Shown: positions 1 through 59,901 of the stretch, in pieces | How positions within the stretch are numbered: the first letter of the stretch is position 1 | Layout of the letters: each line of letters starts with the position of its first letter | IMG/VR virus record: IMGVR_UViG_3300027833_000053 | Span: 1 to 59,901 of that record | Length of the DNA: 59,901 nucleotides | Direction: 5' to 3' (one strand) | From: a virus | The notes under the pieces: generated by a model | The model's database searches: none | What the model was told of the DNA's origin: nothing | What the model saw: only the letters and a program-made list of their open reading frames with translations | Translations under genes and position numbers: made by a program

Positions 1-234
1 GAAATTGTTGACAACTTAACCGCAAACAACGTCTTCAAAGACGAAGAAAATGAAAACAAAGCAACACATATTGTTTTGTCTGTGCTTAAAACTTATCCAG
101 AAATAGGTGATAAAATAAAACCTAAAAAAAATCTAAAGGATAAAACATTAGCAGCTGTAGACATTGCACACAAAATGGTTGACTCAGCTTTCATTAAATT
201 AAAAGAAACTTTAAATCAAGAAGATGATGTATAA
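1..234 (+). CDS. C-terminal end of an unknown phage protein (5' truncated by window edge)
   Basis: An open frame runs from base 1 to a TAA at 232-234 and gives 77 residues without a start, so the N-terminus lies outside the window. The visible part is charged and probably helical, with a Lys-rich stretch followed by an acidic end (NQEDDV). It overlaps the next gene by 11 bases, as is common in this tightly packed plus-strand block. I do not recognise the family. Confidence 0.6.
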   Translation, partial: EIVDNLTANNVFKDEENENKATHIVLSVLKTYPEIGDKIKPKKNLKDKTLAAVDIAHKMVDSAFIKLKETLNQEDDV

Positions 235-487
235 AGAACTATCAGCAGATTTTTTAATCGCACAAGAAAATTACGAAATAATTGTATCGTATATATATCG
301 TTATGAATCAGCAACACATGAGCTTCCTGAACATAGAGAAGTAGAGGTCACAAAGGTACATTTACAGTCCTTAGATAAAAATGGATTGTGGGTTACTACA
401 GACATTACAGATTTGTTCTGGGACTTTATAGAAGTTGACTTTATAGAAGATATAGAAAATGAAGCGCACGAAAAATTAATAGGATAA
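224..487 (+). CDS. Small acidic hypothetical protein
   Basis: An 87-residue protein rich in Glu and Asp; its C-terminal third is especially acidic and aromatic (DITDLFWDFIEVDFIEDIE). Two consecutive ATG codons (224 and 227) are possible starts. It overlaps the preceding partial gene and is followed after 4 bases by the next, so the three are probably co-transcribed. No family recognised. Confidence 0.6.
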   Translation: MMYKELSADFLIAQENYEIIVSYIYRYESATHELPEHREVEVTKVHLQSLDKNGLWVTTDITDLFWDFIEVDFIEDIENEAHEKLIG

Positions 488-491
488 TATT

Positions 492-752
492 ATGGAAAAG
501 AAACAAGAATTACCAAAATGGTTTAACGGTGAACTTTATAAAGAGGGAGACGTTGTAGCAAATAGATTTACTGGAGAAGAGACACGGCTTAGTGCCGTGG
601 AACTTTCCATGTATGATTTTATTATAGGAGCTACTATTTTATTTGAACAAGGAATGTTCTTAGATGATAATAAAACACTCAATGAACACGCAGAAGGACT
701 GCAATGGTTTAGGCACACCAATCCAGAAGCCTATATGATTTTATTAGATTAA
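492..752 (+). CDS. Conserved marine-phage hypothetical protein (PKWFNGE / LSMYDFI type)
   Basis: An 86-residue protein with the pattern LPKWFNGE-x-Y-x-EGD-V near the start, ELSMYDFI-x-GA in the middle and LQWFRHTNPEAYMILLD at the end. From memory, small proteins with this layout recur in marine myoviruses and other aquatic phages, without known function. It sits 2 bases before a DUF1281-like gene. The family resemblance is fairly strong but the role is unknown. Confidence 0.65.
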   Translation: MEKKQELPKWFNGELYKEGDVVANRFTGEETRLSAVELSMYDFIIGATILFEQGMFLDDNKTLNEHAEGLQWFRHTNPEAYMILLD

Positions 753-754
753 CT

Positions 755-1270
755 ATGCCAAATTGGTGCTATAATCGTCTTGAAGTTCAAGGAACTGAAA
801 AAGACATGAATGAATTTTATACTTTATTTAGGGTAAACGACCACAAAACTTGTAAGGAGTTTAAAATGGATTGGTTTGTCCCAAGACCAGAGCATGAAGA
901 AGAAAATTGGTATGATTGGAATATATTAAACTGGGGTACTAAGTGGGATGTATATGAACCTAATTTAGATATTGAAAGTTCAATATTTATTGTTACTTTT
1001 GAAACCGCTTGGTCTCCTCCTGAGCAATTTTTTGAGAGTCTTACAGAGATGTTTCCAAATTTAACAATGGAAATGGAATACGAAGAACCAGGAATGGCTT
1101 TTTGTGGTATTATTCATTATTCAGACGGAGACATTGACCATAGTCAAGGAGAAATTATACAAGTTTCTGATTGCTGTGAAAAAGAAGTTGATTGGGACGA
1201 TGATTACGAATCGTCTTGCAGTAAATGCGGACAGGAATGTGAATCACAAGACGAGCATTCATATCATTAA
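755..1270 (+). CDS. DUF1281/Api92-like protein with C-terminal zinc ribbon
   Basis: A 171-residue protein opening with MPNWCYNRLEVQG, the hallmark of the DUF1281 (Api92-like, ferredoxin-like fold) family found in phages and mobile elements; function unknown. The middle holds the W-rich core (WNILNWGTKWD). Residues of about 135-165 add four Cys in CC-x(12)-C-x(2)-C order, which look like a zinc ribbon and suggest nucleic acid or protein binding. It lies directly before the replicative helicase, consistent with an early role. Confidence 0.75.
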   Translation: MPNWCYNRLEVQGTEKDMNEFYTLFRVNDHKTCKEFKMDWFVPRPEHEEENWYDWNILNWGTKWDVYEPNLDIESSIFIVTFETAWSPPEQFFESLTEMFPNLTMEMEYEEPGMAFCGIIHYSDGDIDHSQGEIIQVSDCCEKEVDWDDDYESSCSKCGQECESQDEHSYH

Positions 1271-1284
1271 ATAAATAAAACATT

Positions 1285-2571
1285 ATGACAAATACAGAAA
1301 GAGAAAAGTTTTTAATAGGCAAAGTCTTAATAAACCCTGAACTTTTTATCAAAGACGAAGACAGACTTATGAAAATTAAGTTAAACGAACCTAACTATAG
1401 TTTTCTTTGGGAAGCTATAAAGAAAGTTCACAAGTCTGGAACTAAGATAGACATGGTTACTATAGGTAAAGAAATAGGCATGGATAAAAACTCTCTTAGT
1501 GTTTTGTTTGACTGTGAAGCTTATGGTTACACAAGCTTTGATTTTAATTCCTTGATAGAAGACCTATCATATAGAAGTAAATATCAAACTATGGGTAATC
1601 TTTTATTGAACATAAATAATTTAATGCAAAAAAACGAGCCATTGGACACAATATCTGATGAGTTAAAGAAAGGCATAGAAATTATACAGACTGATGAGTC
1701 AGCTAATGACGAAAACATCGGAGGTCAATTAAAAGATTATTACACAACCTTAACAACACGTATGTCTACAGACGGGATAACTGGTGTAACAACTGGTTAT
1801 TCCTGTCTTGACAATTTCACTAACGGTTTACAACCAACAGACTTAACAATAATAGGTGCTGCTTCATCTATGGGTAAGACAAGCTTTGCTCTAAACGTAG
1901 CGTATAACGCTGTACGTGCTAAACACCCAGTTGCAGTATTTAGTTATGAGATGTCTGCTCCACAATTATTACAAAGAATTATAAGTATAGAGTCAGGAGT
2001 ATCTTTAAGAGAATTAAATCAAGGCGCAATAGACAAAGAGCAGTTGAAATTAATCAACAAAGCTATAGGCGTTATTGAAGACTTACCATTAAAGATTGAT
2101 GACTGTAAAAGAACATCATTAAGTTATTTAACCGCAAAAATTAGAAAATATGCTATTAATGACAATGTGCAGGTGGTATTTATCGACTACCTCCAACTCG
2201 TTTCCGTCCAAGGAAAAAAGAACGGAACAAGAGAACAAGAAGTATCAATGGTTGCAAGGACGCTCAAAAATCTTGCAAAGGAACTTAATATCTCTGTTAT
2301 AGCTTTATCGCAATTAAACAGAGGTGTCTCGTTTAGAGGCAATCCAAAACCTACAATGTCAGACTTGAGAGAATCAGGCGAAATCGAACAAGCAGCGGAT
2401 ATAGTTTGTCTACTATTTAGACCAGAATACTACAACATCCCATCACTTGAAGACGGAACTGACGCTGCTGGACTTGCGCAAATCATATTTGCAAAAGGTC
2501 GTAACATAGGTGTAGGAGAAATTAACATGAGTTTTGACTCAAGTAGAACTAAATTCACATCATTAATTTAA
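1285..2571 (+). CDS. DnaB-type replicative DNA helicase
   Basis: A 428-residue protein with a DnaB layout: a short helical N-terminal domain (residues 1-130) and a RecA-like motor. The Walker A motif GAASSMGKT is at residues 191-199, the SYEMS motif follows near 223, Walker B VVFIDYLQL is at 297-305, LSQLNRG is near 343, and FAKGRNIGVG near 402 fits the arginine-finger/beta-hairpin region. It should form a ring that unwinds the phage replication fork. No primase domain is fused and none is seen nearby, so priming may use the host DnaG or a phage gene outside the window. It shares the early block with SSB-like and annealing proteins. Confidence 0.93.
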   Translation: MTNTEREKFLIGKVLINPELFIKDEDRLMKIKLNEPNYSFLWEAIKKVHKSGTKIDMVTIGKEIGMDKNSLSVLFDCEAYGYTSFDFNSLIEDLSYRSKYQTMGNLLLNINNLMQKNEPLDTISDELKKGIEIIQTDESANDENIGGQLKDYYTTLTTRMSTDGITGVTTGYSCLDNFTNGLQPTDLTIIGAASSMGKTSFALNVAYNAVRAKHPVAVFSYEMSAPQLLQRIISIESGVSLRELNQGAIDKEQLKLINKAIGVIEDLPLKIDDCKRTSLSYLTAKIRKYAINDNVQVVFIDYLQLVSVQGKKNGTREQEVSMVARTLKNLAKELNISVIALSQLNRGVSFRGNPKPTMSDLRESGEIEQAADIVCLLFRPEYYNIPSLEDGTDAAGLAQIIFAKGRNIGVGEINMSFDSSRTKFTSLI

Positions 2572-2575
2572 AATT

Positions 2576-2725
2576 ATGAACGAAATAAACATTATCGGAG
2601 GAGCATTCTTAGGCGTATTAGCCTTAGTTGTTTGCGCTGTTTTGGCAGTAAATTTACTACCATTTATAGCATTATTTATTATAGGTTTTTCTGTAATTAA
2701 ATTAAAAAAATTCTTTAATAAGTAA
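2576..2725 (+). CDS. 49-residue membrane protein
   Basis: A short frame starts at an ATG preceded by AAATT, 4 bases after the helicase stop. The product has two adjoining hydrophobic segments (residues 5-25 and 27-42) and a basic tail (KLKKFFNK), so it is probably a small inner-membrane protein with cytosolic ends. It resembles no family I know. Its start context and position inside the operon support its being real. Confidence 0.55.
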   Translation: MNEINIIGGAFLGVLALVVCAVLAVNLLPFIALFIIGFSVIKLKKFFNK

Positions 2726-2765
2726 AAGTTATTTATTATTTTAGCAAAGTATTTAAAAATAATTT

Positions 2766-2990
2766 ATGTCAAATTATGAAAAAATAATAGCTAAAGTATC
2801 TCACCGAACTGGCTTTAGTAAATCAACCGTCCGTTCTATTTTACACAGAATCTTCAAAGAAATAGGATTTATACTTATTACAAGTAAATCACCAATCTTA
2901 ATAAGAAGATTTATTAAAATAGTTATGGCTGCTGTTGTTCTAAAAAAGTTAGACAGAGATATTAAAAGTTATGAAACAAGAAACAAATAA
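2766..2990 (+). CDS. Small HU/IHF-like or HTH DNA-binding protein
   Basis: A 74-residue basic protein. The first 45 residues follow the HU/IHF pattern: an amphipathic helix, TGFSKSTVRSIL matching the second HU helix, then a short hydrophobic strand region (SPILIRRF) where HU has its GFG turn. The DNA-binding arm is absent, so it would be a truncated HU core or a simple helix-turn-helix. It could compact DNA or regulate early genes. Family assignment is tentative. Confidence 0.5.
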   Translation: MSNYEKIIAKVSHRTGFSKSTVRSILHRIFKEIGFILITSKSPILIRRFIKIVMAAVVLKKLDRDIKSYETRNK

Positions 2991-3003
2991 TAAAAAACTA
3001 ATT

Positions 3004-3117
3004 ATGAAAACAAATTATGATAAACTATTTAATGTGTTAAGTAAATGGTATAACGAAAAGCAAATTGATGAAATTTGGGAACTATTAAAAAAATACGATA
3101 AACAATTAAGTAAATAA
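3004..3117 (+). CDS. 37-residue hypothetical protein
   Basis: A short frame from the ATG at 3004, which has the AATTATG context typical of this phage, to TAA at 3115-3117. An in-frame ATG at 2971 (48 residues, overlapping the previous gene) is possible but less likely. The product is a charged, probably helical peptide (FNVLSKWYNEKQIDEIWELL). It lies 4 bases before the Rad52-like gene. Function unknown. Confidence 0.45.
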   Translation: MKTNYDKLFNVLSKWYNEKQIDEIWELLKKYDKQLSK

Positions 3118-3121
3118 AATT

Positions 3122-3655
3122 ATGGATTTTAAAAAACTAAATCAACCAGTAGAATTAAGTCAGATAGACTTTAGAGTACAATCAATTAACAAAGGAGGTT
3201 ATGCAACCATCTTAGCGTATAAAGACGCAAGGTATGACATGAATGTCCTAGACAAAGCTGTAGGCCCTGAGAATTGGTCTAAACGCTATGAGGTAATAGA
3301 CAGCAGACTTTATTGTTCTGTTGGTATTTACAACCCAGAAACAAAAGAATGGGTTTGGAAACAAGACGTAGGTACTGAGTCTAATACAGAAGCAGAAAAA
3401 GGTCAAGCTTCAGACGCATTTAAACGTGCTTGCTTTAATTGGGGAATAGGTCGTGAGCTTTACGACTTTCCACTAATACAAGCTAAACTTGACTCAAGCG
3501 AGTTTCAAGAAATAGGCGGTAGACCTAAAGCTACTTGGGGATTAAAACTCAAAGAGTGGACTTGGGGAGACAAAAGAGATGAAAATGGACAGCTTGTTCA
3601 GTTAGCTGCCAAAGACCAAAATGGTAAAGTAAGATTTAACTGGAAAAAATTCTAA
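3122..3655 (+). CDS. Rad52/Rad22-type single-strand annealing protein
   Basis: A 177-residue protein matching the phage Rad52/Rad22 annealing family. The signature is near residues 80-115: DVGTES-N-x-E-x-EKGQASDAFKRAC followed by FNWGIGRELYDFP, which forms the DNA-binding core of the oligomeric ring. Such proteins anneal complementary ssDNA during recombination-dependent replication and repair. An SSB-like protein follows immediately and a PD-(D/E)XK nuclease lies 2 kb downstream; together they make a Red/RecET-like recombination set. The AATTATG context supports the start. Confidence 0.88.
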   Translation: MDFKKLNQPVELSQIDFRVQSINKGGYATILAYKDARYDMNVLDKAVGPENWSKRYEVIDSRLYCSVGIYNPETKEWVWKQDVGTESNTEAEKGQASDAFKRACFNWGIGRELYDFPLIQAKLDSSEFQEIGGRPKATWGLKLKEWTWGDKRDENGQLVQLAAKDQNGKVRFNWKKF

Positions 3656-3682
3656 TTAATAAATTATTAAAACATTAAAATT

Positions 3683-4312
3683 ATGACAATGGAAGCATTC
3701 AACTTAGCAAATTTCAAAGGAGGACAAACTAACCCTAAGGGTTCTGATGGTAAATACCCAGAAAGAGCTACTCCAGGAGGATATTTATGTACCGTAACAG
3801 GACTTAAAAATTCTTCTGAGATAGAGGGTTACACAAGCTCACCTTTTATTGAGTTCTATCTTTTAACAGAAGATGGTAAACAAGCAAATGCAAGATTTTG
3901 GGTTGTAAAACAAACCGACAAAGACAGCACTAAAGAATGGAAAAAGAAACAACTAAAAGATTTCTTAATGAACTGCGGTGTTACTGAATTTAACTCAGAC
4001 GCAGAAGCTTGTAAGTCTGCTGTAAACAGACGCGTACAGGTTGCTCTTGTTTCTGAAGAGTACGTAGGTAAAGATAAAGAAACTGGTACTTTAGTTAAAA
4101 GAACTGCTGTAAAATACCTATGGTCTTCTAAGATAGGTAAGAAACTTACTTATAATTCTAAGTACAACAAAGTGCTGTCTGCTGATGACCAACAATTATT
4201 AGACGGCATGGACGCATTAAAAAGTAAGTTTGATACTGAACCTGTTGCACCTAAATCGTTCACTAGACCTGCTGCGGCTACGTTGCCAGAGGACACAGAC
4301 TTACCATTTTAA
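3683..4312 (+). CDS. Single-stranded DNA-binding-like protein
   Basis: A 209-residue protein. Its body is beta-rich with a conserved opening (PGGYLCTVTG) and an aromatic pattern compatible with an OB-like fold. A Pro/Ala-rich linker (residues 180-200) leads to an acidic tip EDTDLPF, very similar to the SSB C-terminal partner-binding peptide DDDIPF. It probably coats ssDNA and recruits partners. Its place between annealing protein and RusA-like resolvase supports this. The first two Met codons (3683, 3689) are both possible starts. Confidence 0.72.
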   Translation: MTMEAFNLANFKGGQTNPKGSDGKYPERATPGGYLCTVTGLKNSSEIEGYTSSPFIEFYLLTEDGKQANARFWVVKQTDKDSTKEWKKKQLKDFLMNCGVTEFNSDAEACKSAVNRRVQVALVSEEYVGKDKETGTLVKRTAVKYLWSSKIGKKLTYNSKYNKVLSADDQQLLDGMDALKSKFDTEPVAPKSFTRPAAATLPEDTDLPF

Positions 4313-4331
4313 TTAACTAATAACATCTGTT

Positions 4332-4697
4332 ATGAACGAGATATTTATAGGGGGTAACGTACCCTCAAGCAAAAACGGAAAGAGATGGACTGGCAAAATG
4401 CTAATTCACTCTAAGACTGTAATGACTTATATAAGTGCTACAAAAGCTGACTACTTGTCGAACAAGGAGAAGTTTAAAGCTATGCTTGTAGGTAAGGAAG
4501 CTCCCTATAAAATATCTTTTGAATTTATAAGAGGCTCAAGACACAGGTTTGATTACATAAATCCTTGTCAGACTGTACAAGACTTAATGGTTAAGTACGA
4601 CTGGATAGAGGATGACAACTGTGAATTTATAATTCCTTCTTTTGAGCCGTACACTTATAATAAAGAAGAAGCAGGTGTAATAATAAGAGTATTATGA
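4332..4697 (+). CDS. RusA-like Holliday junction resolvase
   Basis: A 121-residue protein, the usual length for RusA endonucleases. It begins with a strand and the PSSKNGKRW motif, equivalent to the P-x-S-x-N-x-x-R segment of RusA. A second conserved region, FDYINPCQTVQDLM followed by W-I-EDDN, replaces the usual D-x-DN...DD metal-binding layout, so at least one acidic residue is shifted or changed. It would cut four-way junctions made by recombination before packaging. It overlaps the next gene by 4 bases. Confidence 0.72.
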   Translation: MNEIFIGGNVPSSKNGKRWTGKMLIHSKTVMTYISATKADYLSNKEKFKAMLVGKEAPYKISFEFIRGSRHRFDYINPCQTVQDLMVKYDWIEDDNCEFIIPSFEPYTYNKEEAGVIIRVL

Positions 4698-5155
4698 AAG
4701 AATTAGATAATGCAAAAGAATTTATAAAACACTACTTAAATTACAATCATGTTAATTATGATGAGTTTATGGGTAAATGTAGAGAAAGACAGTTAGTTTA
4801 TCATAGAACAATAGTTAGCGTAGTCTTAGTTAAAATGTTTGACTTAGGACTTGTTGACTGCGGTAGACTTATAAACCGAGACCACTCTTCAATTATACAT
4901 CATTGTAAGAAATTTGAAGACTTGTGTGGTATATACAAAGAGTACAATACCTCATACGCTCAGGCGGTAGGTCTTGCTAACATATACATACAAGACGAAG
5001 TTACAAATGATTTTGTTTCTTCTATCCTTACAAGCAATAGTAAGCTTAGAGAAAAGCTTTTAAATAAAGGTAGAATTATAGAAAACTTACAGGCAGAAAA
5101 CGTAGGCCTTAAACTACAGATAAAAAAATTAAAAAAAGAATTAGATTATGTTTAA
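4694..5155 (+). CDS. DnaA domain IV-like DNA-binding protein with coiled-coil tail
   Basis: A 153-residue protein. Residues 25-75 match DnaA domain IV: RERQLVYHR aligns with the basic loop, then an amphipathic helix, and NRDHSSIIHHCKKF (from residue 61) matches the DnaA signature GRDHSTVLHA-x-KK. No AAA+ domain is present. Residues 110-153 are a Lys/Glu/Leu-rich coiled coil. It could bind DnaA boxes in the phage origin and recruit or compete with host initiator. The start overlaps the RusA-like stop as ATGA. Confidence 0.7.
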   Translation: MKELDNAKEFIKHYLNYNHVNYDEFMGKCRERQLVYHRTIVSVVLVKMFDLGLVDCGRLINRDHSSIIHHCKKFEDLCGIYKEYNTSYAQAVGLANIYIQDEVTNDFVSSILTSNSKLREKLLNKGRIIENLQAENVGLKLQIKKLKKELDYV

Positions 5156-5399
5156 TAAGAAAAAAGAAAAAGCTTTTTTAGATGCTTTAGCAAATCAAGA
5201 ATATACTATAATGGTTGTAGAACACGTCTTAGAACAAATGAAAGATGTTTGTGTTACTCCTGAGCATTACGATGACCTTATTGGAAATGTAAATAAGTTG
5301 TATAACGACATACATGAGACTGCAAAACATTTACCCAACTATGAATTGTATAAAAAAGAGTTTAGAAAACAAGATTTAAAACCAGAAGAAAATGAATAG
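5148..5399 (+). CDS. Small helical hypothetical protein
   Basis: An 83-residue charged protein, mostly predicted helix, beginning with a basic stretch (MFNKKKEKAFLD) and ending acidic (KPEENE). It overlaps both neighbours by 8 bases, which argues for translational coupling with the DnaA domain IV-like gene. No family recognised. Confidence 0.6.
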   Translation: MFNKKKEKAFLDALANQEYTIMVVEHVLEQMKDVCVTPEHYDDLIGNVNKLYNDIHETAKHLPNYELYKKEFRKQDLKPEENE

Positions 5400-5589
5400 A
5401 AATAGTTATAAAAACGAATGGACTCCTATTAAAGATTTGGACATAAGAAAAAAAGCTGAGTTAGCTTCTATTTTACATTTTAAAGAAGGCTACAGTGTAA
5501 AAGAAATAGCTGATAGATTTAGTCTTTCTGAAACTAGAATAAGAGAATACTTTAAACAAAATCAAGAAACAGAACAAGATAATATATAA
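5392..5589 (+). CDS. Small helix-turn-helix protein
   Basis: A 65-residue protein whose residues 20-52 form a helix-turn-helix of the sigma-70 region 4/transposase type: ELASILHFKEGYSVKEIADRF-SLSETRIREYF. It probably binds DNA and may regulate early transcription. It overlaps the upstream gene by 8 bases and ends 4 bases before the nuclease gene. Confidence 0.62.
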   Translation: MNRNSYKNEWTPIKDLDIRKKAELASILHFKEGYSVKEIADRFSLSETRIREYFKQNQETEQDNI

Positions 5590-5593
5590 AACT

Positions 5594-6415
5594 ATGATAA
5601 ATCAAGATAATTATTACGAAGACAAATCACATATCACAAACTCTATGCTAGGCTGGTTAAATGAAAGTCCTGCTTATTTTAAATCACAAATAGAATCACA
5701 ATCTACTTCTACAGAACCAATGATATTTGGCTCTGCCTTTCATTGCAAAGTTTTAGAACCAGAAAAGTTTGATGACTTATATTATATTATTCCAAAAATT
5801 GACAAAAGAACTAAACCTGGTAAAGAAGCTTTTGCTAAACATTTGCTTCTTGCTGGAAACAAAATAATACTTACGACAGAACAATACTCTAAAATTCTAG
5901 GAATGGAAGAGGCTGTCAATAACAACGAAACAATGAAAGAGTTGTTTTCGTGTAATAAAGCCGTTAAAGAGTCTGTAAACGTATGGACAGAGAGTATTAG
6001 AGACGACAACGATGAGACTCACATAATTAAGTGTAAAAGTTTAATAGACCTAAGAAGAGACGCTGATGATTTAGTAGTAGACTTAAAGACTACTGCTTCA
6101 GTTAAAGCGTTTACTTCAAGTATTAAAAAGTTTGGATATGATAGACAGGCTGCGTATTACCTAAGAGGTCTTATAGCTAATAAACTTGTAAGTCCAAATG
6201 CAAGGTTTGTGTTTGGTGTTGTAGAAAAACAACCTCCTTTTGAGATAGCTATGTTTGAGTTAGACGCTTCTGTTATGGAGGTTGCTAACGAAAAGATAGA
6301 CCATTTACTTGGAATATATCAAAAGTGTTTGTCTGAAGACTGCTACCCAAAGCGTTACGAAAGGTTTGATGGAAAATTAAACTTAGTAACGTTAACTGCT
6401 GAAGATTTATATTAA
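5594..6415 (+). CDS. PD-(D/E)XK exonuclease (RecE/lambda exonuclease-like)
   Basis: A 273-residue protein of the phage PD-(D/E)XK nuclease type related to the nuclease domain of RecE (exonuclease VIII, DUF3799-like). The conserved early part contains S-x-F-H-x-K-x-LEP (FGSAFHCKVLEPEKFDD). The catalytic core is IDLRRDADDLVVDLKTTAS with D163 and K165 as the D-x-K pair, followed by FGYDRQAAYYLRGL, a typical downstream motif. It would resect dsDNA 5' ends to give ssDNA for the Rad52-like annealer upstream. Confidence 0.82.
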   Translation: MINQDNYYEDKSHITNSMLGWLNESPAYFKSQIESQSTSTEPMIFGSAFHCKVLEPEKFDDLYYIIPKIDKRTKPGKEAFAKHLLLAGNKIILTTEQYSKILGMEEAVNNNETMKELFSCNKAVKESVNVWTESIRDDNDETHIIKCKSLIDLRRDADDLVVDLKTTASVKAFTSSIKKFGYDRQAAYYLRGLIANKLVSPNARFVFGVVEKQPPFEIAMFELDASVMEVANEKIDHLLGIYQKCLSEDCYPKRYERFDGKLNLVTLTAEDLY

Positions 6416-6433
6416 CATATTAATTAAGAAAAA

Positions 6434-6652
6434 ATGAAATTAAATTTTAAAATGACTGTTAAAGCTCTTAGCATAACGCAAGAAGAGTTTGGAAAAATTA
6501 TAAATGTTGCTGGTACAACAAGAAGCAAGTACATTAAAAATCCAAAAGAACTAAGGATAAAACATATAGAGCTTTTATCTAAACATCCTAAGTTTATAGA
6601 GGCTGGACTGCAATTTGAAGACTTAGTATACTTAACATTAAAAAGCAAATAG
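6434..6652 (+). CDS. Small HTH-like hypothetical protein
   Basis: A 72-residue basic protein. Residues 7-45 read like a Cro/CI-type helix-turn-helix: MTVKALSITQEEFGKIINV-AGTTRSKYIKNP, where SITQEEFGKIINV is helix 2 and TTRSKYI the recognition helix. A second in-frame ATG at 6452 would give 66 residues. It may be a small regulator; confidence in the fold is moderate. Confidence 0.5.
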   Translation: MKLNFKMTVKALSITQEEFGKIINVAGTTRSKYIKNPKELRIKHIELLSKHPKFIEAGLQFEDLVYLTLKSK

Positions 6653-6654
6653 TT

Positions 6655-7044
6655 ATGAAAAACACAGTTGTATTTGAAGGAGGAATAGATGGCATAAGAA
6701 CTATGGCAGACTCCTCGTTAAAAGTAGTGCTAGGAACTCCAGAGTTGTCAGCAGAAACAATGACTAGACTTTTTGCTCTTTTAAAAAAACCAGGATACGT
6801 GGTAATTTCTACTTCACCTGTTCAGAAAGAAATGGTAGACTTGGTAGAGACAGCAGGTCAAGAGGCTGAGTTTGAAACTAAAACTCCAAGTCAAAGAATG
6901 CGAAATGTAATATATAGACTTTGGGAAAAAGAACAGCCAACTGAAGTAGGCCCTGATGGCGGTACTCAGTACTTAGAGTTTGACTTATACTACAGACGCA
7001 AGATGAATAACATTATAGAACATTTAAAAACAAAATTAGACTAA
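6655..7044 (+). CDS. Conserved phage hypothetical protein, recombination-associated
   Basis: A 129-residue protein with an alpha/beta beginning (GIRTMADSSLKVVLGTPELSAETMTRLFALL), a strand (YVVISTS), a SPSQRMRNVIYRLWE-like segment (TPSQRMRNVIYRLWE) and a C-terminal helix ending in IEHLKTKLD. From memory, proteins of this layout are common beside phage recombination genes, with no established role. It shares a TAATG junction with the next gene. Confidence 0.6.
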   Translation: MKNTVVFEGGIDGIRTMADSSLKVVLGTPELSAETMTRLFALLKKPGYVVISTSPVQKEMVDLVETAGQEAEFETKTPSQRMRNVIYRLWEKEQPTEVGPDGGTQYLEFDLYYRRKMNNIIEHLKTKLD

Positions 7045-7280
7045 TGCAAAAAAAAGGAAGCTTGGATAGAATCAGAGCAAAGTACCCTGGTTACTATCAG
7101 AAAAAATCATCAAACTGGAAGAAAGAAAAAGAAATAAGAGATTTAGCTATTAAAAAAAACGTGTCCCAAATCGCACCAAGAAGCGCGAATATGGGATTGA
7201 ACTGTCGACAATTTGTCGATTATTCAAATGCAATAAACAGTATGGATGAAAACATTAATAAATTATTTAAACTTTTATAA
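7044..7280 (+). CDS. Small basic hypothetical protein
   Basis: A 78-residue protein with a strongly basic first half (RIRAKYPGYYQKKSSNWKKEKE) that could bind nucleic acid, and a neutral helical end. Its ATG overlaps the previous TAA by one base (TAATG), so it is probably translated by coupling. No family recognised. Confidence 0.55.
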   Translation: MQKKGSLDRIRAKYPGYYQKKSSNWKKEKEIRDLAIKKNVSQIAPRSANMGLNCRQFVDYSNAINSMDENINKLFKLL

Positions 7281-7282
7281 TT

Positions 7283-7531
7283 ATGGATTTACTAAATACT
7301 GAAAACTTAATTGAATTACACGAAAAGTTAAACGAGTTTGCGACTTACTGCAAGAACAAAACTGGACATGAAGCATATAAATTGATTAAAAATGAATTGG
7401 TTGATAAGGTTAAATCGTACCCTCGTGATGGAAGCAAAGAAGGTCTATTAAGAGATGAAGGTTATGACAGAGCGATAAGTCAAGTGCTAACATTGCTTCA
7501 TGAAACGTATAGTGTAAAGATAGATTTTTAA
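7283..7531 (+). CDS. Small hypothetical protein
   Basis: An 82-residue, mostly helical charged protein, starting at an ATAATTATG context 2 bases after the previous gene. The centre contains GSKEGLLRDEGYDRAISQVLTLL. I do not recognise it. Confidence 0.55.
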   Translation: MDLLNTENLIELHEKLNEFATYCKNKTGHEAYKLIKNELVDKVKSYPRDGSKEGLLRDEGYDRAISQVLTLLHETYSVKIDF

Positions 7532-7560
7532 CCCAAATAAATTATAATAGAATAGAAACA

Positions 7561-8010
7561 ATGACAGAATTTAAAAAGTATTTAAAAGAAGCAAGAGAAG
7601 AATTTGGCAAAGAAGTAAGTAAATATAATGTATCTGATAATTTGCAATTAAGAACTGCTTGTGATAGCTTCTTGATTGCCTTTGACCAAGCAACAGAAAA
7701 AGCTATTAATTATACACATTGTTGTAAGGAAAAAATAAGATTAGCGATAAACCAAATACCAATAAATAATTGTGATGGTTCTGCAAACGAGGATGCTATA
7801 AAAGCAGTAAGATATTTACAAGAGGTAAGCGAAGCTATTAATTATACAGATTGTTGTACGGAATTGCCGACAAGTACACAATTACTTTCGGATTGTAAAA
7901 AACGATTTAAAGAATTAGAGGGAAAAGGAAACCTTGATTATAGAAGCTATCAAAATGGGTATTTAGATAGCTTTAGCAAAAATGTAGTAAGTAAAATAAA
8001 TGGAAATTAA
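7561..8010 (+). CDS. Hypothetical protein with internal Cys-Cys repeat
   Basis: A 149-residue helical protein with two in-frame copies of an A-INYT-x-CC motif at residues 50-57 and 94-101, 44 residues apart. The coding DNA of the two copies is nearly identical. The paired CC dipeptides could bind metal or form disulfides. A 29-base leader separates it from the upstream gene. No family recognised; this gene and the next may be a recent insertion into the early operon, but that is inference. Confidence 0.55.
   Translation: MTEFKKYLKEAREEFGKEVSKYNVSDNLQLRTACDSFLIAFDQATEKAINYTHCCKEKIRLAINQIPINNCDGSANEDAIKAVRYLQEVSEAINYTDCCTELPTSTQLLSDCKKRFKELEGKGNLDYRSYQNGYLDSFSKNVVSKINGN
7701..7863 (+). repeat. 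Pair of 31-base direct repeats, in frame
   Basis: Bases 7701-7731 and 7833-7863 match at 29 of 31 positions by eye. They are 132 bases apart (exactly 44 codons) and both encode the A-INYT-x-CC motif in the same frame. Synonymous sites are conserved as well, so the copies are either recent or homogenised. Confidence 0.75.
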
Positions 8011-8359
8011 TTCTAAATATCGTCTTGAAGAATTCCCCTTAAATTTAAGGGTTATTGAAGCATTTGATTTTGAGATAGAGCCAATTCTACTCCTTGAACA
8101 AGATTCTATTGGGAATAATTTCTTAAGTTATCTCACTTACAGTGATTTTAAAAAAGAGCAAAGAGCATGCCTTCAAATAAGCAAAGAACGTCTTAATGAA
8201 ATACTTGCTAATGAAATAACATTAAAGTTTGCTTTTGAAAACCCTGAGAATAATCACATTTTTATTACTGAATTCACTCATAAAACAGGCTCTTTAATAA
8301 CCTCTTATTTAATTCCAAAATTTGAATTAGAAAACCTATTTAATGCACTACAACGCTAA
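8000..8359 (+). CDS. Hypothetical protein
   Basis: A 119-residue protein with mixed alpha/beta pattern and many acidic and aromatic residues, starting with an ATG that overlaps the previous gene by 11 bases. The middle (LLEQDSIGNNFLSYLTYSDF) and the end (FITEFTHKTGSLITSYLIPKF) look like beta strands. No family recognised. A 50-base leader follows before the next gene. Confidence 0.55.
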   Translation: MEINSKYRLEEFPLNLRVIEAFDFEIEPILLLEQDSIGNNFLSYLTYSDFKKEQRACLQISKERLNEILANEITLKFAFENPENNHIFITEFTHKTGSLITSYLIPKFELENLFNALQR

Positions 8360-8409
8360 GTATAAAAAGAGTAAAGAGAATGGTAAAATTTAACCCCAAA
8401 ACATTAATT

Positions 8410-8700
8410 ATGAAATACAAAATAACAAAAGAACATCAAATAGATTTAACGCTTGCGTTTGCTACTTTTAGGTGTTTTAACGAACAATTATACTTATTAA
8501 AAGGTAGTCATTCAAAAGTGGTAAAACTAAAGTTTAATAGACTTATAAAGCTTGCTAGACAATACGAGGATGAAATGATGAAAAACATGGGTGATTCTGT
8601 TGAAGACTTAGATGGCGTGGTAGATGTAATGATGGATGTTATAAATGATGTTAAAATAGAATTAGAAAAAAATATTAAAAAAGGAGAAGATGCAAAGTAA
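8410..8700 (+). CDS. Small helical hypothetical protein
   Basis: A 96-residue helical protein. I place the start at the ATG at 8410, which has the AATTATG context seen before many genes here; an upstream in-frame ATG at 8380 would add 10 residues (MVKFNPKTLI). The C-terminal half is acidic (DSVEDLDGVVDVMMDVINDV). It overlaps the MazG-like gene by 11 bases. Function unknown. Confidence 0.55.
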   Translation: MKYKITKEHQIDLTLAFATFRCFNEQLYLLKGSHSKVVKLKFNRLIKLARQYEDEMMKNMGDSVEDLDGVVDVMMDVINDVKIELEKNIKKGEDAK

Positions 8701-8977
8701 ACACGCTGGAGACACTAGGTTCAGAATTGAAAAAACAATGTCTGACGTACAAAAACTTTTAATTAAAAAGAATGCTCAATATGGAGACTCGGCAACAAAG
8801 CCTGCTAAAATTTTTAGTAAGTTAGGAGCTGTAGAATCTATCTGTTGTCGAATAGATGATAAGATGATGCGAATTAAAAACAAAGGTATAACTGAAAATA
8901 CTTTAGATACTATAGATGATTTAATAGGATATTTAGTACTTTTAAAAATAGCAATACAAGATGAAGAAAATGAATAG
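8690..8977 (+). CDS. MazG-like all-alpha NTP pyrophosphohydrolase-family protein (DUF1599/Nmad1-like)
   Basis: A 95-residue all-helical protein. The pattern KKNAQYGDS, then IFSKLG, then CRIDDKMMRIKN and DTIDDLIGYLVLLKIA, matches small phage proteins related to the all-alpha NTP-PPase superfamily and the Nmad1/DUF1599 group. Such proteins hydrolyse nucleoside triphosphates or support nucleotide modification. The acidic metal-binding residues would be in the DD and D-x(2)-D positions. Exact substrate cannot be read from sequence. Confidence 0.6.
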   Translation: MQSKHAGDTRFRIEKTMSDVQKLLIKKNAQYGDSATKPAKIFSKLGAVESICCRIDDKMMRIKNKGITENTLDTIDDLIGYLVLLKIAIQDEENE

Positions 8978-9146
8978 TAAAACTAGTGACCTTTTAAAAA
9001 AGGCACACATTTTAATTAACAACGCAACTGGAACTGACGTTCCTAAGTACAAGTTAACAGAAGCTAAACGTGAAGCTAAGAAAATTTATAAAGAAATAAA
9101 AAGTCTTGACTTGGTCGTTTATAATATTTTAAAAGAAGATTTTTAA
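8961..9146 (+). CDS. Small basic hypothetical protein
   Basis: A 61-residue lysine-rich helical protein that overlaps the MazG-like gene by 17 bases; a later in-frame ATG at 8970 would reduce the overlap. Its stop overlaps the next start by one base (TAATG). No family recognised. Confidence 0.5.
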   Translation: MKKMNSKTSDLLKKAHILINNATGTDVPKYKLTEAKREAKKIYKEIKSLDLVVYNILKEDF

Positions 9147-9352
9147 TGGGTAAGTTTAAATGTAAGCTGTGCAAAAAATCTAAAGACATAGCTGAATACA
9201 CAGTAAAAGTTGTTAAAGACAAGGTAGTTGTTCCAGAAGCAATATGTTGTGAAAACTATATGCAACAACAAAGAGAAAAAGGAACAGGATTTGCAACTAT
9301 TAGAAAAGGGCCAGACGGCTCTGTAAAAAGAAAACCTAGACCCTGGGAATAA
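9146..9352 (+). CDS. Small zinc-finger-like protein
   Basis: A 68-residue basic protein with C-x(2)-C near the start (KCKLCKK) and a CC pair at about residues 36-37 (AICCENY), a plausible four-Cys zinc site. The tail (GPDGSVKRKPRPWE) is basic and Pro-rich. It may bind nucleic acid or a host protein. It starts directly at the preceding stop (TAATG). Confidence 0.55.
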   Translation: MGKFKCKLCKKSKDIAEYTVKVVKDKVVVPEAICCENYMQQQREKGTGFATIRKGPDGSVKRKPRPWE

Positions 9353-9353
9353 T

Positions 9354-9566
9354 ATGCCAATAATAAAAGTAAGATTAGAATTAGAATACTATGTTAAGCC
9401 TGGAATTGGCTTAGATGACGATGAGTCTATGCAGTTTGGTATTTCAGAAATTTATAATCTTTGCGATGATTGGATTAATAACGATAACCCTCCTTGTATT
9501 TTGTTTGAAATAGAAGACGATATAGATATAAAAGGAATGTATTTTGATGAAGAATGGCACGCATGA
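9354..9566 (+). CDS. Small acidic hypothetical protein
   Basis: A 70-residue very acidic protein with a beta-strand start (IIKVRLELEYYV) and runs of Asp/Glu (LDDDES, EIEDDIDIKG). Its charge is like that of DNA-mimic inhibitors, although no specific family is recognised. The stop overlaps the next start as ATGA. Confidence 0.55.
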   Translation: MPIIKVRLELEYYVKPGIGLDDDESMQFGISEIYNLCDDWINNDNPPCILFEIEDDIDIKGMYFDEEWHA

Positions 9567-9775
9567 GTAAAATAAAAAACATAATTAAATATAAAGACCC
9601 AAAAGACCCTAAGAGTAGGTATGTAGACTTGCCGAAAGTTATTACAGAAGACTACGGATTTCAAATGATGTTCGGGTTTAAGTATCCAACAACTTCATAC
9701 AACGAAAGAACTGGAGTAAAATCAAAACCTTTTCATGGAAAATTCCAAGACGATTATTTTAAAAGCGGCAGCTAA
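9563..9775 (+). CDS. Small basic hypothetical protein
   Basis: A 70-residue basic protein. The ATG at 9563 forms an ATGA overlap with the upstream stop, so I prefer it over the ATG at 9554. The region KYKDPKDPKSRYVDLPK and the Gly/Tyr-rich end (GKFQDDYFKSGS) are low in hydrophobic residues. Unknown. Confidence 0.5.
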   Translation: MSKIKNIIKYKDPKDPKSRYVDLPKVITEDYGFQMMFGFKYPTTSYNERTGVKSKPFHGKFQDDYFKSGS

Positions 9776-9804
9776 ATACTATAATTTTTTAAAAAAACAA
9801 AACA

Positions 9805-9924
9805 ATGACAAGAAAAGACAAGTTGCAGAGACTAAGAAGGTATTACGTTGCAATGATAAAAAAGATTGACTCTTTATTGATTGCAGAATATAATAAACCT
9901 CCATACAAATATGAAAGAAAATAA
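9805..9924 (+). CDS. 39-residue basic protein
   Basis: A short frame with an A-rich start context, encoding a basic helical peptide (RKDKLQRLRRYYVAMIKK). It overlaps the ATG of the PhoH-like gene by 14 bases and could serve for translational coupling. Function unknown. Confidence 0.45.
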   Translation: MTRKDKLQRLRRYYVAMIKKIDSLLIAEYNKPPYKYERK

Positions 9925-10570
9925 AGGTAAGCCTTCTCCAAAAGGAGCTATAAGGTTTGCTATCACATTGTCTGACGAGCAAAAAATTGCTAAGTCTGAA
10001 ATGTTAAAGCACCCATTTAGTTTTATTATTGGTAAAGCTGGCTCAGGTAAAACTTTGTTGGCTGTACAAACTGCTCTTGATATGTTTTTTAAAAGAGAGT
10101 ATAATAAAATAATTATAACTCGTCCTACTGTTTCTACTGAAGACAATGGTTTTTTACCAGGCTCTGAAAAAGAAAAGATGGAGCCGTGGTTAGTACCTAT
10201 CATGTCTAATATGCGTAAAGTCTACAACAAGCCAGATAAGCTTGATAAAATGACTAACGATGAAGACATAGAGCTGGTAAGTTTAGCTCACTTCAGAGGT
10301 AGGACTTTTGATAATGCTGTTGTAATTGTAGATGAGTTTCAAAACTTAACAAGGTCTCAGTTTCAAATGGCTTTAAGTAGACTTGGAAAAAACTCTATGA
10401 TGATTTTTTGTGGGGACAAACAACAAATAGACTTAAAGGACAGGAATTATTCTGCAATACATGAGGTATCAAAAATAACCTCTTCTAAATATGTATATAG
10501 AATTGTACTTGAAGACAATCATAGACACGAATCTTTAACAGAAGTTTTAGAGTTGTTATCAAAAAATTAA
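9911..10570 (+). CDS. phoH: PhoH-like P-loop ATPase
   Basis: With the ATG at 9911 (rather than an upstream TTG at 9881) the product is 219 residues, the usual size of phage PhoH proteins. Walker A GKAGSGKT is at residues 41-48, the ITRP motif near 74, and Walker B VVIVDEFQN at 137-145; FCGDKQQIDL and EDNHRH complete the family pattern. PhoH-like proteins are common in marine phages and relate to the helicase-like N-terminus of RecD; their exact role is unsettled. It is the last sizeable gene before the convergent junction with the late block. Confidence 0.88.
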   Translation: MKENKGKPSPKGAIRFAITLSDEQKIAKSEMLKHPFSFIIGKAGSGKTLLAVQTALDMFFKREYNKIIITRPTVSTEDNGFLPGSEKEKMEPWLVPIMSNMRKVYNKPDKLDKMTNDEDIELVSLAHFRGRTFDNAVVIVDEFQNLTRSQFQMALSRLGKNSMMIFCGDKQQIDLKDRNYSAIHEVSKITSSKYVYRIVLEDNHRHESLTEVLELLSKN

Positions 10571-10579
10571 ACAAGAAAA

Positions 10580-10633
10580 ATGAAAAACAATACAATTATG
10601 TTGTGGCCTTTAATAGTTTTCTGGCCTAGTTAA
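10580..10633 (+). CDS. Possible 17-residue hydrophobic peptide
   Basis: A very short frame (MKNNTIMLWPLIVFWPS) starts 9 bases after the PhoH-like stop in an A-rich context and ends 4 bases into the convergent minus-strand gene. The product is hydrophobic and Trp-rich. It may be only a chance frame; reported because it fills the whole convergent gap. Confidence 0.2.
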   Translation: MKNNTIMLWPLIVFWPS

Positions 10634-11919
10634 ACTTCAACATTATAATTCAACTTAGCTTGTACTCCATTGTACTTGCTCCAAACAAAAGCGGAAGCTT
10701 TCTTTACGTTACCAACGTAACCCTTCATATCATGCCAGTCGTCAGTAGCAGACATTGATGATAGATTTCTTACTGTAAGTCCGTTAAGTTCTTCAACGGC
10801 TTGCATCTTATAAGACTTATTAGTGTGTAGATGTCCTCTATGAACCTCCACATACTTTACCTCACTCCACACGTCTCTATATCTTTGAGACACTATACCT
10901 GGTAAGTTTATAAGTTTTGCACCATCACCGTGGTCATTAACAATAAGACATCTGCCGTACTTGTACGCCTTCATCATGCTGTCACTATTATCTACAGAGA
11001 CATTTTCGTTGTTTTCATAAAACATCTCTAAAGCGTCTCCTATGTGCATCATAGACTCTCTGTCGTGATTACCTGGAATTACAACAATATGAACATCAGC
11101 ATACTCAACAAGCATTTCAACGCACTCTACAATTAGTTTACGTCCAGCCCTGTACATTTGCATTCCTGTATCTGTATTAGACTGAGGCGTTCCTTTTGTG
11201 GTTGCTGCTAACGGAAAGTCTCCGTCTGAGTTTAAGAAATCATTACCTACAACAAAAAGAATTTCATCTACACAATAACCACTTGCTCTCTTTACTAAGT
11301 GTGTTAATGCGTTAATCATTCTTTCTCTAGCTATCTCAAGGCTGTACTCATCACCTTTTATTCCAATCTTACCTAAGTGTAAATCAAAGGCATTAATTTC
11401 TAAAAGGTGTGGGTCGTCTTCTTTATAGCTGTCTGGTCTTATTGCCCATTTAGGCTTAGAATAGAAAAGAGGAGTTAAATCTTCTATTAGCTCCTCTCTT
11501 ATTCTTTTTATATTTTGTAATGGGTTTATTTTCTTTAACCAAGCTTTCGTCCTAAACATTGGAACTGTTATAGGTCTTTTAGCTTTATCAAAGCCTGTAA
11601 CCTCATAAGTACCTATATCGTACTTATCTACCTCCCAAACATCTAAGTCTACGTTACAAGCTTTTAAAAGGTCGTCTAAAGACTTAACTCGTTTGCTATC
11701 TTCACAAGTAACTATAGCTCCTTGTTTGTTTTCTTCAAAAGAAGTAGTTTCTTTAGAATTTGGTGGGTTTATTTCTTTTCTAAGTCTTCTAGCTATACCT
11801 CTAATTGATTCTGCGCTTACATCAAATAACTTTGCTGTATGTTCATATTTACAATTTAATAGCTCTGGATTAGATAAAAGATATTTTTTTATACCTTCAG
11901 TATGTTGCTTTGGATTCAT
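10630..11919 (-). CDS. Calcineurin-like metallophosphoesterase with N-terminal HTH
   Basis: A 429-residue protein. Residues 1-50 look like a helix-turn-helix (KYEHTAKLFDVSAESIRGIARRLRK). The rest is a two-metal phosphoesterase: DLHLGK from D179, GNDFLNSDG from G225, GNHD at 283-286, VNDHGDG near 325 and HRGHLH at 360-365, covering all metal ligands of the calcineurin fold. It could cleave phosphodiesters in DNA, RNA or cyclic nucleotides; in phages such enzymes occur with recombination or anti-defence genes. It is the last gene of the minus-strand block and overlaps the gene before it by 4 bases (ATGA). The window's promoter boxes place it downstream of the box at 12935. Confidence 0.85.
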   Translation of the reverse strand: MNPKQHTEGIKKYLLSNPELLNCKYEHTAKLFDVSAESIRGIARRLRKEINPPNSKETTSFEENKQGAIVTCEDSKRVKSLDDLLKACNVDLDVWEVDKYDIGTYEVTGFDKAKRPITVPMFRTKAWLKKINPLQNIKRIREELIEDLTPLFYSKPKWAIRPDSYKEDDPHLLEINAFDLHLGKIGIKGDEYSLEIARERMINALTHLVKRASGYCVDEILFVVGNDFLNSDGDFPLAATTKGTPQSNTDTGMQMYRAGRKLIVECVEMLVEYADVHIVVIPGNHDRESMMHIGDALEMFYENNENVSVDNSDSMMKAYKYGRCLIVNDHGDGAKLINLPGIVSQRYRDVWSEVKYVEVHRGHLHTNKSYKMQAVEELNGLTVRNLSSMSATDDWHDMKGYVGNVKKASAFVWSKYNGVQAKLNYNVEV

Positions 11920-12173
11920 TTGGTAAAAAGTTTTTCGTCTTCATATCTCGGCCCGTAGCCGTGTTGAGACTTTAAAACGACATTAATTGGTTTGTAAGTT
12001 TGCGATTTTTTTACTTTACCATACTTACTTAATGCTTTTTTTACTAACATAGGATTGTTAATAAACTCAGTGTCAGGCTCTCCCTTGATAAAAACGTCTC
12101 TTACGGTTATAGTATAACCTTTGGAGTCCTTGAAAGTCCAATCACTTAGCCAGATGGGAATTTTATTGTTCAA
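11916..12173 (-). CDS. Hypothetical protein, TTG start
   Basis: An 85-residue protein that can start only at a TTG (12171-12173), overlapping the upstream gene by 11 bases; no suitable ATG is near. The N-terminal half is beta-like (WTFKDSKGYTITVRDVFIKG), the rest basic (KALSKYGKVKKSQTYKP). It ends in an ATGA overlap with the metallophosphoesterase. Unknown function. Confidence 0.5.
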   Translation of the reverse strand: MNNKIPIWLSDWTFKDSKGYTITVRDVFIKGEPDTEFINNPMLVKKALSKYGKVKKSQTYKPINVVLKSQHGYGPRYEDEKLFTK

Positions 12174-12543
12174 CTATAACGTATGTAATTTCTACTGCAC
12201 CACCTTCAGCCTTAACGTTTATGTTTGTTCCAGCAGCGTCTACGGGCATAAATAGCCATTCGCCATGAGCTAAGTCTGTTACTGCTGTTGTGTTGTTTAA
12301 AAGTCTAGCTTCTGCAGAACCAGTAGTGTTGTCATTTTTTAAAAGTATTAAAGCTCTAGCTCCTATCGTGGTAATGTTAATCTGCTCTGTAGCTCCACTA
12401 GCTATAGAAACTGTACCAGTAACAACTGTGTCTGAGCTAATCGCTGCAAATGTTTCCGTAACAGAAAAGGTGTTTATTGTAAAACCTGTACTGTCTGTTA
12501 AAGTAATGTCTGCGTCTGCTTTTAAAGTATAAGTTTTTGCCAT
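12163..12543 (-). CDS. Small beta-rich late protein, paralogue of its neighbour
   Basis: A 126-residue beta-strand-rich protein with many Thr, Val and Ala and no charged clusters, as in phage decoration or tail accessory proteins. It begins MAKTYTLKAD and ends with HGEWLFMPVDA...VEITYVIVEQ. The upstream neighbour has the same frame (MAKSITLNS...EGEFLFVKLR...CKYFLIEF), so the two arose by tandem duplication. They are separated by 2 bases. A virion surface role is inference. Confidence 0.6.
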   Translation of the reverse strand: MAKTYTLKADADITLTDSTGFTINTFSVTETFAAISSDTVVTGTVSIASGATEQINITTIGARALILLKNDNTTGSAEARLLNNTTAVTDLAHGEWLFMPVDAAGTNINVKAEGGAVEITYVIVEQ

Positions 12544-12545
12544 GA

Positions 12546-12929
12546 TTAAAATTCTATTAAAAAATATTTACAAGTAGCTTGTCCTTCGTCAGTGTTAAGT
12601 CTTAGTTTAATGTCATCTGTAGTTCTTAGTTTAACAAAAAGAAATTCCCCTTCTTGTAGTGTAGAAAATGTTACAGAGCCATAATGAACTTGAACTTGCG
12701 AATCATCTTCATCTTCAATGTTTTCTACGTAAAGAAAAACACCTGCTCCTGGAGAGGCTAAGTTTAAGGTAGTAAGTCCTGTTGTAAACACAGTTACTTC
12801 TCCATATTGAACAGAGTCACTGGTAACGGTGTTTGTAAAGTTTTTTTGGAAATCAAAAAGTATTTTAGACAATCCGTTGTCGGTTGCCTTAAATGATGTT
12901 GTTGAGTTAAGAGTTATAGATTTAGCCAT
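12546..12929 (-). CDS. Small beta-rich late protein, first copy of tandem pair
   Basis: A 127-residue beta-rich protein, the first gene after a TAnnTTTGCA box located 5 bases before its ATG. It shares start, length and C-terminal pattern with the next gene. Likely a secreted-free structural beta-sandwich; no signal peptide is present. Possible roles are head decoration or fibre accessory. Confidence 0.6.
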   Translation of the reverse strand: MAKSITLNSTTSFKATDNGLSKILFDFQKNFTNTVTSDSVQYGEVTVFTTGLTTLNLASPGAGVFLYVENIEDEDDSQVQVHYGSVTFSTLQEGEFLFVKLRTTDDIKLRLNTDEGQATCKYFLIEF

Positions 12930-12934
12930 ATATG

Positions 12935-12942
12935 CAAATATA
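12935..12942 (-). promoter_or_regulatory. Bacteroidota-type -7 promoter box (TATATTTG)
   Basis: On the minus strand TATATTTGCA lies 5 bases before the ATG of the 12929 gene. It matches the -7 consensus TAnnTTTG of Bacteroidota sigma factor. No TTG is seen about 19-21 bases further upstream. The distance predicts an mRNA with almost no leader. Confidence 0.65.
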
Positions 12943-12954
12943 TTAAATTAATAC

Positions 12955-13431
12955 TTATAATTTTATGTCGTAATCTATATAGGTTATAGTAACTTCTTCT
13001 CCAGACTTAATGGCGTTTGCTATTTTCGGATAGATTCTTTTATAGGCGTTAACACTCTTTCCAATAAAACCATCTTTAAGAATGTTATTGTTTTCTTGAC
13101 TATCACCAACGATAAGACAGCCAGCAGTATGTTCATCAGTGTTTCCAGTATGAATAAGAATATACTCAAACCCAGGAACGTCAACGATATGCAACATACC
13201 AATGTGCATACCAGAATATTTTTTAGTGTATCTTCCATGAAATCCTCCTTCAGTTCTTAACTCTATTTTATACGTGCCAGCAGGAACTCTAGTTTCACCT
13301 TTTATCTTTACGTCTCTAGCCTCGTCTTCTAACGTGTAACATAAAAAAGACTTCATGTCTAAGTTTGTCTCAAACAATAATCCAGACGTTGAATCTTCAC
13401 CGCTACTAAATCTTAATACTTTTAAATCCAC
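12955..13431 (-). CDS. DUF5675 family protein, possible lysis or cell-wall function
   Basis: A 158-residue protein with the DUF5675 pattern: CYTLEDEARDVKIKGETRVPAG, a Y-x-I-x-LR strand, then MLHIVDVPGFEYILIHTGN and HTAGCLIVGD. The H-x-GN...GC arrangement recalls the catalytic H...GC of L,D-transpeptidases, so peptidoglycan activity is a reasonable guess, but the biochemical role of this family is not established. The start is a GTG at 13429-13431 just after the previous stop. It follows the holin-like gene in the same late unit, as an endolysin would. Confidence 0.7.
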   Translation of the reverse strand: MDLKVLRFSSGEDSTSGLLFETNLDMKSFLCYTLEDEARDVKIKGETRVPAGTYKIELRTEGGFHGRYTKKYSGMHIGMLHIVDVPGFEYILIHTGNTDEHTAGCLIVGDSQENNNILKDGFIGKSVNAYKRIYPKIANAIKSGEEVTITYIDYDIKL

Positions 13432-13432
13432 T

Positions 13433-13564
13433 TTACTTTTTCTTTTTTACAATAGTTTTTACCTTGCCATTTGTTGTTCTAGCGTAAATCTTGTCTTTAG
13501 TTTCTCTTATAAATGTTCCAGAGTATTTCTTACCTCCAAACATCCAGTTAACTTTTTTAGCCAT
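13433..13564 (-). CDS. 43-residue Lys-rich microprotein
   Basis: A short frame (MAKKVNWMFGGKKYSGTFIR...IVKKKK) whose ATG overlaps the stop of the holin-like gene as TAATG. It is basic, with a beta-like centre and a poly-Lys tail. It lies 1 base before the GTG of the DUF5675 gene. It is one of several Lys-rich microproteins in this unit. Function unknown. Confidence 0.55.
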   Translation of the reverse strand: MAKKVNWMFGGKKYSGTFIRETKDKIYARTTNGKVKTIVKKKK

Positions 13565-13974
13565 TATTTTTCTTGTTTATTTGAACTTCCTCCAAAGAAA
13601 AAGTCTATAATAGTATTAACTTTTGCAGACATAGCTCCAAATATGGTAGATATAAAACTAATCTCAAACTCTCCTAAATCAATGATACCATTAACAAAGT
13701 GTTGAAACATAACAAAACTAATACCAAAATAAGCTACTGTAAATAAAGTAGCAAGTATCTTTTGAATTATAGCATCGTCTTTATACAAGTCTCTTGCATC
13801 CTTTCTGTCTTCCACCTCTTTATTAAAAGCTTCTTTCTCTGCGTCTAACAAAACTTTACGTAACTGTAGTTTAGCCTCGTCTCTTTCTTTGTCAGTAGTA
13901 ATGACCTTATCAAGAATACCCTCAGCGTTGTCTACTACTTTACCAAGTATTCCCCCTAATATATTATTTAGCAT
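13564..13974 (-). CDS. Holin-like membrane protein (3-TM holin family type)
   Basis: A 136-residue protein. Residues 1-65 form an amphipathic, highly charged region (TDKERDEAKLQLRKVLLDAEKEAFNKEVEDRKDARD), followed by two clear hydrophobic segments at about 71-92 and 103-125 and a short polar tail. This layout matches the Holin_3TMs family found in tailed phages and gene transfer agents. It would permeabilise the inner membrane at the end of infection. The neighbours (DUF5675 protein, small membrane coiled-coil protein) fit a lysis cassette. Confidence 0.72.
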   Translation of the reverse strand: MLNNILGGILGKVVDNAEGILDKVITTDKERDEAKLQLRKVLLDAEKEAFNKEVEDRKDARDLYKDDAIIQKILATLFTVAYFGISFVMFQHFVNGIIDLGEFEISFISTIFGAMSAKVNTIIDFFFGGSSNKQEK

Positions 13975-13975
13975 A

Positions 13976-14086
13976 TTAACACTTTTTTTTCTTTCTAACT
14001 ACTTTCTTTTTTTTCTTTGGAGCAGTTGTTTTTTTCTTTTTCTTTACACTGTTTTTGTATAAAGGATTGTTATTTGTTGGGTTCAT
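13976..14086 (-). CDS. 36-residue Lys-rich microprotein
   Basis: A short frame starting at an ATG preceded by TAATT, with an Asn/Pro start (MNPTNNNPLY) and two runs of Lys separated by TTAP, ending in Cys. It ends 1 base before the holin-like start, so it is placed as a regular operon gene. Possible DNA-condensing or membrane-active peptide; unknown. Confidence 0.5.
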   Translation of the reverse strand: MNPTNNNPLYKNSVKKKKKTTAPKKKKKVVRKKKKC

Positions 14087-14096
14087 AATTATTTGT

Positions 14097-14303
14097 TTAA
14101 CTACCGCAATTTTCGCAGTCAGGGTTATCTATACTACAAGCTTTAGGCTGTTCCATTTTTTCTAAGCTTTCAGTCCAAGCATCAAAAAAAGCTTCGTCTT
14201 CTTTTTTCTTTAATTCTTTTTGGACAGCTTCAGACATAATGCAAGCGCAGGCAACTAAGTTTCTATCGCAATTACAATTAGTGTATTGTTTATCGTCACT
14301 CAT
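14097..14303 (-). CDS. Cys-rich acidic small protein
   Basis: A 68-residue protein from the ATG at 14303 (a TTG-initiated extension to 14348 overlaps the previous gene and is less likely). Cys residues occur as C-x-C (NCNCD), C-x-C (ACAC) and near the end C-x(6)-C-x(2)-C, suggesting metal binding or disulfides. The middle is a charged helix (VQKELKKKEDEAFFDAW). It lies between Lys-rich microproteins. Unknown function. Confidence 0.55.
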   Translation of the reverse strand: MSDDKQYTNCNCDRNLVACACIMSEAVQKELKKKEDEAFFDAWTESLEKMEQPKACSIDNPDCENCGS

Positions 14304-14328
14304 ATTTCTAGTATGGTCGTAATAATAT

Positions 14329-14451
14329 TTACTTTTTCTTTTTAACAACCTTCTTTTTTTTAGCTGTAGTTTTTTTCTTTTTAGGCATTGCAGTTTTCAT
14401 TTTGCTTTTGCCATAACTTTTACTTCCGTACATACACTTACATTTTTTCAT
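14329..14451 (-). CDS. 40-residue Lys-rich microprotein
   Basis: A short frame (MKKCKCMYGSKSYGKSKMKT then KKKKTTAKKKKVV, ending KKKK) preceded by the TAATAATG-like start context. The C-terminal half is the same Lys/Thr/Ala composition as the 36-residue protein downstream, so they may share origin or function. It lies 6 bases after the DUF6321-like gene. Confidence 0.5.
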   Translation of the reverse strand: MKKCKCMYGSKSYGKSKMKTAMPKKKKTTAKKKKVVKKKK

Positions 14452-14457
14452 TAATAA

Positions 14458-14763
14458 TTAACATTTCCATCTCCTACGAGCGGCTCTAATTCTTGAATCA
14501 GGATTATTCCTAGTTTTAGCACTACTCTTCTTTAGTTGTCCTAAACTTCTAGCACAATAAGACTTTCTTCTTTTTGCAGACTTACTCCCAGCTTTAACCT
14601 TCCCCGTTACAGCAGTCTTCAATTTACTACCAGGGTTTGCTTTTCTATATGCTTTAACTCCTTTACGAGTCATACCAGCTCCAGACTTTGTAGACCTATA
14701 ATTAGCTCCTTTGCCTTTTGTGGTTTTTCTAATTGTTTTAGACTTTTTTCTTTTTTCAGCCAT
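14458..14763 (-). CDS. DUF6321-like basic protein
   Basis: A 101-residue very basic protein. The central pattern GAGMTRKGVKAYRKANPGSKLKTAV followed by GSKSAKRRKSYCARS and a C-terminal RAARRRWKC is, from memory, a conserved phage family (DUF6321-like) found near lysis or structural genes. The composition fits binding to DNA or to packaged nucleic acid. Its ATG overlaps the stop of the T9SS protein gene. Confidence 0.68.
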   Translation of the reverse strand: MAEKRKKSKTIRKTTKGKGANYRSTKSGAGMTRKGVKAYRKANPGSKLKTAVTGKVKAGSKSAKRRKSYCARSLGQLKKSSAKTRNNPDSRIRAARRRWKC

Positions 14764-16592
14764 TATAATTTAACTATTGTTTTGTTGAAAATTAATTCAT
14801 CAAATCTTATTAATAGGTGATACATACCTTTTGGCAAGTCTAAAACATTAATATTTTTATGTCTGTTTACTAAAATTCCTTTTATATCGTATACATCAAC
14901 GTCTACAAAGTTATTAAAATTAATAGTATTCATGGTTGGATTTGGATAAGGATTTATTCCAAGTCTGTTGTAAGTTTCAACGCTTACTGGCCCTGTCCAC
15001 CCGTCTACGCAGTATTCGTAAAGTCCATCACAACCATCGTCCCAGGTTGAATTGCAACAATATGGGTCTACTTGGATAACCCAGCTAAAACATTCATTAG
15101 GAATATAGTATACATCACCAACACTACAGCCAGCAGAGTAATAGCAACTACTGTCTGATATGTTAGCTTCGACATTATAATTAATAGCAGTCGCATCTGT
15201 GCAGCCAGACAAAGGATAAATACAAGACCCATTATCAGAGTTTGCGTTATCGTTATAATTAATTGCTGTGCTGTCTGTACATCCATAATAATATTCTATA
15301 CAACTTCCGTTGTCTGTATTACAAGTATCGCAATAGTTAAATGCCGCAGGGTCTATGCAGCCATACAACAAAGGTATGCAGCTTTCGTCATCTACATTAG
15401 CGTTTGGGTTATAATTAAATGCTAATTGATTCATACATCCTAAAACTACATCAACACAAGAACCATCTAATTCAGTGTTTGCTTCAGGGTTATAATTCAA
15501 GGCTGCTTCATCCATGCAACCTAGAACTACGAGCGTTTCACAGGTCTCGTTATCAAAGTCAGCGTCTTCGTTATATTCTAGGTATATTGGATTAGTACAC
15601 CCAGCAACGTAGTAGCAACTTCCGTCATCTGTATTAACACCTTCGTTATAATTTAAGGCTGTACTATCAACACAGCCAAATAGTTTTTCTATGCAACTAC
15701 TACCACAATAAGGCATACCAAGCTTAGGTTGAAAGGGTATAAGTGGATTAGCGAATCCTCCTGGTTCATTTATTGTTAAATGTTCTTCTGAATATAAACT
15801 ATATCCACATTGTACGGAAGTAAATTGAGATTGATTCGTTGTAAAGAACTTAGCTTCTACTGGCTCTAGTGTGCTTAAAACAAAGGTAAACGTAGTATCA
15901 AAACTATCTTCTAGTGTAAACTCTCCTATAAAATTAGCACCCTGAATTATTTGTAAATAAGCTCCAGCCCAACCGTTACCAGCTAAATCTGTTAATTCTA
16001 AAGTGTGAGTACAACTATCAGTTAATATATCTGTGTTTGCTTCTTCATTATAATTGTATGCCTCTTCATCTGTGCAGCCAAATACTTTAGGTGTAACACA
16101 CATTCCTGTGTCAACTGTTGCTATTGGTAAAAACTCTACAAAGTTATTATCCATGCAACCATATATAGGCGGTGGTGGAGCGCAATCTTCTACTGTAAAC
16201 CCGTGGTATGCGTACGTACCAAAGTTAGCTGAATCCATTTCAACTATAGTATCATTACATCTTAGTAAATAATATGAACCATCTTGCCCTCCCCATAGAC
16301 TTCCCTGCATCCCATCTCCATAGGTGTCGTATATGTCAAAGTAGTAATCACCATTAGGAATGCAAAGTTGTGTTACCTGAGGTGAATAATTTATTATATC
16401 AGTATAAGGCCCTCCTGTAGCTATGGTGTCTTCATAGGCGTTAGTAATAGCCCAAGATGTTTCTTGTGGGTATTGGTCAGGATTAATAACTACATTTAAG
16501 TAAGTTCCGTTGGGACATTGTGCAAACGCTGTAGATAGCGTAAAAACAAGTAGCATTATAAATGCGTATAGAAATTTTGTAAATGAGTTCAT
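14763..16592 (-). CDS. T9SS-exported cysteine-repeat surface protein
   Basis: A 609-residue protein. Residues 1-24 are a signal peptide ending TAFA before Gln-Cys. Residues 25-140 resemble Bacteroidota extracellular beta-sandwich modules (ETSWAITNAYEDTIATGGPY; DIYDTYGDGMQGS). From about 145 to 481 there are nine repeats of the type GC-x-D-x(2)-A-x-NYN-x(2)-A-N-x-D-x-GSC, interrupted after the second by another beta domain. A Cys-rich part (DPYCC...WDDGC) follows. Residues 546-609 form a T9SS type A sorting domain: NPYPNPT, DVYDIKG, LPKGMYHLL and a terminal KTIVKL. It should cross the inner membrane by Sec and the outer membrane by the host T9SS, and end on the cell surface. It is expressed with late genes, between an exported thioredoxin-fold protein and basic microproteins. 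Role unknown; surface masking or adhesion is inference. Confidence 0.88.
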   Translation of the reverse strand: MNSFTKFLYAFIMLLVFTLSTAFAQCPNGTYLNVVINPDQYPQETSWAITNAYEDTIATGGPYTDIINYSPQVTQLCIPNGDYYFDIYDTYGDGMQGSLWGGQDGSYYLLRCNDTIVEMDSANFGTYAYHGFTVEDCAPPPPIYGCMDNNFVEFLPIATVDTGMCVTPKVFGCTDEEAYNYNEEANTDILTDSCTHTLELTDLAGNGWAGAYLQIIQGANFIGEFTLEDSFDTTFTFVLSTLEPVEAKFFTTNQSQFTSVQCGYSLYSEEHLTINEPGGFANPLIPFQPKLGMPYCGSSCIEKLFGCVDSTALNYNEGVNTDDGSCYYVAGCTNPIYLEYNEDADFDNETCETLVVLGCMDEAALNYNPEANTELDGSCVDVVLGCMNQLAFNYNPNANVDDESCIPLLYGCIDPAAFNYCDTCNTDNGSCIEYYYGCTDSTAINYNDNANSDNGSCIYPLSGCTDATAINYNVEANISDSSCYYSAGCSVGDVYYIPNECFSWVIQVDPYCCNSTWDDGCDGLYEYCVDGWTGPVSVETYNRLGINPYPNPTMNTINFNNFVDVDVYDIKGILVNRHKNINVLDLPKGMYHLLIRFDELIFNKTIVKL

Positions 16593-16942
16593 TAGAATTT
16601 GCTTATTATTAATTCGTCAATGTATTCTTGTACTTCTTTTCTTGTAGCAACCATTTTAAAACTTATGTCTGCTTGAAAACGTTTTACTTCTTCACCATCA
16701 TCAAACACTACTATTGTAGGAACAACAGCTATTTCGTATTTAGTTTGATTATCATTTTGCTCTATCAAAAGTGTTTGTCTATCACATTCCTTTAATTTTG
16801 AGAACCAAGCTACATTGTTTACTGAGTTGAAGCCAGCATTAAAATGTATTATTTCTATTTGAGAAAAAGCTTTACTACAGCTTAGTAATAGTAATAAAAC
16901 TAACAAGTATATAGTAAAAAGATTTCTTTGAGCTTTAAACAT
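16592..16942 (-). CDS. Exported thioredoxin-fold protein lacking the CxxC site
   Basis: A 116-residue protein with a strong signal peptide (YLLVLLLLLSCSKAFSQ). Cleavage by signal peptidase I after AFS would leave Gln first; LLSC could instead act as a lipobox. The mature part reads like thioredoxin: a strand IEIIHFNAGF, a helix with AWFSKL, then VVPTIVVFDDGEEVKRF with the cis-Pro VPT and the DG turn, and a C-terminal helix. The position of the redox CxxC is occupied by FNSVNN, so it is not expected to be an oxidoreductase. It may be a chaperone or binding protein in the periplasm. Junctions on both sides are TAATG-like overlaps. Confidence 0.7.
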   Translation of the reverse strand: MFKAQRNLFTIYLLVLLLLLSCSKAFSQIEIIHFNAGFNSVNNVAWFSKLKECDRQTLLIEQNDNQTKYEIAVVPTIVVFDDGEEVKRFQADISFKMVATRKEVQEYIDELIISKF

Positions 16943-17223
16943 TATCTTCCGTCTAGTTTATCTTCTATTCTTTGTATAGCTTCTTTAAGCTCTTTCACAT
17001 CTTCTTGTGTGGTCATAATTGTTTGACGAACAAGTTGGTCTTTCATGTCAAATTCCATGCGAGTAATTTCTGCTGGTGTAGGAGTTGGTAACTCTTTAGC
17101 TTCAGCTATGTCTGCTTGTAGTGTAAACCACATTCCAATAAGGGTTGCCATTGCAAAACCTATTCCCAATAAAGTTTTTATACTTACGTTGAACCCTGTT
17201 TCTTCGTTAAGTTCTTTTGCCAT
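16942..17223 (-). CDS. Single-span membrane protein with coiled-coil tail, possible lysis accessory
   Basis: A 93-residue protein with a cytosolic start, one hydrophobic segment at residues 17-35 (LLGIGFAMATLIGMWFTLQA), a Pro-rich hinge (ELPTPTPAE) and a long charged coiled coil (EDVKELKEAIQRIEDKL). This is the layout of inner-membrane spanin subunits and some antiholins. Together with the holin-like gene downstream it may take part in lysis. The exported protein next to it lacks o-spanin features, so spanin identity is only a possibility. Confidence 0.6.
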   Translation of the reverse strand: MAKELNEETGFNVSIKTLLGIGFAMATLIGMWFTLQADIAEAKELPTPTPAEITRMEFDMKDQLVRQTIMTTQEDVKELKEAIQRIEDKLDGR

Positions 17224-17224
17224 T

Positions 17225-18262
17225 TTAAAATATTCTATAATTTATACCAAATTTAAAGTCGTACCACTCTCTGTTCCAATACTTGTTGTACTTGCCTTCT
17301 ATAAAACAACCAACGTTTCTGTTTAAGTTGTATCCAAAGATTAATCCTCCTGAGTAATCATACCATTGCTCTCCATCGTTAAAGTTGTGATATGAATATT
17401 GACCTCCACCATCATAGTGGTAAGGCATTAGGTTACCCCAAGAGTGTAACCAAAAATTCTTTTTGTAATGATAAAAGTCAAACCCTACCACCAAAGAGTA
17501 TTGCCATTGATTATCTAACTCATTCTTTTTCTTTTCTACGTAATCATTTAGCATTTCAGGTATAACTACTTGATTCCATATAGTTGCGTTCTCCGCCACT
17601 AAATTACCATTTGGGTCTCTATATTCAGATTCGTATACATCTACGCTGTAACCCTCTTCAATCGCCAGACAAGTATAGTGCAACTGTCCTGAAGCTATTA
17701 ACCATTCTTCTAATGGGTCATATCCATAAGGTTCTGCTAGTCTTTGTACAGCTCCTACGTTAAATGATAATTTCTTTTTACCGTTTAATCTTAATCTCTG
17801 TGTAGACTCAAAATATTCTATGTCAGCAAAACCTTCTTTTATATATGCAACCTTAGTCATCCATACTGGCTTTACATATCTAATAAAATGTTGTTGGTCT
17901 AAATACTCTATTCCTTCTTGTCTTCTATAATCTACTTCAAATAGATATTCAAAAGGAGATAGTCCAATAGTAGCAGCATCTCCATAAGCAGCTTCTGTAC
18001 CATCTTTAAATGTTCTTCTGTCTTCGTAGCCAAATCTTTTTATTTTACGAATACCCATAGTTAAAGAGTAATCGAAAGGTGTTATTATTGTGTCTGTAGA
18101 AAGAAAGCTATTGTTTACCGAGTAAATGTTTTCGTTAGCTAAAGAAGTTCCACCGTTAGCTGCTATGTAAAAAGTAGAAAATTTAAAAGGTTTTTTAAGT
18201 TGTGCGTCTGCTATATTTGCAAAAAACGCTAAAAATAAAAATATAAAAATTCTTAATTTCAT
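17225..18262 (-). CDS. Outer-membrane beta-barrel-like protein with signal peptide
   Basis: A 345-residue protein. Residues 1-20 are a signal peptide (FIFLFLAFFANIADA before Gln). The mature part is rich in Tyr, Trp, Phe and Gly with alternating hydrophobic patterns (FSTFYIAANGGTS, WQYSLVVGFDFYHY, YDYSGGLIFGYNL, CFIEGKYNKYWN) and ends in FKFGINYRIF, an outer-membrane protein terminal strand with C-terminal Phe. It should insert into the host outer membrane by the BAM machinery. Phage-encoded barrels could alter receptors, block superinfection or help lysis. It shares a TAATG junction with the upstream small gene and is in the unit started by the box at 18536. Confidence 0.75.
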   Translation of the reverse strand: MKLRIFIFLFLAFFANIADAQLKKPFKFSTFYIAANGGTSLANENIYSVNNSFLSTDTIITPFDYSLTMGIRKIKRFGYEDRRTFKDGTEAAYGDAATIGLSPFEYLFEVDYRRQEGIEYLDQQHFIRYVKPVWMTKVAYIKEGFADIEYFESTQRLRLNGKKKLSFNVGAVQRLAEPYGYDPLEEWLIASGQLHYTCLAIEEGYSVDVYESEYRDPNGNLVAENATIWNQVVIPEMLNDYVEKKKNELDNQWQYSLVVGFDFYHYKKNFWLHSWGNLMPYHYDGGGQYSYHNFNDGEQWYDYSGGLIFGYNLNRNVGCFIEGKYNKYWNREWYDFKFGINYRIF

Positions 18263-18531
18263 TATTTCACGGTGTATGTTATGTCAAGTTTGTCTGCTGC
18301 TCCTGCTGAAATTGTAATTTTATTTGTGTCTGCAATAATTGGGCTGTCTAAAACTAAAGTTACGCTAGGAGGTATAACAATACCTTCATAAACGTAAACT
18401 TCATCTATCTTTAGGTTGAACGCTTGGTCTGCTGTAGACGTGTTTGATACGTAAACAGAAAACAACTCTTCACCGTCTCTTAAAGTAGTGTCAGTAGTTT
18501 GAAGATTTTTTATAACGTATGTCTTATACAT
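18262..18531 (-). CDS. Small beta-rich late protein
   Basis: An 89-residue protein of beta strands (YVIKNLQTTDTTL, ELFSVYVSNTS, KIDEVYVYEGIVI, KITISAGAADKLDITYTVK), similar in style to the small beta-rich late proteins at 12.2-12.9 kb and likely a virion accessory or fibre-tip protein. It is the first gene after a promoter box 4 bases before its ATG and starts the transcription unit that contains the exported proteins. Confidence 0.58.
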   Translation of the reverse strand: MYKTYVIKNLQTTDTTLRDGEELFSVYVSNTSTADQAFNLKIDEVYVYEGIVIPPSVTLVLDSPIIADTNKITISAGAADKLDITYTVK

Positions 18532-18535
18532 ATTG

Positions 18536-18543
18536 CAAAGATA
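18536..18543 (-). promoter_or_regulatory. Bacteroidota-type -7 promoter box (TATCTTTG)
   Basis: TATCTTTGCA on the minus strand, 4 bases before the ATG at 18531. It should drive the unit from the small beta-rich gene through the barrel, thioredoxin-fold, T9SS, microprotein, holin and DUF5675 genes. No upstream TTG at the usual -33 position. Confidence 0.65.
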
Positions 18544-18552
18544 ATAAAGTTA

Positions 18553-19275
18553 TTATGTAGTTTGGTCTATTTTAAATATAACAGTAACAAACCAGTTTTT
18601 ATTTCCTCTTGGAACTCCAGGCAAGTCCATAGACATCAATAGTCTGTCTCCTTTGCTAAATGCCGAAGCAGAAGAAAATGTTACTTCCATAAAGTTTTCT
18701 GCTGCTGTAGTTGTTACTGTTTCTGTTTCTAAGTCATTCACCCTTGAGCTGTTATTTGTAGCTCTTTTAGACTTAACAGTAAGAGTAACTCCAGCGCCTC
18801 TTTCCAACAAGCTTTGATTACTTCTAAATATAGCCTTGTGAAACTGACCGTCAAATGGAGCTATAAATTGATTTCTTCTGTTTGAGCTTGCAGTGCTTTC
18901 TGTTTCTCCGTCAGAAAAAGGAACATAAGACTCTGTGTTTATGTCTCCATAAAAGTTACAGATAACTGGTATGAATATATACTGAGCGTCTCTTTTAGCT
19001 GTGTTAGCTGTTATAGCGTTAGATTGACTAGTTGTTATGCTTGTTATTTCAGAAGAAACAAATCTTCTTAACTCCTCTATGTCTTCTGCAACTTGTTGTA
19101 CTGCATATAAGGCTGGAGCTAAGTTTTCAAACATACCTTGGTCTAGTATATGCTCACCATTATCAAACTTATTTTTAATTTCAGTTTCTTTAGACGTGTC
19201 TATAGTTTTAGCATTCCTATCGCCTCCAGTTCTTTTATTAAATATATCTTGTGATTTCCTGTTTGCTAGAGCCAT
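18553..19275 (-). CDS. Tail fibre-like protein with C-terminal beta domain
   Basis: I place the start at the ATG at 19275, one base after the previous stop; a TTG at 19299 would add 8 residues. The 240-residue product has a coiled-coil N-terminal half (YAVQQVAEDIEELRRFVSSEITSI) and a C-terminal beta sandwich (ICNFYGDINTESYVPFSDGE...FIAPFDGQFHKAIFRSNQSL) that resembles the end domain of the adjacent fibre protein. Trimeric fibre or adsorption role is inferred. Confidence 0.65.
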   Translation of the reverse strand: MALANRKSQDIFNKRTGGDRNAKTIDTSKETEIKNKFDNGEHILDQGMFENLAPALYAVQQVAEDIEELRRFVSSEITSITTSQSNAITANTAKRDAQYIFIPVICNFYGDINTESYVPFSDGETESTASSNRRNQFIAPFDGQFHKAIFRSNQSLLERGAGVTLTVKSKRATNNSSRVNDLETETVTTTAAENFMEVTFSSASAFSKGDRLLMSMDLPGVPRGNKNWFVTVIFKIDQTT

Positions 19276-19276
19276 A

Positions 19277-20158
19277 TTATATTGTGTATTCCCAAACAAT
19301 AACTGCCTGGATGTTAGCTGTTCCTGATGCTGATTTAATTAAAGAAACATTTACTACGTCTCCTGCTCCAAATGTTGCGGAGCTAAATGCTGTAGACACT
19401 GATGTTTCTGCCGTGTTTAAGTTTACATTAGTAACTTCTTCTACTGCTGTTCCAAAGTTTAAGTCTGTATTTGCAATTTTGTGAAACTGAAGCTTACAAG
19501 CTGTTCCAATAGCCGCACTAGGCCTTATAATTACTTTTACAATTTTTCCAGCATAAGGAGCTATTGTTCTTGTATAGTATTGACTTGTGCTGCTTGCCTC
19601 ATTTAAGTTGTTGTATGGAAAAAAGAAATCATTTGTTGTGCTTGAGCTGTTCATAAAAAAATGATGATGACTCAAGTTTATGTGCTTTGTTACTGTAGCT
19701 GAGTTACCGTTAATGCTACCAGATATTATTTCATTAAAAGTTTTAGCACCTGTAAATGTTTGTGTCGTGCTTAGGTGTGCCGTGTCAGCGTCTAAGTTTG
19801 CACTAGGCAACACTCCAGTAACTTCTGAAGTTAAGTTTACGCCTCCGTCTTTTATTGTTATAGCTCCTGAAGACGCAGCAAAATTGTCTGAACTGAAGCT
19901 TGCTGCTCCTTTAACAGAAGTGCTTGCGTCTGCTAAATTTATAGTAGCCGCACCAGACGTTGCACCGCCAGAAAGGTTTGTACCAGCAACAACAGAAGTT
20001 ATGTCTCCAGAAGCAACATTTGCTTTAACTATTTTATTATTAGAATCTAAACCAAGGTTGCCTCCACTAGCAATAGTGCCGCTGCTTACGTCTTCTAAAT
20101 ATACATCGTTTCTAAATCGAGATATTAAATCCCATATATGTTGTCCTATCCACTTCAT
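19277..20158 (-). CDS. Tail fibre protein
   Basis: A 293-residue protein. The N-terminus MKWIGQHIWDLISRFRNDVYLE is a recurring attachment sequence of marine phage fibre proteins. Residues 25-150 are low-complexity Ser/Ala/Gly/Thr beta repeats (TNLSGGATSGAATINLADAS; GVLPSANLDADTAHLSTTQTF) of fibre-shaft type. Residues 175-293 form a terminal beta domain (FFFPYNN, TIAPYAGKIVKVIIRPSA). It probably binds the host surface. Neighbours are a LamG lectin and another fibre-like protein. Confidence 0.8.
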   Translation of the reverse strand: MKWIGQHIWDLISRFRNDVYLEDVSSGTIASGGNLGLDSNNKIVKANVASGDITSVVAGTNLSGGATSGAATINLADASTSVKGAASFSSDNFAASSGAITIKDGGVNLTSEVTGVLPSANLDADTAHLSTTQTFTGAKTFNEIISGSINGNSATVTKHINLSHHHFFMNSSSTTNDFFFPYNNLNEASSTSQYYTRTIAPYAGKIVKVIIRPSAAIGTACKLQFHKIANTDLNFGTAVEEVTNVNLNTAETSVSTAFSSATFGAGDVVNVSLIKSASGTANIQAVIVWEYTI

Positions 20159-20159
20159 T

Positions 20160-20867
20160 TTATAATTTGTTTAAAGCAAAGTTAATAACATTTTCTCTTT
20201 CTTCTGCAGAAATAACTTCATTAAATAGATAGACTTCATTAATAAATCCATCATATTTAACATTGCTTAGTTCACCAGAACCTATTTGATTTATTCTTAA
20301 ATCGTACTGTGGGTTTGAAGTTAAGTCTCCAACTTCTGTTGTGTCAAAGTAAAACAAAACATTACCGCTTGTGTCTCTAGTTATAGTTAAAATAAAATCT
20401 CCCGTTGGGTATGGAATGCTTAAATTGTTTTCATCATAATTGTTTCCCTCAAGCCTTAAGTTTATTCTTTTGTTTCCAGCACCCCTATATAATTTTACTA
20501 AATCATTTAAGCCTCTACCAATAAGACCTTCGTTTGTAAGGCTTACTGCTTCGTTAAGATTAATAGACATAATTAAAGTAAAGTCAGTTACATCTATTTG
20601 TGTAGCGTAATTTAGCTGTCCATTAATAGATTGATTGTTAAAGTTAAGTTTTCCACTTTCTTCTACTGGAAAAAAACTTTTGTTTGATTGTGACAAATTA
20701 TAATTACTTGATAAGCTTGAGTGATTAGGCCAAGCATTTACTTCACTGCCAGAACTATAAGTCCAAGTTTGATATTCATTATATATAACCAAAGAGTTTA
20801 TATCTAATACGTTAAAAGGCTTAGATAATTTATATGGTTTAGCCAAACTAAGTCCTAATCCTAACAT
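20160..20867 (-). CDS. LamG/concanavalin A-like lectin-fold tail protein
   Basis: A 235-residue protein. After a short N-terminal part (LAKPYKLSKPFN) the sequence follows the LamG/jelly-roll pattern: W-x-N (VNAWPNHSS), FTLIMSINLNE, GDFILTITRDTSGNVLFYFD and KYDGFINEVYLFNEVISAEERENV, the usual last strand and helix of these modules. Such domains bind glycans; here it likely recognises surface polysaccharide or glycoprotein as part of the tail. It overlaps the start region of the fibre operon by 7 bases at its own 5' end. Confidence 0.78.
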   Translation of the reverse strand: MLGLGLSLAKPYKLSKPFNVLDINSLVIYNEYQTWTYSSGSEVNAWPNHSSLSSNYNLSQSNKSFFPVEESGKLNFNNQSINGQLNYATQIDVTDFTLIMSINLNEAVSLTNEGLIGRGLNDLVKLYRGAGNKRINLRLEGNNYDENNLSIPYPTGDFILTITRDTSGNVLFYFDTTEVGDLTSNPQYDLRINQIGSGELSNVKYDGFINEVYLFNEVISAEERENVINFALNKL

Positions 20868-21136
20868 GGTATTTTTTCATATAGTATTGCAACCTCTCCA
20901 CTGTTAAGTCTAATAGAGGCTACGTCTATGTATATTATTGTCCCAGCAAGATATTTAATTGTTCCGTACTCTACACTTGGCTCAAGGTGGGTCGTTAAGT
21001 AAACAGGAGTGCAGTCAGTAATAAATTGTACAGCAACATAAGTTCCAGCGCTTACGCTTGGAAGAGAAGAGCCAGACAAAAACTTTGTGCCTTGTCTAGC
21101 AAATGATTGATTATGGTGGTCATTAATATTAGCCAT
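20861..21136 (-). CDS. Small beta-rich tail-associated protein
   Basis: A 91-residue protein, strand-rich (GTYVAVQFITDCTPVYLTT; GTIKYLAGTIIYIDVASIRL). The start MANINDHHNQSFARQG is polar. Proteins of this type occur beside phage fibres and may form small collars or chaperones. Upstream lies TAAATTTA, a near match to the promoter box ending in A rather than G. Confidence 0.55.
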   Translation of the reverse strand: MANINDHHNQSFARQGTKFLSGSSLPSVSAGTYVAVQFITDCTPVYLTTHLEPSVEYGTIKYLAGTIIYIDVASIRLNSGEVAILYEKIPC

Positions 21137-21160
21137 ATTTTTTTTGTAAATTTAATAAAA

Positions 21161-24100
21161 TTAGTCTACCATAGATTTAATATTCCAGTATGCAGAAGGA
21201 GCTAATCTATATTTATATTTATCAGTGTCGTATAGAAGCTGCGTGTCTCTACTTAACTTGTCTTTCCAATCGTCATCATCATCCCATCCAGCCATTAACG
21301 CAATAGCAAGACTTAAAAAGACTCCGTTTCTAAACTTTCTTACACCTTCTCTAACGTGCTTAGGCTGATTCTTTAGTTCTTCGTAAGTTATCTTGCCTGT
21401 CATGTAATCAGTAACTACATTCTTAACGGCTCTTACAGAACCTACTTGATACTGTCCAAGTCTATTAATTCTTTCTTTACCAAATCTTTCAGCAACTAAA
21501 GTAGGTAAGTATTTTTTAAATTGGAATAAAAGTCTGCTTGTTGCGTGCATACCAGTAAGTCTTTGGTTTGTGGTGTTGTAACCTTTACCTTGTTCTTTCT
21601 TAACCTTTTCCATTATATCAATAACTCTTTTTTCAGATATTGGACTATTAACAATTAATCCGTTTTCATCTACATTAATGTTATTGTACTCTTCGTCAGT
21701 TAGAAAACTTAAAAAAGTAGCTCCTTGTATATATTTCTCAGACTGCTCCATTGGTAACATTATTAAGTCTGCTATTTGGTCAAATGGAGTCTTTTCCTGC
21801 ATTGAATAAAAGTTTTCATACATAGACATATCAAACGACACATAGTTTCTTATAAGAGCTGCGTTCTTTTTAAAGTTTTTAGGATTTAAAAATCTTGACT
21901 CACCTTTTATAAACTGCTTCATACCACTAGCTCTCATAGCTTGATACTTTCCAATAGCTATATTTCCTAAAGGTATTCCTATATTCCAAGGGCCTAAGAC
22001 TTTAAGTGTAGTAAATAATACAAAAGCATCAGCAGCTTTACCTAATTTAGATGTTTTCTTTTTAGGGCCTTGTTTAGCTAAATACTCTTTGTATATAGTC
22101 TGAACCCACTCTTTAAGATTTGGGTTGTCTTCGTTGTATTCTAAGACACCGTCAATCATAAATCCTAAGTTTTTAAATCCCATAAAGTCATTAGAGCCAT
22201 AATTAAACATCTGTGTTCTTAATGTCTTCAATGCAATAGACTCTAAGTCATAAGACGCAAACTCTTTCATGTTTACAGACTCCTGAGCTATGTAACCACT
22301 TGTTTCATTTGTTTCTAGCAGTAAGTTGATTGCTACTCTGTCGTATTCAATAGCAGTACCATCCTCATCTACGCCAGACTTTAAAAGTTCTTCTGCTCTT
22401 TTCTTTATTTCAGAAAAATCTTTTAGGTTTTTAAACTTAGACTTAGACACGCTTTTATTTGCATATAATTCTTTCCACTCTAAAAATGTTCTTTGTACTT
22501 GTTGTCCAGAAATAGGGTCAGTAGAATACACAGGAACACTGTTTAAATGGTTCTCCATGCCTTCGCTAGTTAAATACATACCATAAAGCCCTTGTCTCAT
22601 AAACGCTTCGTTAGAGTTAATTGTGTGATAAGGTATAGAACCAGTGTATTCTTCATTACCACTAACTGTTTGCATTACCCTACTAAACTCTGTGTGAAAA
22701 GCTTTTTCGTTTTTGCTAAGAGTAGTAGTGTCTTTTTTCAAAACTATGTATTCAGAACCATCTTTATCGGTTCTCATTTCGTAAACGTTTTTGTAAATCT
22801 CTTTATTTAAGTCTCCTTTAAACCAAAGCTTTACATATTCTACAGCTCCTACTTTTTTATAAAAGTCTGCCTTCAAGCTTTTAGCAATTACCTTAATTGG
22901 TCTAGCTTGTTTAGAGTATTCTTGTGTAAACTTAAAGTACTGCTCTTCAACAGTTCTGGTCATAGCCTGAACGTCTGGGTTGTTTGTGTCTACATCATTA
23001 GACATTAGCCACTTTTTAAAGAAAGATACATCGCCTTCGTTAGCTCCTGCATATCCTTCAGGATTTAAAGCCATCTGTTCGTCTCTTGCTTTTTGTGCAA
23101 TAAGAATAGATATTTCTTTTGTTATAGCGTTCTTTCCTACTTTTTCTAAAGAGTCGTCTGTAGAAATAGCTACAGCAGTACCCATAAGCTCTTCTTTAGT
23201 AAACTTAGACATATTAGCAAGAGAAAATTCATTTGCGTTATCAAGCAAAGAGTCTATAAACTTTTTAGAGTTTTTAAGTTTTCTAAATTCTTTTTCTACT
23301 TCTTGAGATATAGTGTCGTTTTTCATTAAAGACTTTTTCAAACCTCTAGCTTCAAAGTATTCTTCTAAAGTCATGTCTTGATTAAAGCTTCTTAATGCAG
23401 AATCATTAATGACTTTTCTTCTCATAATCCTATCACCCTTTTTTTTTAATGTTTCTGCTAAAACTATTGCAGAGTCTTTACCAGGGGGAGGTGTTGGTGT
23501 AGTTTCTACTGTGTCTGCTTTTTTAATCCACTGAGATGGATTGTTATTATCAGCAATAGACTTCAAATCAATATAGTGCAATTCCTTGTTAAACATTATT
23601 GGAGCAATATCAATACCTCCTTCTATAATAGACTTAACTTTTTCAATATCAAAAACTAAATTGTCTCCCTGTCTTGTAAATAACATATCAACAATATTTT
23701 TATTGCTTGATGTTAATTTTTGATACGGTATGTTTGCAAGCTTAAAGACTCCGTTAGATTCAATAAATTTTAAAAAGTCTCGATTGGTTTGTATAGCTTC
23801 TTTTATTTCAGGAGATAAAACATCATTTCCAAAGTATACATTAGGAACAGAATAAATATTGCTTCTAGCGGCACTAAAAACATCTGCTCTACTAAGCGTA
23901 AGTCCTTTATTTATTTTTTCAGCAGTTAAGCTTTCGTTAATTTTATTAACTATAGACGTAGGCATAACAGACAACAATGAGTTATCATTAATAAGCCTAC
24001 CTTTTTTTCCTGTTTTGCTTGGCTGGTTATATTTATAAACAAGTAAAGCTTCTGCAAAACTCATTCCCATTATTTCTATATCCTTAGACTCAATTTCAAA

Positions 24101-27100
24101 TTGACTTCTAATGTTGTTTAGTATTTCAGGAGACGTAGCTCTTGAAACGTATCCAGGTATAACATAAATACTATCTTCTAAAGTCTTCAACATACTAGGA
24201 ATAAGAGAGTCTGTAGACATATTGCCTATAGCAGACTGTATTTTTTTTCTAATGTTTTCTAGTTCGCTTTGACTAATGTCTGTTTTGAGTACGTCTAATA
24301 AAGCTTTGTCGTAAGCAGACTCTATAATTTCGTTAGAAATACTTTTAGACTTGTAGCCTTTATCAAACTTAAACACTTTAGATAAAGACTCAGAAAGCTT
24401 AACAAATTTGTCATTTGATATAGCTGTATTTTCTTTTAACGCTCTTTTAAGATTGTTTAAAGCATTCTCTCTATTTTTTATAATAGGGTCGTTTAAAAGA
24501 GCCTCTGTAAAGTTTATGATAAGAGGGTTTTCTTTAGTATTTTTCCAGTTGTTAATTCTAGTTTCAATCTCTAAGCTGCTTTGTGGATTTGTGTTGTACA
24601 CATTTAATATGTCACTCATCGCAGATAAGTCAGACTTAACAGCTTTTAAAACTTTAATTATTGCGTAAGAGTCAGAATCAGTAGATGGCTTTTTAGCAAT
24701 TCTAACAACTCCTAATTTAAATTTTTCAAGTTTTCTGTATTTAGGATATGTAGTAGTATTAAATTCAGTTTTTAATTCTTCTACTCTTTTTGTATTATTA
24801 ATTTCGTTTACAAAAGCTCTAACATCTTTAATTCCATTATTGCTTATTTCTAGCCAAGCCATAAACTCAGGAGAGTAATAATCTAAGCTAGGGTCTATAC
24901 CTTTTAATATTCTGCTTTGATTAGTGTATTTGTAAACAGCAAGCATTTCTGGACTATTTATATAGCTTAAAGCACTTGTAGCGTCAAATCCCATTCTTGA
25001 CAACAATACTAAGTCTTTTATTACCACAGTGTTTAATCCTAATCCAAAGGCTTTTAATTTAGAAGGATTATCTAAAACAAGCTGTACAAGCTCAGATATA
25101 AACTGAACTTCTTTACCGTTTTTAGAGTCCTTAAATTTATTTAAAACCTTACCTTCTATTTCTATGTTTGCGTTTATTTCTTGATTGTAAAAAGCTAAAT
25201 AGTTAGTATCTCTAAATGCAATAATAAGTTCACCTAATACGTTTCTTATTTCTAAGTTATTCTGTAAAGAGTATTTGTCAAACTGCATTGTAAGCATATC
25301 TTTTTGTTCTTCTGGAACTTTTACTCCAGACTTTTCTAAAGCACTTATGTAGTCGTCAGCTTTGTCTGCAACATTTTCTAAAGAAAGTCCAGTAACATCA
25401 GCCATTTCAGGATTAGAAATAAATCTTGTAGACTTAAAAATATAATTATTATAAGCTTTTTCAGCTTCTGTTAATTCTTTTTTGTTAATTCTACCGTCAA
25501 TAAACAATGAGTCGCCATCTTTATCCGAACCTTTAATTGCAGAGTTGCCTTCTGGTATAGCAACAACCTGTCCAGCATCGCCATCAAAAAAGTCTTTAAT
25601 TACATATACCTGAGACATAGAAAGCTTATCTGCTGGTATACGAGTAGCAGTAACAATATCTCCAACGCCAAACTTTTTTGACATAGATTCTGGTAAAACA
25701 ATTTCAGAAACAATAGAATTACCGTCTAAGTTTCCTTTTATGTAATTAATTTCAGAAGCTCTTACTCTTGATTTTAATTTAAAACCATAAGGAGACGTTT
25801 CAAAAGCTATACCACCTGGGCCTCTAAGCTTAGTTGCTCCTGATATAACGTTTTTAGAAAGAACCTCTTGTAGTTTTAACTGTATTCCAGGTAGATTTAT
25901 TAATCCACTACTAACAAGATAAGACATTGGACTACCAGCCCAGCTTGGGTCAATCATGTCTTTAATGTCTTGAGGCAAATTGTCTATTTGCTCATTGCTA
26001 TAAAGGTCTACAGCTTTAGCATAAGTATCTAATAAGTCTATTACTTCAGACTTCAAAGCATCAGTTGGTACTGACTGTAGGTAATTGCTAAGTAATTGTA
26101 TAGGAGTCGTAGAAGTAGTTTCATTTCTTTGAGACTCTAATATATTTTGTACACCAAACTTAGAAGCATCAAATCCTACGTACCTTAATCCGTCCTCGTT
26201 GCTTTTAGCAAACAAGCCATCTCTTTGCTCGTTAAGTTCAGTTAAAGATGTACGCTCTGAAATACCACCACCAAATTTATCATTTTTAATTAATAGTTTT
26301 ATTTGTGCTTGTGTAGCATTTATGCTGTTGCTACTTAAATTACTAAAAGTAGAAAGTATTTCGTCTTCTGTAATTTTTATTTCTTTTACATCTAAAGGAG
26401 TAAAGAATTTGTTTTTCGTACCAGATTTAACAGCAGACTTTGGCATAGTAACTATTGCAACATTAGTTTCAAACTTAGTAAGTAAGTGTTCTTTTCTGTT
26501 TTTCATAATAGCCCTAAGCTTTGCAAGCCCAACATAACCATTTTCAATAGACATTGCTATATACTTATCACTAAGAACAACAGTGTTGTGTTTTAAATAT
26601 GTGTCTCCAGCATCAATTCCATCTACCCTAGTGTCTCTACCAGAGTGTACTGTTTTATACACAGAACCATATTCGTTACCAAGACCAGCATTTTTATTTA
26701 AAAGTCTTGCGTCTTCAGGAAGCATTAAAGACTGTGCGTCATCTACTAGTTTGTATTCTGCTTTTTCAGCAGCAGTAAAGTCGCCAGAATCTAAGTCCTC
26801 ATCTGTAAGGTATTCAAGTCCATCTTTAGCATTAGGATTGTAATACAAGTCAGGAGTTATAATATATTCTATATGCTCAAACACAGGTCTACGTCTAGCT
26901 ATTGCCATAGCAGAACGCTTAGTATAGTCTACAGAGCTTTTTCTATCGCTATGTTTAGCTACTAAAGTTTTTTGAGCAGAGTATTTGTTTAGTGCTGTAG
27001 ACACAACTAAGTCTTCTAATAATGGCTTAGGAACTTTACCATCAGTAGATTTTATAACTCCGTTTTGAATTAAGTTGGTAATTATATAAGGATTGTCTTT

Positions 27101-30100
27101 AATATAATTTTCTAAAAACTTAACTTGTTTTGCAAGTTCTTCTTTGTTTATTATTTTTTCAAGAACAGTATTGCCATCGCTAAGTTTAAATAGGTTAGAA
27201 ACCTTATTTCCTTCAGAATATCTTGCACCCTCTATTTCTTGAGCTAAATCTATTACAAATTTAGACTCTATGCTTTTTCCAGCAGTTCTTAAATCTTTAT
27301 ACTTAGGAACAGTAACATTGTATCTCCTAGACTTTTCACTAAACACCATTATAGGCATTTGATATGAGTTTTCGTCCACAGTAAGCATTCTTAAAATGTC
27401 ACTCATTAATATCTCATCAGGAGAAAGGTTTACATAACTATCACCTTTTATCATTCCATCAATATCTGTTACTCTTACTCCAGATGAGGCAGAAATTTTA
27501 GGGCTTATTCCTAGTTTGTTTATTAAATAATCAAATACAGAACCATTAGAAACCTCTTTAATTGTTTCGTTTGTAGCTGTGGTTTGGTCATTAAGGTATT
27601 GTTTCATAGAACTAAAACCCTCATACAACGAAGATGTCTTGTTTAAAAGACTTGTGCCAGCTTCAAGTCTAGCCATATCAACCATTGTAATTTGATTAAG
27701 GTCTCTTGAAAGAATTGTTATTTCAGTTGCTATGCTTTTTAATAATTCAGAATCTATCTTACCGTTAGACTTAATAATATCATTTACTACGTCTATAGCT
27801 TTTAGCGTTTTACCTTTGTGCATAAAAGTAAAAGACTCTTGTATTGCAAATTGGTCTAAGTATGCTTGTACAGATTTAGATTTAAACTTAATATCACCTA
27901 TAGCCTCTATTAATTCAAGCATATTAACTCTTTTAGAGTCTTTTAAGAGCCTAAGTATATCTAAGCTTACATTTGTTTCATTGTCTGTAATAAGGTCTTC
28001 AATTACAAATTGTTCAAACTCAGCTATACTAGGCTCTATAAAGTAATCAGAATCTTTTTCTGTGTAAAATAAAACATCTCTTGACTCAACAACATTAGAA
28101 GACTGTTCGTGATGTATTCCTCTTGCTATAGCGTTTAAGTATTGATTAGAGCCAGCAACACTTCCGTACTTATCTTTATATAATTCTAAAGTAAATTGTT
28201 TAAATGCTTTTAATAAAGGCGTTTTAGGATTAATTATAGAGTCCATAAAGTCTGCTATAAATACATTTTCTCCTTTAGGGACTAAAGCCTTTCTAAACTC
28301 TTTTCTAATAGCCCTTCTAATAGCTCCTTCGTTGTAAAGATTTAACTCTCCTTCTAGCTTTCCGCTTTCTAATAAAAACTTACCTCTTTCGCTATTTAAG
28401 TAAAGAACAAAAGCGTCTATAAATTTAGATGTAGAAGACCTTTCGTTCTGTATTGCAACGTTGTCATTAGAATCTTTTGTCATTACAAAGTCGTCTAGCT
28501 CTTCTTCAAACAAGAAAGGTATTCTTTCAGAATTTTTATCTAATATTCCAGCAGACTCTAAAGCTTGTGTAATTTCATTATTACCTAAAGTACCTTCTGC
28601 TATAAGCTCACTTAATACTGAGCCAGATATGTCGTCTATACTTGCTTCATTATACTCATCATTAACTTCATTTATAAGTCCAGAGGTTGCAGAGTCACCT
28701 TTATTTATTCTGTCTAAAAATATAGCGGATTCGTCTTGTAAAATTTCTTTTATTTGTTCTTGCGACAATTCTTTACCAGACAGCCTTTCTATAGCAGACA
28801 TAATCATAGCTTCATATTCTCCTCTATTGTTTATAAGAACAGCTTTAATAAGCTCTGAGTTTTCATAATGTGCTTGAGCTATATCATTTAATGATTTGTT
28901 TGGCTTTTTCCTCATAACCCTAGAATTTCTTTTAGGCTTATGTATTTTACTTCTGCTGTCAGCGTTTCTTCTTATAATATCTAAAGCCTCTTCTAGCGTG
29001 TCTGCTCTATTAGCAGGAGAGTCCATTGCTTTTATAATTTTAAGCTTTTGTTCGTCTGTAGCCTTAGAAGGAACTTTAATTTTTTCTGCAACAATATTAA
29101 CTTTTCTTTTAAGTCTTTGTTCAGTCTTAACGTCTTTAGCTATTATGTCTGCAAGAGTAATGCTGTCTTTTTCTAGGTAATGAGCAAAAGCTTCTTCTAT
29201 AAGTAATTCTTGATTTTCTGGTTTAGCAACAGATATAGAGTCCATGCCCTCTATCTTTTTAAGTAAAGAGTTTATTTCATTAGTAAATATTCTACCTGTA
29301 TTTAAACTTTCTATAATACTCTTAATATCACCTTCTATAGTAGAATTGTGGTCTAACATATTTTTATACACGTTAGGATTTCTTATTATTTCTTCAATAG
29401 TTTGTGGGCCTAATTCTGTGTCAAATAAAATTAACTCAGGATAAGTCTGCGTTATATTTTTAATTATTTTACCATCTTCAAGAATAAGTCTCTTAATGTC
29501 TTGCATTAAAGGAGTGTCTTCAAACAAAGGATAAAGTACGTGTCCAAACTCATGCTTAACTACATTGGCAAAGTCTGGTCTGTTAGAAGCGTATATAGTT
29601 GCGTTTACTACAGCAGAAGTACCTGCTTCACCAAACATTTGAGACATCTCAGCTAAAGTAATAATAGCAGTGTTAGGATAGTTAGCGTCTTTTAAAGCGT
29701 AAACGTAATGTAGTGAGTTTTGTTTTTTAGCTTCGTCAAATTTAGCTATAGCTTCTTTTACTTTTTTAGTTTTTTCTTTTCTAAACTTTCTTCTTTCTAA
29801 TATTCCTAAAGGATTGTACCAGCTATACTTGTATTTGTCTTTAGCTTTTTTAGCATCTTTTTTAGCCTTTCTTACCGACTCTTTTTTACCTATAGGCTTT
29901 GACGGCTCTCCTTGTACTTTTCTAAGTTTGGCTCTTTTAAGTCTATCTAACTTTTTGTTTAACTTTTTAAGAGTCTCTTTGTTAGTTTCTTTTGCTATTC
30001 TATCTTCTAGGTTAGCAATGTCTTTGTCAAACGCTTCATTAGTTGCAGCTTTTTTAGGGTTGTCTTTTTCAGAGTTTTCTGTAACCTCTTCAAACTCTAC

Positions 30101-32797
30101 GTCTTCTATAACATCAGAAGAAACATTGTCTTTAACTTTAGGAGTATCAGACTTTTCTTTAGAAACAACTTCTGTTTCAAGTTCTTTTTTGGTAAAAGCT
30201 TCTTTAACAGATTCAGCTCCTTCTTTGACAGTGTCTACAGCTTTTTCAATAAATTGTGTCCCTTTTTCTTTTGCTTTTTGAAAAGTAGACTTTTTAGTAG
30301 GCTCAGATTCTTCAGCAGCTTTAGCTTTGTTTTCTACAAAAGTTTTGTGCTTTTCGTTAAAAGTTTTTTCTATTGCTTCAACTTTAGCTGCAAACTCTTC
30401 TTGATTTGTTGTTCCGTCTACTCCGTTTTCAGTTAATGATTCAGAAATTAATTTATCTAACTGCTCGTCTGTGAACATATCAGTATCAATATCTTTACTA
30501 CCCTTGTAGAACGCTCTAAATTTTTGAGTCATTATGTTGAACACATTTTCTTTAGGCATATCAAAAACCTGCTCACCTAAAGTAGGCTCTTGTCCTTCTG
30601 GCGCTTGTTCAGCTTGTTGTGCTTGCTCCTCTTGCTTTCTTTTTGTATAGTCTGCTTTCGCTTTATTTACACCGTCAAAAACTCCTTCTGAAAATTCTTT
30701 TACTCCTTTACCAAACTTACCTATTTGACTTGTAGCAGACTTAACAGCATCTTTAATACCCTCTACGCTTGCCGCTTTTCTTACTTTAGATTTAGTAATT
30801 AAACTAGTAGTGTAGGTGTTTATTTCTTCTTGTATTTCGCTATTAGATTTGTTAACATTATTTTGTAATGTATTAAAATCTGCGTCTAGCTCTGCTATAC
30901 GTTCATTAAGATTGCTTGCAGCTTGTTTTTTAGCAGAATCACTTAAATTGCTGCTTTCTATATCTTTAAGTTGATTTGTTAAATCAGCCTTTTGTTCGTT
31001 GTATATTGTAGACTGCTCGTTAAACTCAGCAGTATTTTTAGAAATACCAGTTTGCATTCTAAACAGCCTTGACTTTTCATTAGCGGTAATATTTTTCATA
31101 CCACTACCTACTTTTTCGTAAGTCTTTTTTTGCTCATTCATAAAAGCAACAAGCTCAGTTTGTAGTTTTGCGTCTACAGCACCACCCTCTCTACTTGCTT
31201 CTCCGTTTATCCAGGCTAATAAGTTGTCATCGTTCTGGTCAGCTACAGCCTGAGAAACCATGTCGTACATTGCAGATGTTTTGTCATAAGTGTTATCTGC
31301 ATTGTTAGCTCTATCCATTATAGAGTTTATAGCGTCTATCTTTTTGTCATTTTCAAAACTCCTGTCCGCTACGTCATTAATTAAATTTGTGTATCCACCC
31401 ACGGTAGAACCAGCCATACCAGATATAAGAGATATAGCTTTTGTTTTTCTTGCTTCATCAGATGAATAAAAGTCCCAGTAAGTAGGTGTTTTTTCTTCTT
31501 CACCTCTAGCTTCGTTAAAAGCTTTCTTCTCAATCCACTCTTGATAAGTTTCTTGAAACATCTCTTCAATACCTTCTGGAGCTAACATACCAGCAGCTTT
31601 TACACCTCTAGTTCCTTTAAGAAGTCCAGCTCCAAGTCCAGCTAATGCTCCTGTCTTCATAGCATCATCCATTCCCTCTTCTCCTAGGGTAGCCGCTCCA
31701 GCAATAGCAGCACCAGCAGCAGAACCTGCACTAGCATTGACTAATATATTTGCAGCTCTTTTACCAAATCCATTTTGTATTTGACCTAGCTTTTGTGTTG
31801 CTTTACCTAATATAATTTTAGAACCACCTCCAAATGTAAATCCCCAAGACAAAGCGTCTACCGCCATCCATTTAGAATTGTCTATAAATATATCAGCAGC
31901 TATTTGTCCAGCTAACTTTCTTCCCTCATCATCGCTTCCAAACTCCTCTAAGGCTCTATCATAAGCCATACCAGCAACAATACCACCATCAACTAAGTTC
32001 ATTCCTGCACCACCACCAATACCAGCTACAAGCTTTCCTTTTGTACTTAATCCCACAGCACCTTCTGACCTTGTAAATAGTTTGCCAATACCTTTTCCAC
32101 CTATTTGTCCAATGGTTCTTCCTGCTGGGTCTACAACCTTAGAAGATAATGCTCCAGCTTTTGCTAATCTTGTTCCACCTTTTGCAATAGACTTAGTTGC
32201 CATTTTAGTCATAAGAGTTCCTGCTCCTTTAACTAATCCTGCACCCCCTGCCATCATTGATAATAAGTTGGGGACTTGTCTTGCAAAGTCTGTAGTCCAA
32301 AAGTCTGCTGTCCCCATGTCTGACCATTTAAAGTCTTCTGACCCTGGTTTTTGATATGTTACAGCATAGTCTTGTAATTCTTGAGATGTATTTTCTTTAA
32401 CCCAGTCAAAAAAGTTTTTGCTAAAGTCTAATCCAACAGCTCTTTCTGCTGCACCAAGAGGTGTTGCAAAATTATAAACTAATTGAGTTAAGTCTACAAC
32501 TTGTTCTATAACGTCTCCAGTACCAGCAACTAAACTTTTACCAAGCTTTGTGCCTCCACTCATTAAAATATCTTCCTGAGTATTTCCTACACGCTGTCCT
32601 TGTTCGTCAAAATTAGAACCACCTTTATATTGTTGAAAAGCATCATACCCTCCTTCTCTTTCTTGCGTTGTAGCATCAACTTGTTCTTTCAATAGTTGAT
32701 TCTGCAAGTTAGCAGAAGGTGAGTCTGGTTGTTGCGGAGCTTGTGGTTTTTGATTTCTTGAATTAAAAAAACTACCAGCGTCAGAAAATTTTCCCAT
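21161..32797 (-). CDS. Giant internal virion protein with zincin and crAss-like RNA polymerase signatures
   Basis: A 3878-residue protein, 11.6 kb without interruption. Residues 1-60 are Gln-rich; 60-410 are Gly/Ala-rich hydrophobic (MMAGGAGLVKGAG; AAIAGAATLGEEG), as in ejection proteins that cross membranes. 540-720 are coiled coil and 730-1060 highly charged. HEFGH is at 1082-1086 with a downstream EEAFAHY (E1201-E1202), a gluzincin-type zinc site. Residues of about 2060-2430 resemble crAss-like virion RNA polymerases: DAGDTY-x-K, MPKSAVKSGTK, a RIP motif, VVAIPEGNSAIKG and SDKDGDSLFIDGR, with D2425, D2427 and D2429 in D-x-D-x-D order as the catalytic metal site of double-psi beta-barrel polymerases. 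The last 400 residues resemble C-terminal parts of phage polyvalent proteins (LLFQFKKYLPTLVAERF). It would be packaged, injected and transcribe early genes. Two internal virion proteins precede it. Identity as RNAP is inference from motifs and context. Confidence 0.8.
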   Translation of the reverse strand: MGKFSDAGSFFNSRNQKPQAPQQPDSPSANLQNQLLKEQVDATTQEREGGYDAFQQYKGGSNFDEQGQRVGNTQEDILMSGGTKLGKSLVAGTGDVIEQVVDLTQLVYNFATPLGAAERAVGLDFSKNFFDWVKENTSQELQDYAVTYQKPGSEDFKWSDMGTADFWTTDFARQVPNLLSMMAGGAGLVKGAGTLMTKMATKSIAKGGTRLAKAGALSSKVVDPAGRTIGQIGGKGIGKLFTRSEGAVGLSTKGKLVAGIGGGAGMNLVDGGIVAGMAYDRALEEFGSDDEGRKLAGQIAADIFIDNSKWMAVDALSWGFTFGGGSKIILGKATQKLGQIQNGFGKRAANILVNASAGSAAGAAIAGAATLGEEGMDDAMKTGALAGLGAGLLKGTRGVKAAGMLAPEGIEEMFQETYQEWIEKKAFNEARGEEEKTPTYWDFYSSDEARKTKAISLISGMAGSTVGGYTNLINDVADRSFENDKKIDAINSIMDRANNADNTYDKTSAMYDMVSQAVADQNDDNLLAWINGEASREGGAVDAKLQTELVAFMNEQKKTYEKVGSGMKNITANEKSRLFRMQTGISKNTAEFNEQSTIYNEQKADLTNQLKDIESSNLSDSAKKQAASNLNERIAELDADFNTLQNNVNKSNSEIQEEINTYTTSLITKSKVRKAASVEGIKDAVKSATSQIGKFGKGVKEFSEGVFDGVNKAKADYTKRKQEEQAQQAEQAPEGQEPTLGEQVFDMPKENVFNIMTQKFRAFYKGSKDIDTDMFTDEQLDKLISESLTENGVDGTTNQEEFAAKVEAIEKTFNEKHKTFVENKAKAAEESEPTKKSTFQKAKEKGTQFIEKAVDTVKEGAESVKEAFTKKELETEVVSKEKSDTPKVKDNVSSDVIEDVEFEEVTENSEKDNPKKAATNEAFDKDIANLEDRIAKETNKETLKKLNKKLDRLKRAKLRKVQGEPSKPIGKKESVRKAKKDAKKAKDKYKYSWYNPLGILERRKFRKEKTKKVKEAIAKFDEAKKQNSLHYVYALKDANYPNTAIITLAEMSQMFGEAGTSAVVNATIYASNRPDFANVVKHEFGHVLYPLFEDTPLMQDIKRLILEDGKIIKNITQTYPELILFDTELGPQTIEEIIRNPNVYKNMLDHNSTIEGDIKSIIESLNTGRIFTNEINSLLKKIEGMDSISVAKPENQELLIEEAFAHYLEKDSITLADIIAKDVKTEQRLKRKVNIVAEKIKVPSKATDEQKLKIIKAMDSPANRADTLEEALDIIRRNADSRSKIHKPKRNSRVMRKKPNKSLNDIAQAHYENSELIKAVLINNRGEYEAMIMSAIERLSGKELSQEQIKEILQDESAIFLDRINKGDSATSGLINEVNDEYNEASIDDISGSVLSELIAEGTLGNNEITQALESAGILDKNSERIPFLFEEELDDFVMTKDSNDNVAIQNERSSTSKFIDAFVLYLNSERGKFLLESGKLEGELNLYNEGAIRRAIRKEFRKALVPKGENVFIADFMDSIINPKTPLLKAFKQFTLELYKDKYGSVAGSNQYLNAIARGIHHEQSSNVVESRDVLFYTEKDSDYFIEPSIAEFEQFVIEDLITDNETNVSLDILRLLKDSKRVNMLELIEAIGDIKFKSKSVQAYLDQFAIQESFTFMHKGKTLKAIDVVNDIIKSNGKIDSELLKSIATEITILSRDLNQITMVDMARLEAGTSLLNKTSSLYEGFSSMKQYLNDQTTATNETIKEVSNGSVFDYLINKLGISPKISASSGVRVTDIDGMIKGDSYVNLSPDEILMSDILRMLTVDENSYQMPIMVFSEKSRRYNVTVPKYKDLRTAGKSIESKFVIDLAQEIEGARYSEGNKVSNLFKLSDGNTVLEKIINKEELAKQVKFLENYIKDNPYIITNLIQNGVIKSTDGKVPKPLLEDLVVSTALNKYSAQKTLVAKHSDRKSSVDYTKRSAMAIARRRPVFEHIEYIITPDLYYNPNAKDGLEYLTDEDLDSGDFTAAEKAEYKLVDDAQSLMLPEDARLLNKNAGLGNEYGSVYKTVHSGRDTRVDGIDAGDTYLKHNTVVLSDKYIAMSIENGYVGLAKLRAIMKNRKEHLLTKFETNVAIVTMPKSAVKSGTKNKFFTPLDVKEIKITEDEILSTFSNLSSNSINATQAQIKLLIKNDKFGGGISERTSLTELNEQRDGLFAKSNEDGLRYVGFDASKFGVQNILESQRNETTSTTPIQLLSNYLQSVPTDALKSEVIDLLDTYAKAVDLYSNEQIDNLPQDIKDMIDPSWAGSPMSYLVSSGLINLPGIQLKLQEVLSKNVISGATKLRGPGGIAFETSPYGFKLKSRVRASEINYIKGNLDGNSIVSEIVLPESMSKKFGVGDIVTATRIPADKLSMSQVYVIKDFFDGDAGQVVAIPEGNSAIKGSDKDGDSLFIDGRINKKELTEAEKAYNNYIFKSTRFISNPEMADVTGLSLENVADKADDYISALEKSGVKVPEEQKDMLTMQFDKYSLQNNLEIRNVLGELIIAFRDTNYLAFYNQEINANIEIEGKVLNKFKDSKNGKEVQFISELVQLVLDNPSKLKAFGLGLNTVVIKDLVLLSRMGFDATSALSYINSPEMLAVYKYTNQSRILKGIDPSLDYYSPEFMAWLEISNNGIKDVRAFVNEINNTKRVEELKTEFNTTTYPKYRKLEKFKLGVVRIAKKPSTDSDSYAIIKVLKAVKSDLSAMSDILNVYNTNPQSSLEIETRINNWKNTKENPLIINFTEALLNDPIIKNRENALNNLKRALKENTAISNDKFVKLSESLSKVFKFDKGYKSKSISNEIIESAYDKALLDVLKTDISQSELENIRKKIQSAIGNMSTDSLIPSMLKTLEDSIYVIPGYVSRATSPEILNNIRSQFEIESKDIEIMGMSFAEALLVYKYNQPSKTGKKGRLINDNSLLSVMPTSIVNKINESLTAEKINKGLTLSRADVFSAARSNIYSVPNVYFGNDVLSPEIKEAIQTNRDFLKFIESNGVFKLANIPYQKLTSSNKNIVDMLFTRQGDNLVFDIEKVKSIIEGGIDIAPIMFNKELHYIDLKSIADNNNPSQWIKKADTVETTPTPPPGKDSAIVLAETLKKKGDRIMRRKVINDSALRSFNQDMTLEEYFEARGLKKSLMKNDTISQEVEKEFRKLKNSKKFIDSLLDNANEFSLANMSKFTKEELMGTAVAISTDDSLEKVGKNAITKEISILIAQKARDEQMALNPEGYAGANEGDVSFFKKWLMSNDVDTNNPDVQAMTRTVEEQYFKFTQEYSKQARPIKVIAKSLKADFYKKVGAVEYVKLWFKGDLNKEIYKNVYEMRTDKDGSEYIVLKKDTTTLSKNEKAFHTEFSRVMQTVSGNEEYTGSIPYHTINSNEAFMRQGLYGMYLTSEGMENHLNSVPVYSTDPISGQQVQRTFLEWKELYANKSVSKSKFKNLKDFSEIKKRAEELLKSGVDEDGTAIEYDRVAINLLLETNETSGYIAQESVNMKEFASYDLESIALKTLRTQMFNYGSNDFMGFKNLGFMIDGVLEYNEDNPNLKEWVQTIYKEYLAKQGPKKKTSKLGKAADAFVLFTTLKVLGPWNIGIPLGNIAIGKYQAMRASGMKQFIKGESRFLNPKNFKKNAALIRNYVSFDMSMYENFYSMQEKTPFDQIADLIMLPMEQSEKYIQGATFLSFLTDEEYNNINVDENGLIVNSPISEKRVIDIMEKVKKEQGKGYNTTNQRLTGMHATSRLLFQFKKYLPTLVAERFGKERINRLGQYQVGSVRAVKNVVTDYMTGKITYEELKNQPKHVREGVRKFRNGVFLSLAIALMAGWDDDDDWKDKLSRDTQLLYDTDKYKYRLAPSAYWNIKSMVD

Positions 32798-32798
32798 C

Positions 32799-34595
32799 TT
32801 AATATTGTGAATTTGCGTTTAGTTGATTCCAGTCGTTCTGTAACTGTTGGAACTCATTTATTTCTTGTTGCGAATTTAAGCTATTTTTTACAAAACCATT
32901 GAACTCTGATATGTTGTTTGTTAATAAAGCCTTACCTACCTCACTATTTTTATCTGATAGCGCTTGGTCTATTAAGTCTATTCTACTAAACAAATCAGAT
33001 GTACTAGAAGACTGAGCCATTAAACTAGAAAGTAATGGAGTAAACATAGAGTTTGTAACGCCATGTCTTTTAAATACAGGTAAAAGCGTGTTAGCTGCTT
33101 CTGATTGAGTTTGTTCAACAAAAACGTCATTACCATCAAAATGATTAGTAGAGATGTTTACAATGCTTTGTTCTTTATTTTTTCTTTTATTGTCTTTATG
33201 AGCTGATTGATTTTTTCTATCACTAGCTTCATTAGAAATAATTTTAAAATCAGCTTCACTAGATATTTCAGAAGCTAAACTTTCAGACATTTGTATTTCT
33301 TTATAATAATAATCGTCTCTAACAGGGTCATCTTCTCTTAATTGAGCAACCATAACCATAGAAGGCTTTGCTCCGCTAGATTCGTAATTTTTTCTTAGTT
33401 CTTCATTTTTTGCAGGGTCATCTGTCATAACAGCTAGTTGTTCTTTGCCGTCTATTATATACTTGTAAGCATAATGATAACCTGTTACTTCTAAATCATA
33501 AGCTTCACTTTCTCCGCCTAAAGTCTCTCCGTACCATTGAGTGTCTTCTATTTGAGAACCATCAGATTGTTTAAATAATCCCATAGATTCTACATTCTTT
33601 AACATTTTATTTTCTGAACCAAATACACTTTTAGTAATTTTATCTTCATAGTTTTCATAAACCCTTCCACTACCAACTACACTTACGCCTCTTTTAGTTT
33701 CAGGCTTTGCTTTTTTAGTGTAACCATGTCTACCAAGTTCACTCTCAACAACTGAAAATATATTTTCTGAAGCATTTGCTGAAAACGGATTAGTGTCATT
33801 AAGATTTACTTTTTGTAAAGTTTGAGCTGATTGAAGCAACTCTCCTCCTACAGTTCTATCATCTTCTTTAGTACCCATTAATCCTGGTTGATTATTTAGG
33901 TATTTAAGACTAACGTATTGTTCTAGGTTGGCTTGTGTTACTTGAGAGCGGTCTGTAATTCCATACTCCCTCATATAATTAGAAATAATTATTTGCTGAT
34001 TTTTTCCTTCGTCTCCTGCTAATACATCAGAAGGTAAAACTTCTCTACCTGAACTTACTGCACTTTGATAGTTTCCTATATCTTGTATTTGTCCAGAATA
34101 TCTAAAAGAGTTAGTTGTTCCGTCTATATAACTTTCTAAAGCTCTTGTATCTTTATCCATAACTAAGTGAGCTTTATCACTATTAGTTAATTCATAGTAC
34201 TTAGCAATTTCTGCTTCGTTAGTTTTTATTTCACCAATTTTAGCTTCATAATCTCCTATAGCCGAAGTCCACTTGTCGTTACCTTCAGCAGTCATGTATC
34301 TCATTACATTGCCACCATACTTAGCTACACCAGCTTTCATTTCGTCAATAACACTATCCATGTTGGTAACTAAATTTTGTGCATCAGCTTTTCTGGTAGT
34401 TACACTAGCGGCTATTTTTTGTGCTGCTTGTCTGTTCTGAGCTAAAGTCTGAGACAGTTGATATTGCTGTTGTTGTTTTTGTTGAGACATTTGATATTGC
34501 GTTTGTGCAATATTTAACTCTCTTGCTTTAGCAGCTTTTCTATCTGAAGAAAAAATGCCTAATAAAGCCGCTGATGTACCTTTATTTATTTCCAT
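32799..34595 (-). CDS. Internal virion protein, coiled-coil rich
   Basis: A 598-residue polar protein. Residues 15-70 are a Gln-rich coiled coil (AQTQYQMSQQKQQQQYQLSQ) and the rest alternates helices with Asp/Glu/Asn-rich loops. No enzymatic motif is seen. It lies 1 base upstream of the giant protein and directly after the lysozyme protein, the place of internal core or cargo proteins in crAss-like and T7-like podoviruses. Possibly packaged with the giant protein as scaffold or partner. Confidence 0.62.
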   Translation of the reverse strand: MEINKGTSAALLGIFSSDRKAAKARELNIAQTQYQMSQQKQQQQYQLSQTLAQNRQAAQKIAASVTTRKADAQNLVTNMDSVIDEMKAGVAKYGGNVMRYMTAEGNDKWTSAIGDYEAKIGEIKTNEAEIAKYYELTNSDKAHLVMDKDTRALESYIDGTTNSFRYSGQIQDIGNYQSAVSSGREVLPSDVLAGDEGKNQQIIISNYMREYGITDRSQVTQANLEQYVSLKYLNNQPGLMGTKEDDRTVGGELLQSAQTLQKVNLNDTNPFSANASENIFSVVESELGRHGYTKKAKPETKRGVSVVGSGRVYENYEDKITKSVFGSENKMLKNVESMGLFKQSDGSQIEDTQWYGETLGGESEAYDLEVTGYHYAYKYIIDGKEQLAVMTDDPAKNEELRKNYESSGAKPSMVMVAQLREDDPVRDDYYYKEIQMSESLASEISSEADFKIISNEASDRKNQSAHKDNKRKNKEQSIVNISTNHFDGNDVFVEQTQSEAANTLLPVFKRHGVTNSMFTPLLSSLMAQSSSTSDLFSRIDLIDQALSDKNSEVGKALLTNNISEFNGFVKNSLNSQQEINEFQQLQNDWNQLNANSQY

Positions 34596-36661
34596 TATTG
34601 TTCTGTTTCTGTATTGTTTTCATTATTTCCAAATAGTCCAGGCAAAACGCTAGAAGCAAATTTACCTAAAAGTCCAGAAGAATATTTCTCTTTTACATCA
34701 TAACCTGCGCTAGCGTCATTTATCATCACTTGTGTAAGTTGATTTTGCATTGCGTCTGCTTTTGCATTATTAACATTGTCCATAGCGTATTTGAAAGCTG
34801 ATGCAGCTAACTGTTGATTTGTGCTGTACTGATTGTTAATTTCCTGCATTTTTTCATTCCTCATCTGTTGAGCATTATTAATGTCAAACTTTTCTTTAAA
34901 CATTAACGTTCTATTAAACTGCTCTTTATTAGCTTGCATTGCGGCATCGTCTTTTGCAGCAAAGTCTAATAACGCAGCTTGTCTTTGCGAGTCTAACACT
35001 CCACTCATAGCTAATAACTTAGCTCTGTCTCCAGCAGTTCCTCTTACAGCGTTTTCTATACCTAAAGCATAAGAGTCGCTAATTTGTTTTCTAGCAGCAG
35101 CTTCTTGGTCAGGACTAAAGCCTCTTTTTGATAACTGCTCTTGCTGATATAACTCTGCGTTAAAAGCATCAGACAGCTCAGGCATATCTATTTCAGCTCT
35201 AGGTTCGTTAGCAGCCTTTAATGCTTTAGCTCCCACTAATGCAGAAGCAATAGTGCCTATACCTCCTATACTGTCTAACAATCCTTTTTGAACATTCATT
35301 TCAGGTAGTGCAGGAGTTGCTATATCAGCTGCATCACCATCTATGTTTCCAACAACTAAGTCGTTATCTAAAGCTTGTTGAGCTAAGTCAGCTTCATCAC
35401 CGTCTATATTACCTACAACAGGGTCTTCTGTTTCATCAACTTTTACCTCTTCAGTTTCTTTTGCTTTTTTGTCTTTGTCAGATTCAGATTTTAAAAAATT
35501 ATCTAAATCTTTGTCTTCTGTAAGGTTAATCGGTTCATCGGGCTGTCTATTAAAATCTGGTATATTAGAGTTGGAGGTAGATAAATCTATTGAGTCTGGG
35601 TCAAAAGTTTCAACTTTAGGTAAATTGTTTATTGAATAGTCTTTGTCATACCCAAAGCTTTTATCGTTAACCTTGCTTTCAACTTCCCGTAAAGTATATG
35701 GTAATTTTTTTGCATAAATACTATTGTCGATGTCGCCTCCACCAAATTTTTCTTTTTCTTTCAAATAGGCTTGTTCAGGTATTGAATAGACATCACCATT
35801 TTTATTTTCAAAAACAAAATAATTTTTTTCACCTAACTTTATAAATTTTCCTTCACCTAATTTAAAAGATTCGTTATCTTCACTTACTTCTTCATCGTTG
35901 TTTTGTTGTATTTGTTCATCAACAGTAAGCTCTGTATCGTTTGTAAAAAATGTATCTCTATCTATTTGTTGAAAAACACCATCTTCATCCGTGTAGGTTA
36001 TAACTTCTTTTCCACCTGCTACAGTTAACCTAGCTGTCGGGCCGTACTTAGCTTCTATATCGTCTACAGTAACCTCTTTAACTTTAGTATTGTTAGGTGT
36101 GTTTTCTCCTGGAGTATAATTTGACTCTAAGTCTAAATTAGCAACCCCATCTATTCTTGATTGTATTTTTTCTTGAGACTGGTCAGCTGGTATTTCAAAC
36201 TCTAACATAAATATTTTTGTTGAGTCTGAAACACTTGTAAAGTCTGTAGATAAAAACTTTTTTGCTTCTCTTTCAGTTAATGCAAAATCTATTTGTCCTT
36301 TCCAGTTGGTTTTCCAATCTTTACCAACTGCATCAACCATACTTTTAAATCTACTTCCTTGATGTTGAAATAAACCTCCTGCTGTTGGTATAATGTCTGC
36401 TATTAAATTTTCTTCTACTTCTTGACCTGCTTTAGTGGGATGTGAATCGCCATATACATAACCACTTCCTTTTTTGTAAACTAGCTTTTGTTTATTTTTT
36501 AACTTACCTGTTGGGTCAGCTATCATAGAGTCTCCTCTTGCACCAGAGTCGTATGCACTTTCAGCCTTAATGTTAGCTATCATACCCATAGCGTGTTCGT
36601 GTGTAACGCCTGGTTTATTTCTTAGGTAATTATATATTTCTTGTGATGATGCTTTTGCCAT
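34595..36661 (-). CDS. Internal virion protein with N-terminal tail-lysozyme domain
   Basis: A 688-residue protein. Residues 1-140 match phage tail lysozyme domains: AMGMIANIKAESAYDSGARGD with the likely catalytic E34, then AGGLFQHQGSRFKSM and WKGQIDFALTE. This would open peptidoglycan during DNA entry. Residues 140-440 are acidic and low complexity with a duplicated GNIDGD motif (about residues 415-450). Residues 480-688 are Ala/Gln-rich helices (RKQISDSYALGIENAVRG; AALLDFAAKDDAAMQ) typical of internal core proteins. Its genes on both sides overlap by one base, indicating coordinated expression. Confidence 0.8.
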   Translation of the reverse strand: MAKASSQEIYNYLRNKPGVTHEHAMGMIANIKAESAYDSGARGDSMIADPTGKLKNKQKLVYKKGSGYVYGDSHPTKAGQEVEENLIADIIPTAGGLFQHQGSRFKSMVDAVGKDWKTNWKGQIDFALTEREAKKFLSTDFTSVSDSTKIFMLEFEIPADQSQEKIQSRIDGVANLDLESNYTPGENTPNNTKVKEVTVDDIEAKYGPTARLTVAGGKEVITYTDEDGVFQQIDRDTFFTNDTELTVDEQIQQNNDEEVSEDNESFKLGEGKFIKLGEKNYFVFENKNGDVYSIPEQAYLKEKEKFGGGDIDNSIYAKKLPYTLREVESKVNDKSFGYDKDYSINNLPKVETFDPDSIDLSTSNSNIPDFNRQPDEPINLTEDKDLDNFLKSESDKDKKAKETEEVKVDETEDPVVGNIDGDEADLAQQALDNDLVVGNIDGDAADIATPALPEMNVQKGLLDSIGGIGTIASALVGAKALKAANEPRAEIDMPELSDAFNAELYQQEQLSKRGFSPDQEAAARKQISDSYALGIENAVRGTAGDRAKLLAMSGVLDSQRQAALLDFAAKDDAAMQANKEQFNRTLMFKEKFDINNAQQMRNEKMQEINNQYSTNQQLAASAFKYAMDNVNNAKADAMQNQLTQVMINDASAGYDVKEKYSSGLLGKFASSVLPGLFGNNENNTETEQ

Positions 36662-37392
36662 TATGATATGTCGTAAGTATTGTTATATTTAGAAGCCATT
36701 TCCATGTAATCTTGATTAGCGTCAATCAAATCTTGTTTTTGTTCTAACTTTCTGCTTTTGTATTGAGCTTCTTCTTTTGCTTCCCTTTTTTCTTTTCTTT
36801 TTTTCTTTCTGTGTTTCATGTATAATAAAGCTCCAGCACCTAAAGCTAAAGGAGCTAAAGGAGTTAATGCAGCTAACCCTGCACCTGCACCTGCACCTGC
36901 TGCACCTGCACCTGCTCCACCACTAAGTCCAAGTTTTCCTATAAGTCCTTTTAGCCCACCCGAACCTAACAATGGCTTTATTTGATTTACTAAATTCACT
37001 CCTTGTGAAACAGTATTCATTACGTTGCTAGGGCCAGTTGTTGTTAGTTGTTGTGCTTGCTCACCTGGAGCTTCTTCGTAATAATTTGTAAAAGTTCCAT
37101 CAGTAGCACTTTGATATTGATTAGGGCCAGTGCTTCCTTCTATGTTAGAACCAGAAGCTAGACTCATTGAGTTGTATGCGTATGGGTCTTGTAGTGAATT
37201 ACCATAATTAATCGAAGACATTGTTGGAGAACCTCCTAAATTCATGCCTTGACCACTCTGCATTCCAAAGTCTAAATTTCCACTACCAGCTCCTGAAGGT
37301 GATAATATCATTTGTTTTATTTGCTCATCAGTCAAACCTGCATAAGCTGGGTTATTTCTTAAAGTCATAAACTCGTCCGTACCGTCTGCCAT
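36661..37392 (-). CDS. Gly/Ala-rich internal protein with hydrophobic segment
   Basis: A 243-residue protein. The first 140 residues are Ser/Gly/Gln/Asn-rich and disordered. Residues 150-195 are Gly/Ala/Leu-rich and hydrophobic (GAGLAALTPLAPLALGAGALLYM), flanked by a basic tract KHRKKKRKEKREAKEE, a membrane-inserting layout. It may be an ejected channel protein, like small ejection proteins of other podoviruses. A hexanucleotide tandem repeat codes for part of the Ala/Gly run. A promoter box lies 35 bases upstream. Confidence 0.6.
   Translation of the reverse strand: MADGTDEFMTLRNNPAYAGLTDEQIKQMILSPSGAGSGNLDFGMQSGQGMNLGGSPTMSSINYGNSLQDPYAYNSMSLASGSNIEGSTGPNQYQSATDGTFTNYYEEAPGEQAQQLTTTGPSNVMNTVSQGVNLVNQIKPLLGSGGLKGLIGKLGLSGGAGAGAAGAGAGAGLAALTPLAPLALGAGALLYMKHRKKKRKEKREAKEEAQYKSRKLEQKQDLIDANQDYMEMASKYNNTYDIS
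36879..36917. repeat. Short tandem hexanucleotide repeat
   Basis: About six imperfect copies of GCACCT on the plus strand, coding on the minus strand for the Ala-Gly run of the membrane-like segment in the 243-residue protein. Because units are multiples of three, length changes would keep the frame and vary the hydrophobic stretch. Confidence 0.7.
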
Positions 37393-40300
37393 TATTTAAA
37401 AGATTGTCTAATTTTAGCTACTATCGCAAAGATACTAAATTTAGTGTTATTGTTATTTTTAAGTTTTATTTTAGAGTAAGTACCAACAAGTCTTTTTGCT
37501 GCTGTCTTACCTCTTAGTGGAAAGCTAAGTATACCTTCTCTAAGTGTGTGTATTAAATCACTAGCAAATGTAGTGGTTTGTTCTGCTGTTTTGTCTGTGC
37601 TAAAAGCTGCTCCAGTTAAACTTACAGTTCCATCAGTATCTGTATCGCCTATAACCTCAACAGCATCAAACTTTTTACTATTTACAGCTCCATCATTTAC
37701 TATAATTTCTATGTCTTGCTCATAAGTACTTGTAAATATTTTACCATAGTTAGAAGCGTCTTTATCAAATTCGTAAACCTTGCTGCAAGCAGCATTACCA
37801 TTACCTATGGTTTCGTTTATTCTACCATGAGAATACAAATTACCTTGGTGCATAATCCACAAAGGAGGAGTTGCGTTTGACTTGCTTTCAAAAGCATTCA
37901 TATACTCGTTGTAAGCAATAGATATTTTATTGACAGTGCTTCCAGTTTTATCAGAAAAAGTAAATATTACTCTTTTTTCTTTTTGGTCATAACCTACACT
38001 TACACCTCTAGCGTCTTGAGCAAAGTGCTGTTGTGAGTCTTGTATTCTTGGGTATGTAGTATTAGGTTTTTTAGACTTAAAGGTAGACGTAGAAGAAATT
38101 GTGTCGTTCATAAACTTCATCACCCCTTTATCAGAAATGCTTTCAAGCCTGTCTGTAAACCTGTGTATCTTAGAGTTTTTTGCGTCTACAAAATACAAAG
38201 CATTATCCGTAGATAAAACTCCTTCTCTATGTATGCTACCGTATTGTTTTGATATATAAGAGTGGTTTTCAATAGTATTAGCAGAGCCAATTAAAATTCC
38301 TTCTGCTCCTCCAATTAAAGCTCTACTATTAATAAATAATTTTGTAAACCCTGAGTCTTGCAAACAGTATAGATTATCTCTAAAATTAACTATAGAGTTT
38401 ATTTCACCAGCATCATTATCTAAGTCGTGAAACTGCACAACAGGAAATTGTCTATAAGAATCTTCTAATTCTCCAGAGACTTTGCTTTTGCTGTATGCAA
38501 CCTGAACAGGTTGGTCTAAGTCTATAGCCTTTTTTGATTCGTCTACAGATATATAACCCTTAAAGTTAGGCTCTTGACTATAAACAGAATTGTATAACAA
38601 GTCGTTTTTATTTGGTATTACATCAGGAAAAAATCCAGCTTCAGCTTTACCTGCTTGTAAATGAAATCCACTTCTCATGTCTGGATTAACTCTTGACTCT
38701 ACTGGATAAGTAATAAACTTAGCAGCAGAACCGTCTGGATGATAGTGAGACATTGATAATTGATGAGAAAAAATAGATGTAAATACATCTCCACCATGAA
38801 CAGTCTGTTTAAAATTTGTGCCTGAAGTGTGTCCAGGAACAACTACCTTAACAAATTCTCCAGCTTTAATGTACCTTGTGTTGAACAAAGAGTCATTCGT
38901 TACTCCGCCATACATAGACTCTCTTTCAGAGCTACTTTTAACTATGTCTACAAGTAACATATAAGGATTCTTTTTATGTCTATAAGAGTTAGGCCATAGT
39001 AAATTACCATCACCTAAAATAAGTCTATTAAGGTTAGGTATTCTTGGCATACCAGCAGGAGAAACAAATATTCCTTTATTACCTTTTTGTACGCTTTTTA
39101 CTTTTTGATAAGAAGTTGATGTCGTGCTAACTAAATAAGATTCAAAATAACTTGTGTATGTAGTGTCGTCATCATCAGGAGACCCTTCTGGAGTTAATCC
39201 TGCTGCCCTTACGTTACCATAAGTCATGTTAATAAAATTCTTATTGTATTTATTAACTCTAGTAGTATCTCCTTCTAAAACCTCTTCTGCCTGGTCTAAA
39301 AGAATACTTCTAACGTATAGAAGTTTTGCATCAGCACTACCAGTAGCATTACTGTCGCTTATATCAAAAAAGTAACTACCAAAAGTGCTGTTATTGTTAT
39401 AAGCTTTAATTGCAGAGTCTCCATTAGTAAATGTTTGTTCTGCTAAAATTGAAAACTGTGTATCTACAGTATATGTTTTTCCAAAATATTTATGCTGACC
39501 ATCTGTTGCGTTAACAACTTTTTTTCCATAATATCTTTGTCCAGCAGTTGAATTTCCAAATGTATAAGATTCTGTTGATTGAAACTGAATGTTGTCTTTA
39601 AGACTTATTGTAGATACAGTTTTTATTCTATCTGTTGATGAGTGTTTGTATGGATAAACACCAAAAAGACTATCTGGACTATAGACTACACCTATGTTTG
39701 GTACACCCCAAAACCTATTTCTTACAGCGCTTGTGTCTGAATAGTTTTGTGAATATGAAGAACCAAAAATGAAAGATGTAGGCTCGTTAGCGTTAGTTTC
39801 ATCATGCTCATCGTAAAATATGTGTTCTGCCACCCCATACTTTGCTCTAAAGTCTTCTAGCTTTTCATTAACTAAAATTCTATTAGCTTCATTAGTGCCA
39901 CCTATATTGCCTTCTGCTTCATTTTTAAGAGAGTTGGTAGTTCCTTCATCATTAAATATTAAGTTAGCTCCCTCTCTAAAAAGTCCAGACTGCATCACAG
40001 ACGCGTCTTGCATACTTCTTTCAGCTCTTACTATTTGAAATCCTGATATTTTATCTAAAACAGACTGAGGAAATTTAAACTCGCACACTATAGCTAAATC
40101 CATAGTGTAGTGTTTAAAAGTACGCTGTGCAGATGAGTCCGTGTCTGTAATTGGATATAAAAAATTTCTTGCGCTATTATTTGTTGCGTCAAAATTAGAA
40201 ACGTTATTAAAAAAGTTGTACGGTAAATCTACGTGTCCAGGAACAGCTATACCGTCTACAACATCAAGTCTATAATCTTCTGCGCAAACATTTCCATTAA

Positions 40301-42542
40301 TTCTTGGCGGCTTACCAACAGTTGTAATTACATCTACTGGACTTCCACCTTTTGTTGATTTTACAGTTCCTAATTCTAATTCTAAATTTCTGTCTCCATG
40401 CTCAGGCATTTGGACATCTCCCATCCATAATGTGTTTATTGGGTTTCCTTTTTTATCAAAAAACAATACACCTAATCTATATATCTCTCCTCTTTTGTAG
40501 CCTTTTAAAGTAAGCATTTGAGGGTCTTTATTACTAGAAGATGTGGTGCTAGAAAAAACTTTTGCGTCAGTATTGTTTATATCAACAGAGGTTATGCTGT
40601 CGTTAGTTTGTATGTAAGGAGCTTCTGAAGGATTAGCTTTTACTTCATCTGAAACTTTTGGAATTGTTTTAAATGAAAGTCTCACTCCAGCTCCAGCGTA
40701 GTAACCAGGAGATACCGCTCCTAAAACTCTCATAGCCTTACTTACTTGATTTGCTTCACTAGCATCAACAGTTTCATTTAAGGTATAGCTGTAGCCTCCA
40801 TTAGAACCTAATTCATCAGCAGTAATTGTAGTAAATTGACCTAAGTAAGAGTAAGTGTGAGATGTGACAAGATTAAGAGTGATGTTGTCATCTTGTATAA
40901 TGTTAACCTCGTCTAGCTCTATAAATAATTTTCTAACTCCAGTAGGAACATTTGTAATTGTAAGTCCAATATTATCCCAAGCAGTCATAAATCCAGTAGC
41001 TCCTTGACCATTAGCAAAATTATTTTCACCTATTGCCTCTCCATTTACAACGTGTGTGGTTGATGAGTCTTGCCAGTTCCCTGAAGAATTATAAAACTTA
41101 TTATAAGTTCCATCTCCCGTTGTATCTACTTTTATTCTCCAGTGATATTTAAATTTATCTGAAGCTTCATATTTTTTTACGCTATCATTACCTCCTGCAT
41201 TAATATAATTTGCAGAAGAAAATATAGTTAAATTTCCAAAGTCTACGCCAGAACCAAAAGTTTCTTCAACAGCCGTACCTAGTGTAAAACCATTGTTTTT
41301 TGGTTGATACAAAACTGATTGAGTTGTAGGAGTAGATGAACTTAAATTTTTAGAATAATTAACTTGAAAGTTTCCTGGTAAAAATCTATAACCGCCTATA
41401 TCTTGATTAGCTCTTACATACTCTCCACTTGACAAATATCTTGTAGCTTTTTTAACATTTGTTGTAGACCATCTTTCTAAAGTAGGATTAAACTCATCAG
41501 AACTTACAAAAGCGTCTCTTTTTCTTGTGTTTACAGCAAATAAAATATTGTCTTTAATTGCTAAGTCTTTTGCTACATCAAAAGTATTTTTAGGCTCAAG
41601 TATTTCGTTAATAGAGACTTCGTTATCACTTTCATTTCTACTATGAGTAAAGGTTATAGAGTTTGAACCATCTATAAGTCTGTCAGAAACAAGATACACT
41701 TTTTGTGTGCCATTAAGTTGTTCGTAGAAAATAGCAAAAAGTTTTGCTCTTTCAAAAGTTGAATCTACATTGTCAAGCTTTAAAGTTAAACCCATCGTAG
41801 AGTCTATTCCTTGAGGAGAACCCATAAATTTTTTATAAGCGCCTGTGTTAACCGTAGTATGATAGAGTCCAGACAAAGGTAAAGCTGCTGTTTCTGCACC
41901 ATCCTGAGTCACGTACTTTGCGCAATACTGATAAGTACCAACTCTTAAAGAACCTCCTACAACACCTGTTAAATATGGGCTTTGTGGCTTCACAGAAGGC
42001 AACAGTTCTAAATTGTTTATAGGTAGCTGAGTAATTGTTATTGGATAGTTTTCTAATTCATATACCTCAAGCTCTAAGTTCATAGACCTTACTGGGTTTA
42101 TATTGTCAGTCCAGTAAATTCTTCTTGTTGATTTATTTTCATAAGAACCCACAACCTTTACTGGCTGTGTTTCTGTCATATTTAAAGCAGCAGAATAAAG
42201 ATGAGTTGCAGCACCAACAGAATTTGTTTCACTAGTAAAAGAATCGTCATCATTTTTAGTAAACATAAAAATCTTTGTAGTAGAAGCTGATGCTGTAATT
42301 CCGTCTACGTGAATTAAAACTATTTTGTCAGCAAAAGAATAATAACCTACAATATTACCATCTGTTAATCCTGTATTTATTCTTTCTGTTTGACCTTTAA
42401 AGTTTTCTACAGAAAATGTGTTTCCTTCAAGTCCAACTACCTTAATGTTGTTTGCGTCCCTGTATGTGCCTGGAGGCTGCATTCTTGGGTCAACATCCAT
42501 GTTAAGTCCAGCCTGAAATGTATTTGGTTTTGCTTTTGGCAT
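37392..42542 (-). CDS. Large tail stabilization/muzzle-type protein
   Basis: A 1716-residue beta-rich protein. The opening (NTFQAGLNMDVDPRMQPPGTYRDANNIK) is typical of the very large stabilization proteins of crAss-like phages and their relatives, which form the tail knob or muzzle. Long stretches read as beta-propeller or beta-sandwich strands (GNIVGYYSFADKIVLIHVDG; NFRDNLYCLQDSGFTKLFIN; DNALYFVDAKNSKIHRF). No catalytic motif is seen. It lies between the tail-tube-like gene and the internal proteins, as in Crassvirales. It is the second largest gene here. Confidence 0.78.
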   Translation of the reverse strand: MPKAKPNTFQAGLNMDVDPRMQPPGTYRDANNIKVVGLEGNTFSVENFKGQTERINTGLTDGNIVGYYSFADKIVLIHVDGITASASTTKIFMFTKNDDDSFTSETNSVGAATHLYSAALNMTETQPVKVVGSYENKSTRRIYWTDNINPVRSMNLELEVYELENYPITITQLPINNLELLPSVKPQSPYLTGVVGGSLRVGTYQYCAKYVTQDGAETAALPLSGLYHTTVNTGAYKKFMGSPQGIDSTMGLTLKLDNVDSTFERAKLFAIFYEQLNGTQKVYLVSDRLIDGSNSITFTHSRNESDNEVSINEILEPKNTFDVAKDLAIKDNILFAVNTRKRDAFVSSDEFNPTLERWSTTNVKKATRYLSSGEYVRANQDIGGYRFLPGNFQVNYSKNLSSSTPTTQSVLYQPKNNGFTLGTAVEETFGSGVDFGNLTIFSSANYINAGGNDSVKKYEASDKFKYHWRIKVDTTGDGTYNKFYNSSGNWQDSSTTHVVNGEAIGENNFANGQGATGFMTAWDNIGLTITNVPTGVRKLFIELDEVNIIQDDNITLNLVTSHTYSYLGQFTTITADELGSNGGYSYTLNETVDASEANQVSKAMRVLGAVSPGYYAGAGVRLSFKTIPKVSDEVKANPSEAPYIQTNDSITSVDINNTDAKVFSSTTSSSNKDPQMLTLKGYKRGEIYRLGVLFFDKKGNPINTLWMGDVQMPEHGDRNLELELGTVKSTKGGSPVDVITTVGKPPRINGNVCAEDYRLDVVDGIAVPGHVDLPYNFFNNVSNFDATNNSARNFLYPITDTDSSAQRTFKHYTMDLAIVCEFKFPQSVLDKISGFQIVRAERSMQDASVMQSGLFREGANLIFNDEGTTNSLKNEAEGNIGGTNEANRILVNEKLEDFRAKYGVAEHIFYDEHDETNANEPTSFIFGSSYSQNYSDTSAVRNRFWGVPNIGVVYSPDSLFGVYPYKHSSTDRIKTVSTISLKDNIQFQSTESYTFGNSTAGQRYYGKKVVNATDGQHKYFGKTYTVDTQFSILAEQTFTNGDSAIKAYNNNSTFGSYFFDISDSNATGSADAKLLYVRSILLDQAEEVLEGDTTRVNKYNKNFINMTYGNVRAAGLTPEGSPDDDDTTYTSYFESYLVSTTSTSYQKVKSVQKGNKGIFVSPAGMPRIPNLNRLILGDGNLLWPNSYRHKKNPYMLLVDIVKSSSERESMYGGVTNDSLFNTRYIKAGEFVKVVVPGHTSGTNFKQTVHGGDVFTSIFSHQLSMSHYHPDGSAAKFITYPVESRVNPDMRSGFHLQAGKAEAGFFPDVIPNKNDLLYNSVYSQEPNFKGYISVDESKKAIDLDQPVQVAYSKSKVSGELEDSYRQFPVVQFHDLDNDAGEINSIVNFRDNLYCLQDSGFTKLFINSRALIGGAEGILIGSANTIENHSYISKQYGSIHREGVLSTDNALYFVDAKNSKIHRFTDRLESISDKGVMKFMNDTISSTSTFKSKKPNTTYPRIQDSQQHFAQDARGVSVGYDQKEKRVIFTFSDKTGSTVNKISIAYNEYMNAFESKSNATPPLWIMHQGNLYSHGRINETIGNGNAACSKVYEFDKDASNYGKIFTSTYEQDIEIIVNDGAVNSKKFDAVEVIGDTDTDGTVSLTGAAFSTDKTAEQTTTFASDLIHTLREGILSFPLRGKTAAKRLVGTYSKIKLKNNNNTKFSIFAIVAKIRQSFK
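37427..37434 (-). promoter_or_regulatory. Bacteroidota-type -7 promoter box (TATCTTTG)
   Basis: TATCTTTGCG on the minus strand inside the end of the stabilization protein gene, 35 bases before the ATG at 37392. Could start a transcript for the Gly-rich, lysozyme, internal and giant protein genes with a short leader. The base after GC is G rather than A, so slightly weaker than the others. Confidence 0.5.
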
Positions 42543-42544
42543 TA

Positions 42545-43201
42545 TTAGTGATTTTTAAGACCGTTAGAAGACTTTATTGGAATTAAAGTGTTCCAATACT
42601 TACCTATCTCAGAAAGTTCCTGAGAGCTTGGCATTCCATCAATACCTCTTGCTTGACCACATAGAAAGAACCATCTTTTTTGCAAATCGTTTATAACGTA
42701 TTGAGGAACTTTACCATTATAGTAATCTATATTTTTAATCATCCACATACAATAAGCTACAACTGCTTCAATGTGAGCGTCATTAATTTTAGGGTATCCG
42801 TCAGCGTCTAAAGGTATTGTAAGTACAGATAAGGTAAGAACTACCCCATCATCAAGCTTTGCGTTTATATATCCATCTTGTATATAATATCTGTCTCCAG
42901 TTACCATGTTGTCTGTGTCTGCATCTACTCCTACAGGATTTCCTCTAAAGTGAGCATGAGTTGGTTTCAGTATAGAGCTGCTATTAGAAACAGAAAGAAC
43001 CTTAACTATATTAGAAGGCAGTGCAGCTCTATTAGAAGCTATAGTTACATTTTCTTCTGTTTGTATAAAAGACTTTAAGCCTCCAATAAACTTTTCTGCT
43101 TCAAAAGCCCATTCTATTATACTCTGTTCTTTGTCTAAGACATCAACACCTAGGTTTCTAGTTACTGAAGCTAATACTCGTTTGATAGATACAAAATTCA
43201 T
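42545..43201 (-). CDS. Tail tube/adaptor-like protein
   Basis: A 218-residue protein with helical start (NFVSIKRVLASVTRNLG) and IEWAFEAEKFIGG, then a beta domain (VLSVSNSS...GDRYYIQDGYINAKLDDGVVLTLSVL) and helical end (VVAYCMWMIKNIDYYNGKVPQYV). This arrangement fits the tail tubular/gp4-like adaptor proteins of podoviruses and the Ttub protein of crAss-like phages. It follows the IHF-like gene and precedes the stabilization protein. Confidence 0.68.
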   Translation of the reverse strand: MNFVSIKRVLASVTRNLGVDVLDKEQSIIEWAFEAEKFIGGLKSFIQTEENVTIASNRAALPSNIVKVLSVSNSSSILKPTHAHFRGNPVGVDADTDNMVTGDRYYIQDGYINAKLDDGVVLTLSVLTIPLDADGYPKINDAHIEAVVAYCMWMIKNIDYYNGKVPQYVINDLQKRWFFLCGQARGIDGMPSSQELSEIGKYWNTLIPIKSSNGLKNH

Positions 43202-43203
43202 AT

Positions 43204-43623
43204 TTAAAAGTCGTTACCTTTGTTTAATTCATTATTAATAGCTTTTTTAAAAAATCCCATTGGATTAATTTTTGCCATTTTATATTTTTTAGGCCTTAAC
43301 CAAACCAACTTATAATAATAGTCGTTTAATATTGGCACTTTATATGTTACTCTCTTTCCTTGCTCATCAACTTCGTTAATGTTACATCTATAATGAAAAG
43401 CTCTTTTTTGTAACATTTTCTTTATATATACTTTACCAAATCTTGCTGGCAATGTAACTGTTGCTTTTTCAACAACTAGCTCATGTATTAACTCTTCAAA
43501 AAACGTTTTAACTATATTGTAAAAACCACTATAGCTAATCTTTTCTATATCTCCTTTTGTAGCGTTATAAATATCTTTAACGCTGACGTACTTGTCCTTG
43601 TACTTCCGTTGGTGCTTCTCCAT
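43204..43623 (-). CDS. IHF/HU-like late protein
   Basis: A 139-residue basic protein. The first 70 residues follow the IHF/HU-like layout conserved in crAss-like late blocks: KYVSVKDIYNATKGDIEKISYSGFYNIV, then a strand pair VVEKATVTLPARFGKVYIKK. The remainder is basic (RVTYKVPILNDYYYKLVWLRPKKYK). Crassvirales encode such IHF-like proteins at the same place, next to the tail tube gene. A structural ring role or DNA organisation near the portal is possible. It overlaps the next upstream gene by 47 bases. Confidence 0.7.
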   Translation of the reverse strand: MEKHQRKYKDKYVSVKDIYNATKGDIEKISYSGFYNIVKTFFEELIHELVVEKATVTLPARFGKVYIKKMLQKRAFHYRCNINEVDEQGKRVTYKVPILNDYYYKLVWLRPKKYKMAKINPMGFFKKAINNELNKGNDF

Positions 43624-44236
43624 CTATTTCTTTGTCTCTTGGTGTTGACATTATTACCCTATATTCTTTAGCTAATATTTCCTGAGTCAATGTTGTAATT
43701 AATTCAGTAGGTAAAGGATATATGCTTGTGTCTTTATCAAACAAACCTGTACTAGTAGTAATTTCTGTTGGATTAGAAAATATAGCAGAAACCTCTAAAT
43801 AGTCTCCATCATCTAAATCAAAATTTGAAAAATAAATTCTACCATCTTGTATTCGTGCAGTCTTTTTTGCAGAAGTAAATCTATTGCCACTTAAATAAGC
43901 TGCAGAACCTTTTGTTCCAATTTCTACATATTCTGATGTAGACGCACTACTGTCGTAAAAAAGTATTGATTTAACAGCTCTGTTTTCATTAAAATTAATT
44001 ACAGAAGGAAAGTCTATAAATGTATTGTTGTTTGTAGACGCTGTGTGCTTAAAAGTCTGCAAAGTCTGAGGGTGTACACTTCTACCAGAATTAGTGTATT
44101 GCATAAGAGTTTTAGCTCTATATACATTAACTAAAAATTCTACTTGAGAGTCTGAAATTTTAGAGTCTTCAGTAAGAGAAGAGCCTCCTTCAGCTATGTT
44201 TTTTATATTATATACTATTTCACGTAAAGTTGCCAT
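43577..44236 (-). CDS. Head-tail connector/ring protein
   Basis: A 219-residue protein, helical at the start (ATLREIVYNIKNIAEGG; SDSQVEFLVNVYRAKTLM) with a beta middle (NRAVKSILFYDSS; YVEIGTKGSAAYLSGNRF) and a helical end (LPTELITTLTQEILAKEYRVI). This alternation fits ring adaptor proteins below the portal. Its C-terminal 16 codons overlap the IHF-like gene. A promoter box lies 4 bases upstream of its ATG. Confidence 0.63.
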   Translation of the reverse strand: MATLREIVYNIKNIAEGGSSLTEDSKISDSQVEFLVNVYRAKTLMQYTNSGRSVHPQTLQTFKHTASTNNNTFIDFPSVINFNENRAVKSILFYDSSASTSEYVEIGTKGSAAYLSGNRFTSAKKTARIQDGRIYFSNFDLDDGDYLEVSAIFSNPTEITTSTGLFDKDTSIYPLPTELITTLTQEILAKEYRVIMSTPRDKEIDGEAPTEVQGQVRQR

Positions 44237-44240
44237 GATG

Positions 44241-44248
44241 CAAAGTTA
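44241..44248 (-). promoter_or_regulatory. Bacteroidota-type -7 promoter box (TAACTTTG)
   Basis: TAACTTTGCA on the minus strand, 4 bases before the ATG at 44236, the same 8-base sequence as the box at 53617. Predicted to start a leaderless transcript for ring, IHF-like, tail-tube and stabilization genes. Confidence 0.65.
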
Positions 44249-44249
44249 A

Positions 44250-44345
44250 TTAAATTAAATGAAAATAGGCTTCATCACTGATAGTGAATCCACCTACTTT
44301 CGAACAAGGAGAAACAAAAAGAGCCTCTTTAATATTTTTATTCAC
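44250..44345 (-). CDS. Possible 31-residue protein with GTG start
   Basis: A short frame beginning with a GTG that overlaps the stop of the upstream connector gene (GTGAATAA) and ending just before the promoter box of the next gene. The product (MNKNIKEALFVSPCSKVGGF followed by TISDEAYFHLI) has a protein-like composition and fills the only gap between two connector genes. The arrangement fits coupled translation, but it may be chance. Confidence 0.35.
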   Translation of the reverse strand: MNKNIKEALFVSPCSKVGGFTISDEAYFHLI

Positions 44346-45366
44346 TTCGTTTCCCTTCGATTGAATTAGTTTGGTAAAGAGGACTTTCTATGTTTGCAGT
44401 CATCATTCTTACAGCTATTCTTATGATATTGTCTGCTTCTCTTGGTGAAGCTCCTAAGTTTGTTATAGCGCTTCCTGCGTCAGACCATTCGTAAGGAGCG
44501 TAAGCCATTGTTGTTGCTCCTAATTGAGCGTTAGAGGTTGCTATAGTACCAGCAGATGTTCCGCCATTATTTCCTCCAGCTACATTAGACAGCAATGGAT
44601 ATGTAAAGTAATTCATTTGAAATTTAGCAGAAGTAGGACTTTCATCAATTTTTAATCTACCGCTAGACATATCAGAACCAGCTCCAGCATTGTTAATAGC
44701 GACACCTGTAATAGTTCCGCCACCATCTATAGTTGCTGTAAAAACTGCTCCTGTAGAAGAACTATTATCCCTAGATGTTACTGCTGGTGCTGAAGCGTAT
44801 CCAGCTCCTCCATCAATTATTGATACTGATGCAACTGTTCCAGCAGCGCCACCAGAGCCTATAGTAAAACTAACTGAAGCATCATTAGAAACTAAATTTG
44901 TGTTTGGAAATATTTTAAGTTTGTTTTCGTGATAATTATAAACCCTATCTCCAACAGTAGGAGTGTTAAAAGGGTCTTTAATATCTTCAACAGCTAAAGT
45001 TCCAGGGTTCATAGGATTTACTTTTTCCCAACTACCACCAACAACCTTAACTCTAAGATTAATTAACTTGTAAAAAGGATAAACAGTTCCAGTTGCCCAA
45101 ATAAGTGGATGTGGCGTAATTTCTTTTGTATTATTAGCAAGATTTATAAAACCATCTTCTTTAAAAGTTCTTTCTGTGCTTTGAACAAATTTACCGCCCT
45201 CATGACTTTCTTGTCCTGCATTTTCTAAATAGTCTGAAGTTAATCCTTCAAACCATTCCATGATAGCCATAGAAAGAAATTTATCTTTCTCGGCTGTCGT
45301 GAAATATGCTTGGTCTGCTTTATCAAGCAGTAAGTCCATTAAGTTGTGAGCTTCTAAAAACGTCAT
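44338..45366 (-). CDS. Head-tail connector/ring protein with inserted Gly-rich beta domain
   Basis: A 342-residue protein. The N-terminal helices (AHNLMDLLLDKADQAYFTTAEKDKFLSMAI) and C-terminal part (SPREADNIIRIAVRMMTANIE) are connector-like. Residues 165-235 form an inserted low-complexity beta domain with the motif DGGAGYASAPAVTS and a second half TIDGGGTITGVAINNAGAG, a repeat type known from phage structural proteins. The insertion would project from the ring. It overlaps the capsid-side gene by one base. Confidence 0.65.
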   Translation of the reverse strand: MTFLEAHNLMDLLLDKADQAYFTTAEKDKFLSMAIMEWFEGLTSDYLENAGQESHEGGKFVQSTERTFKEDGFINLANNTKEITPHPLIWATGTVYPFYKLINLRVKVVGGSWEKVNPMNPGTLAVEDIKDPFNTPTVGDRVYNYHENKLKIFPNTNLVSNDASVSFTIGSGGAAGTVASVSIIDGGAGYASAPAVTSRDNSSSTGAVFTATIDGGGTITGVAINNAGAGSDMSSGRLKIDESPTSAKFQMNYFTYPLLSNVAGGNNGGTSAGTIATSNAQLGATTMAYAPYEWSDAGSAITNLGASPREADNIIRIAVRMMTANIESPLYQTNSIEGKRSE

Positions 45367-46037
45367 TATTTAACTTTACTTTTTTTAGTTGGTTTTATTT
45401 CAACACTTACGTTGCCTCTAAGCTCTTGTTTCATCAAAGCGTAAATATCGGCATTTTCCTTCAACCACACAATAGTAGCTTCTTCTGTTAAGCCAATAAC
45501 CACTCTGTTATGCTTGTAAGAACCTTTATTTTTAGTTATAATACCTTTATCTAAAGCTTTACGAATAAAAACAATGTCTTCTTTTTCTGGATGCGTGTAA
45601 AGCTCCATAAACTTATCTGCACTTATACTAGCCATTTTAATAAGTCTAGCTTTTATAATGTCTGTGTCTGCATCTAAAGGAATACCGCAAAGTCTAGCAA
45701 AATCGTTTGACTCAACCATTCCCATTTTAGAGGCTACTAATATAGCGTCAGCTGAAGATAATAAAGCTTCCACTTCTTTTTCTTCGTTTACTTTTAAATC
45801 GTGTAAATGGTAAGAGCTTTTTAATGGATGGTTTCTTAAGAAATCAACTAACTTTTTATCATGCTCATCTGCATAATCAAACTCTAAGCTTGTTTTTGTA
45901 ATCTTGTACACTCCTGGAGTTTCTCCATTAATGTCTTCGTATTTAACGTATTTACCTCTTTCGTTTTTGTAGTCAGACAGCGTTAAAGAAGAAAATCTTT
46001 TTGCGTGTGCTACTAATAATTGTACTCTATGTTTCAT
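45366..46037 (-). CDS. Virion-associated hypothetical protein downstream of capsid
   Basis: A 223-residue, mainly helical, charged protein (YKNERGKYVKYEDINGETPGVYKI; KVNEEKEVEALLSSADAILVASKMGMVE). It follows the capsid terminator region and precedes the connector genes. Crassvirales carry an unassigned gene at this place. No motif recognised. Confidence 0.6.
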   Translation of the reverse strand: MKHRVQLLVAHAKRFSSLTLSDYKNERGKYVKYEDINGETPGVYKITKTSLEFDYADEHDKKLVDFLRNHPLKSSYHLHDLKVNEEKEVEALLSSADAILVASKMGMVESNDFARLCGIPLDADTDIIKARLIKMASISADKFMELYTHPEKEDIVFIRKALDKGIITKNKGSYKHNRVVIGLTEEATIVWLKENADIYALMKQELRGNVSVEIKPTKKSKVK

Positions 46038-46069
46038 AATTAATTAAAAATTTGTTAATACCTGTTCTA

Positions 46070-46096
46070 AAATTGAGGGAGGAATTAACCTCCCCC
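46070..46096 (-). terminator. Rho-independent terminator after the capsid gene
   Basis: Read on the minus strand, GGGAGG (46094-46089), loop TTAATT, CCTCCC (46082-46077), then TCAATTTT. A perfect 6-bp GC-rich stem with a T-rich tail 20 bases past the capsid stop. It probably separates an abundant capsid transcript from the connector genes, allowing partial read-through. Confidence 0.75.
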
Positions 46097-46116
46097 AAAT
46101 TAGTGTGTAATATGAA

Positions 46117-47616
46117 TTACGAAGTTTTTGAGAAGATTCCACAAGAAAGTGGGTTTCTTACAATAATTCCTGATTCAGACATTACGTGACATTCGAAAGC
46201 ATCATCGCCATTAGCAGCCATCATACCTTTAAAGTCATAAGGATTAACCATACCTGGTACATACTTACGGATGTAGTTTCTGTTGTACCCTTCAGCACCC
46301 TTAGCAACTAGTTCAATGTTTGAACCATCACCTTGAGAAGAAAAGTCTAAGAAAGCCATTTTTCCACCTTCTAACGGGTCAGCGTGTAGATTTGGGTCGT
46401 CAAATGCAGGGCAGTGAGCTAAAGTAATTTTATTACCTAAAGCGTTGTAAGATGTAAAGTTTACACCTAGTTCAACATCCTGTCCAGCCTGAGCGTCAAA
46501 AATCATAGCGCCACCTGCTCCGTTTGAAGAAGTGTTTGGCCCTACCATTAAGTCTTTCATAGCTACGTGGAATTGCTTACGTCCTTCAGTACCAGTCATT
46601 ACAACGTACTCCATACCTTCAGCAGTAGTAGCGTTTTTAGAAAGGTCAGCCATATAGTCTACTAAAGCTGCCTCAGTTAAAGAACTACCATAAGAACCAT
46701 CGTTAGAACCAGTAATTTGAGCTAAGATACCGTCTCCAGTCTGTACAACAGAAGAGTCAGCGTCAGTAAGTGTAGAAGCAGTGTTCTCACCAGGAGCGCC
46801 TACAGCACCACCTAAACCAGCAGAACGTACACCGTACCATCTTTGAAGCTCTAACTGATACATAAACTCTTGAATCATTAATTCTTCAGCAGTAAAGTAC
46901 CATAAAGCTTGTCCATTGTTTTCAATCCAAGTAACGTCAGATAATTGTCCACCAGTAACTTTTTTCTTCTTACGAGAAATAGTTAACCAGTTTTTGTATG
47001 TATCTGGGTAAACTTGGTTTTGACCTACAGTAGAACCTAAAGAAGCCTCAGCAAAAGCAGAAGCGATAGTACCAGCAACAACATCACCGTGGATGTCAGA
47101 ACCGTTAACGTCACCAGAAATAAGTCTAAACTTAACTACTTTGTAACCATCACCAGCAGTAATACCAGAACCACTTTCAGAACCTTGTGCAATAACAGAT
47201 AAAACTAAAGCAGTAGCTCCACTTTTAAATCTTACAATATCATTTCTGTTACAAAGAACATAGTGACCATTTGTAGAGTTATTTTTAAACGTAACGTGAA
47301 ATATTTCGTTAGCAGTATCTGCAACATCTTGCGTGTTGTTTTGAGTTGCTGTATAAGCGTCTGCATCGTTTAGGTCAAAGAAACCGTGACCTACTAGAGG
47401 CTTGTTAGTTCTACCTAATACTTTCCACTCGTAAGAGTTGTCAGCTAATACTTTAGCGTTAGAGAAACGGCCAGCACGCTCTAATAAATATGTTAAAGAA
47501 TAACGTTGGTGCTGACGAACCAATGTTTTTGAAATTTCTGGGTACTTCAAAAGATTATCTACAAGAGAGTTGCTTTGTTCAGTATTTACCCCATAAGTAC
47601 CATTAAATGTTTTCAT
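46117..47616 (-). CDS. Major capsid protein
   Basis: A 499-residue protein at the capsid position, between scaffold-like and connector genes. The start (VDNLLKYPEISKTLVRQHQRYSLTYLLER) gives an N-arm, followed by beta domains (YEWKVLGRTNKPLVG; VTFKNNSTNGHYVLCNRNDIVRF) and a long helix region (WYFTAEELMIQEFMYQLELQRWYGVRSAG), consistent with an HK97-like capsid of crAss-like type. Codons look optimised: Arg is often CGT, and AAC, TTC and AAG are frequent, while neighbours prefer AGA, AAT and AAA. It has a long untranslated leader and its own terminator, all signs of high expression. Confidence 0.82.
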   Translation of the reverse strand: MKTFNGTYGVNTEQSNSLVDNLLKYPEISKTLVRQHQRYSLTYLLERAGRFSNAKVLADNSYEWKVLGRTNKPLVGHGFFDLNDADAYTATQNNTQDVADTANEIFHVTFKNNSTNGHYVLCNRNDIVRFKSGATALVLSVIAQGSESGSGITAGDGYKVVKFRLISGDVNGSDIHGDVVAGTIASAFAEASLGSTVGQNQVYPDTYKNWLTISRKKKKVTGGQLSDVTWIENNGQALWYFTAEELMIQEFMYQLELQRWYGVRSAGLGGAVGAPGENTASTLTDADSSVVQTGDGILAQITGSNDGSYGSSLTEAALVDYMADLSKNATTAEGMEYVVMTGTEGRKQFHVAMKDLMVGPNTSSNGAGGAMIFDAQAGQDVELGVNFTSYNALGNKITLAHCPAFDDPNLHADPLEGGKMAFLDFSSQGDGSNIELVAKGAEGYNRNYIRKYVPGMVNPYDFKGMMAANGDDAFECHVMSESGIIVRNPLSCGIFSKTS

Positions 47617-47745
47617 AGTAAATGAATTAAATATTATTATTATTATTATTAAAAATCTCTTGCATGAATTACTTTTGACTTTACTTGTTAGTGAAACTTT
47701 GTTTCGGACTAAGCATCATCTCATTCGGGCTTCATACATACCCGA
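47617..47745 (-). promoter_or_regulatory. Leader region of the major capsid gene
   Basis: A 129-base non-coding stretch, the longest within the late block. It holds a small hairpin just past the scaffold stop (CGGG 47726-47729 with CCCG 47741-47744), a second small one (GAAAC 47693-47697 with GTTTC 47701-47705) and an AAT repeat close to the start codon on the mRNA. No clear TAnnTTTG box is visible, so the capsid may rely on the scaffold promoter with RNA processing, or on a different promoter. Confidence 0.45.
47633..47650. repeat. (ATT)6 trinucleotide repeat in capsid leader
   Basis: Six perfect ATT units (AAT on the capsid mRNA) 17 bases upstream of the capsid ATG. An A-rich unstructured run at this place could raise translation in a host that does not use Shine-Dalgarno pairing; repeat number may vary. 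Confidence 0.8.
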
Positions 47746-48684
47746 CTATTTTCTTGAGAACTGCGATGGGTCAAATGCCTTTGACGACACAGGTCTCGGT
47801 TTTGAAGTTCTCCCTAAGTCTGGAGAAGTGATGTTGTCTAGGATTTGAGACTTACCGTCTTCGTATCCTTTTTTAGACTGTAGCGACATAACGCGTTCTT
47901 TGAACAGTTTAAACATCGCTTGTTCAAACACTTCTTCATGCGAAGAACTCAACTCTTTATAAAAATCACCACTAGTGATGTATTTATATACTTCTTTCTT
48001 TTGTTCCTTTCCTAAATTATAACCATAAAAGTCCTCACGGTCTTTAATAGTTTTTTGTAGTTGAACTTTATTTTCCTCAACCTTTGCAGCTTGTTGTTCT
48101 TTTTCTAATTTAACTTGAGCTTTTGCTTGAGATTCTTTCTCTACAATATGCTTTCTAACATCGTTACGAATTTTTAAAGCTTCATACTTTAGTGTTCCAG
48201 AGTCATCAAGTCTATCTATATAGTCTTCTATTTCTCCTTCGCCAAAGCCTCTAGCTTTTAATTCTTCAACCATTATACCTCTGTCGTCTAACTTTAACAA
48301 AGACTCATACTGCTCAAATTCTTGTTCAGGAGCATTAGCCTCTTCCTCTTCTTTAGTGTCTTGCACTCCTTTTAAGGCTGCTTGTATTTCTTCTTTAGTG
48401 CTTTTTCCATCAAGTCCAAGCTGTGCTGCAATCGCTCCCCAGTTAACATCGTCTCTTGCAGCATCATCTCCAGGTCTTGATTCTTCAACAATTTCTTGTT
48501 CTTCAAAAGACCAATCTTCTCCACTTTCTTCCGTAGCTTTCGCCTCTTTAGTGTTTTCACTATCAACAACTTCAGTAGCTGTAGTTTCTTCAGAAACAAA
48601 ATTGTCTCCAAAAGCAATAGGGTTAAAAGACTTTTCACTTGTCTCAGAATTATCTACTATTGCACTTTTATTTTCTTCGCTCAT
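47746..48684 (-). CDS. Scaffolding-like acidic protein
   Basis: A 312-residue protein from the ATG at 48684 (a TTG at 48714 would add 10 residues and lies in the leader). It is strongly acidic (EDWSFEEQEIVEESRPGDD) with long coiled coils (VEKESQAKAQVKLEKEQQ) and a basic C-terminal tip (SKAFDPSQFSRK), the usual composition of scaffolding proteins, and lies between portal and capsid. No protease motif seen. A promoter box lies 28 bases upstream. Confidence 0.7.
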   Translation of the reverse strand: MSEENKSAIVDNSETSEKSFNPIAFGDNFVSEETTATEVVDSENTKEAKATEESGEDWSFEEQEIVEESRPGDDAARDDVNWGAIAAQLGLDGKSTKEEIQAALKGVQDTKEEEEANAPEQEFEQYESLLKLDDRGIMVEELKARGFGEGEIEDYIDRLDDSGTLKYEALKIRNDVRKHIVEKESQAKAQVKLEKEQQAAKVEENKVQLQKTIKDREDFYGYNLGKEQKKEVYKYITSGDFYKELSSSHEEVFEQAMFKLFKERVMSLQSKKGYEDGKSQILDNITSPDLGRTSKPRPVSSKAFDPSQFSRK

Positions 48685-48711
48685 AATATAATTTTTTTTG
48701 TTACTCCGTTG

Positions 48712-48719
48712 CAAATATA
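48712..48719 (-). promoter_or_regulatory. Bacteroidota-type -7 promoter box (TATATTTG)
   Basis: TATATTTGCA on the minus strand between the portal stop and the scaffold ATG, giving a leader of roughly 20-30 bases. It could drive scaffold and capsid expression up to the terminator at 46070. Confidence 0.6.
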
Positions 48720-48723
48720 CAAT

Positions 48724-50988
48724 TTATCCCAATAACTCGTCTAAGCCCTTAGTTTCACTAGGAAGTTTAGTATTTGGGACTTGTGTACCTGATTGATATT
48801 TTCCGTTATCTTGCATACCAGCCAGCTTTGCTTTCTCTTTCATGTCAGAAATATCTCTATCTCCGTCATCTCTTATGTCTGCTATTTTCTTTTTAGCTTC
48901 AGTTTCAAGTTCAGCAACCTTAACCTTACCTCCAACTCTAACTTGTTCTAGCTCTAGGTTTCTAGCGTGTTCAGCATTCCTTGCTTGCTCTTGCATTTCA
49001 GCTTGTTGCTGCTGCATAGCCATTTGCTGTTGCTGTTGTTCCGCCATAACCTTCATAGCTCTTTCTAAGGTGTGTTCTGCCTCAGTAGCTGTGTCAGCCT
49101 TTAAAACTTTAAGAACGTCTAATAAGCCAGCTTTACCAGACTGCATAGCAGCTTGAGCAACTTGATTTATTATTTGTTTATCAGACTGCTCTTTACCAGT
49201 GTCTCCTACAAATACTCCGTAGTCGTTAAGATTAATTTCACCTGGCATTACGCTTAAAATTTTATGAGCGCCATCACCTAGTATCGTAGCAGCCTTGTGT
49301 CCATCTTTCCAAGCGAGTTTCATTAAGTTAGCAAGTCTTTCAAAACATCTTTTCTTAGTTTCATTGTGCATAAAGAACCAAGTCTCAGTAGTTAATGCAG
49401 ACTGCTGAACAGACCTCTGTACATTACCTACATACTCACTTGTGTTAATAGCTCCAGCTCTTTGTCTACTAATACCAGAAATCTGTCCTGCCGTTTCTTC
49501 TAACATTAATTTTAGATTAAACAACTGAGATATAGACTGAGAGATAGTAAAGTCTATTTGTTGGAACTGATTAAATGAAGCCATTTGATTACCTTCATCT
49601 TTAGAGTTAATAGGAATAATACCATCATTTTTAAGGTGATACATTACATCCTGTATGTCCATACCTATATTAGTAGGTAGTTGAGCTACATCATATACTA
49701 CAGCTTTACCACCAGAACGAGCCATAGCAAGTTCAATGTTATACATAGTAATATTATATAGCATTTGTATATTGTGTAGTAAGTCTACAAGAGACTGTGG
49801 TCTACCTGTGCTATTGTTTCTAATTACACCTACATAAGATAATGGTGTAGAACCATAGTCATCAACTGAACGAACTTGGTTAGGTCTTCTTCTACAGTTA
49901 ACTAAAACAACACCACCAACTTTAGTTCCTTCCCATATATCATCTATATATCTAGTTTCTATTTGGTCTCCTTTTCTTCTTTTGTATCCATCTGGTACAA
50001 TCTTCTTAAAAGGTTTTTCTGGATTATATTTGTTTTCTGATACCTTGTATTTTATAGGCTTGATAGATTTCCATTCACAAGTAACAACCCTAACTCTACT
50101 TCCTGTAGTTTCGTTCCAGTCTAGCCATTCAAAGTCTTGATTGTATACGTTAGCAGCGTTTAATGAGTTTACTCTACTCATGTCTTCTATTAGAGCAATA
50201 TCATCTTTTTTTAAAACTTCAGCGTACTCGTCTAGTATTTCGTTTACAGAAAGCCATCTTTCTTCACCAATCCATTGAGCGTCATCTAAAAAGTCTGACT
50301 CAGAGTTTGTATCATATATAACATTTCTTGGGTCTACTCTTCTAAGGAATGGGTCTCCGTTTTTAATGTATACTTTATAAAATTGTTTAGACGTAACAAG
50401 CATATCTCTAAATCCAGACTTAAACACGTCTTTCATATTATACTTATTAATAACATACTCTAGTCCATCTTCTACAACTTCTTCAACAGCTTCTTTGTAG
50501 GTATACATCATGTATCTTTCTACATCTTCTGGCATTGGTATTTGGTCAATCTTTAAGTCTATGTCTGCTGGAGCTTTTTCCTTCATTTCCTCAAGCTGCT
50601 CATTAATGTACTTTTTAAGTTCAATAGCAATCCTGTGGTCAATCTTTCTAACAGTAGCAGACTTGTTTATAGTGGTAACTCTTTTTTGTAAGGGCCTTGA
50701 TATATCTTCACCCATTAATAAATCTATCTTAGGACTTATAATAGGGTAGTTAACTAGTTTAGCTGGGTAAGCAGCACCATATTGTTCTGTAACATATCTG
50801 TACTCATCTACGTCTACGTGTCCATTGTATATGTTATAATTTCTTATATCATCAAGTCTTGAGTGAATCAATGGCGAGTCATCAGTGTTCATGGTACTAA
50901 TGATTGCATCAATCATAGCATCGCACCACTGGTCGTCTTTTTCGCTATCTTTAAGTAGTTGTTTAGGAAACGTAATTGTGTTGTACAT
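48724..50988 (-). CDS. Portal protein
   Basis: A 754-residue protein adjacent to the large terminase. The N-terminal half carries portal-like segments (YPAKLVNYPIISPKIDLLMGEDISRP; YKVYIKNGDPFLRRVDPRNVIYD; WIGEERWLSVNEILDEY), the centre a long helix region (SLVDLLHNIQMLYNITMYNIELAMARSGGKA) and GISRQRAGAINTSEYVGNVQ, and the last 130 residues a Gln-rich coiled coil (MAEQQQQQMAMQQQQAEMQE), as in crAss-like portals. It forms the dodecameric DNA entry ring. Gene order TerL-portal-scaffold-capsid supports the call. Confidence 0.85.
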   Translation of the reverse strand: MYNTITFPKQLLKDSEKDDQWCDAMIDAIISTMNTDDSPLIHSRLDDIRNYNIYNGHVDVDEYRYVTEQYGAAYPAKLVNYPIISPKIDLLMGEDISRPLQKRVTTINKSATVRKIDHRIAIELKKYINEQLEEMKEKAPADIDLKIDQIPMPEDVERYMMYTYKEAVEEVVEDGLEYVINKYNMKDVFKSGFRDMLVTSKQFYKVYIKNGDPFLRRVDPRNVIYDTNSESDFLDDAQWIGEERWLSVNEILDEYAEVLKKDDIALIEDMSRVNSLNAANVYNQDFEWLDWNETTGSRVRVVTCEWKSIKPIKYKVSENKYNPEKPFKKIVPDGYKRRKGDQIETRYIDDIWEGTKVGGVVLVNCRRRPNQVRSVDDYGSTPLSYVGVIRNNSTGRPQSLVDLLHNIQMLYNITMYNIELAMARSGGKAVVYDVAQLPTNIGMDIQDVMYHLKNDGIIPINSKDEGNQMASFNQFQQIDFTISQSISQLFNLKLMLEETAGQISGISRQRAGAINTSEYVGNVQRSVQQSALTTETWFFMHNETKKRCFERLANLMKLAWKDGHKAATILGDGAHKILSVMPGEINLNDYGVFVGDTGKEQSDKQIINQVAQAAMQSGKAGLLDVLKVLKADTATEAEHTLERAMKVMAEQQQQQMAMQQQQAEMQEQARNAEHARNLELEQVRVGGKVKVAELETEAKKKIADIRDDGDRDISDMKEKAKLAGMQDNGKYQSGTQVPNTKLPSETKGLDELLG

Positions 50989-52803
50989 CTATCGTATTTT
51001 TTTTGGTATACCTTGGCTATTCATTGCAAATTTACGAAATCCTAGCGATTCTTTACTAATTTTTTCTTCAGCATCCAAAACTTTCCTTCTATAATTGTCA
51101 TTGTTATGTAAAAGACACAGCCCAAACGCTATTGCGCGGTCAGTATTTTTCTGTCCATAAAATGATAATTCTTCAAGTAAGTCGTAGAACCAAATGTCGT
51201 TTATAGATGACTTAATATAATCGTCCATTAAATCCTCCATATAAGATTTAACTTGTTTATTCATGTGAACACCGTAGGTGTTTCGCGTTAGTGTTCTAAT
51301 ATTATGTGCTGATGCAGGCTTTTCTTTTAATAGATTTTGCATACCTTCTTTCTTAAAGTAGTCTATAATAGCAATTTTAGTATATTCTATTAACATTTTT
51401 GCATTATAGTATACTGCTAACTTTAAAACGCCATCATAGAAGTCTTCTTTCCTTTCTGGCCTGTCTGTATACTCAGCTACAAGCATATCGCCTGGCTCAT
51501 CTATATTATAAAATCTTCTATATATCATCGCGCACCCCTCAGACGTACTAGCTCCTGCTTGGTCTTGGTCATAGCTATCCACACCTCCAATATCTAAACC
51601 AACGAAGTTGGTTCGCGGATGGTGGAGAATCTTGAATTTCCCGTGTTGATGAGGTTCAAACTCCACGGAAAGTGTTCCGTTGTCGTCAGATACCCAGTGC
51701 AAGTTTCCTTTTTGTATTTGCCCTTTTAATTTAGTATCAGTCATTATTTTACCACGTTGTTGGTTAATAAGTGAGATATTAAATCTACTAGACTTTGTGT
51801 TTAGGAAAGCCTCTTCCACAGTCATAGGGTAGTTTTGTAAGTGGAGGTTGTACGCTTTTTGGTCGGCCTCGACCTTTTTTCTGTCTGACTCTAATTTTTT
51901 TCTAGCTCCTACCTCATCTTCTATGCCCGACTCAATGTCGTAAAACCCATAGTAAGCTCTACTAGCAGGTATAAAGGAAGGAATAAGGTTGAATGCGTCT
52001 GCATTATAATACATCTCCATAAAATCTTTAGAAGACTTAGTAATGTCACCACCTGTTCCACCAATAACAGGAACACCATATTGAATATCCCCATCCATAA
52101 AACAGGCTTTAGAAGACATATATGCGTTCTTTAATCTTTTAAATTCCCCTGCTTCTTCAAAAACCATGACACCGAGTCGCTCACCTTTAAATACTTCTGG
52201 GTTATCCATTGTCCTGCAGATAATCTGAGACTGGTATCCTCCAGTTTCCCACTTGCCGTCTTTATTTTTAAGCTTGTATCCTGCTTTATAAATCTCGTCA
52301 GTATCTTTGAGTGCTGAGTGCCTAAAGTTAGGATGTATATTATTAAGTCCATTTTTAACTTTGTTAAAGAATGATGTTGCTGAAGACTGAAGTCCTGCCG
52401 CCACTCCTACGTCATTAAAGGGAAAGAATGTAAATTCGTGTCCGAGAAGTCCTGAGTTCATATAACTAAACCCTTTGTCTCTGGCTTTAATTACAATCAT
52501 ACCTTTTCCTTCGTCTTTGCAAGTCTCGAAAGTCTCAAAGTATTCTTTATCCATTTCTCTGTACCAAGGACTAATAAGAGTCTTTCTGTTTCCAGCAGCT
52601 CCAGAGTTACCTAATATTTTAAAGTAATTTAAGTAGAAGTAATACTTACCAGAAATCTTATCCATTCCTCTTGGCTTGTATCCATTAATACATCTGTCTC
52701 TTTCTTGTTCCCAATATTCCTGATAAGAAATAGAGTCTGGACTTAAATCAGGATGTCCATTGTTAACTACAGGTCTGTATCTTTGTACGTCTTTATTTAT
52801 CAT
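50989..52803 (-). CDS. terL: Large terminase subunit (TerL)
   Basis: A 604-residue packaging motor. The ATPase part has a deviant P-loop KARDKGFS (from K106), followed by NSGLLGHEFTFFP, and a Walker B-like VMVFEEAGEF (about 212-221). The C-terminal nuclease begins at FVGLDIGGVDSYDQDQA (D near 403), with AKMLIEYTKIAIIDYF and DRAIAFGLCLLH further on. It cuts and translocates DNA into the prohead through the portal encoded directly downstream. The start overlaps the previous gene by 11 bases. Confidence 0.9.
   Translation of the reverse strand: MINKDVQRYRPVVNNGHPDLSPDSISYQEYWEQERDRCINGYKPRGMDKISGKYYFYLNYFKILGNSGAAGNRKTLISPWYREMDKEYFETFETCKDEGKGMIVIKARDKGFSYMNSGLLGHEFTFFPFNDVGVAAGLQSSATSFFNKVKNGLNNIHPNFRHSALKDTDEIYKAGYKLKNKDGKWETGGYQSQIICRTMDNPEVFKGERLGVMVFEEAGEFKRLKNAYMSSKACFMDGDIQYGVPVIGGTGGDITKSSKDFMEMYYNADAFNLIPSFIPASRAYYGFYDIESGIEDEVGARKKLESDRKKVEADQKAYNLHLQNYPMTVEEAFLNTKSSRFNISLINQQRGKIMTDTKLKGQIQKGNLHWVSDDNGTLSVEFEPHQHGKFKILHHPRTNFVGLDIGGVDSYDQDQAGASTSEGCAMIYRRFYNIDEPGDMLVAEYTDRPERKEDFYDGVLKLAVYYNAKMLIEYTKIAIIDYFKKEGMQNLLKEKPASAHNIRTLTRNTYGVHMNKQVKSYMEDLMDDYIKSSINDIWFYDLLEELSFYGQKNTDRAIAFGLCLLHNNDNYRRKVLDAEEKISKESLGFRKFAMNSQGIPKKIR
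51027..51034 (-). promoter_or_regulatory. Bacteroidota-type -7 promoter box (TAAATTTG)
   Basis: TAAATTTGCA on the minus strand inside the last codons of the terminase gene, 38 bases before the portal ATG. Predicts an internal promoter for the portal gene with a leader near 30 bases. Confidence 0.5.
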
Positions 52804-53326
52804 TATCTCTATTTAACTTGCTTTCTAAAAAGCTAAGTTGTTTGTCTCCGACAATCTTTTGACGTTCTCCCCTCCTTTCAATAACGTCTACTAAAGTCTG
52901 TCGTGTCTTCAATATCTTTTCTATACCAATCATTAACTTCTGTAAGCTTTCAGCATTATCATCATTAATAATCATGCTATTCATATACTTAGTAAACTGG
53001 TCTATCTTCGCATTAAATGCTATTAGCTGTTCGTCTAGTGGGTCGAATTGTAGTTTTTTGTATTTGTCTACTGCTGCTTGCAGCACGGATTTTTTTTTGC
53101 CGTTCCAGTCATAGGTATCAAACAAGTCTTTATCTACAGCTTTAGCTCTTTCTTCTTCAGACAAGTATCTGTATGGACTTTCGTAGTCGTGCATAAGTGC
53201 AACCCATTTCATTGCCATATCACCCATACCCTCAGCTTTCATAAGATTTACGAACTCTGGAATTATCATAACCGAGTCAGCGTCCTTGTGGATGCTACCC
53301 TTTTTGCTCACCTTTAATAAATACAT
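52793..53326 (-). CDS. Hypothetical protein upstream of TerL, small terminase candidate
   Basis: A 177-residue helical protein. It starts with VSKKGSIHKDADSVMIIPEF and contains DLFDTYDWNGKKKSVLQAAVDKYKKLQ, a long helix (FNAKIDQFTKYMNSM) and a charged tail. Its place directly before TerL, length and helical content fit a small terminase or packaging factor, but no DNA-binding motif is obvious. A promoter box lies 5 bases upstream of its ATG. Confidence 0.6.
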   Translation of the reverse strand: MYLLKVSKKGSIHKDADSVMIIPEFVNLMKAEGMGDMAMKWVALMHDYESPYRYLSEEERAKAVDKDLFDTYDWNGKKKSVLQAAVDKYKKLQFDPLDEQLIAFNAKIDQFTKYMNSMIINDDNAESLQKLMIGIEKILKTRQTLVDVIERRGERQKIVGDKQLSFLESKLNRDNDK

Positions 53327-53331
53327 ATATG

Positions 53332-53339
53332 CAAATTTA
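53332..53339 (-). promoter_or_regulatory. Bacteroidota-type -7 promoter box (TAAATTTG)
   Basis: TAAATTTGCA on the minus strand, 5 bases before the ATG at 53326; its first three bases are the stop codon of the upstream gene. Predicts a leaderless mRNA for the packaging genes. Confidence 0.65.
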
Positions 53340-53612
53340 ACTTATTTGTTTTAATATAAGTCTAGTCATAAATCTATAACCAGGAATACAAGATAGTTGA
53401 GCTACGTCTACATACTTTTTCCTAAAGTCATCTTCCAACATTAGTTCATCCATTATGTATTCTTTTTTCTCTACCAACTTAAAGTCTTCCTCCTTAAACC
53501 TTTCTCTTATTTTATTAGCGTCAGCCAAAAGGTCGCTATACTCACGGTAATATTTGTCTACTACGCAAACGTCATCAACGCAGTTTATCTTTCCATTTTC
53601 CATTTCCATCAT
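53337..53612 (-). CDS. Small acidic hypothetical protein, first gene of late block
   Basis: A 91-residue acidic helical protein with two early Cys (INCVDDVCVVD) and a KEYIMDELMLEDDFRKKYVDV segment. As the first leftward gene it might be a packaging or late-regulatory factor. A promoter box lies 4 bases before the ATG. The start has two possible Met codons (53612, 53609). Not recognised. Confidence 0.55.
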   Translation of the reverse strand: MMEMENGKINCVDDVCVVDKYYREYSDLLADANKIRERFKEEDFKLVEKKEYIMDELMLEDDFRKKYVDVAQLSCIPGYRFMTRLILKQIS

Positions 53613-53616
53613 TTGC

Positions 53617-53624
53617 CAAAGTTA
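53617..53624 (-). promoter_or_regulatory. Bacteroidota-type -7 promoter box (TAACTTTG)
   Basis: TAACTTTGGCA on the minus strand, 4 bases before the first gene of the late block, preceded by a run of A then T (53624-53636). Identical 8-mer to the box at 44241. Predicted start point is at or just before the ATG. Confidence 0.65.
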
Positions 53625-53649
53625 AAAAAATTTTTTGGTTTGAGGTTGA

Positions 53650-53703
53650 GGGATGCTATATGTGTCAATCCCCCCTACACATACACACAACCCGAATGGG
53701 GGG
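53650..53703. promoter_or_regulatory. Inverted-repeat cluster in the divergent control region
   Basis: Between the divergent blocks are overlapping inverted repeats: TATGTGT (53659-53665) with ACACATA (53677-53683); GGGAT (53650-53654) with ATCCC (53668-53672); CCCCCC (53670-53675) with GGGGGG (53698-53703). The C6 run can pair with more than one partner. Beside it lies an A7T6 tract (53624-53636). This could be an operator for the early/late switch or part of a replication origin. Confidence 0.55.
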
Positions 53704-53728
53704 TAACAATAACTTAATTAACAACATT

Positions 53729-53827
53729 ATGCCCATAATACTAGAATTAACATTGCTTATCATCTTCGGAGCAATAATCTATAAAAACGAAGACAACATC
53801 ATTAACTATATTAATAAACTAAACTAA
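53729..53827 (+). CDS. 32-residue single-span membrane peptide
   Basis: A short frame (MPIILELTLLIIFGAIIY, then KNEDNIINYINKLN) with a start in AACATTATG context. One membrane segment at residues 2-18, polar C-terminal tail. First gene of the rightward block and 5 bases before the next. Typical of small early phage membrane peptides; role unknown. Confidence 0.5.
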   Translation: MPIILELTLLIIFGAIIYKNEDNIINYINKLN

Positions 53828-53832
53828 TCACT

Positions 53833-54252
53833 ATGTATACTAAAAAGTATCAACTAGTAAAGGCTATCGTAAGAAGCCAAGTACTAAACAACTACAGCGA
53901 AAGCTTTAGTCAATCAACCACTAAGGTGTCCTATGACAACCAAGGAGAAAGGTACATCCAAGCAAACCTAGACGTTAACCACAAGTTCAACGGCAAAGGA
54001 GACTGGGAAGAACTACCAGTACACTTCTACTCTCACCTACCAAAGAGAATGGAAGACATCTGGAACTCCATGCAGAAACGTAATCTAAATACAATGATAG
54101 ATTATGTCAAGTCAATGGGAACACCAGACAATCCAATACTAATACTCACGAAGCTATCAGCCCAAGGCAACAGATACTTCACAATAACAACCAGAGCTAA
54201 GTACAATCACTATAGAAGTACTTACTCACAATACTCTATTGAGACTATATAA
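53833..54252 (+). CDS. Hypothetical early protein
   Basis: A 139-residue basic protein with Tyr/Ser-rich stretches (NYSESFSQSTTKVSYDNQGERYI; KYNHYRSTYSQYSIETI). The middle contains WEELPVHFYSHLPKRMEDIWNSM. It begins 5 bases after the membrane peptide gene and is followed after 2 bases by another basic protein. Not recognised; probably an early host-takeover factor by position only. Confidence 0.55.
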   Translation: MYTKKYQLVKAIVRSQVLNNYSESFSQSTTKVSYDNQGERYIQANLDVNHKFNGKGDWEELPVHFYSHLPKRMEDIWNSMQKRNLNTMIDYVKSMGTPDNPILILTKLSAQGNRYFTITTRAKYNHYRSTYSQYSIETI

Positions 54253-54254
54253 CT

Positions 54255-54503
54255 ATGAGAACAAGAATCAACTACAAGAAAGTTAATACTACGTACGAGG
54301 TACAAGCTATTAACGAACAAAGAATGAAGATGAGACGTGTATTTAACTATAGAAGACGACAACTTGAGTCTATCGGCTATACTATTCTACCTAATAAATC
54401 TAATAACATCTCATTAATAGACAGATTTATCCCAAATAAACTAGTAGATAACTACTATAATATAGAATTTAATCTGTTTAAGACAGCTAGTGATACTCTA
54501 TAA
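54255..54503 (+). CDS. Small basic hypothetical protein
   Basis: An 82-residue strongly basic protein (RTRINYKKVN; RMKMRRVFNYRRRQL) that may bind nucleic acid, with a polar C-terminal half. The last protein gene before the 279-base gap holding the candidate RNA. Not recognised. Confidence 0.55.
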   Translation: MRTRINYKKVNTTYEVQAINEQRMKMRRVFNYRRRQLESIGYTILPNKSNNISLIDRFIPNKLVDNYYNIEFNLFKTASDTL

Positions 54504-54540
54504 TCACCTATATAATCATATAATCTAATACGTTTTATGT

Positions 54541-54689
54541 AAGAATTAACATATAACTGTCTAATTATCAGAGACTTATAATATAAATGTAGTGTAATAA
54601 CAAGAATATAACTGTCGTTATGTTATTTAGAAGTTCACTACATAATAAGTAATACTAGACCTCTTACCCACCAAAGTTCGGGGTTTTTT
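54541..54689 (+). ncRNA. Candidate structured small RNA
   Basis: A gap with no convincing frame holds nested complementary segments: ATGTAGTG (54587-54594) with CACTACAT (54636-54643); inside it AATAAC (54596-54601) with GTTATT (54622-54627); inside that ATAAC (54608-54612), loop TGTC, GTTAT (54617-54621). An upstream hairpin GTCT...AGAC (54559-54574) and two copies of an 11-base word ATATAACTGTC (54551-54561, 54606-54616) add to the structure. A T-run terminator follows at 54666-54689. Orientation is assigned from that terminator. Could be a regulatory RNA or a leader element of the next gene. Confidence 0.45.
54666..54689 (+). terminator. Probable intrinsic terminator
   Basis: ACCC (54666-54669) can pair with GGGT (5481 region: 54681-54684) across an 11-base loop, followed by a run of T (54684-54689). 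The stem is short, so strength is uncertain, but the GGGG-T6 end is typical and lies after the candidate RNA. Confidence 0.45.
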
Positions 54690-54782
54690 ATGACATAAAC
54701 AAGTCTATGTTAATAAATTTAATAACAAATAAATTATCAATCATCTAAATAAATAGTAACTAAATCAATCAATTAAATAATT

Positions 54783-55019
54783 ATGAAAACAATCTTCGGA
54801 TACCATGTCATTAACGTACCAGGTACGTGGACATACAAGATTCTCAAGGCAACAGACTTTGAGCCAAAGTTTAAGAACTTTAACTACGTCAAGGCTAACG
54901 TCAAAGACCTCTCAACGAGAATGACACCAGCATCAACGCTATTGTCAATAGACGATAACACGTTTGACGAACACGTCAACCAAGTCTTAGACATACAGGT
55001 TAACAATTACTTTGCATAA
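54783..55019 (+). CDS. Hypothetical early protein
   Basis: A 78-residue protein, start in AATAATTATG context. Beta-like start (FGYHVINVPGTWTYKIL) and a helical end (TFDEHVNQVLDIQVNNYF). Not recognised. It is followed by a 117-base stretch with no supported gene before the next start. Confidence 0.55.
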   Translation: MKTIFGYHVINVPGTWTYKILKATDFEPKFKNFNYVKANVKDLSTRMTPASTLLSIDDNTFDEHVNQVLDIQVNNYFA

Positions 55020-55136
55020 CCTACTGTCAAATTAACCCACATTCACGTAGAGAATATTGAGTGTGGGAACAAACTAATAGTATACCTAAATACCTCACCC
55101 TTGAGTATACAATAACTAAGAACAGGGAATATCATT

Positions 55137-55313
55137 ATGTCACAATTACAATCAATCATTGCAACATTCGCGCTTATTGGTGCGATATGGTTTCTAATCT
55201 TAATGCTATCAGAGATACAGAAAGAGAAGAAATGGAAGAGACAAAGAGAAAGACTTAAACATTTCGATGCCTCTCAAGAAAAAAAACGTTCAACCAATAA
55301 AAAAGTTAACTAA
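55137..55313 (+). CDS. 58-residue membrane protein with basic tail
   Basis: A short frame starting in CATTATG context. One strong membrane segment (SIIATFALIGAIWFLILML, residues 6-24) followed by a highly charged basic helix (EIQKEKKWKRQRERLKHF). The next gene starts 1 base after its TAA. This frame is preferred over a GTG-initiated frame at 55061-55258 that overlaps it and has no membrane or family pattern. Confidence 0.6.
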   Translation: MSQLQSIIATFALIGAIWFLILMLSEIQKEKKWKRQRERLKHFDASQEKKRSTNKKVN

Positions 55314-55314
55314 C

Positions 55315-55557
55315 ATGATACTACTATCAGCTATCGGAACGGCATTCGGTGCATACTGGATGCTCAAAGACACTAAAATAGAATGGGCTTTACGCAATCC
55401 AACTATGAGACTACTCGTAGATATACTATATACAATCGGTATTATAGCTCTGACAGCAACAACTGGCACGCAAGGTGCTTTGTTTGTCGGCTTAATATCA
55501 GGATTTGTATTCACAGCAATTAATAAATATGCCTACGGCAAAAAAACAACTAAATAA
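55315..55557 (+). CDS. Small multi-span membrane protein
   Basis: An 80-residue protein from the ATG at 55315, one base after the previous stop (an upstream ATG at 55267 would overlap). Three hydrophobic segments at about 2-15, 32-50 and 52-70 and a basic tail (KYAYGKKTTK). The size and topology are holin-like, but it is in an early-type block, so inner-membrane takeover or superinfection exclusion is equally possible. Confidence 0.58.
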   Translation: MILLSAIGTAFGAYWMLKDTKIEWALRNPTMRLLVDILYTIGIIALTATTGTQGALFVGLISGFVFTAINKYAYGKKTTK

Positions 55558-55558
55558 T

Positions 55559-55822
55559 ATGGAAGCAATTTTAAGACTAGAGCAACTCCTCAAAGAAATT
55601 GAGGTAGCTCAGAAACAACAACTTGTTGAAATCGAAGAGATGCAAGAATCATACATTAATGCAATAGGTAGTATCACAGACAGTGCTAATATCCTTCTTG
55701 CTCAAACACTCAAGTATATAGAACTATACAAAGAGTATGGCGATGCAGAAGATGAACTGTTTGAAAACATTACAACATTTATAGAAGAAACTAGAAACCT
55801 AGAATCACAACTTAAAAAATAA
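55559..55822 (+). CDS. Small coiled-coil protein
   Basis: An 87-residue protein from the ATG at 55559, one base after the preceding TAA; in-frame starts at 55529 (ATG) and 55505 (TTG) are less likely. Nearly all helix with heptad pattern (RLEQLLKEIEVAQKQQLVEIEE) and an acidic C-terminal half. Not recognised. Confidence 0.55.
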   Translation: MEAILRLEQLLKEIEVAQKQQLVEIEEMQESYINAIGSITDSANILLAQTLKYIELYKEYGDAEDELFENITTFIEETRNLESQLKK

Positions 55823-55826
55823 TATT

Positions 55827-56132
55827 ATGGCTAAGAAATTAAATCAAAAAGATAGAGTGTTAAGACACCTAGAAACTTATGGAAGCATTGACCCACGTCA
55901 GGCTTTCTTTGACTACAGCATTATGAGACTTGCTGCTGTCATCTTCAATCTAAAAGAAGAAGGACACAATATAAAGTCAGAATCAATTACGTCTAAAAAT
56001 AAGTTTGACGAACCAGTATCATACGCTAAGTATACGCTAGTTATAAAACAAAAGTCTAAAGTTAGTAAAAAATATAAAGAAAAACGAAGTTCTTTGTTAG
56101 GAGACTTATTCGAATCATTCAGAAAATACTAA
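55827..56132 (+). CDS. Winged-helix (HTH_39-like) DNA-binding protein
   Basis: A 101-residue basic protein. Residues 6-55 match the phage HTH_39 winged-helix type: QKDRVLRHLETYGSIDPRQAF, YSIMRLAAVIFNLKEEGHNI. The tail is basic. It likely binds DNA as an early regulator or auxiliary replication protein and lies just before the AAA ATPase gene. Confidence 0.7.
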   Translation: MAKKLNQKDRVLRHLETYGSIDPRQAFFDYSIMRLAAVIFNLKEEGHNIKSESITSKNKFDEPVSYAKYTLVIKQKSKVSKKYKEKRSSLLGDLFESFRKY

Positions 56133-56150
56133 AATATATAAATAAAAATT

Positions 56151-57350
56151 ATGAAAGAAATAAAAGAATTATCAGTAGACAGACTTAGAAAAATTGCAAG
56201 AAAAGAATCTCACGCAATAGACTATCTAATTGACAATTATCAATCAGTCAATAGAGCTAACAAAGAAGCTTTAATATATGCAATAGAAAACTATATGTCA
56301 GAAGAATATATACATAAATATATTAAAGACACTGACCCTGTAGAAGAGTTGTTTGATACAACAATCCCTGTACAACCTGCAGAAACTAAACAATTAACAA
56401 CACCACAAACACAATCAATGGAAGGAAATCAAATGAAAATCGACTTAGGTCTTGACCTGGGAGCTGTAATAAGTAGCGCTGTCCAAAACTTACTAGAAGG
56501 ACAACGTGAAGAACTCATCAATAAGCAGATTAATGTTAAGGTTGAGAAAGAGGTGGCTAAATTAAAGCCTACTCTAGTACGCATCCCTAATAGAAAAGAA
56601 GTTGTATTAGAAGAAAGCTTACACAAAGCTTTTAAAGACGTGCTGTATTTCTGTGAAATGGAGAGACAAGTATTTGTAGCTGGCCCTTCAGGTTCAGGAA
56701 AGACACACATGGCATCTCAAGTGGCTAAAGCATTAGGAGTTCAGTTCAAACATATCTCATGTTCTGCTGGACTTTCAGAAGCTCACCTGCTAGGACGTAT
56801 GCTGTTTGACGGCACGTATGTCAAGTCAGACTTCGTAGACTGTTACGAAAACGGTGGCATATTCTTGTTTGACGAGATAGATGCAGCAGACGCTAACACC
56901 TTGTTAGTCGTTAACTCTGCATTAGCAAATGGTTCTATGTCTGTACCTAACAGAAAAGACAATCCATCAGCAAAAAGACATAAAGACTTTATGTGTATAT
57001 GTGCAGGTAACACCTGGGGTTCTGGCTCTATAGAATACGCAGGTAGAAACTACATGGACGCAGCCTTTATGGATAGGTTTGCAGCATCTAAGGTTGTGGT
57101 AGATTACGACAACAAACTAGAGAAGAGAATATGTACTGACGAATTTCTGTACTCTGCTCTTAATAACTTAAGAAAAGCTGTAGTTGATAAGAAAATACGA
57201 AGAGTAATAAGTACTCGTGTATTTATATCTGGTCAAAGACAAGTGTCTTCTGGAAAATCTATTAAAGACTTTATAAACAATTTAATGATAGACTGGTCTT
57301 TAGAAGAAAAGTCTAAAATAAAAATGACTGAAATAATTAAAGCAATATAA
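56151..57350 (+). CDS. MoxR/CobS-like AAA ATPase
   Basis: A 399-residue protein. Residues 1-100 are a helical and acidic N-terminal part. The AAA domain follows: Walker A GPSGSGKT from G178, ISCSAGLSEAHLLGR (pore-loop region), Walker B FLFDEIDAAD with D241-E242, sensor 1 CAGNTWG near residue 287, and FMDRF as arginine-finger region. This is the MoxR/CobS/NorQ type, which remodels or activates partners that usually contain a VWA domain. The next gene starts 1 base later and encodes a VWA-like partner. It probably acts in the cytosol as a hexamer; target unknown. Confidence 0.85.
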   Translation: MKEIKELSVDRLRKIARKESHAIDYLIDNYQSVNRANKEALIYAIENYMSEEYIHKYIKDTDPVEELFDTTIPVQPAETKQLTTPQTQSMEGNQMKIDLGLDLGAVISSAVQNLLEGQREELINKQINVKVEKEVAKLKPTLVRIPNRKEVVLEESLHKAFKDVLYFCEMERQVFVAGPSGSGKTHMASQVAKALGVQFKHISCSAGLSEAHLLGRMLFDGTYVKSDFVDCYENGGIFLFDEIDAADANTLLVVNSALANGSMSVPNRKDNPSAKRHKDFMCICAGNTWGSGSIEYAGRNYMDAAFMDRFAASKVVVDYDNKLEKRICTDEFLYSALNNLRKAVVDKKIRRVISTRVFISGQRQVSSGKSIKDFINNLMIDWSLEEKSKIKMTEIIKAI

Positions 57351-57351
57351 T

Positions 57352-58287
57352 ATGATAGAGAAAAGATTAGATAAACATAAAGATATACCATACGAATACG
57401 ACAAGGTTGTATTTAAAGATGGTACGGGTGCAGAAATCATACATTATGATAATGCAGATGAAATGATTAATCACTCTATTACTGGCAAGTATAAGAAATA
57501 CTTAGATATGGATGGGGACTCTTGGACTTTTGGTTCAGAGTTTCCAGACTTAGAGTCTACAACAGAAGCTTTACGTAGTGGTGAATGTTCCAACAAAACT
57601 CTTAAACAAATTTCTGAATACAGAGATATATTGTTAAACATGGATGGAATAGAAGAATCAATGCGTAGAGCTGTATCCTTTAAACGCAGGAGAAAGTTCT
57701 CAGACTCAGGCTCAGAGCTTGATATAGATAGAGTTCTTTCAGGAGACCCAGAACACTGGCAGTCTATGACTAAAGGTAAGAAAGAAAACGTAGTCAGACT
57801 TGCTGTCAACTTTTCCGTTACCTCTGGACATACAGAAAAACAACTTAATCAGTTGGGCGCATTAACTACTGTTGCAGTAGATATGCTTCAACGTTGTGGT
57901 TTGTCTGTAGAAGTCTTAGCTCTTTGTGTTGCTCAGAATGTTACAAGAACATTTGAACATAGAGATAAAAAAGTTAAAGTTACAAAATATGAACAAGGCT
58001 TTACGTTTAAATTAAAGTCTGCTAGTGAAAAACTTGACGTGTCTAGGGTTGCCTGTATTGGTATCCCTGGACTCTACAGGTCTTATGGCTTTACAAACTG
58101 GATTAACTTTTTAGACGGAGAACCTTCAAGCGGCTTAGGTCGAGGCATGGAAACAACTAAAAATGTTAAAGACTTATTAAAAATCAAAAACTTAATAGAA
58201 GTTAAGTGGGTTAAAGGAAAAGAAAAAGCTTTTCTTTCTAGCCTTTTAAAGTCTGTTACGGAAAGTCAATTATTAGAAACTAATTAA
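57352..58287 (+). CDS. Degenerate VWA-like partner of the AAA ATPase
   Basis: A 311-residue protein. Residues 40-130 are variable. The C-terminal half reads like a VWA Rossmann domain: a first strand VRLAVNFSVTSGHTEKQL at the MIDAS position, then GALTTVAVDMLQRCGLSVEVLALCVAQN, and further strands (RVACIGIPGLYRSYGF). The MIDAS D-x-S-x-S is changed to N-x-S-x-T, so metal binding may be lost. By position and pattern it is comparable to CobT or other VWA partners of MoxR-type ATPases. A terminator follows. Confidence 0.6.
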   Translation: MIEKRLDKHKDIPYEYDKVVFKDGTGAEIIHYDNADEMINHSITGKYKKYLDMDGDSWTFGSEFPDLESTTEALRSGECSNKTLKQISEYRDILLNMDGIEESMRRAVSFKRRRKFSDSGSELDIDRVLSGDPEHWQSMTKGKKENVVRLAVNFSVTSGHTEKQLNQLGALTTVAVDMLQRCGLSVEVLALCVAQNVTRTFEHRDKKVKVTKYEQGFTFKLKSASEKLDVSRVACIGIPGLYRSYGFTNWINFLDGEPSSGLGRGMETTKNVKDLLKIKNLIEVKWVKGKEKAFLSSLLKSVTESQLLETN

Positions 58288-58307
58288 ATTATAAACAAAT
58301 AAACTGA

Positions 58308-58337
58308 CCATATTCCTGACATTAGGAAAATGGTTTT
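58308..58337 (+). terminator. Intrinsic terminator after the ATPase/VWA pair
   Basis: Stem CCATATTCCT (58308-58317) with AGGAAAATGG (58324-58333), nine of ten positions paired, loop GACATT, followed by TTTT and A-rich sequence. It closes the AAA/VWA unit 21 bases past the stop. Confidence 0.65.
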
Positions 58338-58364
58338 AAAAAGTAACCAATCAAATTAATTATT

Positions 58365-58793
58365 ATGGAAAATCAATTTAAGAAATTTTATCAAGAAACA
58401 TTATCTGAATTTAAACCAAGCTCTGAAAGCGATAGCCTATCAGAAGCTATAGGTATTGATGACGGAAGACTATCTGAACTTGCAGATAAATTTAAACATT
58501 ACGTTTTAGATTCTTTAGAAAATAAAAAAGTAACAAAACGTTCAGACGTTTGGGTTGGTGCTTTATATCATTTAGACCCACAAAATTTACTAGAGGTTAT
58601 GACTATAGGAAATATGGTTGGAGCTTTTGAGTATAGTCAACTTAATGAGAATGACAAAGCAGACACAACATTAGTTAAGCTAGGCTCATACACAATGTTG
58701 CAAATGGTTAAGGCTTGTCAGAAAAACAATGACTGGGAAGAAGCTGTTAAATCAGTAGAGGAATTTCATGAAATAATAGAACAAACATTTTAA
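58365..58793 (+). CDS. Hypothetical acidic helical protein
   Basis: A 142-residue acidic helical protein (EFKPSSESDSLSEAIGIDDGRLSELADKF; VKSVEEFHEIIEQ), start in TTATTATG context after the terminator. Not recognised. It may begin a new transcription unit, although no clear promoter box is visible in the 27 bases between. Confidence 0.55.
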   Translation: MENQFKKFYQETLSEFKPSSESDSLSEAIGIDDGRLSELADKFKHYVLDSLENKKVTKRSDVWVGALYHLDPQNLLEVMTIGNMVGAFEYSQLNENDKADTTLVKLGSYTMLQMVKACQKNNDWEEAVKSVEEFHEIIEQTF

Positions 58794-58811
58794 TATATAA
58801 AACTAAAAATT

Positions 58812-59237
58812 ATGGGTACTAGAAGTTTAACAAAAATTATAGAGGTTTATCAAGACGAAAACAAAACGTCAAAACAAGTATTAACAACTATGTATCGTCA
58901 AATGGATGGATACATGGAAGGACATGGTGCTGAATTAGCTGATTGGCTTGCAGAAATTACTCTTGTAAATGGACTTCGCGTGGGCGAAACACGCAAGGTT
59001 GCAAATGGAGCTTACTGTTTAGCAGCTCAAATGTTTGCGCACTTTAAAGATGGCTCAGGTGGAATATACTTATATCCTCCAGGAGCTAGAAATTGCGGAG
59101 AAGATTATATTTATTATATATATGTAGACGGCTCAGAAATAAACGTGTGGGTCAAGTGTACTAGTATTAATAATTATATTTTTAAAGGAACTGCAAAAGA
59201 ATTTTTAACTAAAATTGAAGAATTATGTCAAGAGTAA
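58812..59237 (+). CDS. Conserved phage/bacterial hypothetical protein (GTRSLT type)
   Basis: A 141-residue protein starting MGTRSLTKIIEV, with TMYRQMDGYMEGHG, LVNGLRVGETRKVANGAYCLAAQM and GIYLYPPGARNCGEDYIYYIYV. From memory this is a conserved family of unknown function in many phages and some bacteria. It overlaps the next gene by 13 bases; the two are usually a pair. Confidence 0.7.
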   Translation: MGTRSLTKIIEVYQDENKTSKQVLTTMYRQMDGYMEGHGAELADWLAEITLVNGLRVGETRKVANGAYCLAAQMFAHFKDGSGGIYLYPPGARNCGEDYIYYIYVDGSEINVWVKCTSINNYIFKGTAKEFLTKIEELCQE

Positions 59238-59509
59238 AAGTACAAAAACGAAGTGTTTACCACAAATTTGTAGAATTAGAGGTAGAAATGCCAGACTCAG
59301 TAGAGTTTAATGACATCCAAGAATGGCTAATCAATAATGAACAATTATGGTTAGAACAAGTAGAACAAGCTATGCTTAAAGCACCTACACAACTTGGAAA
59401 TGGTTTAGATAGTGTAGAAAACGGAATGAATGAATATGAGGCTGACTCTGAATGGAGATTTCAATGTCCCGTTGATAAAGATGGTAATTCATACGGAGGA
59501 CGCTTATAA
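59225..59509 (+). CDS. Hypothetical protein paired with the GTRSLT protein
   Basis: A 94-residue acidic protein (MSRVKVQKRSVYHKFVELEV; EWLINNEQLWLEQVEQAML) that overlaps the upstream gene by 13 bases and is probably translationally coupled. A C-terminal part with EYEADSEWRFQCPVDKDG suggests a beta region. No known function. Confidence 0.58.
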   Translation: MSRVKVQKRSVYHKFVELEVEMPDSVEFNDIQEWLINNEQLWLEQVEQAMLKAPTQLGNGLDSVENGMNEYEADSEWRFQCPVDKDGNSYGGRL

Positions 59510-59564
59510 CAACAACTAAAACAAAAGAAAGTAGCTTAAAACACAATATTGCTAATAAAAAAAG

Positions 59565-59585
59565 AGGGGGGAAACTATCCCCCCT
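59565..59585 (-). terminator. Strong G6/C6 hairpin, terminator-like on the minus strand
   Basis: GGGGGG (59566-59571) and CCCCCC (59579-59584) with flanking A-T pair and a 7-base loop. On the minus strand the stem is followed by TCTTTTTTTATT, a classic T-tract; on the plus strand it is followed by TTAAAAAA. So it should stop leftward transcription, although all visible genes here run rightward. It lies in the 106-base gap between two plus-strand genes. Confidence 0.6.
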
Positions 59586-59615
59586 TAAAAAATAACTAAT
59601 TTAATTTAAACTATT

Positions 59616-59870
59616 ATGAGCGACTTAAAATATCAATCTTCTGAATGGGAAAGACTAGCAAAAGAAATGCACGAAGACGAAAATTATTATACAATAAGCG
59701 AAAGACTAGAATTAACACTAGGAAACATTAAACACCAAGAAAACAGAGTTTTTTGGGACGATATCGAAAAGCTCGAGGAGGTACTAGAAAGAGTACAAGA
59801 GCTAGAAAAACACTTTGAAGAGTATCAACAAATTATAGGAGAGGAAACAATAAGCAGGAGGTCAATCTAA
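59616..59870 (+). CDS. Small acidic helical hypothetical protein
   Basis: An 84-residue acidic protein, all helix (SEWERLAKEMHEDENYYTISER; EKLEEVLERVQELEKHFEEY), start in ACTATTATG context. Possible coiled-coil protein. Not recognised. Confidence 0.55.
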   Translation: MSDLKYQSSEWERLAKEMHEDENYYTISERLELTLGNIKHQENRVFWDDIEKLEEVLERVQELEKHFEEYQQIIGEETISRRSI

Positions 59871-59882
59871 AACACTAAAACA

Positions 59883-59901
59883 ATGGCAATAGAAAGTAAT
59901 A
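59883..59901 (+). CDS. Start of a truncated gene at window edge
   Basis: An ATG in A-rich context 12 bases after the previous stop gives MAIESN before the window ends. It is probably the next operon gene; nothing more can be said. Confidence 0.35.

Follow-up and report, generated by a model that had tools for sequence, protein, structure and literature searches.

The window analysed here is the whole 59,901-base virus contig. The gene under study, T9, closes a compact run of four genes with gaps or 1-nt overlaps between them; trx, tm93 and OMP lie upstream. The features discussed are as follows.

17225..18262, minus strand: OMP, signal peptide followed by a predicted outer-membrane beta barrel (AlphaFold model and PDB matches)
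16942..17223, minus strand: tm93, single N-terminal membrane helix and coiled-coil-like tail (by eye)
16592..16942, minus strand: trx, secreted thioredoxin fold with NxxN for CxxC (PDB thioredoxins, E 7e-8)
14763..16592, minus strand: T9, cysteine-rich cargo protein of the type IX secretion system (T9SS), 609 aa, 33 Cys (ORF; TIGR04183 and PF18962 above cut-off)
16521..16592, minus strand: T9 signal peptide, residues 1-24 (by eye)
16182..16517, minus strand: T9 N-terminal beta domain, residues 26-137 (AlphaFold model)
16011..16160, minus strand: T9 repeats 1-2, residues 145-194 (sequence)
15693..16010, minus strand: T9 inserted beta domain, residues 195-300 (sequence and AlphaFold model)
15144..15677, minus strand: T9 repeats 3-9, residues 306-483 (invariant Gly-Cys and Asn columns in 54 relatives)
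14997..15131, minus strand: T9 Cys-rich module, residues 488-532 (invariant W504, D509, C512, C513, W517, D518 and C521)
14766..14948, minus strand: T9SS type A sorting domain of T9, residues 549-609 (profile and fold matches)
14458..14763, minus strand: DUF6321, small basic protein encoded directly downstream of T9 (PF19846)
13564..13974, minus strand: holin-like protein (weak phrog_3427 holin match, E 0.001)
12955..13431, minus strand: DUF5675 protein, possible endolysin (PF18925; endolysin role assigned from position)

The window encodes a terminase, portal and capsid together with a crassvirus muzzle protein, in agreement with the phage origin claimed in the original prediction. The muzzle protein matches crAss_MUZ at 2e-120, and the best GenBank matches of the terminase are crAss-like phages at approximately 29% identity. 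On the basis of these two proteins, the window can be assigned to a Crassvirales-like phage. A long block of structural genes on one strand ends downstream with T9, and the holin-like and DUF5675 genes come next, making late expression of T9 plausible. The frequency of the Bacteroidota promoter pattern was not above chance. The DUF6321 gene is present in 12/49 loci from a scan seeded with OMP and falls outside the conserved core described below. The structural block also contains a 3,878-aa ORF (21161-32797, minus strand) for which a Pfam search returned no match.

The predicted coordinates of T9 are correct: 14763-16592 is a minus-strand ATG ORF without internal stop. Residues 1-24 resemble the claimed signal peptide by eye, ending AFA/Q, and a simple hydrophobicity rule detects a signal-like start in 65 of 67 full-length T9 relatives. 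Exactly nine GC-x-D..NYN..C repeats are present, as had been counted, beginning at residues 145, 172, 306, 331, 358, 385, 411, 437 and 463. However, the array is interrupted, since a separate domain of approximately 105 residues splits repeats 2 and 3. The claimed Cys-rich module was found at residues ~488-532. The ORF is under purifying selection (dN/dS 0.13, calculated against two relatives). A PHROGs search gave no match for the T9 cargo, OMP or trx. Matches to T9 were found in 55 of 148 Flavobacteriales genomes, chiefly in the repeat region, and several of the matching proteins have type A-like C-terminal domains by eye. The repeats are of a kind typical of host proteins.

Residues 549-608 of T9 match TIGR04183, the T9SS type A sorting family, at 27.7 bits (cut-off 23), bearing out the claimed C-terminal T9SS domain; PF18962 matches the same residues at 29.1 bits (cut-off 27). 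The E-value of approximately 1e-6 means that the sorting-domain match is not due to chance. The best structural match of an AlphaFold model of the domain is 8glk_D, the sorting domain of NucA within a T9SS complex (prob 1.00, TM 0.67 to target, E 1.3e-3), and the RgpB CTD is matched likewise. TIGR04183 is also matched by 43 of 54 T9 relatives (E up to 0.01). The genomes of eight candidate-host Flavobacteriales each contain 33-64 T9SS tags, consistent with the T9SS-bearing host that had been proposed. Profile and model together make it highly probable that the host T9SS exports T9. The protein is most likely Sec-exported and disulfide-rich, with a predicted place on or beyond the outer surface, reached via the host T9SS. 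The T9SS cargo signature, the phage genome and the candidate hosts of the original prediction stand. What does not stand is its view that phage use of T9SS seemed undescribed, since the Cryophage genome has genes for three type A cargoes: an endoglucanase, a GH39 protein and a PA14 protein (PMC7468147).

The AlphaFold model of OMP is a barrel (pLDDT 78.4); among PDB entries, outer-membrane barrels match it best. PF00085 is matched by 30/30 trx members at E up to 0.1, with the window copy below the Pfam cut-off, and these similarities point to a thioredoxin fold. The catalytic CxxC is absent from trx; NxxN was called in approximately 205 of 210 unique sequences from three clades, and the sequences without this call are mostly failures of the search expression. 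No conserved lipobox was seen in trx by eye. tm93 has a mean column identity of 72% over 25 relatives, and its profile gave no convincing match in the PDB. Signal peptides and the tm93 membrane helix were assigned by eye or by a simple rule. The four proteins fit the layers of the envelope, with tm93 in the inner membrane, trx in the periplasm, OMP in the outer membrane and T9 at the surface. We infer the locations of tm93 and trx; among these layer assignments, only that of the OMP barrel uses structure comparison.

The same genes keep company in many other uncultured Bacteroidota phages of marine origin. Seeding a scan with the cargo turned up 49 virus loci, and OMP, tm93 and trx adjoin the cargo in nearly all of them while the remaining neighbours vary. 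When OMP was the seed, so that the cargo played no part in the selection, 532 relatives were recovered; three such scans of uncultivated virus contigs gave 532, 107 and 150 barrel relatives, overlap included. The best 80 loci of OMP-seeded scans were examined, so the rates that follow describe the best hits per scan and whole-family rates may differ. In clade 1, which includes the window, cargo was found in 49/49, tm93 in 48/49 and trx in 48/49 loci with enough flank among the best 80 of 532. In clade 2, all four genes were present in 47/47 best-hit loci with enough flank, mostly in the permuted order T9-OMP-tm93-trx; the cargo's type A domain is YPNP-type in 36 and a YPVP variant in the other 11. 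In clade 3, OMP, tm93 and trx occur in 40/40 best-hit loci, and a custom profile of the type A tag had no hit within 6 kb at any of these 40 loci. Since the trio is complete without cargo in clade 3, OMP-tm93-trx forms the core. DUF5675 was considered as a further member and rejected, being present in 33/49 loci in clade 1 but 1/47 in clade 2. One 67-kb contig (IMGVR_UViG_3300030390_001081) carries two different OMP copies (loci L073 and L110; 74% and 66% identity to the OMP of the window), each with tm93, trx and cargo.

Outside uncultivated viruses the module is rare. The search of phage databases for the same combination, suggested with the original prediction, found it in uncultured virus loci but not among GenBank phages: tblastn of the four genes against 50,697 GenBank phages gave no match. 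The module is nearly absent from Flavobacteriales genomes (2/398). Scanning genome contigs with OMP returned six MAG contigs, which are probably binned virus. It is almost certain that the four genes are a real co-inherited module.

The barrel could be dedicated to shuttling or anchoring the cargo, in the manner of PorP/SprF, while the pseudo-thioredoxin would help a 33-Cys protein to fold. Barrel and cargo are tightly linked in two clades, and hosts cluster type B cargo with its barrel. However, host PorV serves type A tags, 42 barrels searched with Pfam gave no match to a PorP/SprF profile, and trx lacks the CxxC. Retention of barrel and trx in clade 3, where cargo is absent, also argues against this explanation, which we regard as improbable.

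The module does not follow the phylogeny of its carriers. The barrel of locus L006 is 95% identical to that of the window, whereas the terminases are 30% identical; for other loci, barrels are 54-90% identical to the window and terminases 27-33% identical or undetectable. This mismatch indicates transfer across phage lineages, of the barrel at least if not of the whole module. Within the cargo, the bodies of L049 and L105 are 94% alike and their sorting domains 42%, indicating that the sorting domain moves as well and that the tag is exchanged yet kept. A tag that is swapped but never lost is expected if export matters. Seven cargo relatives (L040-L044, L050 and L124) carry a C-terminal tag of ~40 residues, KKLLKITDLLGRETK..KNQPLFYIYDDGTVEKKIIIE, in place of the type A domain. 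The same tag was detected in 57 of 148 Flavobacteriales genomes, with up to 49 scored matches per genome. It lies at the extreme C-terminus in all 25 host proteins read (host loci L150-L177), 23 of which have a signal-like start. No model in NCBIfam or Pfam matched this region of the phage proteins, and it is possibly an uncatalogued sorting tag.

Lysis-type genes were found close to the module in every clade. They lie downstream in 27/31 clade 1 loci (3 kb flank limit) and in 57/60 clade 2 loci, 52 of which have an M15-like endolysin; an M15-like gene is near the trio in 38/40 clade 3 loci. In these counts M15 is named by sequence motif, DUF5675 endolysin by position and weak similarity, and holin by a weak PHROG match. 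The nearest lysis gene in clade 2 has a median offset of 13 bp. The type of endolysin differs between loci at the same place, while the trio is constant. Since late-function genes often cluster, proximity to lysis genes may reflect location only. Directly after the M15-like gene of one clade 3 locus (L316:9840-10277) is a short proline-rich lipoprotein-like ORF that resembles an outer-membrane spanin.

These patterns bear on what a surface-displayed protein might do for the phage. The phage barrel and a host-like repeat protein displayed by T9SS could remodel the cell surface by hiding or replacing receptors, excluding superinfection, or altering adhesion or aggregation. Consistent with this, the repeats resemble host surface proteins, both cargo and barrel would face outward, and superinfection exclusion was proposed for the Cryophage cargo by its authors (PMC7468147). 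However, the cargo body is well conserved rather than variable across unrelated phages, the trio persists without cargo in clade 3, and lysis-type genes are close by. Surface remodelling or superinfection exclusion has almost the same probability as the egress role discussed below. The proteins could instead be virion components, with the cargo as an adhesin on the particle, as the genes directly before the module in its same-strand block are of tail and fibre-like type. However, cargo, trx and OMP all have predicted signal peptides, which would export them from the cytoplasm, the site of virion assembly, and host-type tags are always retained; we consider a place in the virion very improbable.

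Membership of T9 in a four-gene set, occurrence of the trio without T9, and proximity to lysis genes move the likeliest role from receptor masking towards egress, though masking is still plausible. Spanins do the outer-membrane job for virion exit in other Gram-negative phages. In our proposed mechanism, the core trio of tm93, pseudo-thioredoxin and OMP would span the layers of the envelope, with T9 as a surface part that is absent in clade 3. The module would act late, beside the endolysin- and holin-like genes, and would destabilise or open the outer membrane to let virions out. Late timing and outer-membrane disruption are what we infer from the gene setting. We rank egress first because of the conserved core, the fit to envelope layers and the company of lysis-type genes. 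With approximately 55 residues after its helix, tm93 appears short for crossing the periplasm alone, and egress has no obvious need of a surface cargo. Our main reading, a co-inherited trans-envelope module acting late in egress with a surface-displayed, T9SS-exported T9, is given a probability of roughly 0.4, and the egress role of the module is likewise held tentatively. More tentative still is the suggestion of a previously undescribed envelope-opening system that replaces spanins, consisting of the tm93 coiled coil, a catalytically dead NxxN trx, a barrel and, in two clades, a T9SS-displayed protein, and that spreads between unrelated phages.

Passage of Bacteroidota phages through the outer membrane is little known, and the presence of this module in hundreds of uncultivated virus contigs makes the question testable. 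If the reading is true, phages exploit a secretion system characteristic of their host phylum. A literature search found no description of the four-gene module; most subscription journals were outside its reach. Phage-encoded T9SS cargo is already known from Cryophage, and it is the gene setting of T9 that looks new.

Each known system shares part of this arrangement. Cryophage proteins also carry type A sorting domains and are thought to use the host T9SS, but they are variable genes of one phage (PMC7468147), whereas T9 is a repeat protein in a conserved module of many phages. Flavobacteriales type A substrates share with T9 a predicted signal peptide, GC-x-D repeats and a C-terminal sorting domain; unlike them, T9 is phage-encoded and has OMP, tm93 and trx as linked neighbours. 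Type B cargo of PorP/SprF barrels (PMC10202324, PMC12618676) resembles T9 in that the gene for a surface T9SS protein is clustered with a barrel gene. In contrast, the module has a type A tag, and its barrel is not recognised as PorP/SprF and also occurs without cargo. Only unimolecular spanins have been reported from Bacteroidetes phages (PMC12596118). Like two-component spanins, the module lies close to endolysin and holin genes and pairs a coiled-coil-like protein of the inner membrane with a partner in the outer membrane, but that partner is a barrel rather than a lipoprotein, and a pseudo-thioredoxin and a cargo are added.

Follow-up and report, generated by a model that had tools for sequence, protein, structure and literature searches.

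A probable virion RNA polymerase with a DKDGD metal-site loop in a 3,878-residue protein of a compact crassvirus

The stretch of DNA analyzed here (the window, 59,901 nucleotides) is a whole virus record. Its structural module is arranged in crassvirus order, with terminase, portal, Crass_capsid, rings 2 and 1, and muzzle, and the gene of a giant protein comes after three further ORFs. The genes are located as follows.

50989..52803, minus strand: terminase large subunit (phrog_6681, 2e-93)
48724..50988, minus strand: portal protein, used for phylogeny (phrog_6547, 3e-116)
46117..47616, minus strand: crassvirus major capsid protein (PF23898, 9e-33)
42545..44236, minus strand: crassvirus ring proteins 1 and 2, separated by a small ORF (PF24228, 4e-30; PF25702, 9e-22)
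37392..42542, minus strand: crassvirus muzzle protein (PF25731, E 2e-120)
21161..32797, minus strand: giant protein of 3,878 aa, an uninterrupted ORF

Judged by its sequence, the window genome is that of an uncultured crassvirus. A relative of 60,318 bp (G001; L204-L206), about 82-96% identical per aligned block, was circularly permuted relative to the window: window positions 1 and 59240 are separated by some 420 bp in G001, whose own ends join inside the window. Because of this permutation, the window genome is read as essentially complete at about 60 kb, compared with about 97-103 kb in crAssphage, phi14:2 and crAss001. No close relative was found among annotated phage records, in which the portal was at most about 32% identical, and current annotation would for this reason miss the lineage. 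A scan based on the portal gene recovered many further contigs of the lineage, two of which (L201 and L202) hold a polymerase. Portals 52-100% identical to that of the window were found on L122-L147 and L159, most of which are too short to reach the polymerase; the lineage is thus of considerable size.

Two other proteins of the window gave domain matches. In the 609-aa protein at 14763-16592, a domain for type IX secretion sorting (Por_Secre_tail, E 1.3e-6) was recognized, which suggests a host among Bacteroidota. The 688-aa protein at 34595-36661 had matches to Phage_lysozyme2 (E 3e-12) and to a PHROG of tape-measure type; it sits between the muzzle and the polymerase, where cargo proteins may lie, and showed no detectable similarity to crAss001 gp45 or gp46.

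The initial annotation had described a 3,878-residue protein with SDKDGD at the metal site of an RNA polymerase, and the ORF bears this out, the motif being residues 2424-2429 (window 25511-25528). The range then given to the polymerase, 25400-26650 (residues 2050-2466), contains the metal site and most of the core, but the core proved wider on both sides: K2048 lies beyond one end, and conserved blocks continue beyond the other to about residue 2620. From the N-terminus of the protein, the following features were assigned.

32198..32548, minus strand: N-terminal segment, residues 84-200, resembling the phi14:2 structural protein gp078
29540..29554, minus strand: zincin-like HEFGH, residues 1082-1086, kept in the G022 homolog
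24848..26950, minus strand: RNA polymerase core, about residues 1950-2650 (profile-profile match; AlphaFold top hit 6VR4)
26393..26743, minus strand: predicted double-psi beta-barrel B region (beta-like), about residues 2019-2135 (block alignment)
26654..26656, minus strand: K2048, which may correspond to the third canonical Lys (QPLK), invariant in the lineage, alignment uncertain
26591..26593, minus strand: K2069 in YLKHN (K1027 of phi14:2 gp66), Lys in 92% of cores
26426..26428, minus strand: K2124 in SAVKSG of barrel B (K1065 of phi14:2 gp66), Lys in 76/76 cores; 73/73
25478..25810, minus strand: predicted double-psi beta-barrel A region (beta'-like), about residues 2330-2440 (model and homology)
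25634..25642, minus strand: R2386-x-P2388, ahead of the metal site, 100% in 76 cores
25511..25531, minus strand: metal-site motif GSDKDGD, residues 2423-2429, with D2425, D2427 and D2429
24938..25111, minus strand: conserved block LDN..LGLNT..R-G..SPE, about residues 2563-2620, after the metal site (canonical VDNAKDP..NxNT..R-G..QP)

The protein is thus laid out as an N-terminal part, a zincin-like motif, a central RNA polymerase core and a long C-terminal part. Residues 84-200 were 29% identical to phi14:2 gp078 over 127 aa (E 6e-4, blastp in a small set). Homologs were found at full length with 93% identity in L001, and with 3,827 aa and 45.6% identity over the full length in G022. HEFGH precedes the metal site by 1,342 aa. 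In fused ORFs of canonical crassviruses the corresponding spacing was similar (1,322 aa in L028, 1,465 in L046, 1,402 in L051 and 1,378 in L092), and in Carjivirus communis (crAssphage) the zincin-like gp45 comes directly before the catalytic gp44, the same order as inside the window protein. For these reasons the window protein resembles an in-frame fusion whose parts are two or three separate proteins in other crassviruses. In crAssphage the functions joined here would be split over gp44/gp45, two proteins of 1,957 and 4,070 aa, and in Bacteroides phage crAss001, with a 102.7-kb genome, over the three polypeptides gp47, gp49 and gp50. The window protein is not unique in its length, as fused ORFs of 3,600-4,400 aa also exist in other crassviruses.

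The giant protein was not recognized in Pfam and PHROGs searches, and its single sequence matched nothing in the PDB. Its best sequence match was crAssphage: residues 2294-2453 matched the Carjivirus RNAP catalytic subunit by tblastn, with E of about 5e-3, or 3e-7 in a small set. Such weak similarity to any single known protein would be expected if the motif had arisen by chance in some giant tail or ejection protein of no relation to polymerases. However, GSDxDxD is expected only 0.0085 times per shuffle of the 3,878-aa protein, and profile-profile alignment refuted this explanation. When a profile of four members of the window lineage was aligned by hhalign with one of 23 canonical environmental crassvirus RNAPs, the probability was 98.4 and E was 9.9e-15 over 593 columns; a profile of only the window and its nearest relative still gave E 6.6e-9 against the canonical RNAPs. 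With the invariant residues, the conservation within the lineage and the fold match described below, a chance motif is hardly credible. The sequence comparison shows that the core is a homolog of crassvirus virion RNA polymerases, as had been proposed from the order of motifs. Searches of the PDB by hmmsearch with profiles lacking canonical members (A8, A15) did not reach 6VR4.

We aligned the window core with phi14:2 gp66, crAss001 gp50 and Carjivirus gp44, which have in common with it GSD.D.D, R-x-P, DAQ and later blocks. The core of phi14:2 gp66 (PDB 6VR4; Phi14:2_gp077 in KC821624) agrees with that of the window in motif order, in the three Asp and in R-x-P, and its genome context is likewise that of a crassvirus, whereas it is a separate protein of 2,180 aa with DFDID in the metal loop and about 20% core identity. 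Across 76 aligned cores, the G, S and three Asp of GSD.D.D, the R and P of R-x-P, and the Lys at window residue 2124 were invariant.

In barrel B, the blocks DDAQS, YLKHN and SAVKSG aligned to the canonical DAQ, KNS and SAVK.G, and YLKHN was invariant in the window lineage. Absence of the conserved lysines of this barrel had been named beforehand as the finding that would speak against a polymerase; K2124 and K2069 were both present, and K2048 is a plausible third, being aligned with the Lys of QPLK by hhalign and gapped by MAFFT. K2099 and K2213, which a five-sequence alignment had offered as first-barrel lysines, were dropped given the 76-sequence alignment and the conservation within the lineage. 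In QDE-1, K743 and K767 are the lysines used as an analogy for substrate contact (PMC1750930), and we infer that two of the barrel-B lysines should contact substrate in the same way.

The metal site lies in GSDKDGDSLFIDG (residues 2423-2435). In a survey of 98 loci, we found GSDFDID in 64, GSDFDVD in 26, GSDFDGD in 7 (two from one contig) and GSDKDGD in 1. Counts of the DGD forms are lower bounds and rare forms are undercounted, because the search pattern demanded K, T or S before GSD; L201 and L202, which have Leu there, were missed by it and were reached via the portal gene. Motif-pattern scans built on two-sequence alignments gave poor patterns and recovered little. The form DFD[I/V]D, present in 90 of the 98 loci, is common, not known to be required, and the window is without it. 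The initial annotation had stated that described crAss-like enzymes carry DFDID, which holds for phi14:2 gp66 (residue 1361) but not for Carjivirus gp44 and crAss001 gp50, both of which carry DFDVD.

The second position of the motif was Phe in every canonical relative surveyed and Lys in the window lineage, so that among the surveyed loci Lys here is peculiar to this lineage by sequence. GSDKDGD was identical in the window, L001, L201 and L202, and the latter two, with core identity of 48-51% to the window, both read GSDKDGDSLFIDG. Between the window and L001, dN was 0.020 and dS 0.269 in the core at 2340-2650, the motif codons differed only synonymously, and purifying selection was strongest around the metal site. 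This identity in relatives at 48-51%, together with the purifying selection, indicates that DKDGD is a fixed signature of a whole lineage of uncultured phages, neither a sequencing error nor drift, and agrees with the earlier proposal of a variant branch.

A replacement of Phe by Lys beside the metal ligands, unique to the window lineage in our survey, could instead mark loss or change of function in a catalytically dead or altered relative, whose fold was kept for structure or ejection. We regard this as improbable. The protein has retained R-x-P, K2124 and all three Asp, the last as remarked in the initial annotation; the motif did not vary across the relatives at 48-51% core identity; selection was strongest around the metal site; and no second giant polymerase-like ORF was found in the essentially complete genome of about 60 kb.

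The structure of residues 1863-2782 was predicted by AlphaFold with 73 alignment rows, which included canonical relatives. The model had pLDDT 63 and pTM 0.63. The metal-site barrel, from about residue 2333, was mostly beta with pLDDT 71-89, and barrel B was of mixed confidence and low in parts. Comparison with phi14:2 gp66 had been suggested as a check, and in a Foldseek search of the PDB with the model, 6VR4 came first with E 6.4e-12 and TMq 0.51. The next matches were Thermus phage P23-45 gp96 and QDE-1, both at about 1e-3, and cellular beta' was far behind. A control model without canonical rows (the window lineage and a second group with DFDGD, 9 rows) had pLDDT 32 and was uninformative. 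Canonical relatives were among the rows behind the informative model, so that the predicted fold, while agreeing with the homology, is not independent of it.

The DGD form of the metal loop is that of cellular-type RNA polymerases; the initial annotation had called this form closer to cellular and YonO-type enzymes. The form is also found in P23-45 gp96, a giant virion protein with a two-barrel RNAP, a metallopeptidase and DFDGD (PMC10770324). Both facts would fit a crassvirus that had separately acquired an RNA polymerase of cellular or YonO-like type. Such an acquisition is nevertheless very unlikely, since the homology spans the whole crassvirus core and the profile alignment contradicts it, the gene position and zincin spacing match those of canonical crassviruses, and the best fold match is a crassvirus enzyme. 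The overall homology being to crassvirus vRNAPs, DGD is best read from the sequences as a feature of a single loop, either retained or convergent, and not as a sign of kinship with cellular enzymes, which corrects the initial annotation. P23-45 gp96 differs from the window protein in that its RNAP is at the N-terminus of a tape-measure fusion in a long-tailed phage, whereas the RNAP of the window is central and accompanied by crassvirus tail genes; no sequence homology between the two proteins was found. QDE-1 and YonO have the Asp triad and a single chain as in the window and are not crassvirus virion proteins, YonO being set against the window by description alone.

The group with DFDGD consists of seven uncultured crassvirus-like contigs (L014, L021-L025 and L121), with ORFs mostly of 4,600-5,800 aa, the longest 5,797 aa. 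The crassvirus muzzle family was present in 6/6 of its contigs searched, and the group aligned with canonical enzymes at E 2e-25; one member, compared with annotated phages, gave no match. As in the window, the metal loop of these contigs contains DGD and is preceded by TR[IV]P(A/S), and the muzzle family of the six searched is likewise shared. Unlike the window, they keep Phe at the second motif position, and their HExxH is mostly 720-780 aa after the metal site instead of 1,342 aa before it.

In a first core tree, the window and the DFDGD group were joined with support of 100 on a branch of 2.8. A joining branch of 2.8 invites long-branch attraction, and we do not claim that the two DGD groups form one clade; the position of the zincin-like motif, before the metal site in one and after it in the other, also argues against a close sister relation. 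In the core tree with L201 and L202, which is unrooted, the DFD[I/V]D enzymes came together at 92 with both DGD groups outside, and a long branch led to the window lineage. The portal tree placed the window between the DFDGD and DFD[I/V]D groups. Because both DGD groups lie outside DFD[I/V]D and both P23-45 gp96 and cellular enzymes have DGD, we infer that Gly may be ancestral and Ile or Val derived in crassvirus enzymes. On this polarity, what is new in the window lineage would be the Lys at the second position. A wider proposal, which we put forward tentatively and at somewhat less than even confidence, is that DGD is ancestral, that the DKDGD and DFDGD branches predate DFD[I/V]D, that the Lys alters active-site chemistry, and that the one polypeptide is the whole injected transcription block.

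Taken as a whole, the window protein very probably serves a compact crassvirus as its virion RNA polymerase. By sequence homology it belongs to the known crassvirus vRNAP family, as a new and deep variant, and is no new kind of polymerase. In crAss001, gp47, gp49 and gp50 were detected in virions by mass spectrometry and are thought to pass through the tail partly unfolded (PMC10172136), and the vRNAP of phi14:2 is active in RNA synthesis in vitro and is responsible for early transcription that resists rifampicin (PMC10136315). By analogy with these proteins, the window protein is most likely an active, injected early-gene polymerase. One chain, in which an ejection-type part at the N-terminus is followed by a zincin-like motif and a predicted two-barrel RNA polymerase, would be packed in the head as cargo, extruded via the portal, tail rings and muzzle, and refolded in the host, where it would transcribe early phage genes without the host RNA polymerase. 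In GSDKDGD, the three Asp would coordinate the catalytic Mg, and the lysines of barrel B would touch the incoming nucleotide or the nascent RNA. Homology, residue conservation, genome context and selection were observed directly; packaging, injection, activity and the early-gene role are argued from the known phages.

Crassvirus virion RNA polymerases are known structurally and biochemically mainly from phi14:2 gp66. A lineage in which Phe is replaced by Lys beside the catalytic Asp, and Ile or Val by Gly, offers a natural test of the roles of those positions, and the variant loop bears on the kinship of single-chain two-barrel polymerases with cellular RNA polymerase and QDE-1. In addition, the lineage represents a compact crassvirus of about 60 kb whose injected transcription machinery is apparently in one polypeptide.

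Two further observations were made on the polymerase genes. An Arg-rich segment, KRSAMAIARRRP, at window 26890-26925 (residues about 1958-1970), was invariant in four lineage members, and in other aligned crassvirus polymerases only KR of it is shared; the segment is a possible candidate for nucleic-acid contact. In seven contigs (L013, L015, L045, L055, L062, L089 and L102), the open frames that contain the polymerase motif are short under the standard code (80-270 aa). They suggest reassigned stops, frameshifts or introns, such as have been described in zeta crAss-like phages.
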